From Planctomycetota bacterium (GTDB lineage Bacteria; Planctomycetota; Brocadiia; Brocadiales; Brocadiaceae): DNA of 32,844 bases. Below are positions 1-32,844 of the stretch, in pieces; within the stretch, counting starts at the first letter, position 1; every line of letters begins with the position of its first letter. The translations under genes and the position numbers were made by a program. The stretch covers positions 1 through 32,844 of the forward strand of contig VGXV01000037.1 in assembly GCA_016873165.1 (NCBI GenBank), in the 5' to 3' direction. A model generated the notes under the pieces. That model saw only the letters and a list, made by a program, of their open reading frames with translations. It ran no database searches and was not told the origin of the DNA.

Positions 1-174
1 CCCTTTTGAGACCAAACTGGATTGGTTTTGCCTGGTTTTGGCTTTATTTCCGTTCCGCTTTGGACCGATATAGGTTCTTCTTTGACGAGGTTGTTTTTTT
101 GCTTTGTCCCAGTAACTCTCAACCTTGCAGAGGTATATCTTGCCCTTTATTTTCTGTTCTATTATATAGGCCAT
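1..174 (-). CDS. N-terminal part of a transposase-like protein (runs off window)
   Basis: An open frame starts with ATG at 174 on the minus strand and is still open at base 1, giving 58 residues. The product begins MAYIIEQKIKGKIYL and contains WDKAKKQPRQRRTYIGPK, a basic segment with a TYIGPK motif. From memory this resembles the N-terminus of IS1634/IS4-type transposases. No catalytic residue lies in the visible part, so the family call is an inference. The gene would be read leftward out of the window. Another small basic DNA-associated protein is possible. Confidence 0.55.
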   Translation of the reverse strand, partial: MAYIIEQKIKGKIYLCKVESYWDKAKKQPRQRRTYIGPKRNGNKAKTRQNQSSLVSKG

Positions 175-292
175 AGCAATAGCTAGTTATTAATTAACAA
201 ATGGCCTTAATATACAGAGAATACAACGAAATTGCAAGGTTTTATTGCATAGTTACTAACTTTTTCTCCAATTTAGGTTCCTATACAATGGT

Positions 293-316
293 GTTCCCAA
301 GCCGGAGCTTGGGAAC
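293..316. repeat. Short perfect hairpin repeat (gttcccaagc / gcttgggaac)
   Basis: Two 10-base arms (293-302 and 307-316) surround a cgga loop, about 27 bases beyond the stop of the LVIVD gene. No T-run follows on either strand, so it does not look like a standard terminator. A close relative with 11-base arms (cgttccaaagc) and a similar loop is at 22467-22492, which suggests a dispersed palindromic repeat. Confidence 0.6.
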
Positions 317-343
317 AAGAATAAAATTGCAACTACAAGAATC

Positions 344-1504
344 TTATGGGGGAGACAGTGCCTCAGATATCAATGACACCTCCAGCACAAACAACCCGCG
401 ATTTATGTCGCTCACAATCACTATCCCGCTCGGAAAGAACGGATAGACGCTCCATGCCCCGTTGTATGACGATTCGTCATTTTCCGGATACGTGTCAAAC
501 CATCCGACCTGTATAGGGTCAACAGGATTCTTTGCGCAGAAAACACGTAATCCCGCGGTATATTCCGCCTCAAATATGAAATTGCCCAGGACATACAGAT
601 TGTGATCAATCGCCGATACTCCCGAACTGTACTCGTTTACCAGTTGTGGATGCTTCAGGTTCATCACATCAAAAACGAGCGTCCTGTTGATATTGTCAAG
701 TTCATCATTAAGATAGAGAAACCGCCTGTTATCGCTTACCCAGCACTGATGCGCATACGCAAGATCAGGATACGACGTCCGCGAAATACGAAACATATTC
801 GATTTGTCTGTTACATCATAGATATCAAGCCCGCGGTGTTCACCCGCTCCAAAACAAATTTGCCTGCCGGCATACGGGCCTCTTTTATAGGTTACGACCT
901 GTGCATCATGTAACCCTTCACCGCCTTCATCAGACGACATCATTCCCGCCAACACAGGGTTTTCCGGATCGGTTAAATCATATACAACCAACCGATCTTC
1001 ATTGATATTGGGAAGGCACAAATATAAAAACCCGCTCTCTTTGTCTATGGCAAGGTTATGTGCCGTGTCTAATCCATCCCCGGTAAACCGTTGAACTAAC
1101 GTAATAATTCCATCATCGATGCCGGATAGATCGACAATATCCATCCCTCCGCCGCATTCATTCACTACATAGGCATAGTCCCGGTAAACCTTCACGTCAC
1201 CCCAAAAACAGCCGGTATGCGTTACATAATCAATAATGACCGGTTCATCGGGATCGGTAATCTCCACAATAACCAACGCGTCACGAGCAACAAGAAGGGC
1301 GTACTCTCGTCCCGTACCGGAAACGTAACCCCAGCAATCACTGGCGCTTTCCGGGTTAGTAGGTAAATCGTCAAGAGGGATATGCGATCGCAGAATAATA
1401 TTTTCCGACTCATACTGCGCATAAGCATTTGACATCGCAACAATGCCTGTCAGGACAAAACAAAGGATTGCATTAAAAATACTCATTCTCCGCCGTTTTT
1501 TCAT
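344..1504 (-). CDS. Secreted LVIVD-repeat (choice-of-anchor B type) protein
   Basis: This is a 386-residue protein with a clear Sec signal peptide: basic MKKRRR, a hydrophobic stretch to about residue 25, and a probable cut after AYA near residue 29. The mature part carries repeated propeller-like strands of the LVIVD type, such as LVIVEITDPDEPVIIDYV, VYDLTDPENPVLAGM and DIYDVTDKSNM. Such repeats form beta-propellers in exported bacterial proteins of unknown role. No catalytic motif is visible. The gene stands alone, divergent from the flavodiiron gene across a 186-base gap. The family call is solid; the function is unknown. Confidence 0.8.
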   Translation of the reverse strand: MKKRRRMSIFNAILCFVLTGIVAMSNAYAQYESENIILRSHIPLDDLPTNPESASDCWGYVSGTGREYALLVARDALVIVEITDPDEPVIIDYVTHTGCFWGDVKVYRDYAYVVNECGGGMDIVDLSGIDDGIITLVQRFTGDGLDTAHNLAIDKESGFLYLCLPNINEDRLVVYDLTDPENPVLAGMMSSDEGGEGLHDAQVVTYKRGPYAGRQICFGAGEHRGLDIYDVTDKSNMFRISRTSYPDLAYAHQCWVSDNRRFLYLNDELDNINRTLVFDVMNLKHPQLVNEYSSGVSAIDHNLYVLGNFIFEAEYTAGLRVFCAKNPVDPIQVGWFDTYPENDESSYNGAWSVYPFFPSGIVIVSDINRGLFVLEVSLISEALSPP

Positions 1505-1690
1505 ATTTCATTTATCCTTTCACAATATTTAATTATGGTAATTTCTTAAATTTTAATATAATCTGATAGTTCAGCACAAAGACTATTATTCGGGAATTAA
1601 CGCTTATATTAATGGCACGTTGCATTCCTTGCATTTCCAAATACTTATCTGATTGAGAAACTGTATTTTAATCGTTTAGGAGAAAGTCGT

Positions 1691-2863
1691 ATGAAACCAA
1701 TACAACTAAAAGAAGGGGTTTATTGGGTGGGTGAAATAGATTGGGATTTAAGAAATTTTCACGGATATTCAACCCAGCGGGGGTCTACATATAACACCTA
1801 CCTGGTAATTGATGAAAAAATAACATTAGTTGACGGAGTCAGGCCGCATCTCTTTGACAAAATGATGCAGCGCCTATCAGCGCTTATCGATCCGGCGAAG
1901 ATTCATTATGTGGTGGTAAACCATGTTGAAATGGATCATTCGGGCAGTCTGCCGCTTATTATGGACGTTGCAAAAAATGCCACTATTTTAACCTCCCCCA
2001 ACGGAAAAAAGGGGCTGCTGGCGCATTATAAGAGGAATGATTGGAATATCCAGGTAGTGAATATGGACGAAGAGGTTAACATCGGCAAAAGAACGATTAA
2101 ATTTTTCCTTGCCCAGATGGTTCACTGGCCGGATAACATGGCAGGCTATCTGGTTGAAGAAAAAATCCTTTTCTCGAACGATGCCTTTGGGCAGCATATC
2201 GCTTCACCCGAAAGATTTGACGATGAACTTTACCTCGGAGTTGTCCTTGAAGAGGCGAAAAAATATTACGCAAACATCGTCCTGCCCTATTCCATGCAGG
2301 TGAAGAAAACCCTTGAGAAGCTCTCTCCCCTGCCAATTGATATAATTGCCCCAAGCCATGGCATTGTATGGCGTTCACATGTAAAAAATATTATAAACGA
2401 ATACCATAAATGGGCATCCAATCAGACAAGAAATAAATGCCTTATCATTTATGACACCATGTGGAAGTCCACGGAAAAAATTGCGCTCACATTGCAGAAT
2501 GCCTTTAACCACAGCGGCATCGGTACAAAAATGATTAATCTCAGGTACAATCACATATCGGATATTGTCACCGATGTATTGGAAGCACGATTTATTTGCG
2601 TGGGATCGCCCACGTTAAACAGCAATATGCTTCCCACCGTATCGGCCTTTCTCACCTACCTCAAAGGATTATCACCGAAAAACAGGGTTGGATTGGCATT
2701 TGGTTCTTACGGATGGGGAGGACAGTCTGTTCGTCACGTGGAAGATGCGTTAAAAGAATGTGGTTTTGACCTGCTCGAAAGCATAAAATTCCAATACATT
2801 CCCGATGAAGCCCAGCTTAAAGAAACTTATGAAAAAGTGAAACAGGAAATTGGGAAAAAATAG
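1691..2863 (+). CDS. fprA: FprA-family A-type flavodiiron protein (O2/NO reductase)
   Basis: This 390-residue protein has an N-terminal metallo-beta-lactamase-like diiron domain (about 1-245) and a C-terminal flavodoxin domain (about 248-388, starting LIIYDTMWKSTEKIA). All six diiron ligands are visible: H78, E80, D82 (NHVEMDHSG), H145 (MVHWPDN), D164 (FSNDAFG) and H223 (PSHG). The length is typical for a stand-alone class A enzyme, with no fused rubredoxin or reductase domain. Family members reduce O2 to water or NO to N2O in the cytoplasm of anaerobes, with electrons usually from rubredoxin. A strong Shine-Dalgarno AGGAGA at 1678-1683 fixes the start. No rubredoxin gene is adjacent. O2 versus NO preference cannot be read from sequence. 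Confidence 0.93.
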   Translation: MKPIQLKEGVYWVGEIDWDLRNFHGYSTQRGSTYNTYLVIDEKITLVDGVRPHLFDKMMQRLSALIDPAKIHYVVVNHVEMDHSGSLPLIMDVAKNATILTSPNGKKGLLAHYKRNDWNIQVVNMDEEVNIGKRTIKFFLAQMVHWPDNMAGYLVEEKILFSNDAFGQHIASPERFDDELYLGVVLEEAKKYYANIVLPYSMQVKKTLEKLSPLPIDIIAPSHGIVWRSHVKNIINEYHKWASNQTRNKCLIIYDTMWKSTEKIALTLQNAFNHSGIGTKMINLRYNHISDIVTDVLEARFICVGSPTLNSNMLPTVSAFLTYLKGLSPKNRVGLAFGSYGWGGQSVRHVEDALKECGFDLLESIKFQYIPDEAQLKETYEKVKQEIGKK

Positions 2864-2928
2864 ACTCTTAATAAGATTAATGTATGTTTATTGTTTTATT
2901 CCAAACATCTCAACATTGATTGCCACTA

Positions 2929-2970
2929 TTAAAAGGAGTCAAGGAGCAAAGGGCACAAGGGTTCAAGGGA
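2929..2970. repeat. Left arm of imperfect inverted repeat around the four-helix-bundle gene
   Basis: The segment contains ttaaaaggagtcaagg and then caagggttcaaggg, ending two bases before the ATG of the downstream gene. Read in reverse complement, the segment at 3332-3369 contains ttaaaagggttcaagg and caagggttc. The arms are alike but not identical (14 of 16 bases in the outer part). Confidence 0.6.
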
Positions 2971-2971
2971 A

Positions 2972-3343
2972 ATGCTTAAAAATTTTAAAGACTTGAAGGT
3001 TTGGCAAAAAGCTTATCAACTTTGTCTGGAAATCTATAAAACAACAAAAAGATTTCCAAAGGAAGAGTTGTATGGATTAACATCACAAATAAGAAGGGCT
3101 GCTGTATCCGTTGTCTGCAATATTGCCGAAGGGTACGGGAGAAAGACACTTCTGGAATATATACGGTCTTTATACATAGCGTATGGCTCCATTTGTGAAT
3201 TGGAAACCCAAGTGCTTCTATCAGGAGACTTGGATTATGTTGAACCTGAAAGAATAGAGACTCTTCAAAAAAACTTGGGTGAGGTTGAGAGAATGCTGAA
3301 AGCATTGATAAAATCGTTAGAAACCAAACACTCGAACCCTTGA
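2972..3343 (+). CDS. Four-helix-bundle protein, S23/IVP (TIGR02436-like) family
   Basis: This 123-residue protein shows the hallmark of the family first found in 23S rRNA intervening sequences: FKDLKVWQKAYQL near the start, then FPKEELYGLTSQIRRAA, and NIAEGYGR near residues 47-54. Its fold is a four-helix bundle that forms pentamers. The cellular role is unknown, although the related Avd protein assists diversity-generating retroelements. Here it is not in an rRNA gene: it lies between the flavodiiron and UbiD genes. Imperfect inverted arms hug the coding region, the left one ending two bases before the ATG and the right one covering the stop. This suggests insertion as a discrete element. 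Confidence 0.9.
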   Translation: MLKNFKDLKVWQKAYQLCLEIYKTTKRFPKEELYGLTSQIRRAAVSVVCNIAEGYGRKTLLEYIRSLYIAYGSICELETQVLLSGDLDYVEPERIETLQKNLGEVERMLKALIKSLETKHSNP

Positions 3344-3369
3344 ATCCAAAAAACCTTGAACCCTTTTAA
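3332..3369. repeat. Right arm of imperfect inverted repeat around the four-helix-bundle gene
   Basis: The segment reads cgaacccttgaatcc followed by ccttgaacccttttaac. It is the inverted counterpart of 2929-2970 and overlaps the TGA stop of the four-helix-bundle gene. Confidence 0.6.
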
Positions 3370-3432
3370 CAATAACAACGAACCCGATGTCAATACTATC
3401 AAAACCCATATATTTTATTCTTTGCTAATAAC

Positions 3433-5202
3433 ATGAAAATCTACACATTACAGGACTTTCTTAATTACCTGGATAAAAACGGTGAACTGATGCGGATTAA
3501 AACGGAGGTGGACGCAAAACTTGAGGCCCCGGAAATTTCCATTCGCGCCCTTCAGCAGGGAATGCCCGCATTGCTTTTTGAAAACATAAAAGGTTCCCGA
3601 TTCCCGCTCGCAATGAACGTTCTTGCCAGCGATAAACGGATAGAACTGGCGTTGGGAAAGCATCCCGATCAACTGGGAGAGGAACTCATCACCTTCATGG
3701 AGGATGCAATGCCGCCGAAGCCAAAGGTATTGCTCAAACACCCGGGGATTACAAAACGCCTTTTCGCTACCCTTCCAAAAACAACGTTCTGGCCAACATC
3801 ACAGGAAGTAATTCAAGGGCCCGGCCTTAACGAACTACCCGTAATTACCTGCTGGCCGGAAGACGGAGGCCCATTCATCACATTGCCCCAGGTTTTCACC
3901 TACGATCCCCGTAACGGAAAACGGAATGTCGGCATGTATCGCATGCAGGTTTTTGATGACAAAACGACGGGCATGCACTGGCAGATACAAAAAGGCGGGG
4001 GATTTCATTATTTCCAATCCCAGAAAGCGGGAAAACCATTTGAGGTCGCAGTGGCATTGGGAACTGATCCTGCCCTTTTATTAGCCACAGTTGCCGCGCT
4101 GCCGGAGGGAATTGACGAGGTCATGTTTAGCGGTTTTTTGCGGGGTAGAAGAACACGGATGACAAAGGGCAAGACTATTTCAATAAACGTCCCTGCGGAT
4201 GCCGAATTTATTCTGGAAGGCGCCGTCCATCTCACGGAATTACGGATGGAAGGTCCCTTTGGCGACCATTTCGGACATTATTCAAACGCTGCGGAATTTC
4301 CTGTCTTTCATATTAATACTATTACGCATCGGAAAAACCCTGTGTATCCTGCGACCGTTGTTGGCCGTCCTCCGATGGAAGATAAATATCTGGGAAACGC
4401 GACACAACAAATACTCGGCCCCCTTATCCGCCTCATTCATCCGGAAATCAAAGACCTTTGGGCATATTACGAGGCAGGATTTCATAATCTGCTGGTGGTG
4501 TCCGTTGAGGAACGTTACCGGAAAGAAGCCATGAAAACGGCGCTCTCTATTATGGGAGAGGGACAGCTTTCGCTGACAAAATGCGTTGTCACCGTATCGG
4601 AAGGGGTAAACCCGCGTGATTTCAATGCCGTCCTCAGGGAAATCCATGAACATTTTGATCCGGCATATGATTTTATCATGATTCCGAAAGTGCCGCTTGA
4701 TACCCTTGATTTTACCAGTTACAAAATGAACCTTGGCAGTAAGATGATTATCGACGCGACAAAGGGCGGCAATGCAAAAGGAGGGGAAGAAAAAAATACA
4801 TCACGAAATCCCGAAGCAATAATAAAAAATATCGATAACAGAATACTCGACTGGAATCTTCTGGAAGAAACTCTTTTAGTTATTTCTGTAAAGGATAACG
4901 GAAGAGAGGTGGTGCAGAACCTTACAAAATCTCCTGAAATTGCCGGGCCGAAAATCATTGCCGCAGTGAGTCCTGATGTTGATATCCGCAACCAGGAACA
5001 AACAATATGGGGCATTTTCACCCGCTTCGACGCGGAAAGGGATATTGTATTCACAGAAGAAAAACTGGTCGGCATAAGCCCTGTTTTCAGAGGAAAAATG
5101 GGAATAGATGCCACATGGAAAAAAGGCTATCCTTCACCCCTTGTCATGCCGGGTGATATTATCGACAGGGTAAATAAAAAATGGGATGCATATTGGAGAT
5201 GA
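3433..5202 (+). CDS. UbiD-family prenylated-FMN decarboxylase
   Basis: This 589-residue protein belongs to the UbiD (3-polyprenyl-4-hydroxybenzoate decarboxylase) family. By motif comparison with E. coli UbiD and fungal Fdc1, the metal and prFMN ligands map to N165 (RNVGMYRMQ), H182 (GMHWQ) and E229 (DEVMFSG). The catalytic set maps to R170, E273 and D278 (EGPFGDH). All are present, so an active reversible decarboxylase is expected. It needs prenylated FMN made by a UbiX partner, which is not in this window. It is longer than E. coli UbiD, as is common in menaquinone-type and aromatic-acid members. Substrate cannot be told from sequence; quinone precursor or aromatic acid are both possible. 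The start has only a weak ribosome site. Confidence 0.9.
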   Translation: MKIYTLQDFLNYLDKNGELMRIKTEVDAKLEAPEISIRALQQGMPALLFENIKGSRFPLAMNVLASDKRIELALGKHPDQLGEELITFMEDAMPPKPKVLLKHPGITKRLFATLPKTTFWPTSQEVIQGPGLNELPVITCWPEDGGPFITLPQVFTYDPRNGKRNVGMYRMQVFDDKTTGMHWQIQKGGGFHYFQSQKAGKPFEVAVALGTDPALLLATVAALPEGIDEVMFSGFLRGRRTRMTKGKTISINVPADAEFILEGAVHLTELRMEGPFGDHFGHYSNAAEFPVFHINTITHRKNPVYPATVVGRPPMEDKYLGNATQQILGPLIRLIHPEIKDLWAYYEAGFHNLLVVSVEERYRKEAMKTALSIMGEGQLSLTKCVVTVSEGVNPRDFNAVLREIHEHFDPAYDFIMIPKVPLDTLDFTSYKMNLGSKMIIDATKGGNAKGGEEKNTSRNPEAIIKNIDNRILDWNLLEETLLVISVKDNGREVVQNLTKSPEIAGPKIIAAVSPDVDIRNQEQTIWGIFTRFDAERDIVFTEEKLVGISPVFRGKMGIDATWKKGYPSPLVMPGDIIDRVNKKWDAYWR

Positions 5203-5326
5203 AACAGCCGTTTAACTATTGAGAAAGATTTTAATTCAACACAAACCGTGAAGGACACGAAGATCACAAAGGTAATAATTCATGTTAGTACTAAAAAGAG
5301 GCAAAATAAACCGAACTTTTTTGAGC

Positions 5327-5343
5327 AATATTTGCTTGAAAAA
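5327..5343 (+). repeat. Putative left attachment site, 17-bp direct repeat
   Basis: The sequence aatatttgcttgaaaaa occurs here and again at 15433-15449 in the same orientation. It lies 108 bases from the 3' end of the recombinase pseudogene, a usual place for an attachment core. It is AT-rich, so the match alone would be weaker evidence than it is together with the arm-like motifs. Confidence 0.55.
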
Positions 5344-5428
5344 TATCCTTTTTCTCCTGCCCGTTAGCATGAAAGCCTTGTGGTTGTAGTGATGTAAGGC
5401 AATATATTAATAGCGTCTTAAAAGCCAT

Positions 5429-5447
5429 GTCGTACCACAGTCGTACT
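5429..5447 (+). promoter_or_regulatory. Putative recombinase arm-type binding sites (left pair)
   Basis: Two gtcgtac motifs begin at 5429 and 5440, exactly 11 bases apart (about one helical turn), just beyond the integrase stop. The same pair with the same spacing and orientation occurs near the other end of the island (15283 and 15294). Integrases of the lambda type bind such repeated arm sites near the attachment core; the assignment is inferred from that precedent. Confidence 0.5.
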
Positions 5448-5451
5448 TTGT

Positions 5452-6422
5452 TTATTGTGCCATTGCTAAGTCAGATTTTGGTGATGTCTTTAGAATGTGT
5501 TCCGTCAAGGCATTGATAGCCGTTTTCTTCGAATCCATACCGGTATGTGAATACTTTTGCAACATTCCCAAACTTGAATGCCCCGTCATACCCTGAACAA
5601 CCACTGCACCGACACCAAGTTCACCCTGAAGGATACTTGCAAAGGTATGTCTCAGATTGTGGAATGTAAAGTTATCAATACCTAAATCCCTGAACAAATT
5701 GCTAAAATGCCTGCTGTGTTGCTCTATCACGTTTTTTGTTACACTACCCTCAATAAACAGCCTATCGCCGGAGTTTAATTCCTTCCACTTCCGTAACTCA
5801 TCAATAAGATAGTCGGAAATAGGTATTGATACCATCTTGCCGGTCTTATGGTTGGAACAGATTAAACCTTTGCTGAAATCAATATCCGTCCATGAGAGAC
5901 CCAAGACCCCGCCTAACCTTAAGCCGGTAAAGAGACCTATTAAGACCACCAGCCGATCTTTCCCTTGCAGTTTATCCACCAATAAAGTTATTTCCTCTTG
6001 CGATAATACCCTGTCTTTGGTCTGTGTTGTTTTAAGTTTCTTTACATGCTGGCATGGGTTCTTATACTAAGTTGCATTCATACATAAACTAATATATAAT
6101 ATCCTCAGGTAAATTTATTATAGGAGGATATTATATATTAGTTTATGTATGAATGCAACTTAGTATTATCGATAAGACCTTGTTTTATTGCCGTGTTAAA
6201 CATATTACCGAGAAAGGCAATATCCATATTGATAACCGTATCTTTCACCAGATCTTTTTCTTTCCTTTCAAGGCGATACCTTTCGATTATAAACGGTGTG
6301 ATCTTATCCAAACAACAATCCCCAAGATATTGCGTTAATACCTTAACAGCCCTTTTCTTTGCCAGTAACGTGTTCTCTTTATCCCCTCTGGATAATTCCA
6401 AATACTTTTCGCTGAATAGATA
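5452..6422 (-). pseudogene. Tyrosine recombinase/phage-type integrase, interrupted and 5'-truncated
   Basis: The C-terminal catalytic domain (read leftward from about 6063) keeps the tyrosine-recombinase signature: TGLRLG (Arg), HKTGK (Lys), HNLRHTF (HxxR), GHSSL (His) and a Tyr in QKYSH. An upstream piece (about 6422-6168) matches a SAM-like core-binding domain ending IKQGLID. A 102-bp palindrome plus TA duplication separates the pieces and shifts the frame. Deleting 104 bp rejoins GAT to AAG and gives GLIDKNPCQHVKK, typical of this family. Beyond 6422 an in-frame TAG follows and the N-terminal domain is missing, replaced by an unrelated small gene. It resembles ordinary phage/ICE integrases; I see no IntI-specific feature. 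Confidence 0.85.
6065..6166. mobile_element. 102-bp palindromic MITE-like insertion with TA target duplication
   Basis: Two arms of 43 bases (6064-6106 and 6124-6166) are perfect reverse complements around a 17-base loop. On the coding strand of the broken integrase, the insert is flanked by TA on both sides, and the reconstructed target reads GATAAG. TA duplication is the mark of IS630/Tc1/mariner transposases, so this is best read as a non-autonomous relative. Near-complete palindromy means it could extrude a long cruciform or RNA hairpin. No other copy is seen in the window. Confidence 0.75.
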
Positions 6423-6483
6423 CTATTTTTGTATCCTTTATTTATTATTTTCTTTTATTGGTGTATTTGATAAAACATTGTCT

Positions 6484-6672
6484 ATGAAAAAGAAACAAAG
6501 GGAAAATACTGCCAAATTGCCTTATGATATTGTTAGATATTCCATAGTTGGAATAATATTCATAAACTTTACACCCGGTAAACACTTTAGCTGGATATCT
6601 ATAGCGGCAGGTGGAATTATTGTAATCTTTGCATATCTCATTGCCTTTTGGCTTGACGGAAAGGATGAATAA
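6484..6672 (+). CDS. Small membrane protein, DUF6722-like
   Basis: This 62-residue protein starts MKKKQRENTAKLPYDIVRY and has two hydrophobic segments (about 19-31 and 36-55, the latter ISIAAGGIIVIFAYLIAFW), ending in a charged LDGKDE tail. The layout of a basic amphipathic start, two membrane helices and an acidic end recalls the DUF6722 family of tiny membrane proteins; the match is from memory. It is followed after one base by the ATG of a second mini membrane protein, so the two look co-translated. No clear Shine-Dalgarno precedes the ATG. The role is unknown; a toxin-like or stress peptide is possible but unsupported. Confidence 0.6.
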   Translation: MKKKQRENTAKLPYDIVRYSIVGIIFINFTPGKHFSWISIAAGGIIVIFAYLIAFWLDGKDE

Positions 6673-6673
6673 C

Positions 6674-6775
6674 ATGGATAACTTTACTTTTAGTTTTTTA
6701 GTTGTCGGAATCATCGTTCTTTTTATTTTTGCATTTGTTTATTACCAGGAACGCAAAGAAAAGCACACCCACTAA
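6674..6775 (+). CDS. 33-residue single-pass membrane microprotein
   Basis: The frame runs ATG at 6674 to TAA at 6773-6775 and reads MDNFTFSFLVVGIIVLFIF, then AFVYYQERKEKHTH. It has one membrane helix (about residues 6-23) and a charged, histidine-containing tail. It begins one base after the stop of the preceding small membrane gene, which suggests translational coupling. The tidy membrane-helix-plus-charged-tail layout argues for a real gene, but the length limits certainty. The function is unknown. Confidence 0.5.
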   Translation: MDNFTFSFLVVGIIVLFIFAFVYYQERKEKHTH

Positions 6776-7000
6776 ACCCACGAATTTTTGGATTCTAAAT
6801 TTTCTCAAACAGATCCCCCCCGTCGGGGTTGACCCCTACCCGTTAAGTCGCCAGTATTGGCCTTTCAATGTAACATTAAAAACCTGTCAGGACTTTTTGG
6901 ATTTCAAAATTACAATAAAGGACTTCCTTCGTCATCGGTTTTGTGCCGCCCATTGATTTATGGCTGCCCTTGAAACTCTGACGCGCATGCCGGTTAGTAT

Positions 7001-7046
7001 AATAGGGACAGCTACCATTTTTATGAAAATAAATAGTCGCTGTCCC
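7001..7046 (+). repeat. gggacagc element, copy 1
   Basis: A 46-base unit begins aatagggacagctacc and ends tagtcgctgtccc. The outer 8 bases (gggacagc/gctgtccc) are inverted, making an imperfect hairpin. Identical or near-identical copies are at 7353-7398 (opposite strand) and 10054-10099. Such units resemble the REP-like repeats mobilised by Y1 (IS200-like/RAYT) transposases; that link is from memory. Confidence 0.75.
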
Positions 7047-7125
7047 CGTTTACCCTGCAACCGATCCTGCTGGGGTAGGGGTAGGGGTTGCTGAAAGGCT
7101 GCTGTCCAGTTTACTGACAAAAACA

Positions 7126-7237
7126 TCAGTCGAGTAGGTTGGGTTGAACGTAAGTGAAACCCAACATCAACCTTTCGCTGCATTCAACAGTTTAAAGAAT
7201 GTTGGGTTTCGTTTCACTCCACCCAACCTACGCGACT
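7126..7237. repeat. Imperfect palindromic element (gtaggttgggt family)
   Basis: The outer arms agtcg-gtaggttgggt are inverted at the two ends, and the inner parts contain aacccaacat on both sides. A half-copy with the same aggttgggttga and gtgaaacccaacatcaacc parts lies at 32423-32460, so this is a dispersed repeat family. Confidence 0.7.
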
Positions 7238-7352
7238 AAATGTTTTATGCTTGTCGTTCCACAGTTTACACACTTTTCATGTTTTTTTGACCACATATCA
7301 AGAATATTTATCCTTTTATGATTTACAAGTTCCATCTAAACCTGGATAAACA

Positions 7353-7398
7353 GGGACAGCGACTATTTATTTTCATAAAAATGGTAGCTGTCCCTATT
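7353..7398 (-). repeat. gggacagc element, copy 2 (inverted)
   Basis: This is the reverse complement of the unit at 7001-7046. It lies 7 bases outside the left 52-bp inverted repeat and faces copy 3 at 10054-10099, so repeats in inverted order bracket the 7353-10104 block. Confidence 0.75.
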
Positions 7399-7405
7399 TC
7401 GCCAC

Positions 7406-7457
7406 TTAAAGGGAAAAACTCTTTATTGTCAATAGATTAGGTTTGACCCCATGTTTT
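7406..7457 (+). repeat. 52-bp inverted repeat, left copy
   Basis: The unit runs from ttaaagggaaaaactc to gaccccatgtttt. Its exact reverse complement is at 9913-9964. A shorter second ttgaccccatgttttt follows on each inner side. The pair encloses two attC-like sites and four genes, all pointing right, opposite to the other cassettes. Confidence 0.85.
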
Positions 7458-7461
7458 CCCC

Positions 7462-7872
7462 ATGTTTTATTTGACCCCATGTTTTTCCCTAAGAGCTATT
7501 CTTGCATTAATTTCCATTGTCGTAATAGAAGCATGGCACAAGATCTACGAACGGAATAGATTTTGGGGGGAAATTTCTAACGAAGTAGCTAGAGATATAG
7601 AAAGAAATTTTTCAGTGAATGGGCCTAGTATAGCATTTATGAAAGGCAATTTTGATAAAGAAATAATTCTGAAAAATACTGACGAAAATGGCGAGAAATA
7701 TAAAAATAATAATCGGCACTCTGAAAAATGCGATCCAAACTCTATGCATCTTCAAATGATGATATTGAGGTGGTGTTTAATATTTTTGACAATTTTTTCT
7801 GTGTTCGTTCCAGCAAAAAAAACTATCCAGCATGGAACTCAGGTCGAAACACAAAAACAGCAAACCAAATAA
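7462..7872 (+). CDS. Truncated cassette membrane protein of unknown function
   Basis: The open frame of 136 codons starts inside the ccccatgtttt repeat, so the first residues (MFYLTPCF) come from repeat DNA and the original 5' end may be lost. Two hydrophobic segments are visible: AILALISIVVIEAW near the start and MILRWCLIFLTIFSVFV near residues 100-116. A polar stretch with ERNRFWGEISNEVARDIERN lies between them. I do not recognise a family. An attC-like site follows the stop within 16 bases, as expected for an integron cassette. It is probably a fragment trimmed by the repeat insertion. Confidence 0.5.
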   Translation: MFYLTPCFSLRAILALISIVVIEAWHKIYERNRFWGEISNEVARDIERNFSVNGPSIAFMKGNFDKEIILKNTDENGEKYKNNNRHSEKCDPNSMHLQMMILRWCLIFLTIFSVFVPAKKTIQHGTQVETQKQQTK

Positions 7873-7887
7873 ATTAATCTAAAGGCA

Positions 7888-7977
7888 ATCTAACAATCCA
7901 ATCAACTTGAGCGCGAGAAGCGCGGCGGCGCTACGCGGTAAGGTCTGTGGCGCGCCATGTTATCGGAAACGTTATGG
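7888..7977 (+). other. attC-like recombination site 1 (weak)
   Basis: It opens with atctaacaatccaatc, matching the RYYYAAC core at 7888-7894, has a GC-rich hairpin-prone middle (gagcgcgagaagcgcgg) and ends near gttatgg at 7971-7977. The right core fits GTTRRRY poorly, so this site may be degenerate. It follows a gene stop and precedes the next gene, as attC sites do. Confidence 0.45.
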
Positions 7978-8025
7978 GGAAAAATAATAATTTACAATGA
8001 ATATTTTAACAAGTATACTTAACTC

Positions 8026-8907
8026 ATGAAATTACCTGTCGACCAAACTATTCATGATTTGCTAACAAATAAATTAAAATCTCTCGAAAAATATTTTAAA
8101 TCTGACGTTATCTCTTACTTTGGCCCAATTATCGATGGAAATGAAATACTTTTTATGCAAATCATTGAACAATTAAATAAACCAAAAAAGAAAAACAACT
8201 CATTATATATAATTCTTACCACTCAAGGTGGAAGTGCTATAGCAGTAGAAAGATATGTAAATATTGTAAGAAACCATTATCAGGAAGTTAATTTTATCAT
8301 ACCAGATTATGCTTATAGCGCTGGCACCATTTTTTGTCTAAGTGGGGATAATATACATATGGATTATTTTTCAGTTTTAGGTCCCATTGATCCTCAAGTA
8401 CAAAATAAAGAAGGGAAATGGGTTCCTGCCCTTGGTTATTTAGACAAAGTAAACGAGATGCTTGAAAAAGCAAAAAACAAAAATCTTACTCAAGCAGAAT
8501 TTTTAATACTAAAAGATATTGATTTGGCAGAACTAAGAGCATATGAGCAGGCAAAAGAACTAACAATTACGCTTTTAAAAAAATGGTTGGTTAAATATAA
8601 GTTCAAAAATTGGATAAAACACGGCACCGCACCCGAACTATTAGGCAAAGAAGTTACTGACAAAGAAAAAGAAAGGCGAGCCGAAGAAATTGCTGACGAA
8701 TTAGGTAATAATAAAACCTGGAAATCTCATGGGAGACCAATTAATATAGAGACGCTTGTAAATGAACCCAAATTAAGATTAAAAATAGAAGATTTTGGAA
8801 AACATCCAGAACGAAGAAAAATGATTCGAGAATATTATAACCTTTTGTCGGATTATATAAAAAAGAGCGGTTTGGAAATTTTCATCCACTCAAGGGAGTT
8901 TATTTAA
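8026..8907 (+). CDS. SDH/Clp-fold serine protease (SppA-like), cassette gene
   Basis: This 293-residue protein shows the crotonase/Clp-like protease core of the serine dehydrogenase proteinase (SDH_sah) family. TTQGGSAIAVERYV lies at about 65-78, the catalytic-serine motif AYSAGT has Ser98, and SVLGPIDPQ lies near 116-124. The C-terminal half is helical and charged. No signal peptide or membrane segment is seen, unlike classical SppA, so it probably acts in the cytosol. The gene is AT-rich, lies between two attC-like sites, and its stop overlaps the ATG of a 67-residue partner by one base (TAATG). Substrate unknown; a role in defence or peptide turnover is conjecture. Confidence 0.85.
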   Translation: MKLPVDQTIHDLLTNKLKSLEKYFKSDVISYFGPIIDGNEILFMQIIEQLNKPKKKNNSLYIILTTQGGSAIAVERYVNIVRNHYQEVNFIIPDYAYSAGTIFCLSGDNIHMDYFSVLGPIDPQVQNKEGKWVPALGYLDKVNEMLEKAKNKNLTQAEFLILKDIDLAELRAYEQAKELTITLLKKWLVKYKFKNWIKHGTAPELLGKEVTDKEKERRAEEIADELGNNKTWKSHGRPINIETLVNEPKLRLKIEDFGKHPERRKMIREYYNLLSDYIKKSGLEIFIHSREFI

Positions 8908-9110
8908 TGGAAAAGATAGATAAACAAATAATCAAAATTATTGACGATACCGAAAAGGATTTTAAGGGTGAAACTAACTATGAAGACTTAAGGGAAGCGT
9001 CTGAAATATATAAAGAGATGATAAAATTAGGTATTATTAAGAAAAGAGGTTACAGCTTATTATCCATCGATCAAACTAATATTAAACAACCTACCTTTAA
9101 TTCTCAATAG
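8907..9110 (+). CDS. Small protein translationally coupled to the SDH protease
   Basis: This is a 67-residue acidic/charged protein (MEKIDKQIIKIIDDTEKDFK at the start) with predicted helices and no membrane segment or metal motif. Its ATG overlaps the protease stop codon, so the two are almost certainly made together from one cassette. It ends 11 bases before attC-like site 2. It could be an adaptor, inhibitor or substrate-recognition partner of the protease, but sequence gives no direct hint. I do not recognise a family. Confidence 0.7.
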   Translation: MEKIDKQIIKIIDDTEKDFKGETNYEDLREASEIYKEMIKLGIIKKRGYSLLSIDQTNIKQPTFNSQ

Positions 9111-9120
9111 TTAAAATAAC

Positions 9121-9179
9121 CCATAACAATTCAATCCAGCGGACGGCAAAAAGCGCCGCCGCTGATTTCTGTGTTAGCT
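9121..9179 (+). other. attC-like recombination site 2
   Basis: A 59-base site runs from ccataacaattcaatcc to gtgttagct. The middle folds as CAGCGG-A-CGGC against GCCGCCGCTG with one unpaired A, the extrahelical base typical of integron attC sites. It lies between a gene stop (9110) and the next start (9199), with the gene-then-attC order of a cassette. Confidence 0.75.
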
Positions 9180-9198
9180 GCGAAGAAAGGAAACAGAA

Positions 9199-9894
9199 TT
9201 GGATACGCTCGCAACCGTTACCGAACTCGTCAAAGCTCTTGCATGGCCAGCAAGCGTGACGCTTATCGCAGTGATGCTGCGTCGTAATCTTGCCGAGCTC
9301 GTGCGGGGTGTCCGCCTTCAAAAGGCGGAAGTCCCTGGTCGGTTCACGGTAGAGTTCTCTCGGGAAATCGGAAAGACTCATAAACTACAGCAAGAGGTCA
9401 GAGAGACGGCGCGCTTCCAGAAGGGCGAGGACGTGTCGAAGAAACGTACCGAAGCCGACCGTATACTGCGGCAATCACGCTTGCACCCGTCGCCAAGTCG
9501 CTTCAACCTCGAAATGTACTACGACATGGTCAATGACGATCCCGCCGCAGCCCTTGTTGCCATTCGCGGCGAGATACAGGCGATGATCAACAGCATTCTT
9601 GATTTCCGTGTCATTGAATGGTCAGAGGCCGACTTCGCTGAACGGAAGCTGCGTCGTCTATATGACGACCGAGCTATCAACAACCACCAGTACACTCTCG
9701 CTCGTACTGTTCTTCGGCTCAGCAATGCTGCTGCCCGAGACAACACGGTCACACCAGACCAGGCCATCGAGGTACTTGATGCGACTCAGCCCTTAATTCA
9801 AGAGTACATGAGTTGGGTAGTTAAAGACCAAGCATTGAAAGACAAGCTGGGGAAACAAGGGACCCAACATGGGGGAGAAATAAAAGGCAGCTAA
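9199..9894 (+). CDS. Cassette protein with N-terminal membrane helix, unknown function
   Basis: The start is TTG at 9199, preceded by aaaggaaa at good spacing, only 19 bases after attC-like site 2. The 231-residue product has a hydrophobic segment (about 13-29, LAWPASVTLIAVML), a charged linker, and a helical C-terminal domain with ALVAIRGEIQAMINSIL and DRAINNHQYTLARTVL. This looks like the DUF4145-type helical domains of many uncharacterised proteins, but that is only a resemblance. Its GC content is clearly higher than that of the AT-rich protease gene next door, as expected for cassettes of separate origin. The stop lies just before repeat DNA (from about 9898), so the natural 3' end and its attC may be lost. 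Confidence 0.65.
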   Translation: MDTLATVTELVKALAWPASVTLIAVMLRRNLAELVRGVRLQKAEVPGRFTVEFSREIGKTHKLQQEVRETARFQKGEDVSKKRTEADRILRQSRLHPSPSRFNLEMYYDMVNDDPAAALVAIRGEIQAMINSILDFRVIEWSEADFAERKLRRLYDDRAINNHQYTLARTVLRLSNAAARDNTVTPDQAIEVLDATQPLIQEYMSWVVKDQALKDKLGKQGTQHGGEIKGS

Positions 9895-9912
9895 GACAAA
9901 ACATGGGGTCAA

Positions 9913-9964
9913 AAAACATGGGGTCAAACCTAATCTATTGACAATAAAGAGTTTTTCCCTTTAA
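9913..9964 (-). repeat. 52-bp inverted repeat, right copy
   Basis: This is the exact reverse complement of 7406-7457. It is preceded by a further acatggggtcaaaa unit at 9901-9914, matching the doubled gaccccatg motif on the left side. Confidence 0.85.
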
Positions 9965-10053
9965 AAAGATTATACGTTTAACAGTTTTGATCACAAGGAT
10001 ATGTTGGAATTGATTATATTCAGGTAAATCCATTTACCTCTATTTTATTATAT

Positions 10054-10099
10054 AATAGGGACAGCTACCATTTTTATGAAAATAAATAGTCGCTGTCCC
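10054..10099 (+). repeat. gggacagc element, copy 3
   Basis: The same 46-base unit as at 7001-7046, in the same orientation, and inverted relative to copy 2 (7353-7398). It is followed by tattt, also present beside copy 2. Confidence 0.75.
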
Positions 10100-10149
10100 T
10101 ATTTATCTTTGTCCTATTGAGCAGTAACTTTCTCATAATCTCGTGCCTA

Positions 10150-10647
10150 TCATTTCTTGCGAGGTTGAAGCTTTATCTTGGACCACTCTTCCGACTTGGG
10201 CGGTTCCATTACTGGGGGTTTTTGGCCTGCCCGATAATAACCCGGTTGTGTAAATCTTAGCTCTTCATACTTGGCAAAGTCACTCGCATGAGGTAACATA
10301 TCGGCTACGGCCTTAGGCTGCTCCAATCCTTCCCGCCAGACGCTTTTCTCCACGGTGCCAATTATTTGATAGTCACTCCCGATTACTTCCGGGTTATACT
10401 GGCGAAATAATTCCGTCAGTATATGCTCAACATCAAATTTGTGAGCAATGAGAAGATCACAATTCCGGCAATAACGACACGTATAGTTTAGCGCAACCAA
10501 GTGATTTGGGTCAACATGAATCAACAACGGTGTTTTTCTTTGTCCACTTTTTTTCTCGCATACTGGGCAACGCGAGAGTCGGTACCCGGGATAAGGGTTG
10601 AGCATAAAACTGTAGCGAGGCGGTAGATCGCCAAATCGTGCCTTCAT
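10150..10647 (-). CDS. Cysteine-cluster (zinc-finger-like) cassette protein
   Basis: The start is ATG at 10647; a TTG two codons upstream (10653) is a less likely alternative. The product is about 165 residues. It has CPVC (SRCPVCEKKSG) and, about 25 residues on, CRYCRNC, a probable zinc-binding knuckle. A motif-poor middle follows, then a proline- and lysine-rich tail ending LQPRKK. I do not recognise a family; nucleic-acid binding is plausible from the metal knuckle and basic tail. It follows attC-like site 5 (10711-10839) in cassette order and is read leftward. No attC is seen beyond its stop, where the gggacagc repeat lies instead, so the 3' boundary of the cassette seems replaced. Confidence 0.65.
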   Translation of the reverse strand: MKARFGDLPPRYSFMLNPYPGYRLSRCPVCEKKSGQRKTPLLIHVDPNHLVALNYTCRYCRNCDLLIAHKFDVEHILTELFRQYNPEVIGSDYQIIGTVEKSVWREGLEQPKAVADMLPHASDFAKYEELRFTQPGYYRAGQKPPVMEPPKSEEWSKIKLQPRKK

Positions 10648-10710
10648 GACCAATGTTATCCGATTAACCTTTCACTTACAAGTACCATGGACTGTACCTC
10701 ATTCGTGTAC

Positions 10711-10839
10711 CGCTAACGGTTTGCGTTACCTGCGTGTGGGCGGGCGTGGATTCTGTTTGGGAGCAGGAAAAACTCAAAGCGAAGAAAATGCTCGAAAATG
10801 CCGCAGAATCCCACACGTCAGGTGCACGCTTTGTTAGCC
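10711..10839 (-). other. attC-like recombination site 5
   Basis: The site is bounded by cgctaac (10711-10717) and gttagcc (10833-10839). The arms pair as ACCTGCGTGTGGG (10728-10740) against CCCACACGTCAGGT with one extra base, and GGATTCTG pairs with CAGAATCC further in. Such near-perfect pairing with a single extrahelical base, plus RYYYAAC/GTTRRRY-like ends, is the attC signature. It follows the stop of the nuclease-like gene at 10855, on the same (minus) strand sense. Confidence 0.75.
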
Positions 10840-10854
10840 CGCTTGACCGTACCT

Positions 10855-11805
10855 TCATATGGTCTGGATTAATTCTCCTTCTGTAATTTCAACGGCTTCC
10901 AATGGACGCCGTTGTGAAACGGATTTGGGGTTAGGAAATATGTCAATAGTTATTAAAAATATAGCTTTATGATTATGTGAAGCCATTGGAGTATTTCCTG
11001 AAGTAGACAAGGCAAAGCGCAATTCCGTCTCTACTATTTTAAAGATAATGAGGTAGCCAAAAGGTTCATTGTATTGTTGGGTATATGTGTAGATTTGATT
11101 GAACCCTTTCCTTATGTACGTTTTTCCCCGATTATCTGCGTCAAATATTTTCGTATCTGCTAAAAGTGGGTCGTCAGAGCCTTGTGCTGCTATTAAATCA
11201 ATTTCACCAGTAAGGGACGATGGTTCAATGGTGAAATCAATTCCTTGATTATGTAAATACTCATATAAATCAAGTGCAAGTAATTTCTCTGCGCGACGGG
11301 ATTCTTCTTGAGTTATATTCCAAAGACGATCACGATGAAACCATTCGCAACGATGTTTGTAACGGAGTAGTAGGTTGAGCATAGCTCGTTGGTCATCAAT
11401 ACTCTCATCTAGAAATTCATAAAAAGGTTCCAGATAAATATCTCTGCATGTTTCAAGAGCTTCATTGAATTTTGATGTTCTACGATATGGATTAGTAAGG
11501 GTGATAAATATTGTATGGTTCTCGTAAGTTGCAAGACGTTTTAGGACTTTATATCCAAGTGCCGCAGCCTCATCTTCAGTTTGAGCTACTAACCCTTCGC
11601 CTTTAAATATTTTCTCTACAGTTTCATCCATTTCTGGGTAACGTGCAGCTAGATGTTCGATAACTCCAGAAAGTATCGGATTATTATCGAAAAATACCCA
11701 AAACTGTCGTAGAACTGGGATAAACATTGGAAAATCAACCGAATTTAACCTGCGGATTCGTTTCTGGAGCTTATATCTTATGTTTTGTATGATTTGTGGA
11801 TCCAT
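10855..11805 (-). CDS. PD-(D/E)XK nuclease-like cassette protein
   Basis: This 316-residue protein has an all-helical N-terminal part (1-185) and a C-terminal domain with the order of PD-(D/E)XK nucleases. E194 and GEIDLI (E201, D203) come first, then LLADTKIFD (D217, K219) on the next strand, then RKGFNQIYTY with Q237. The family includes restriction enzymes and many defence nucleases; activity here is inferred from motif order only. It starts 11 bases after a zinc-ribbon gene on the same strand, and both lie between attC-like sites 3 and 5, so they form one two-gene cassette. No signal peptide or membrane segment is seen. Confidence 0.7.
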   Translation of the reverse strand: MDPQIIQNIRYKLQKRIRRLNSVDFPMFIPVLRQFWVFFDNNPILSGVIEHLAARYPEMDETVEKIFKGEGLVAQTEDEAAALGYKVLKRLATYENHTIFITLTNPYRRTSKFNEALETCRDIYLEPFYEFLDESIDDQRAMLNLLLRYKHRCEWFHRDRLWNITQEESRRAEKLLALDLYEYLHNQGIDFTIEPSSLTGEIDLIAAQGSDDPLLADTKIFDADNRGKTYIRKGFNQIYTYTQQYNEPFGYLIIFKIVETELRFALSTSGNTPMASHNHKAIFLITIDIFPNPKSVSQRRPLEAVEITEGELIQTI

Positions 11806-11816
11806 AATTTTGAGCC

Positions 11817-12056
11817 TTATAAACGAATTGTAATCTTGCCAATTTTCTTTATTTCTTCTTCAAATTCTTGAAACGCCCTAGTAATTGATCTAATTGCTTT
11901 GCGAGTTTCATTCATATGGTCTTCAAATCTAATGGTTGTTTTACACCCTCGGCAAATTATTGCATCTCGAAGCCGAACTTGTTTTAGAGTAAAAGGATTA
12001 AAAAAGCCACACGATGGGCAAGGAAATTCAAGAGAATGGTTATCCAAGTTAATCAT
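11817..12056 (-). CDS. Small zinc-ribbon protein paired with the nuclease-like gene
   Basis: This 79-residue protein has four cysteines in zinc-ribbon spacing: C13 and C16 (CPSC), then C35 and C38 (CRGC). A helical charged tail follows (EFEEEIKKIGK). It begins 22 bases downstream of attC-like site 3 and ends 11 bases before the PD-(D/E)XK-like gene, so it is the first gene of a two-gene cassette. It may bind nucleic acid or act as a partner or specificity factor for the nuclease; that is inference from pairing. Confidence 0.7.
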   Translation of the reverse strand: MINLDNHSLEFPCPSCGFFNPFTLKQVRLRDAIICRGCKTTIRFEDHMNETRKAIRSITRAFQEFEEEIKKIGKITIRL

Positions 12057-12077
12057 TTGAGGTTATTTATATTCTGC

Positions 12078-12187
12078 GGGCTAACGCCCGAATTAACCCG
12101 CGCCGAGCGCAGGCATTCAACGCGGGAAGAATAAATTAATGATGAAACGAATGATATTAAGGCGTCGGGTTGAATGAGTTGTTCGGC
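12078..12187 (-). other. attC-like recombination site 3
   Basis: Read on the minus strand, the site starts gccgaacaactcattcaacc and ends gggcgttagccc, the classic layout of integron 59-base elements with YAAC and GTTA cores. It is about 110 bases long with partly pairing GC-rich ends and an AT-rich centre. It sits between the stop of the GIY-YIG-like gene (12227) and the start of the zinc-ribbon gene (12056). Confidence 0.75.
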
Positions 12188-12226
12188 GCGGCATTGGCAA
12201 GAATTTCGCGCCAATTAAATTGATTC

Positions 12227-12580
12227 TCAATCTTCATCATCTCTATTAAGCATTATGTTCCAATCATAGTTATGACGCCTGAGTAGATTGTCCTGTCTCT
12301 GTTTCGCAGCCTCTTTAGATGAACATGCACATGCACGATAATATAAATGCCAGCCCGCACGCAGATGCTTGTCAATAATGTCAGATAGGTGAGAGCCATT
12401 TCTAGCATAACAAGCGATTCGCCCACGTTCGTTTCTTGTCTCACCTACATAATGCCATTGAATCCTTCCGCCTTTTGGGCCTCCTGTGCCAAGTTCATAG
12501 CAGGCAGGGCCAGCATGATCGAATGAATCGTCAAACCATTCACCCTTATATGCAATTAATCTCGGTTTAGTCCATCCCAT
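12227..12580 (-). CDS. GIY-YIG-like nuclease-domain cassette protein
   Basis: The product has 117 residues. Features fit a divergent GIY-YIG fold: ACYELGT (positions 26-32, in place of GIY), WHYVGETRNERGRI (YVG at 44-46 and R54), ARNGSHL, and a late E90 followed by a YDWN motif near 105-108. GIY-YIG enzymes cut DNA using Tyr, Arg and Glu, all of which have candidates here. It is one of the shortest forms, with no DNA-binding addition, so its target is unclear. The gene stands alone between attC-like sites 4 (upstream) and 3 (downstream), a typical single-gene cassette. Confidence 0.65.
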   Translation of the reverse strand: MGWTKPRLIAYKGEWFDDSFDHAGPACYELGTGGPKGGRIQWHYVGETRNERGRIACYARNGSHLSDIIDKHLRAGWHLYYRACACSSKEAAKQRQDNLLRRHNYDWNIMLNRDDED

Positions 12581-12612
12581 CGCCTACGACTCCATATTAA
12601 TGTCAAACAAGC

Positions 12613-12675
12613 GCCGAACGCCCAGCCATAAGGCGCGGCGGCTTTTTGCCGTCGCCCTTAATGCCGTGGTTGGCT
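12613..12675 (-). other. attC-like recombination site 4
   Basis: A 63-base site reads on the minus strand from agccaaccacggcattaagg to gggcgttcggc. The middle pairs as CGACGGC-AAAAA-GCCGCCG with mismatches and bulges. It lies 20 bases beyond the stop of the 640-residue membrane protein and 33 bases before the next start, matching cassette order. Confidence 0.75.
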
Positions 12676-12694
12676 TCTGATCATCCTTCTACCT

Positions 12695-14617
12695 TTAAGG
12701 GCACTGCCAGTAAGTCCCGCTTTTAGATGTATAATAATTGCATCCACGGCAAACATATATATTTCTATTGTAGCAATATCCTATAGATGGACGTCCACAT
12801 ATTTGACATACTGTCCCCCCTTTGCTTGGTAATAGCTCAGCGGTTACGGCACCGGAGGGTTTGCTTTCTAGTTTTTCACGAATTGCAACAACCCTATAAT
12901 ACACAGGGAACTCATTAGGCCAATGTTTCAGGTGTGTATTATTAACGTTTTCATGCTCTGAATTACTGGTAATAACGTCACTATTATATGACCAATAAAC
13001 CTTATATGCGTTTGCACCTGGTACAGCATTCCAACTTACATCCACACTCAAATTTGAATTCAATTCAGATTTTGGTCTCGACGGTGTCGAAGACTTGAAT
13101 AAATTATTAATCTTAATTTCAGCTTTTTCCCCTAGAGAAGTATTAGGATTATTTTTTACAAAATTTTGATATTCTGTAAAACTATCAATATTTGTGAGTT
13201 TAGTCCAAATGCTATTTAGTTCTTTCTGCGCATCCTTAACATATGGCGATTTCGGGTTGTTTTTAATGAACGATTCAAAAGAGTCAACGGAGCCGATTTT
13301 TTGAATAGCATGCCATTCCTTTGCATGAGCCACTTGAGTATCAAGTAGTGCTCTATCATTACGAACGTCATTTAATTTATTATTTAGTTGTTGGGATGAT
13401 TCTTTTGCTTTGGCCAATTCGGATTTTGGGACGTTAATAATCGTTTCGTTAACAATTTTTGATGAATGTTCCCATATTGTTTTTTCAATATCACTAGGCT
13501 GTTGAATAATGTCTTTCGAAATATTTCCTATTGACTTTTCTATCCTGTTCTCAATTTCCTTGTTTAATGTATTTTGGAATACATCAATAATAGGTTCAAG
13601 AATTGGATATGCTTCAATCCACGATTTCAATAGTGCTGTCTTTATCTCGCTAACTATAACTTTTGGAATTTGGTAAATGACTTGCTTACCCCATTCGGTT
13701 TCAAGAAGTTTTATAACTCTTTCAGGCTTTTGACTATTCTTATACCTAATAATAGCGTCATTAGCGTTCTTTAATTTCTTTCTGCTTACCTTGTTAGGGT
13801 CAATTTGAGAAGATTTTCCCTTCGTTACAGCACTATTACTGTCAAAACGAATAGTTGAATCTAATTTTGAAAGATAATTTGTCTTTTCTAAATGCTTGTC
13901 GATTTTAGATTCTAATGTCGGTATATTAAGTCCATATTGTAAGCGTTCACTTGAATAGTAACGCTGAAGAGAAACAAACTCATTACCAATTTGTGCTGGA
14001 ATATTAAGAGCATGCCTATAATAATCAGGAAAGCTATCCTTTACTTTCAAAAAAAGACCATCAGTCACTTCTTCAACAATTAACTCTTGGACATCTTTCT
14101 CGAAATCCGCATAGCCATCTCTAATAGTTTTTATATGGACATATAGATCATTTGTTGGTTCTCCTACCTGTGTGCCAAAAAGCGTGAAAGAGCATAACAA
14201 TACTAATGTAATATATAAACGTCTGGTCAAAGTCTTGTATTTGTCGATAGCAGTGAGTAGTTTTTTCGATACTAATACAGGCAACCTTAATAAGCCAATT
14301 ATAAATATGAACAAAAATAGAAAAAATACTTGTTTGGCACTCAGGTGTAAAAACGAAAAATAAGATGTCAATCTTGTAAGAAATAATTCAAGATTAATTA
14401 GGAATTGAAGATTGGCATTTTTAGAACTTATTGATACTATAATTGGAATTAGAGAATAAAGCGCGGCGACGAAAATAAAAGGTATCAAGAATTCTAGACT
14501 ATAGAAATAAAAATGGTACAGTATATTATGCTTTCGTTGATCCTTTTCAAAGGAACGGATATTTCTATAAAAAACGATTGTAAACACCAACGCTATTACT
14601 AAGAGAATTACAAGCAT
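12695..14617 (-). CDS. Membrane protein with coiled region, FN3-like domain and terminal zinc ribbon
   Basis: The product has 640 residues. About four membrane helices occupy residues 1-155 (for example MLVILLVIALVFTIVFY and VFFLFLFIFIIGLLRLPVL). A long polar helical region (160-500) contains tandem SFESFIKNNPKSPY- and SFTEYQNFVKNNPNTS-type units. Then comes a fibronectin-type-III-like domain (about 525-595, DVSWNAVPGANAYKVYW). The C-terminus is a four-cysteine ribbon (CQICGRP then CRGCNYY). A strong AGGAG lies 8 bases before the ATG. The stop is next to attC-like site 4, but no attC is seen upstream of the start. Function unknown; the mix of a membrane anchor with a sensor-like tail is unusual. 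Confidence 0.75.
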   Translation of the reverse strand: MLVILLVIALVFTIVFYRNIRSFEKDQRKHNILYHFYFYSLEFLIPFIFVAALYSLIPIIVSISSKNANLQFLINLELFLTRLTSYFSFLHLSAKQVFFLFLFIFIIGLLRLPVLVSKKLLTAIDKYKTLTRRLYITLVLLCSFTLFGTQVGEPTNDLYVHIKTIRDGYADFEKDVQELIVEEVTDGLFLKVKDSFPDYYRHALNIPAQIGNEFVSLQRYYSSERLQYGLNIPTLESKIDKHLEKTNYLSKLDSTIRFDSNSAVTKGKSSQIDPNKVSRKKLKNANDAIIRYKNSQKPERVIKLLETEWGKQVIYQIPKVIVSEIKTALLKSWIEAYPILEPIIDVFQNTLNKEIENRIEKSIGNISKDIIQQPSDIEKTIWEHSSKIVNETIINVPKSELAKAKESSQQLNNKLNDVRNDRALLDTQVAHAKEWHAIQKIGSVDSFESFIKNNPKSPYVKDAQKELNSIWTKLTNIDSFTEYQNFVKNNPNTSLGEKAEIKINNLFKSSTPSRPKSELNSNLSVDVSWNAVPGANAYKVYWSYNSDVITSNSEHENVNNTHLKHWPNEFPVYYRVVAIREKLESKPSGAVTAELLPSKGGTVCQICGRPSIGYCYNRNIYVCRGCNYYTSKSGTYWQCP

Positions 14618-14876
14618 TCCATGTCTCCTTTACCGTTTGCTTGTATAAAATTAAGGCCAACAAGTTATTATACAGTTTCTGGATATCATTACTTTTTGTA
14701 TGCTAACCAGAAAAATACACTTATTTTAGTAGAAATACTATAAGTCGCATTTTGTTTATGCGTTAAAATTAAATACATTTAAAAAATTCTATTAAAATGG
14801 CAATCTTTTTTCTTAAAAACATTATCCAGTCATCAGGGTAACAAATTAAATCCTTTCTCACAGAGTAATCTTATAA

Positions 14877-15134
14877 ATACTTATTACCGATTTTCATAAA
14901 TATTGTTCTTATCAAGTTATTGAAATATGCAATAAAAGAATTAATGACCTTGTATTTACAAATATAACGCTCAAAAACAATGCCACTATTAAAGATACAC
15001 TATACGCAAAAGCGTTTGATGATAAAAGCATAATAGCAATTCCATTATTTACGTCAACTGAATTTTATATTGTACCAATGCGTAAAAATGATAAGTGGAA
15101 AATGTCATGCAGTCCTATTGACAACCGCAAATAA
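14877..15134 (+). pseudogene. C-terminal remnant of an unknown protein
   Basis: After an in-frame TAA at 14874 the frame stays open to TAA at 15132-15134 and reads like real protein: KYCSYQVIEICNKRINDLVF, then KDTLYAKAFDDKSIIAIP and FYIVPMRKNDKWKMSC. No usable start codon is present near the 5' end, so this is a 3' fragment. The pattern (WKMSC near the end) recalls small secreted NTF2/DUF4878-type domains, but this is a weak guess. It is the only coding trace in the AT-rich 14618-15282 stretch. Confidence 0.5.
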
Positions 15135-15432
15135 TTTATTACGATTATAGTATTTTGTGCCTACCTTACAAAACATTACACTTTCCCAATTCCAGCAATT
15201 AGCAGGCTAAAAAAAAGTCAATATAGCAGGTTATCGCTGTCTCATAAGGCGCTTATATATATATAGCCAACCAAAAATCCAAGTCGTACCTAAGTCGTAC
15301 CCTGAATAAAAAGAGAGCAAAAGAAAAGAAACCAGATAAATAATACTTACAATCCTTACCGTTGAATTTACTGGCTAAATACTAACAGAAAAAAGAAAAG
15401 AAAAACAGATAAAAACATGGTAAAATGCCCTA
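15135..15432. other. AT-rich right end of the island without a gene
   Basis: This 298-base stretch has no gene. It holds the right-hand gtcgtac pair (15283-15301) and leads into the right direct repeat. The rest is AT-rich and featureless. Confidence 0.5.
15283..15301 (+). promoter_or_regulatory. Putative recombinase arm-type binding sites (right pair)
   Basis: Two gtcgtacc motifs begin at 15283 and 15294, 11 bases apart and in the same orientation as the pair at 5429/5440. Both pairs lie inside the 17-base direct repeats, about 85 and 130 bases from them. Confidence 0.5.
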
Positions 15433-15449
15433 AATATTTGCTTGAAAAA
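15433..15449 (+). repeat. Putative right attachment site, 17-bp direct repeat
   Basis: This is an exact second copy of aatatttgcttgaaaaa from 5327-5343, about 150 bases before the start of the FadL-like gene. Confidence 0.55.
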
Positions 15450-15605
15450 GATTACCTCATAGGTTACTTTATTTTCCGGTAATGAAGTAATTGAAATCTC
15501 TTTTGTTCAGTTAATGTAAATATCATTTTGTCTACCAAATACACACACAGGGAAGCAATTGTTCAGCGTAATCGACTCTTCACGACATTGGGGAGGAAAA
15601 CAACT

Positions 15606-17003
15606 TTGCGCCCCGTAAAATATTGGCTGCTTACCGGAGCAGTCGGTGTTTCTCTGTTAATGTTTTATCTGTCATTCTTCGTGCATACCGGCTATGCTAT
15701 CGACAACACGCCTCTCTGGCAGGGCGTTGACTTTGAGTTTAATCAGCCCGGAGCGAGAAGCCGCGGAATTGGCGGGGCATTTGTGGGATCGGCAGACGAC
15801 GCTACCGCTGCGGTTGCAAATCCTGCAGGTTTGGCACAACTTCCCGGCGTTCAATTCACGATAGAGGGAAGAACCACTACCTATAACTCTGAAGATGTAA
15901 ACTGGGGAGGCAATACCGAGGGAAAGATTAATAATGAAGATATTACTGATTTATCGTTTTTTGCAGCATCTTTCCCCGTTCCTATCGGCAAAGAATCTTC
16001 CCTTGTCGGCGCGGTATTTTTTAACAAGATAGCAAACTCTGATATTTCCATACATTTGCCCTCTTTTAAATTTGATCCAAACGAAAAGGTAACCCCGGAC
16101 ATTATTATCACCGAAGATTTTGATTTTTTCGATTATAGCGCGGAGAATGAACTGCAAATCGATGAATATGGATTTTCCGCAGGAATGAGTTTCTGGGATG
16201 AAAAGATTATGGTGGGCGCGGGGTTGAGTGTATTGCGTTTGGATTTATCAAGCGAGTTCTCCGGCAGCGCTTCAAAATCAACCGGCTTTGGATTTGGAGA
16301 GGACATCTCCCCTGAATACATAAGCGCTCACGGGAATTCACTGGATGTGGCATATCGTTTCGGCACGCTTTTTCATCCATGTGAAAAATTAAGCATCGGC
16401 GGCAATATAAGCGCTATGCCGCAACTGGAATATGAAACAAGCTACAATATTTCAATTTTCGATCACACCACGTTTGATGTATCGGATTTTGATTATACCG
16501 ATCAAACACAAAATCTGAATATCCCTGACTCATATTCTATTGGCGCAACATATCGCATACGTTCCGATTGGTATTTCTTTGTCGAAGCAAAATACATAGA
16601 ATATGGCGACCTTATGGATGGTTTTCGCGCGCCCTGGGGCGCGGTATTTGACATCGGAGCTTATAATCAACCGGGGAGATATGATATTGACGATATCTGG
16701 GAATACCACTTAGGTACGGAATATGTATATTTTACGGGAGAAACACCTATCGCATTCAGGCTGGGAACATATTTTGAACCCGCGCATTCTCTCGAATTTA
16801 ATGCCCCTCCGGAGGAAGAAGTCTTTAATCCGGAAGGCGCAAGAATGATGGAAGACCTGCTTGACGGCGGGGAAGACGCCTGGCATTTCACCTTTGGACT
16901 AGGCACGGTGATTCAAAATAAATATCAGATAGACTTCGCTGCCGATATTACCGACGATCAGGATAAAAATACCTTTATCCTTTCAGGAGTATACGCGTTT
17001 TAA
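15606..17003 (+). CDS. OmpP1/FadL-like outer-membrane beta-barrel protein
   Basis: I favour TTG at 15606: GGGGAGG at 15590-15596 lies about 9 bases upstream, and this start gives a tidy signal peptide (RPVKYWLLTGAVGVSLLMFY, cut near GYA). An in-frame TTG at 15528 without a ribosome site would add 26 residues. The mature N-terminus has GARSRGIGGAFVGSADDAT followed by NPAGLAQLPG, the signature of FadL/TodX-type barrels. The rest alternates short amphipathic strands and ends in AF preceded by TFILSGVYAF, as barrels do. Such proteins move hydrophobic molecules across the outer membrane; substrate is unknown. The total is about 465 residues. Confidence 0.85.
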   Translation: MRPVKYWLLTGAVGVSLLMFYLSFFVHTGYAIDNTPLWQGVDFEFNQPGARSRGIGGAFVGSADDATAAVANPAGLAQLPGVQFTIEGRTTTYNSEDVNWGGNTEGKINNEDITDLSFFAASFPVPIGKESSLVGAVFFNKIANSDISIHLPSFKFDPNEKVTPDIIITEDFDFFDYSAENELQIDEYGFSAGMSFWDEKIMVGAGLSVLRLDLSSEFSGSASKSTGFGFGEDISPEYISAHGNSLDVAYRFGTLFHPCEKLSIGGNISAMPQLEYETSYNISIFDHTTFDVSDFDYTDQTQNLNIPDSYSIGATYRIRSDWYFFVEAKYIEYGDLMDGFRAPWGAVFDIGAYNQPGRYDIDDIWEYHLGTEYVYFTGETPIAFRLGTYFEPAHSLEFNAPPEEEVFNPEGARMMEDLLDGGEDAWHFTFGLGTVIQNKYQIDFAADITDDQDKNTFILSGVYAF

Positions 17004-17580
17004 TGGGGAGCATTCCCGCGCTAATTTACTCTTTCATTCTTAACCACCGGAACATCCAAAATATCACGTCCGTTATAATTTTATCCAAAATATGGGACAA
17101 AAATATTTTCAGGACATTTTCAGCAACTAGTGGAATTGAAAAAAACTTGTTTTTTTTAATCCTTTTGCTAAAATTTTAACTTAATAATTAACGACGCTGA
17201 AATGCTGAATTGTGAGAAACAGAGGCCTTTTTTCGTCAAAAATATTTACCTTAATAACAAACAAAACTTATTTCAGTTTTCTTGAAGATGAAAAAATCTT
17301 CCCGTTTTGACAGTCTTCATTGTTTTAATTTTAAATGTAAAGAAAGAAACACATTATTACCTTATATCTCTCACAGTACGCCAGATAACTTTCTTTCGCT
17401 GTCACCGGGTTAATGCTTTCATGTCTGTACCGGAATTTGCATCCATAACGGTAACCTTCCTGCTGTTCGAGTAGAGAAAATGTTTTTTCAGTTTAAATTT
17501 TCCCCCCGGCGTAGCGAGAAGTTGGAAATATCATAGCGTTATAACAAGTATCATTCATTTCAATTAAGATAGGTGAGATT
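17004..17580. other. 577-base leader region before the caspase/FGE gene
   Basis: It opens with a single GGAGCATT-type boundary (ggggagcattcccgcg, 17005-17020). The remainder is AT-rich with several T- and A-runs near 17140-17170 and no convincing gene. One promoter candidate is listed separately. The length leaves room for regulation, but I see no riboswitch or operator that I recognise. Confidence 0.5.
17307..17335 (+). promoter_or_regulatory. Candidate sigma-70-type promoter for the caspase/FGE gene
   Basis: A perfect -35 box TTGACA (17307-17312) is followed after 17 bases by TTTAAA (17330-17335), matching four of six -10 positions. It would give a leader of roughly 240 bases before the ATG at 17581. 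In AT-rich DNA such matches also arise by chance. Confidence 0.3.
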
Positions 17581-20500
17581 ATGCACAAATCAATGCGTTT
17601 ACTTCGTCTCCCTATCATACTCTTTTCTTTGTTTTTCCTCTTTTTCCACCAATCAGAAGCTGCCGAAAAAGGACAAATTATATCTTTCAGGGAAAATACC
17701 GTAACAAAAAACGTTTTTTACGAAAAGAGTTGGGCGGTGATCATCGGCATAAACGACTACGAATACTGGCCTGAGCTTTCTTACGCGGTAAATGATGCAA
17801 ATGATATAAATGAAATACTGAAAGAAATGGGTTTTGAAACAAAGGTTTTTCTTAATAAAGAGGCAACCAAAGACGCTGTCATGAGCTATTTAATGAATGA
17901 ACTTCCCCAGAAAATTGAAAAGGAGGACCGTCTGATTCTTTTCTTTTCCGGACATGGGCATACCAGTACGTTTAAAACAGGCAATAAAAGAGGATTTATC
18001 ATCCCTGTTGATGGCAAAAAGGAACAGCCATACTCCAACATATCAATGAATGATTTGCTGAATTTAACCGAGATGCTAAACGCAAAGCATATCTTTTTTA
18101 TCCTGGATGCCTGTTTTGCAGGTTCCCTTGTAACTCTTGCGAGTGAATCCAGAAGCAAAGGATATAGTGAGTCGAATTATGATATCGAGTACGTAAAAGA
18201 ATTGGCAAAAAAGAACGTTTGTCAAATCCTTACCGCCGGAGGCGATAATCAGAAAGTTATAGAGATAGACGGACACGGCATTTTTACACTGGAACTTATA
18301 AAGGCATTAAAAGGAGCGGCTGATCATGATCATGATTATTACATAACCGGACTACAGCTTGCAAACTATGTAAGACATCAGGTAGCCCTGCAGAGTAAAA
18401 CCAGACAAATGCCTATTTATGGCGAATTCTTTTCTCAGGGCGGGGATATGATATTCATCCTGCCCAGGACGCTTGATCTCGATTATGAAAAAACAAAGTC
18501 CATGGTGCTTCAGGAAACCGATATAGACAGGATACTGAGTATTTACAACAACTTTTGCAAAAAGCATAATGCCGGAGATGCATATATCGAATTACTGGAT
18601 AATGACTGCAAGGCAAAGATCGCGGAAATTCAGGCAGGAAACCAGATAATACGCATGATAAGAAATGTCTCCCATTTTAATAAAACGGGAGAAATAATGG
18701 AAATGTATGGTTCTTTTGCAAAGCAATATCCCGAAAGCGCGTTTTTAACAAAGATCAACGACGAAATCGGCGTAATGACGCAAAAAATCATCCGTTTAAA
18801 TGAACTGGAATTGAAAATCAAATCTTCAGAATCAATGAGTGAATTGGAAATGATGAAAGAAGAAATGGCAGCGATTCAAAAAGACTATCCTGAATACAGT
18901 GACATATCTCCCGTTATTATGGAACTATGGGAATCAAAGAAAAATATGCTCGAAGAGAAAACAAGGGAGAAAGTCAGCATTGCAAAAAAAAGTATTGAAG
19001 ATGCCGCAACTACAAGGGATATAGAAGCCATAAAAAATAACTTTTATGACAATAACCTCTGGGAACACACATTGAAGCCGATCGCAAAAGAAAAGGAAAA
19101 GGAGCTTGAATATATCGAAACGAAGATGTACAAAGATGCGCAAGACAAAGTGGCAAAAGCAAAAAGCGCCTATGATGTTTACCTCATCTATATGGAATTT
19201 AATGAGAAATTTCCCCGCAGCAAATATCTGGAATCTCTTGATGAAACCACCAATTTGAAAAATGCAGAATTAAAAATGAGAGAAGTGAAAACCGTAGATA
19301 ATGTAAATACTGTCCTTGCCGAATTTCTGGATATTCTTCAATCGGACGAGAATAAGAAAATATTGGAAGAACTGGCAAAAGAGGAGTGCAGAAGAATCCG
19401 ATATGCCGACGATGAAGAAATCCGGGAATCGCAACATGACAAGATAGCCAATGCAAAAGACCTTTGCGAATTAAACCGGATAGAAGAAGGGGTAATCGCA
19501 TACATCGGGGCTCATCCTGATTATAAGGACACCCCTGTGCTGCAGGATTTATTAAAAAATAAACGTGCTCAACTGGAGGCGCAAAATCAGTCTGATCTGA
19601 AAATAGTAAAAAAAGAGCTTGATAACGAATGGGACCCTGAAGACGTCCTTTTGGTAGCATCAATATTTGGGGAAAAATATACCTGCAATATTTTTATAGA
19701 GGAATTAGACAAATATGCAAACACAAGAGTGTCGAAGTTGAAAGAAATTGCCGAAGAGTATGACTCAATAATAAAAGGCATAAGCGAATCGGCAGATTTG
19801 ACATTGCTTGCAGCAGTTAAAATACGTATGGAAAATTTTTTAAAGGAATATAAAGACTATCCCAACGCAGCGCTATTGCCTGACAATCTGCAAAAAAAAT
19901 ACACCGAATTGAAAGGACACGAAGAACAAGTATTTGAAAGCGCAAAGAAAAACCTGGAAAAGGCGCAAACAACCGGCGACGCCGAACTTGTTTACAAAAA
20001 GTTTGAAGAAACCTTTCCCGGCAGTAAATTTCTTGTCACATTAAAAGAAATAACCGAACTGAGAAAGGCAAAGATTTCCATAAAACCGGCGGAAGGAGAT
20101 ACATGGCAGGATCCTATAACAGGAATTGAATATGTCTATATCCCCGGTGGTTCTTTTTATATGGGAGATACATTTGGCGATGGGGATGATGAGGAAAAGC
20201 AGTTGGTAAAAGTGAGCGTAAAAGGCTTCTGGATGAGCAGGCACGAAGTAACACAGGGTGCGTGGAAACAAATTATGTATAACAATCCATCATATTTTAA
20301 AAACGGAGACGGTTTTCCGGTTGAAATGGTGAGCTGGAATGATGTTCAGATTTTTATTAAAGAATTGAATTCGCTTCATCAGGGTGTTTACACATTCCGG
20401 CTTCCAACGGAAGCCGAATGGGAATATGCATGCCGTGAAGGCGGAAAACAGGTCAGATTTGGGAATGGCGAAAATAGTATCGATCCAAAGAAGGCTAACT

Positions 20501-20823
20501 TTAACGGAGACGCCCGGTTTAAAGAACCGTATTCCATTGCGGGAGAATACAGAAAACAAACAACAGCCGCGGGAAATTTTTCCCCTAATAGCCTGGGACT
20601 TTATGATATGAGCGGCAATGTATGGGAATGGACACAGGATATCTATGATTTCAAAACAACCGCAGAAACTTCAAAAACGAACCCTGAAAAATATTATGTG
20701 ATTCGTGGCGGTTCATGGAATTTCAGGCCCCGGCATCTGCGGGCGTCAAACAGAACCGGTTTAAAAGGCACGGCACGGATTTGGGATACCGGATTTCGCA
20801 TCGTTCGCCAGGCAGGAAATTGA
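17581..20823 (+). CDS. Secreted caspase-like protein fused to FGE-sulfatase-type domain
   Basis: The product has 1080 residues; ATG follows AGGTGAG at 5-base spacing. A signal peptide spans 1-27. The peptidase C14 domain (about 48-295) has H125 in FFSGHGH and C178 in ILDACFAG, so the catalytic dyad is intact. A DHDHDYYITGLQ loop (248-259) looks like a degenerate EF-hand. Residues 300-840 are helical repeats with recurring motifs such as FNEKFPRSKYL and FEETFPGSKFL. The C-terminal 235 residues are an FGE-sulfatase/SUMF1-type domain (IPGGSFYMGD, FRLPTEAEWEYAC, YDMSGNVWEW, RGGSWNFRP, GFRIVR). The two FGE catalytic cysteines are missing, so this part probably binds rather than oxidises. It is convergent with a second caspase gene. 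Confidence 0.9.
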   Translation: MHKSMRLLRLPIILFSLFFLFFHQSEAAEKGQIISFRENTVTKNVFYEKSWAVIIGINDYEYWPELSYAVNDANDINEILKEMGFETKVFLNKEATKDAVMSYLMNELPQKIEKEDRLILFFSGHGHTSTFKTGNKRGFIIPVDGKKEQPYSNISMNDLLNLTEMLNAKHIFFILDACFAGSLVTLASESRSKGYSESNYDIEYVKELAKKNVCQILTAGGDNQKVIEIDGHGIFTLELIKALKGAADHDHDYYITGLQLANYVRHQVALQSKTRQMPIYGEFFSQGGDMIFILPRTLDLDYEKTKSMVLQETDIDRILSIYNNFCKKHNAGDAYIELLDNDCKAKIAEIQAGNQIIRMIRNVSHFNKTGEIMEMYGSFAKQYPESAFLTKINDEIGVMTQKIIRLNELELKIKSSESMSELEMMKEEMAAIQKDYPEYSDISPVIMELWESKKNMLEEKTREKVSIAKKSIEDAATTRDIEAIKNNFYDNNLWEHTLKPIAKEKEKELEYIETKMYKDAQDKVAKAKSAYDVYLIYMEFNEKFPRSKYLESLDETTNLKNAELKMREVKTVDNVNTVLAEFLDILQSDENKKILEELAKEECRRIRYADDEEIRESQHDKIANAKDLCELNRIEEGVIAYIGAHPDYKDTPVLQDLLKNKRAQLEAQNQSDLKIVKKELDNEWDPEDVLLVASIFGEKYTCNIFIEELDKYANTRVSKLKEIAEEYDSIIKGISESADLTLLAAVKIRMENFLKEYKDYPNAALLPDNLQKKYTELKGHEEQVFESAKKNLEKAQTTGDAELVYKKFEETFPGSKFLVTLKEITELRKAKISIKPAEGDTWQDPITGIEYVYIPGGSFYMGDTFGDGDDEEKQLVKVSVKGFWMSRHEVTQGAWKQIMYNNPSYFKNGDGFPVEMVSWNDVQIFIKELNSLHQGVYTFRLPTEAEWEYACREGGKQVRFGNGENSIDPKKANFNGDARFKEPYSIAGEYRKQTTAAGNFSPNSLGLYDMSGNVWEWTQDIYDFKTTAETSKTNPEKYYVIRGGSWNFRPRHLRASNRTGLKGTARIWDTGFRIVRQAGN

Positions 20824-20841
20824 ATTGATAGTTGTTGCAAA

Positions 20842-21022
20842 CGGGAGCATTACCGATTTTTTGTAAAAAAGTCATTAACGTATATTTTACAGAAAAAAAC
20901 ATCCATAATTTCAACGAGAGACCCAACCCTTCGACTTTGCTCAGGGTGACGGTACGTGTCATCGCTGAGCGGAGTCAAAGCATAATATAAGGATAAGTTG
21001 TAAAAAATCCGGAATGCTCCCG
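20842..21022. repeat. Nested palindromic element with GGAGCATT outer arms (copy A)
   Basis: The outer arms cgggagcattaccgatttttt (20842-20862) and, in reverse complement, cgggagcattccggatttttt (21002-21022) match at 19 of 21 positions. The element fills the gap between the two convergent caspase genes almost exactly. A different palindrome lies inside (20929-20980). A related element is at 22418-22566. Confidence 0.65.
20929..20980. repeat. Inner imperfect palindrome (cttcgactttgctcag type)
   Basis: The left half cttcgactttgctcagggtgac pairs imperfectly with gtcatcgctgagcggagtcaaag. GCTCAG/CTGAGC and GACT/AGTC form the paired blocks. Palindromes of this gactccgctcag type are common intergenic repeats in many bacteria. 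Confidence 0.6.
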
Positions 21023-21039
21023 CAGCAATAACCGATGAG

Positions 21040-22155
21040 TTAATCTGCGCGTTCTAACAAAAAGAATTCTCCTCTTCCTTCCAGCCTGCCGCCCCGGGGA
21101 TTTTGTTTCTGTAGTGAATCTTTCGAAACATGAGTATGAAGGTATTCTTCCAATTCCGAACAGAGAACGAAACCGTCATCATTGATGTCCGATTCTCCTT
21201 CGAAGGCATGTAATAAATGCCGGGTAAAAAGGTCAATGCCGTTTGCCTCCTGAATGAGTTCGCCGGCGTTGCATGCAGTAATCACATAAACAATCTTCTC
21301 CGGCGCCATTGCCTCAAAACTATCGATAACGTGTTGAGCGCCATCTTCAGATTCTCTTATGTCAGGAATAGATATGCAGGAATCAATAATATAAAAAATA
21401 TGTTTTGCCGGAATGACAGCGGAGATATCTTTTAACTGTTCGATAGAAATAACAGCGCGTGATACATCGGCAGATGGCGCATCTGCGGGAATAAGGTAGC
21501 TGTTTTTCCTTCCCTTGGAAGCATCCTCATTCCGGCTATGCCCTGCGAAATAAACAAGCACAAGGTCATTTATCCCTGCTTTTCCCATAAGATTATAGTG
21601 AAGTTCATCAAGAATACGGTCTTTAACCGCTTCTCTGTCCAGTAACGTAACAATCTGGTCAAATCCGATCTCCTCAAGTTTTTGCTTAAAAGCAAGCGCG
21701 CTATTCACCGCATAACCCAATAGAGGCCAATTCTCATAATCATCAATCCCTATTATGATGGCAAAAGATGTAGTATAGAAATCCGGTATTTTTACACGGG
21801 TTTTCTTCTTGATTTCAGTCCCCTCTGCATCCGCTTCGTCGCCTTCAACTATTTCCTCACTATGTTTCTTCAACATGTCGATACAATAGCGAAGTTTTTC
21901 ATTGGGAGCATAATCATAATATATCATTCCGATACGAATTTTTTTATCATCCGGCTCAAGAGAAACCGCTTTCCTGAACAATTCAATCGCCATTTCGTAG
22001 TCATTGCTTTTTATCGCTTTTAAACCCTTTTCATAAGTTTTTAATGCCATTGTTACCGCAAAACCCGTATTGCAATGAAAAATCACAAACACGAAAAGGC
22101 ACAAAATAAATGTTGAAATTGCCTTTCGTTTTTGGAGAAGTTGGGGCATATGCAT
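21040..22155 (-). CDS. Secreted TPR-caspase family protein with EF-hand-type loop
   Basis: The product has 371 residues. A signal peptide or anchor lies at about 11-33 (ISTFILCLFVFVIFHC), then a TPR-like pair (about 37-105, ALKTYEKGLKAIKSNDYEMA). A peptidase C14 caspase-like domain (about 128-345) follows, with H206 in VYFAGHS and C260 in IIDSCIS. A textbook calcium loop lies at 323-334: D323, N325, D327, G328, V330, E334. Bacterial caspase homologues often need calcium, so calcium control is plausible. The gene faces the caspase/FGE gene tail to tail, with only the GGAGCATT element between. Substrate and role are unknown; regulated proteolysis in the periplasm is the likely setting. No clear ribosome site is seen; a second Met is at residue 3. 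Confidence 0.88.
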   Translation of the reverse strand: MHMPQLLQKRKAISTFILCLFVFVIFHCNTGFAVTMALKTYEKGLKAIKSNDYEMAIELFRKAVSLEPDDKKIRIGMIYYDYAPNEKLRYCIDMLKKHSEEIVEGDEADAEGTEIKKKTRVKIPDFYTTSFAIIIGIDDYENWPLLGYAVNSALAFKQKLEEIGFDQIVTLLDREAVKDRILDELHYNLMGKAGINDLVLVYFAGHSRNEDASKGRKNSYLIPADAPSADVSRAVISIEQLKDISAVIPAKHIFYIIDSCISIPDIRESEDGAQHVIDSFEAMAPEKIVYVITACNAGELIQEANGIDLFTRHLLHAFEGESDINDDGFVLCSELEEYLHTHVSKDSLQKQNPRGGRLEGRGEFFLLERAD

Positions 22156-22417
22156 AGAAAATGTAAAAATAGGAAAATTACTTTAGTGTATTGTTCTTGA
22201 TGGGATTATTAGAGCAAATATTAAGCAGAGAATGCAAGCTTTTTTAATACCTTAGACGGACTAAAATCACAGGAAAAATTCTATAAAAATCGGTAGAAAA
22301 TATTCTAAACAATATGTTAGGAAGTTGAAAAATACGCAAAATGGCTATGATATATTGTACTATACCGGTATTTAGGCGTGAACAGTGATGGAAAAACTCC
22401 TGCGGCAGCTCGTAGCG

Positions 22418-22566
22418 CCGGGGAGCATTCCCAAATTTTTGCAAAATTCCAAAAGAAACCATGGCTCGTTCCAAAGCTCCGGCTTTGGAACGTAATTGCT
22501 TTAGAAGCTTCGCTTCTCATAACAGGAAGAATGATGGATTTGCAAAAATTGGGGAATGCTCCGCCG
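22418..22566. repeat. Nested palindromic element with GGAGCATT outer arms (copy B)
   Basis: The left arm (22418-22450) has ggggagcattcccaaa followed by tttttgcaaaattcc. The right arm (22535-22566) is its imperfect reverse complement, ggatttgcaaaaattgggg then aatgctccgcc. Inside are hairpins at 22467-22492 and a gaagcttcgcttc stem. The outer arms resemble those of copy A (20842-21022) but the inner part differs. Confidence 0.65.
22467..22492. repeat. Perfect hairpin inside copy B (cgttccaaagc / gctttggaacg)
   Basis: Eleven-base arms surround a tccg loop. It is related to the hairpin at 293-316 in loop and arm pattern (gttcc-aagc). Confidence 0.6.
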
Positions 22567-22699
22567 CAACTTAAGTTAATTAACATTCCGGTTAACAGAT
22601 CATCACTCCATTGGAATCCCATACGTTACCCTTCCTTATCTCTATAATAAAAGTACGCTTAATATCATACTTATTCATGCATCTTTTCTTCATTGCCTG

Positions 22700-25600
22700 T
22701 TAATTGCAATTCTCACCCGATATGACATCCGTCAGGCTTTGAACGCCATCGGAAACAATGTCGCCTCCTGTATTTCCACATACAGTGCCAGTGCCGATCA
22801 CAACGTCACCTCCTGCTTCTATACCAACACCCGTATTATTTGAGACATCAAGATTCGCCGCCGTAAGTCCCCCCGCGCTTGCTCCGATACCGCCGACATC
22901 GTAATCGGTTAATTCTGTTAAATCCCCCTCACTGCTAACAATATAGCATGGAAGACTTGAGTCGCCATTTCCACTGACAGAACTTATGCTGTCACTCAGC
23001 GCAGTGAGCATACCAGAGGCAACATTTATCTCCACATATCCTTTCTGACAGAAAATGCCCCAGCCTCCGTTATTTTCTGCTTTAATATGGGAACGTATGC
23101 CAACCGAATAATTTTCTCCTCCGGACTCCGTAGTTGCATCGAATATTACATCGGTGCCCGCCAATATGCCAGGCCCTTCATTATTATTTACCTGATTTTC
23201 CTCGCTGTAATCGGATGCTCCTTGTTCAATCTCTACCCCTCCCAGCATAGATTGTATGCCAGGCCCCTTATTGTTATTTGCCTTTATGGAAGCCAGGGTC
23301 ATCCCTGTTTTTGCCACAATGCCAGGCCCGTTATTATCGCTGATGTCAAGATGTGTCCCTTCAAAATACGACCCATTAGCGGCAATTCCGCCAACATCAT
23401 AGTCCGTTAGCAACACAAGGTCTCCGTTCTCATCTACAATATAACAATCCTTTTCCTTGTCACCATTCTTTGTTATCAAACTTACCACTGTGGTATATCC
23501 GCTTCCTGTTGACTTGTTTAACGAAACCCATCCCTTCTCACAGAATATGCCCCATCCGGCATTGTTTTGAACATTAATGTGGGTTTTTATTTCAATATCA
23601 TTAGCAACTGCATCAGTTAAATCACCTTCACTTTCATATGTCATGACCACATCTATACCGGCCAATATCCCCGGACCTTCATTGTCACTTACCTCGTTCT
23701 CCTCGCTGTAATCTTCTGTCGCCGGGTTAATCGTTATCCCATACTGCATAGCCTGTAACCCGGGACCTTTGTTTCTATTCGCCTTTATGGAAGACAGGGT
23801 CGTACCTTTTCCTGCAAAAACACCCGGCCCATTGTTGTCCGTTATTTCAATATAATGTGCATATACGTATCCATCATAACTCCAGATTCCACCTCCCTTT
23901 TTTCCTTTGCCATTATTTGAGATCGTACATATTTCCCTGCCTGCCGGTGAATACGGATTTTCCTTGTTTGCATTTACCAATATATTATTTTCCGCAACTA
24001 TTCCGATATCGTCATTTTCCTGCACGTCTACGTCCTCTACCAACAGATCATCTTCGCTTTGCATCTTAATGCCACATCCGCTAAAGTTTTTTATAGTTAA
24101 CCCTTTTACCGTAAGTTTCCCCTTTTTACATTTTAGTCCATTCGTTTTCTTTCCCGCTTTCTCCCCACTTAGCACAACAATGCCATCGCCCTGTGTTGTT
24201 GCGTCAATAGTTATATCTTTTTTAATAACAGGCAATGACTTTTTCGGACTGATCGTAAACGTGCCCGTGCCTGTGCTGCTATACCCTGCATCGGTAGTAG
24301 GAATATCGAACGTAATCGTACCGCCGGATTGGCGGTTACACTCCTCTATTGCGGCACGGAGGGTACACTGGTTTCCCTTTTTCTTCAGGTCAACGTCAAT
24401 AACGTCATCACTTTTATCGGCATCCGATTCATCCCCCGTCGTGTTGACAACAATTCCGGTTGCAGCAACATATACTTGCGGATAGGAAGCCCCGTTTTCG
24501 ATATCCGTCGCAACAAACACGCAGGCGGTTCCATCATTAGATAAACAACCTCCAAAAGTGCTCCACACCGCCTTGCCATACGTCGTATATCTGTAATCTC
24601 TTGTTGTGAGAGTATTTTCACCTTCACGGTCTGTAATTTTGATATGATCGGTTCCGTTTAAAAGAAGCCACGATGCATCCTCACTTACGTCCGTCAATTC
24701 ATATTGATACGGATCTTCAACGTCTTTATCAGTCATTTCATACCGGTATTCTGTGCCGTCATCAATGTTGATGGTGTAAAATATGGCATTTTCTGTATCC
24801 TGGTATGCAATCCAATGGCCATCATGACTAAGCAGGAAGTAGTTGATATCATGCTCATCATCAGTGCTAACAACTTTTTCCAAAACTCCATCATCGCGGC
24901 AAATATATATCTCATAGAGTGTGCCCATATCCAGATAGTTTTCAATTTTAAAGGCTACGATGTCTCCCGCATAGTTAGTTTGCAGAGCGCCATCCCCGTT
25001 CCAAAACCCAAAATACGTAGAACCATCCTCCAATTGTGCTATTTCAGTTAGTATTCCAGGGGCCTCCGGGTCAGAGAGTTCATCTGTGGAAACACGCCAG
25101 ATAATTGCTGCGTTTTGGTCGTCATTGACACTACATTCCCATGTCCATGATGAAAAAGGCGAAGACTGCGCTGCCACACAGTCCCAGCTATCGTACGACA
25201 TAAAAAACACATACTTGCCATCACCGCTCAATGTAACAAAATTATCATTGTATGGCTCTAAACTTTTCGGGGATGAAATGCGCGGGTCTGTGATGCTGAA
25301 GGTCATCTCTGATTTTGTTTCTGAGTCTGCGTCATATACCCGGTATCTTGTTTCTTCTATACACTGATCCTGTCTTGTGACGTACAGTATTTTTTTGCCA
25401 TCATAACTCATGCCTTTCACGTGGATGGATTTTTCATCAAGATCAGAGTACCCGCTGCATTGAGCGGATATTGAGTCAATCAACTGTGTGGAGCCTTTTC
25501 CATTTGCATCGGCAAGATAGAGGTATGCCTTTTTCCCGTTCTTGTCAACGTACCTGTAGCAGATTTTTTTGCCATCACCACTGATAATAGCGGGTATCGC

Positions 25601-25756
25601 ATCCATATCCTGAAGAGTAGTAAAATCAGATATCTGTTCATAACGAAAGCTATCATTTGCAAATACAGATATTCCGCTGCCTGCGGCAGAAAACAAAAAA
25701 AAACCATATAAAGCAGATACAAGCAGAACAAAATTTTTTAGTTTATCACAATACAT
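22700..25756 (-). CDS. Large secreted TolB-like propeller plus beta-helix protein
   Basis: The product has 1018 residues; AGGAG lies 6 bases before the ATG. A signal peptide covers about residues 1-33. The first half (about 40-430) has PD40/TolB-type strands, such as SGDGKKICYRYVDKNGK, SYDGKKILYV, SGDGKYVFFMSYD and SHDGHWIAYQD. A CSLREAI-type motif (CTLRAAIEECNRQSGGTITF, near 460-480) introduces a right-handed beta-helix, with NNGPGI and NKGPGI turns recurring. A block of about 165 residues is duplicated in tandem (see repeat). No enzyme motif is seen; cell-surface binding is likely. The protein ends with VISGENCN and no recognisable sorting tail. Confidence 0.85.
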   Translation of the reverse strand: MYCDKLKNFVLLVSALYGFFLFSAAGSGISVFANDSFRYEQISDFTTLQDMDAIPAIISGDGKKICYRYVDKNGKKAYLYLADANGKGSTQLIDSISAQCSGYSDLDEKSIHVKGMSYDGKKILYVTRQDQCIEETRYRVYDADSETKSEMTFSITDPRISSPKSLEPYNDNFVTLSGDGKYVFFMSYDSWDCVAAQSSPFSSWTWECSVNDDQNAAIIWRVSTDELSDPEAPGILTEIAQLEDGSTYFGFWNGDGALQTNYAGDIVAFKIENYLDMGTLYEIYICRDDGVLEKVVSTDDEHDINYFLLSHDGHWIAYQDTENAIFYTINIDDGTEYRYEMTDKDVEDPYQYELTDVSEDASWLLLNGTDHIKITDREGENTLTTRDYRYTTYGKAVWSTFGGCLSNDGTACVFVATDIENGASYPQVYVAATGIVVNTTGDESDADKSDDVIDVDLKKKGNQCTLRAAIEECNRQSGGTITFDIPTTDAGYSSTGTGTFTISPKKSLPVIKKDITIDATTQGDGIVVLSGEKAGKKTNGLKCKKGKLTVKGLTIKNFSGCGIKMQSEDDLLVEDVDVQENDDIGIVAENNILVNANKENPYSPAGREICTISNNGKGKKGGGIWSYDGYVYAHYIEITDNNGPGVFAGKGTTLSSIKANRNKGPGLQAMQYGITINPATEDYSEENEVSDNEGPGILAGIDVVMTYESEGDLTDAVANDIEIKTHINVQNNAGWGIFCEKGWVSLNKSTGSGYTTVVSLITKNGDKEKDCYIVDENGDLVLLTDYDVGGIAANGSYFEGTHLDISDNNGPGIVAKTGMTLASIKANNNKGPGIQSMLGGVEIEQGASDYSEENQVNNNEGPGILAGTDVIFDATTESGGENYSVGIRSHIKAENNGGWGIFCQKGYVEINVASGMLTALSDSISSVSGNGDSSLPCYIVSSEGDLTELTDYDVGGIGASAGGLTAANLDVSNNTGVGIEAGGDVVIGTGTVCGNTGGDIVSDGVQSLTDVISGENCN
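22845..23850 (-). repeat. Tandem duplication in the beta-helix gene, about 500-bp period
   Basis: Two successive blocks share the order NNGPG, SIKAN-NKGPG, DYSEEN-V--NEGPGILAG, GWGIFC-KG, CYIV and LTDYDVGGI. The blocks start near 23850 and 23350. Protein identity is moderate, so the duplication is old. Confidence 0.75.
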
Positions 25757-25945
25757 AGAATCTCCTTATTCAATAAACATAATTACTTTCATTCAAAGCA
25801 GTTTTTTAGTGATAGAACAAACCCTTAGATTCAACACATTTTTCTGAATATCTCAATACAAATACCTATCAAAAAAATCTGCACAATCAAAACAAAAATT
25901 CTCTCTATAATTAACACCAAACTTTTGCTATTTTTTCATTTATGA

Positions 25946-26062
25946 CTTCTGAAACAATATGAAATTAAAGAATGTTCAGATTTATGGGATGAGTGGATTA
26001 AAGGAATTGTACCGGAATATTTTACTACAAAAAACAGCGCGGTGGAGATAACCGCGGAATAA
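25946..26062 (+). pseudogene. Probable 3' remnant of an unknown gene
   Basis: After a TGA at 25943 the frame is open to TAA at 26060-26062 and reads YEIKECSDLWDEWIKGIVPE then YFTTKNSAVEITAE, a protein-like sequence with no start codon. It lies just upstream of a small gene with a strong ribosome site, so it may be the tail of a lost upstream gene in an operon. The evidence is composition and plausibility only. The rest of 25757-26088 is AT-rich and empty. Confidence 0.35.
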
Positions 26063-26088
26063 ATTCACATTTAAAAGGAGTTTTAACT

Positions 26089-26283
26089 ATGCTGAAACAT
26101 GAAGCGTTTCTCTCAAACCCGCAGTTTCAGGCAATGGCCCCGCAAGCAGGCATCGAGATGAAAAAGTCGATAAACAGAATCAATCGTGTGGTCGAGAGAG
26201 GCAACCGCGCCATAGTTATCTTTGAAGACAAGGCATGGGCTAATTTTGTCAGAGAAGGATCGGAATGGAAATCGGATGATTAA
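26089..26283 (+). CDS. Small hypothetical protein, 64 residues
   Basis: AAAAGGAG lies about 8 bases before the ATG, a strong initiation signal. The product starts MLKHEAFLSNPQFQAMAPQA and includes INRVVERGNRAIVIFEDKAW, ending EWKSDD. It has no membrane segment, cysteine motif or signal peptide. I do not recognise the family. The remnant at 25946-26062 ends 26 bases upstream, suggesting a damaged operon. The good ribosome site and non-random composition make a real gene likely. Confidence 0.5.
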   Translation: MLKHEAFLSNPQFQAMAPQAGIEMKKSINRINRVVERGNRAIVIFEDKAWANFVREGSEWKSDD

Positions 26284-26354
26284 ACTCCGGGAAGAAACAG
26301 TTGAGTATAAAAGGTTTGATGGTATAGCACAAACAGCACGGACTTGTTATATTA

Positions 26355-26663
26355 TTATGAATTTGGCCATAATTCCCCGCCGTAGGTTGCCAAACCGCCC
26401 ACCAGAAGAGAATTGCATTCCTTGCAATGAAACCCGGCCTCATGGCCAGCAACCTTTCCATCATACTCATACCACTCAACAAATGCCGGAAGCTGAAATC
26501 TCTTTTCAAGCAGAGAGCGGTTGAGAACACAGCCGAAATATATGTTGTTTCCCTCTCCTTTCTCCCACCAGTTGCCACGGGCAACTACCGGAAGGCCATC
26601 GGCAAGAGCGGCGGATTCTATGGATTGAAGATGTTTGCAGGTAACCAGTTTCGGAATTGTCAT
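26355..26663 (-). CDS. Small conserved-looking hypothetical protein with Cys/His residues
   Basis: This 102-residue protein reads as a compact soluble protein: TIPKLVTCKHLQSIESAALA, ARGNWWEKGEGNNIYFGCVL, and GFHCKECNSLLVGG near the end. Cysteines at about 9, 45, 80 and 83, with an HCKEC group, could bind a metal. No signal peptide is seen. It is convergent with the 64-residue gene. A frame crossing it on the plus strand has no comparable pattern, so I take this strand as the coding one. Function unknown. Confidence 0.55.
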   Translation of the reverse strand: MTIPKLVTCKHLQSIESAALADGLPVVARGNWWEKGEGNNIYFGCVLNRSLLEKRFQLPAFVEWYEYDGKVAGHEAGFHCKECNSLLVGGLATYGGELWPNS

Positions 26664-26751
26664 TTGCGGTAACGAACGTCCATTATTTATCTCTATTCGA
26701 TAAATGTTGGCATATTACACCGTCCCATGGTATCTGTCAAAACAAAAAACA

Positions 26752-26793
26752 ACACACCGCACTTATCCCGAAATTTTTCTTTACACGGTGTGT
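26752..26793. promoter_or_regulatory. Inverted repeat upstream of the DUF2207 gene
   Basis: Arms acacaccg (26752-26759) and cggtgtgt (26786-26793) are separated by 26 bases, about 80 bases before the start of the DUF2207 gene. It could be an operator or a chance palindrome. No T-run follows. Confidence 0.25.
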
Positions 26794-26875
26794 AAATATG
26801 GTATCTTTCTTCAGTGTTTGACTGTATCTGAGAGAGTATTCCTTCCCTTGTAACCTTTTCACCGGGTGATGTTTT

Positions 26876-28684
26876 ATGGCCACATTCAAAAAACTACCAG
26901 CAGCTATTCCACGGATGATTTTCCCTGTCAGAGGAGTATTCCCCTTGATCTTCTGGATACCCTTTTTGTTTTTCACTGTTTTCCATGCCCGCGCCGAAGA
27001 GAAAATTATCTCCTTTCACAGCGATATCACTGTTCATGAAGACACTACCATGACCGTGTGTGAGGTAATACGTGTTATGAGCGAGGGAAACGAGATTAAA
27101 CGCGGCATTTACCGTGATTTCCCCACGCGATATATGGGAATATTCGGAACAGATCACATCGCAGGCTTTGAACTGATTTCGGTAACCAGAGACGGCGCAC
27201 CGGAGGATTACCATACGGAAAATTTATTTAACGGTATCCGTGTCTACATCGGCAAAAAGGACGTTTTTATCCCACCGGGTGAGCATCAGTTTACTATCGC
27301 TTACAAAACCGAACGGCAGCTCGGTTTCTTCGAAAACCATGACGAACTGTACTGGAATGTCACCGGAAACGGCTGGACATTTCCCATTGAGAAGGCAACT
27401 GCCGCCGTTGTGCTTCCGTTCAAAATACCCGCTGACAGTCTTACGCTCAACGGCTATACCGGCCCGTTCGGATCACAGGAAACGCAGTATCAGTGGTGGA
27501 TTGACGCCGGCGGCAACGTGCATTTTGAAACAACAAGACGGCTCAATCGTTTCGAGGGATTCACCATTGTGGTTGCATGGCCGAAGGGCTACATCAATCC
27601 GCCAACCATCAGGAAGCAGTTGTGGTATCTGGTATGGGATGCAAAGGTTATGTTTATTGGCATGGCGGGCATATTTCTCCTTGTGTTGTATTATATTGTT
27701 ACATGGCGGCTGGTCGGCAAAGACCCGGAAAAGGGAGTGATAATGCCGCTCTATACTCCGCCGGAAGGGCTGTCACCCGCGGCAATACGGTACATTCTCA
27801 AAATGGGATACAGTGAAAAAGTATTTGCGGCGGCAATTATCAACCTGGCGGTAAAGGGGTATGTGCAGATTCAGGAAGACACGGAATACACCGTCTGCAA
27901 GACACAACAGGCTGATTTTACTCAGGGGTTGCCGGGGGAGGAAACCGAATTGTGCAATGCCCTGCCGAATAATCTGATACTGAAACAATATAACCATAAG
28001 GTCGTGTCCCGCGTCGTTGATGTATTTAAGGGGTCTTTAAAAAAATACTTCGCAAAGCGCTATTTCATCATCAACGCAAGGTATCGCATCCCCGGCATAA
28101 TCATCTCACTGCTTACGCTGGGCGGAGAATTGCTGACACTGCTTACCAATGCGAGCAATCCCCTCTTCCCGATGGTCGTGTTTATCGTGTCATGCATTCT
28201 TTTTTTAGGAATAAACATCTTTTTCGGCATTATCCTGAAGGCGCCAACGGTGCTTGGCAGACAAGTAATGGACAAGATCGAAGGTTTTAAGATGTATCTT
28301 TCGGCAGTAGAGGGCGACCGCCTTGACCGCATGTATCCGCCTGAGCAACTGCCGGTTATTTTTGAGAGATATTTGCCCTACGCGCTTGCCCTTGATTTGG
28401 AGCAGCAGTGGGCGGAAAAGTTCTCGTCGGTACTCGGCAGCGCGTCTGTTGCTCAAAGCAGTGACATTTCACGCGAGCGTCCGTTCCGGTGGTATACCGG
28501 CACTTCCAGGAACCTGACGGGGCTTACCGGCTTTACCTCCTCCTTCTCAAATTCATTTACGAACGCCATTTCATCATCTTCCAGCGCCCCCGGTTCTTCT
28601 TCCGGCTCATCGGGGTCTTCGGGAAGCAGTAGTGGTGGTCGATCAGGCGGAGGCGGCGGAGGGGGTGGTGGAGGCGGATGGTAA
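26876..28684 (+). CDS. DUF2207 membrane protein with glycine-rich tail
   Basis: The product has 602 residues. A hydrophobic leader (about 17-41) is followed by the extracytoplasmic DUF2207 domain: ISFHSDITVHEDTTMTVCEV, then GIYRDFPTRY, then DELYWNVTGNGWTFPIEKA. Membrane helices occur near 258-276 (MFIGMAGIFLLVLYYIV) and in a pair near 405-455. The C-terminus is serine-glycine rich, ending in a run of glycines and a final Trp, as is usual in this family. A LemA gene follows 169 bases on, and the pairing of DUF2207 with LemA is widespread, so a shared envelope role is likely though undefined. The ATG at 26876 has a weak ribosome site; ATG at 26912 is an alternative that would shorten the leader. 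Confidence 0.85.
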   Translation: MATFKKLPAAIPRMIFPVRGVFPLIFWIPFLFFTVFHARAEEKIISFHSDITVHEDTTMTVCEVIRVMSEGNEIKRGIYRDFPTRYMGIFGTDHIAGFELISVTRDGAPEDYHTENLFNGIRVYIGKKDVFIPPGEHQFTIAYKTERQLGFFENHDELYWNVTGNGWTFPIEKATAAVVLPFKIPADSLTLNGYTGPFGSQETQYQWWIDAGGNVHFETTRRLNRFEGFTIVVAWPKGYINPPTIRKQLWYLVWDAKVMFIGMAGIFLLVLYYIVTWRLVGKDPEKGVIMPLYTPPEGLSPAAIRYILKMGYSEKVFAAAIINLAVKGYVQIQEDTEYTVCKTQQADFTQGLPGEETELCNALPNNLILKQYNHKVVSRVVDVFKGSLKKYFAKRYFIINARYRIPGIIISLLTLGGELLTLLTNASNPLFPMVVFIVSCILFLGINIFFGIILKAPTVLGRQVMDKIEGFKMYLSAVEGDRLDRMYPPEQLPVIFERYLPYALALDLEQQWAEKFSSVLGSASVAQSSDISRERPFRWYTGTSRNLTGLTGFTSSFSNSFTNAISSSSSAPGSSSGSSGSSGSSSGGRSGGGGGGGGGGGW

Positions 28685-28739
28685 ACCGTTCTTTCGCCCC
28701 AAGCGCTGGCTTGATGTTTAGGAAATTCAATGTAACGCC

Positions 28740-28799
28740 GTAGCGCGGGGGTTCATCCCCCGCTGGGCTTGCATTCCCGGCCATAAAGGCCGGTGCTAC
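28740..28799. repeat. 60-bp repeat element with two inner hairpins
   Basis: Outer ends gtagc and gctac are inverted. Inside are a perfect hairpin gcggggg/cccccgc (28745-28763, loop ttcat) and a second one ccggcc/ggccgg (28777-28793, loop ataaa). It sits between the DUF2207 and lemA genes. No T-run follows, so it is a repeat rather than a simple terminator, though stable RNA stems here could affect expression of lemA. Confidence 0.65.
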
Positions 28800-28853
28800 A
28801 AAGTTGCCGAAAAAGGAAATGTATTTTTGTCTCAAATAAAAAGGAAATAAACT

Positions 28854-29423
28854 ATGATACTCTGGATAATTGGCGGGGCATTTTTATTATTATTCGTTAT
28901 CATCACCAGCATACTGATCGGATGTTACAACAAGCTGGTACGGTTGAAAAACACGGTAAAATCCGCATGGTCGGACATTGACGTCCAGATGAAGAAGCGG
29001 TACGACGTTGTGCCGCAGCTCATCGAAGTGGTCAAGGGCGCATCCAATTATGAAAAATCACTCCTTGAAAACGTCATTGCGGCAAGGACAGGCGCAATGG
29101 GAGCAACAAATCCTTCGCTGAAGGCAAAGGCCGAGCAGACCTTCGGCGATTCAATAAAAAGCCTCTTTGCGGTGGCAGAGGCGTATCCGGATCTGAAGGC
29201 AAATGCAAATTACGCAATACTTCAGGGACAGTTAAAGGAACTTGAGGACACGATAGAATGCGCGCGCAGATATTATAACGCGGTGTCACGTGATTTTAAC
29301 ATCGGCATCGAGTCATTTCCTTCAAACATCGTGGCGTCAAAATTCAAATTTCAGCAAGTGGCCCTCTTTGAACTCGAATCCCCGGAAACAGAGAAAAAAC
29401 CGCCGAAGATTAGTTTTTCATAG
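28854..29423 (+). CDS. lemA: LemA family protein
   Basis: This 189-residue protein has an N-terminal membrane helix (about 2-22, LWIIGGAFLLLFVIITSIL). It then has the family core YNKLVRLKNTVKSAWSDIDV, QMKKRYDVVPQLIEVVKG and RRYYNAVSRDFN. Length and motif order match the family well. LemA proteins are anchored in the membrane with a long helical domain outside; their molecular role is unsettled. AAGGAAA lies about 9 bases before the ATG. With the DUF2207 gene just upstream it forms a commonly seen pair. Confidence 0.92.
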   Translation: MILWIIGGAFLLLFVIITSILIGCYNKLVRLKNTVKSAWSDIDVQMKKRYDVVPQLIEVVKGASNYEKSLLENVIAARTGAMGATNPSLKAKAEQTFGDSIKSLFAVAEAYPDLKANANYAILQGQLKELEDTIECARRYYNAVSRDFNIGIESFPSNIVASKFKFQQVALFELESPETEKKPPKISFS

Positions 29424-29554
29424 GATAAATTGTGTTCATCGGCAAGAATAAACAAGACTGCAAAAAACATGGGTGGGTGGGGGTTACTTCGTTTAACCTG
29501 CCTTGCATAACTTAAAATTAGAAAACCAAAAATTGGATTGTGTGATAATCATAA

Positions 29555-31465
29555 ATGAAACATATTATCTTTTCCTGCAAACTAAACTGTGGTGGTCCAA
29601 AATTGAATAAATTTATAATACCCTGTATCCTCTTGCTTATTGCGTCAACCGTATTAGCCCAGACGGTAACTGAGCCAACTCCTGGATTGGCTGATATTGG
29701 TATTCAGGGTACGGATGGTACAAATACCGTCAGGCAGGAAAATCTCAACAAAACGATCCGTGAACTTGATAAGGCAATCAGTACAAATCCAAATGATGCC
29801 GTAGCATGGAATAACAAGGGTGCTACCCTTTACAATCTTAAGAAATATGAAGAGGCGTTGCTGGCTTGCGACAAGGCCATTGAACTTGACCCAAAATATG
29901 CAATTGCATGGAGTAACAAGGGTAATACCCTTTACAATCTTAAGAAATATGAAGAGGCGTTGCTGGCTTACGACAAGGCCATTGAGCTAGACCCAAACGA
30001 TGCAAAGGCATGGAATAACAAGGGCTACATCCTTTACAATCTTAAGAAATATGAAGAGGCCTTACAGGCTTATGGCAAGGCCATTGAGCTAGACCCAAAA
30101 GAGGCAATTGCATGGAGTAACAAGGGTAATACCCTTTACAATCTTAAGAAATATGAAGAGGCGTTGCAGGCTTACGACAAGGCCATTGAGCTAGACCCAA
30201 AATATGCAAAGGCATGGAATAACAAGGGCTACATCCTTTACAATCTTAAGAAATATGAAGAGGCCTTACAGGCTTATGGCAAGGCCATTGAGCTAGACCC
30301 AAAAAATGCTATTGTATGGAGTAACAAGGGCTACGTCCTTGACAATCTTAAGAAATATGAAGAGGCATTGCAGGCTTATGACAAGGCCATTGAGCTAGAC
30401 CCAAAAGATATAATTGTATGGAGTAACAAGGGTATTACCCTTAACAATCTTAAGAGGTACAAAGAGGCGTTGAAGGCTTGCGACAAGGCCATGGAGCAAG
30501 ACCCTAAAGAGGCAATTGTATGGAATAACAAGGGCAACGTCCTTAACAATCTTAAGAGGTACAAAGAGGCTATACAGGCTTACGTTAAGGCTATTAATTT
30601 AGACCCAGATTACGTGCTTGCTTACAATGATTTAGGAGATCTATTCTATCAACTGGGCAATATTGAAGGTGCTTTGCATAACGCTGAACTTGCACTTACA
30701 AAACAAAAGGAATATGCTCCTTCGTTACATTTAAAGGGCAAGGCGCTGATAGAGAAAAAAGACTATGGCGCGGCATGCAGGTGTTTTCAAGATGCAATTG
30801 TCTCTGACAAAGGCAACTTATCGTACATAATTTGGGACGCCTATGCAGATTTCCTCAAGTTAGAATTTTCCTCAGAGTTAAACCAGCCGGATAAAAAGGA
30901 AAAATATAAGGAGGAGCTATCCTTAATTATTAGAAAGCTGGAAAGGGCAAATGAACTATCAAGCGGCAACGAAAACAAAAAAGAGATAAAGGCATGTATC
31001 CTGTATTTTCTGGCTGGTTTTTATCTTAAGAATAAGGACGTTTTTGCTGCTAAAGAAAAACTTGTGGAATGTATCAGCCTGAAGGCCGAAACCCCGATAG
31101 ATAAATCCGCGCGTGATATGCTTGGGATTGTCTGGAACTATCACATAAAACCACCTTTTTGGGTCTGGTGGTGTAATTCTCCCTTATACAAGTGGCACAA
31201 AAGAATTGGATTTACCTTCATAGTGTTTGCTCTTGCAGGGCTATTAATCTATCCCCTCTTTTTTTCTCAAAAGTTTCCCGAAAACCGTGTTCCGTACTTG
31301 ATCCTTATCGGGTTACTTATAGCCATTCTTTTCATGCCAAACCTGGAACGCATCAAGACGCAAGAAATGGAAATACAATTACGTCCTCCCCCTACTCTTG
31401 AGTCTGCACTTTCTCCGATATTAATGGAAGGGCAATTAAGGATGATGGAGTCAAATGCTAAATAA
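29555..31465 (+). CDS. TPR-repeat protein with signal peptide and C-terminal membrane helices
   Basis: The product has 636 residues. A signal peptide or anchor lies at about 18-36 (NKFIIPCILLLIASTVLAQ), and the first 15 residues before it may not be translated if a later start is used. Residues about 77-360 hold eight near-identical 34-residue TPR units (core KAWNNKGYILYNLKKYEEAL) plus a diverged ninth. A further helical region to about 520 and two membrane helices (about 548-568 and 578-594) follow. TPR arrays bind other proteins; here the array would lie in the periplasm and the tail would anchor it. No clear ribosome site is seen before ATG 29555. Confidence 0.88.
   Translation: MKHIIFSCKLNCGGPKLNKFIIPCILLLIASTVLAQTVTEPTPGLADIGIQGTDGTNTVRQENLNKTIRELDKAISTNPNDAVAWNNKGATLYNLKKYEEALLACDKAIELDPKYAIAWSNKGNTLYNLKKYEEALLAYDKAIELDPNDAKAWNNKGYILYNLKKYEEALQAYGKAIELDPKEAIAWSNKGNTLYNLKKYEEALQAYDKAIELDPKYAKAWNNKGYILYNLKKYEEALQAYGKAIELDPKNAIVWSNKGYVLDNLKKYEEALQAYDKAIELDPKDIIVWSNKGITLNNLKRYKEALKACDKAMEQDPKEAIVWNNKGNVLNNLKRYKEAIQAYVKAINLDPDYVLAYNDLGDLFYQLGNIEGALHNAELALTKQKEYAPSLHLKGKALIEKKDYGAACRCFQDAIVSDKGNLSYIIWDAYADFLKLEFSSELNQPDKKEKYKEELSLIIRKLERANELSSGNENKKEIKACILYFLAGFYLKNKDVFAAKEKLVECISLKAETPIDKSARDMLGIVWNYHIKPPFWVWWCNSPLYKWHKRIGFTFIVFALAGLLIYPLFFSQKFPENRVPYLILIGLLIAILFMPNLERIKTQEMEIQLRPPPTLESALSPILMEGQLRMMESNAK
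29790..30610 (+). repeat. 102-bp tandem DNA repeats encoding TPR units
   Basis: Eight units with a 102-base period are nearly identical in DNA, for example aacaaggg at 29813 and 102 bases later. Units 2+3 and 4+5 are more alike as pairs (GNTLYNLKK then GYILYNLKK), which shows a recent 204-base duplication. Such arrays can gain or lose units by slippage. Confidence 0.85.
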
Positions 31466-31575
31466 GCTGGTAGTTAGAAAACCGGAAAGTAGCACAGTTT
31501 CAACCTTCCCTTTGCTTTAGTTTTCAAAATGACATAGATTTATTTTTTAAAAAATCCAATAACAACGAGGAACTT

Positions 31576-32172
31576 ATGAGAAAACAAATACCGTATATTC
31601 TGTTTCTTCTTGCGGCAGTCTGTATCCTATCTTCCTGTACACCGGCTGAGTTTGATAAGCCGCTTTCCGATGGAAAAGACGCGGTGATTGACCGCGATTT
31701 GATCGGAATGTGGAAGGGGGAAAAGGATGACGTTGATTGCTATCTTGTCTTTGGCGCATCCGATGAGACAAAACAGATGGATTTGATCTGCGTAGGCAAC
31801 GAGAAGGGGAAAGGAGCCGATGCTATGACTTTTACCGCGTTTCCCACTTACAGCAAAAAGAACAGGTATTTGAATATCCGCAAAGCAGTTCAGATATCCC
31901 CTGAAAACTTCGGTGATAATAAAATAAAGTATTCCGACACGTATCATATTGCAAAATACGAAATTCACAGGAACAATCTAAAACTGTGGTATCTGGACGA
32001 TGACGCCGTTAATGAAGCAATAAAAAAGGGTATGCTGCAAGGGACACTAAATGGTCAAAAAGGAACCTTGGCAGACTCCACGGAAAACATATTGAAATTT
32101 CTCGATAACACTGACAAATGCGGTGAATATGAAGTATTTGCCTATTTTGGAGAATTTAAAAGGGGAAATTAA
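31576..32172 (+). CDS. Lipoprotein of unknown function
   Basis: This 198-residue protein has a lipoprotein signal: MRKQIPYILFLLAAVCILSS followed by Cys21. GAGGA lies a few bases before the ATG. The mature part has GMWKGEKDDVDCYLVFGASD, a pattern like small secreted domains that follow the lipobox, and a globular remainder with no recognised catalytic motif. It ends FGEFKRGN. It follows the TPR gene by 110 bases on the same strand and might be co-transcribed with it. Confidence 0.8.
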   Translation: MRKQIPYILFLLAAVCILSSCTPAEFDKPLSDGKDAVIDRDLIGMWKGEKDDVDCYLVFGASDETKQMDLICVGNEKGKGADAMTFTAFPTYSKKNRYLNIRKAVQISPENFGDNKIKYSDTYHIAKYEIHRNNLKLWYLDDDAVNEAIKKGMLQGTLNGQKGTLADSTENILKFLDNTDKCGEYEVFAYFGEFKRGN

Positions 32173-32183
32173 AAATAACCGGC

Positions 32184-32211
32184 AAGATTTGGTGAATCTT
32201 TTTTTATTTTT
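32184..32211 (+). terminator. Weak hairpin with T-run after the lipoprotein gene
   Basis: aagatt (32184-32189) pairs with aatctt (32195-32200) around a five-base loop, followed at once by a T-rich run to 32210. The stem is short and AT-rich, but its place 12 bases after the stop fits an intrinsic terminator. Confidence 0.45.
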
Positions 32212-32844
32212 GTCTCCTTGTATTGGATTACTTGCGCAATTATTTAATCAGTAAAGACGCATCGATTCCCCTCAATCAAATCAAATAATTGCTTTAAGGC
32301 ATGAAATATTTTAGGTAAACAGGGATTATCACGGGGACTAAAAAATACTAAAATTATTCAAACGAACATTCAAGAGTTCTGTTGTTCATCCAAGGGACTT
32401 TAATCTTCGGTAATGAGTTGTAAGGTTGGGTTGAATGTAAGTGAAACCCAACATCAACCTTGTTCATTTCAATGCGCTGTTTCCATTCAATGGAGATGCG
32501 GAGAATTGAATATATGGCGTTAGTGATTTGACGAAGGAGCGCTGGAAATAATACCGGGATACGATAGCGGACGCCGCGATGCCTATGACAAGGCTACCTA
32601 TCAATATTCATAATTCATCTATTGCTCAACCCTTGAGTTTGTTCCCCATCGCAAAGCTGAGTGACGAGTGCCACTTGAATGACACCTATCAGCTCAAAAA
32701 CTGTCTGAACTGCTTAACCCGACTTTCGCAATTCGAGGGGTAGATAACCCGCTGAGCCAGTAAAATCAAGGGGTCGTATAAAAAGGTCGGCACTACATAC
32801 CAACCCGCCCTGACGCATAAACCTTTGGTGGAGGTTGTTCGGGA
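32212..32844. other. Right end of window, no convincing gene
   Basis: Over 600 bases hold one half-copy of the gtaggttgggt repeat (32423-32460). A 53-codon frame starts at 32589 with ATGACAAGG, but its product has no recognisable feature. GC rises toward the end, which could be the edge of another mobile element cut by the window. Confidence 0.4.
32423..32460 (+). repeat. Half-copy of the gtaggttgggt palindromic element
   Basis: It matches the left half of the element at 7126-7237, sharing aggttgggttga and gtgaaacccaacatcaacc. The inverted right half is absent. Confidence 0.65.

Follow-up and report, generated by a model that had tools for sequence, protein, structure and literature searches.

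Introduction

Integrons of the Planctomycetes and an attC model for this phylum have been published previously (PMC8352920), as has the intI gene of K. stuttgartiensis (PMC3607928). A sedentary chromosomal integron is carried by Candidatus Kuenenia hertensis (locus L155), in which an intact intI is followed by attI and at least eight attC sites. CALINs are defined as clusters of two or more attC sites, spaced within 4 kb, that lack an integrase (PMC9668308, PMC9024848). They have been described as degraded integrons, and integrase-less clusters are overcounted in draft genomes (PMC9024848).

In this study, we analysed a 32,844-nt stretch of DNA (the window) from a Candidatus Kuenenia genome of 4.05 Mb, assembled in 191 contigs and rated 100% complete. 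The initial annotation had placed an integrase-less cassette cluster, a CALIN, inside an integrative element of a probable planctomycete. With its counterpart in K. hertensis, the UbiD gene (3433-5202) shares 93% identity. The host is therefore an anammox planctomycete, in agreement with that assignment.

The locus shares with L155 its attC architecture, attI core family, orientation away from attI and genus. Unlike L155, it has no intI, has been invaded by repeats and carries a partly reversed array. It falls within the definition of a CALIN, having five attC sites with neighbours less than 4 kb apart and no integrase, but it retains attI, which reveals that it arose as an integron platform. 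The attC sites of a class 1 integron (aadA7, aac(3)-Id) have the same R''-L''-L'-R' structure, whereas that integron is mobile and of the resistance type, with an intact intI1 and different cassette genes. Published planctomycete and spirochaete integrons (PMC3607928, PMC8352920) belong to the same phylum or integron lineage; the published work on them centres on a complete intI or on attC alone, whereas the window has attI and attC sites without intI. Decayed integrons are a known kind, and we regard the locus as a further example of one and not as a new system.

Results

Two covariance models, R1 (arms only) and R2 (full length), were built for this analysis in place of those of IntegronFinder. 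They were trained on 24 attC sites near intI genes from other Brocadiales genomes, with the host genome excluded. The training set showed stem covariation (88.7% of cells paired, compared with 68.9% in shuffles). The default filters were kept, because R1 run without filters failed to detect two long sites, attC1 and attC4. On the window, R1 matched attC4 (44.5 bits, E 2e-8), attC2 (44.1 bits, E 2.5e-8), attC1 (26.2 bits, E 3.6e-4) and attC5 (22.7 bits, E 2.4e-3); its next-best match had an E-value of 0.68. R2 matched attC4 (47.7 bits), attC2 (47.0 bits), attC1 (26.2 bits, E 3e-4) and attC3 (23.8 bits, E 1e-3), with nothing further at E<10. attC5 was recovered by R1 alone and attC3 by R2 alone, and attC1 and attC5 are modest matches. 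As a positive control, the same models were applied to a class 1 integron, whose aac(3)-Id and aadA7 attC sites scored 53-56 bits. In the negative control, about 133 kb of other host-genome sequence, matches were confined to integron remnants on contigs C8 and C4. An Rfam search of the window gave no match. A pattern scanner combining AAC/GTT cores with a stem score did not tell real sites apart from Markov shuffles, and with a folding term it was better, yet still noisy. We therefore relied only on the covariance-model results.

Two sites lie on the plus strand: attC1 (7888-7977; 90 nt, R'' ATCTAAC, R' GTTATGG) and attC2 (9121-9179; 59 nt, R'' CCATAAC, R' GTTAGCT). The other three are on the minus strand, namely attC3 (10711-10839; 129 nt, R'' GGCTAAC, R' GTTAGCG), attC4 (12079-12187; 109 nt, R'' GCCGAAC, R' GTTAGCC) and attC5 (12613-12675; 63 nt, R'' AGCCAAC, R' GTTCGGC). 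The single extrahelical base reported earlier for attC2 and attC3 was seen in both. Folding z-scores were -3.5 for attC2, -1.5 for attC1 and -0.9 for attC4. All five sites are intergenic, 10-40 nt past a stop codon. With a pairwise identity of only 35-63%, they do not form a single repeat family. Across the host genome, none of 35 attC midpoints fell inside an ORF of at least 120 aa, compared with 64% of random positions; the copies inside ordinary genes that would mark a dispersed repeat were thus not found.

attC3 is identical at 118 of 124 positions (95%) to a site in another genus (G012:C1:1826717-1826840, locus L233). This homology runs exactly from CTAAC in the R'' core to GTTA in the R' core, and the flanks have no further homology. 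Sites 87-91% identical to attC2 are present in four genomes (G001, G012, G022 and G013), again with homology limited to attC. In such sites IntI would recombine the bottom strand, once folded, at G^TT, and the cross-genus homology stops at the core sites. The layout is that of an integron cassette array, with several attC sites between genes that have R''/R' cores and an L''/L' stem. We conclude from the sequence that all five are genuine attC sites. The initial annotation had proposed five and had looked to a covariance model for at least three hits; our own R1 and R2 recovered all five at or very near the proposed places.

On the minus strand, the order from attI is cassette A, attC5, cassette B, attC4, cassette C, attC3 and a truncated ORF. 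Cassette A (12619-14660, minus strand) extends from the attI core to G^TT of the attC5 core, and its ORF (12695-14617) encodes a 640-aa protein with no Pfam match. Cassette B (12085-12618, minus strand), between the attC5 and attC4 cores, contains an ORF of 117 aa (12227-12580) with a GIY-YIG domain (Pfam PF19239, E 2.8e-9), for which no plasmid homologue was found. Cassette C (10717-12084, minus strand), between the attC4 and attC3 cores, has two ORFs. The 79-aa product of 11817-12056 had a weak zinc-binding match; the 316-aa product of 10855-11805 had a weak PADLOC match to PDC-M14B and no phage homologue was found for it. PADLOC gave only weak matches on the cassette genes. A fourth cassette starts after attC3 with an ORF of 167 aa (10150-10653, minus strand), is cut short by repeats at 9913-10107 and has no attC after it.

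The plus-strand genes begin with an ORF of 136 aa at 7462-7872, probably a cassette gene whose start was truncated by a repeat. The cassette that follows (7972-9173, plus strand) has ORFs at 8026-8907 (293 aa) and 8907-9110 (67 aa), of which the first encodes a ClpP-fold, SDH-type serine protease (Pfam PF01972, E 7e-19) with about 46% identity to plasmid-borne homologues. The last gene (9199-9894, plus strand; 231 aa, 54% GC) is a cassette gene without its attC and ends at a repeat. As had been noted initially, the cassette genes differ in GC content, with ORFs ranging from 28% to 54%.

attC1 and attC2 are carried by a block of about 2.5 kb (7406-9964, plus strand) between perfect 52-nt inverted repeats at 7406-7457 and 9913-9964. 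Outer palindromic repeats of 54 nt with 98% identity lie at 7345-7398 and 10054-10107. When 7406-9964 is flipped back, all five attC sites have a single orientation. The repeats and the attC orientation suggest that this block was probably inverted. The inner 52-nt repeat family has about 20 copies in the host genome.

Other repeats were also observed. Two short repeat families, often paired, are found at 6998-7055, 7345-7457 and 9913-10107. They have about 20 copies in the host and more in genomes G001 and G021, and copies sometimes adjoin other attI or intI fragments. A 39-nt repeat occurs on both sides of the window (7136-7174 and 32423-32461, 97% identical), and related copies lie near integrons on contig C29 and in K. 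hertensis. A tyrosine (Xer-like) recombinase gene at 5452-6401 is disrupted by an inserted perfect palindrome of 103 bp. This element (6064-6166) has perfect 43-nt inverted arms and a 100% copy at C28:10452-10558 of the host, and an uninterrupted recombinase copy on contig C79 shows a 4-bp overlap at its junction. Elsewhere in the window, 17581-20823 and 21040-22155 hold a caspase domain fused to a sulfatase-modifying-factor domain, beside a TPR-caspase gene. A TPR protein at 29555-31465 is built from 102-bp tandem repeats that are 66-89% alike.

A site at 14657-14833 on the minus strand sits directly before the first minus-strand cassette, just outside the range covered by the initial annotation (7462-14617). 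It has a 22-nt core, AGAAACTGTATAATAACTTGTT, at 14659-14680, which is followed by GGCC (GTTGGCC), and about 150 bp upstream are conserved. It was spotted through 63 nt that recur at 92% identity on contig C79 of the same genome and end 4 nt past GTT, beyond which the two copies diverge into unrelated cassettes. Against K. hertensis, the site aligned over about 180 bp at 76% (C83) and over 156 bp at 82% (C9). The window agrees at 22 of 22 positions with the core seen in relatives, where it is found at several intact integrons, 437-721 bp upstream of intI and pointing in the opposite direction. The individual loci show one mismatch (L033, L034 and L155), three (L035) or 5-6 (L037, L064 and L065). 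The core pattern, with at most two mismatches, occurred in 28 of 59 genomes, and a reversed control pattern gave few matches. Where an attC lay within 1.5 kb of a core copy (seven distinct loci), it invariably lay downstream, oriented the same way. The sequence after GTT differs at each copy, and core copies mostly lead into GTTRRRY-like cores. Since core equivalents lie near intact intI and downstream attC sites share their orientation, we called the 14659-14680 motif attI. These comparisons indicate that 14657-14833 is an attI site equivalent to those near intact intI in relatives. At attI, a scan for sigma-70 promoters found no more matches than in shuffles; we therefore claim no promoter, despite the TATAAT in the attI core.

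The host genome holds eight attI copies, six of which (on C37, C79, C20, C8, C13 and C64) have an attC within 2.5 kb downstream in the same orientation. The copies in K. hertensis and other genera likewise have same-orientation attC sites downstream. A second attI type was observed on host contigs C6, C8, C13, C64 and C19, with up to 185 bp in common ending at the GTT core; only C8 among these retains an intI fragment.

As the initial annotation had stated, no IntI was found in the window; in a similarity search the Xer-like recombinase alone gave a weak match. The genome's contigs were also searched for attC and for intI, the latter as that annotation had advised. The whole genome has about 35 attC sites and eight attI-type sites; R1 gave 34 matches with E-values of at most 10, of which 21 had E<1e-3. 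No intact intI was found in the assembled genome. It has truncated pieces only, on C28 (residues 1-88 and 188-315, the middle being absent), C4, C8 and C96, all internal to their contigs and not at contig ends. The piece on C8 is C-terminal and is separated by about 430 bp from the attI on that contig. Two full-length host ORFs with partial or weak TIGR02249 matches proved to be XerC/XerD. Of the relatives searched, 27 of 34 had attC at E<1e-3, and 24 of 59 had an intI scoring above the curated cut-off. On the upstream side of the window attI (14.8-15.4 kb) no recognisable intI remnant was found, so the loss of an adjacent intI is what we infer. Of the parts of a complete integron, the locus thus has attI, on sequence evidence, and no intact intI. 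The earlier view of an integrase-less cassette cluster stands; that of a CALIN without anchorage does not, because attI directly precedes the first cassette.

Discussion

We consider it likely, with a probability of roughly 0.85, that the locus is a decayed chromosomal integron of a Candidatus Kuenenia species which lost its integrase and kept attI and cassettes. In the proposed course of events, IntI would once have inserted circular cassettes at attI (14657-14833, minus strand), each time through recombination between this site and the folded bottom strand of an attC. Successive insertions would have extended the array in the minus direction, from A through B to C and beyond. The neighbouring intI would later have been lost, and repeats of the 'a/b' family would have invaded the array. 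The 2.5-kb block between perfect inverted repeats has probably flipped, which would have reversed two cassettes. The array would now be immobile unless IntI is supplied in trans.

The integron may instead be alive, with its intI in a missing or mis-binned contig or its cassettes served in trans. The assembly is a draft of 191 contigs, mobile regions are often absent from bins, and K. hertensis retains an intact intI. However, the assembly is rated 100% complete and the intI fragments lie inside contigs, and we regard this explanation as distinctly unlikely.

Another explanation is a true CALIN, in which cassettes were inserted or transposed without attI and the 22-nt motif is an unrelated promoter-like repeat. 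It would account for the absence of an intI remnant adjoining the motif in the window and for the many motif copies in relatives that have neither intI nor attC within 1.5 kb. It does not fit the similar divergent position of the motif upstream of intact intI in several genomes, the GTTRRRY-like core that mostly follows the motif, or the uniform placement and orientation of nearby attC sites, and is very unlikely.

A further explanation is that an integrative element, driven by the Xer-like recombinase at 5452-6401, carries the cassettes as cargo. A second copy of this recombinase lies on host contig C79, which also has attI and attC, and 5.2-15.4 kb has no counterpart at the K. hertensis locus of either flank. 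The homology to K. hertensis ends at 5230 and resumes at 15433 on another contig. Since the UbiD and FadL flanks are on different K. hertensis contigs, a simple insertion cannot be read from this break. The window recombinase gene is broken by the palindrome, and a search around the locus for att duplications, a tRNA target and further element genes found none. A working integrase and flanking att repeats, as in an ICE or IME, were thus not found, and the placement inside an integrative element given by the initial annotation was not upheld; we consider the cargo explanation highly improbable.

Chance hairpins or a dispersed hairpin repeat, which the moderate folding of attC1 and attC4 might suggest, can practically be dismissed in view of the R1 and R2 E-values, the intergenic position of all 35 sites, the low pairwise identity of the five window sites and the cross-genus homology of attC3 bounded exactly by the core sites.

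The sole unusual feature is how many attI copies lack an intI. A literature search, with most subscription journals outside its coverage, returned no description of this locus or of anammox attI sites. A tentative and, in our view, rather unlikely idea is a scattered integron, in which many attI sites with short arrays, most without intI, rely on one or two IntI proteins acting in trans. If so, K. hertensis, with an intact intI and at least two intI-less attI arrays (C9, C83), would be the working form, and the host genome, which has eight attI sites but lacks an intact intI, would represent the extinct one.

The locus shows the gain, decay and rearrangement of an integron in anammox bacteria. 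Its lineage-specific attI signature could serve to locate platforms without an integrase, for which a search for attC by itself gives no anchor, and it raises the question of whether several attI platforms may share one integrase within a genome.
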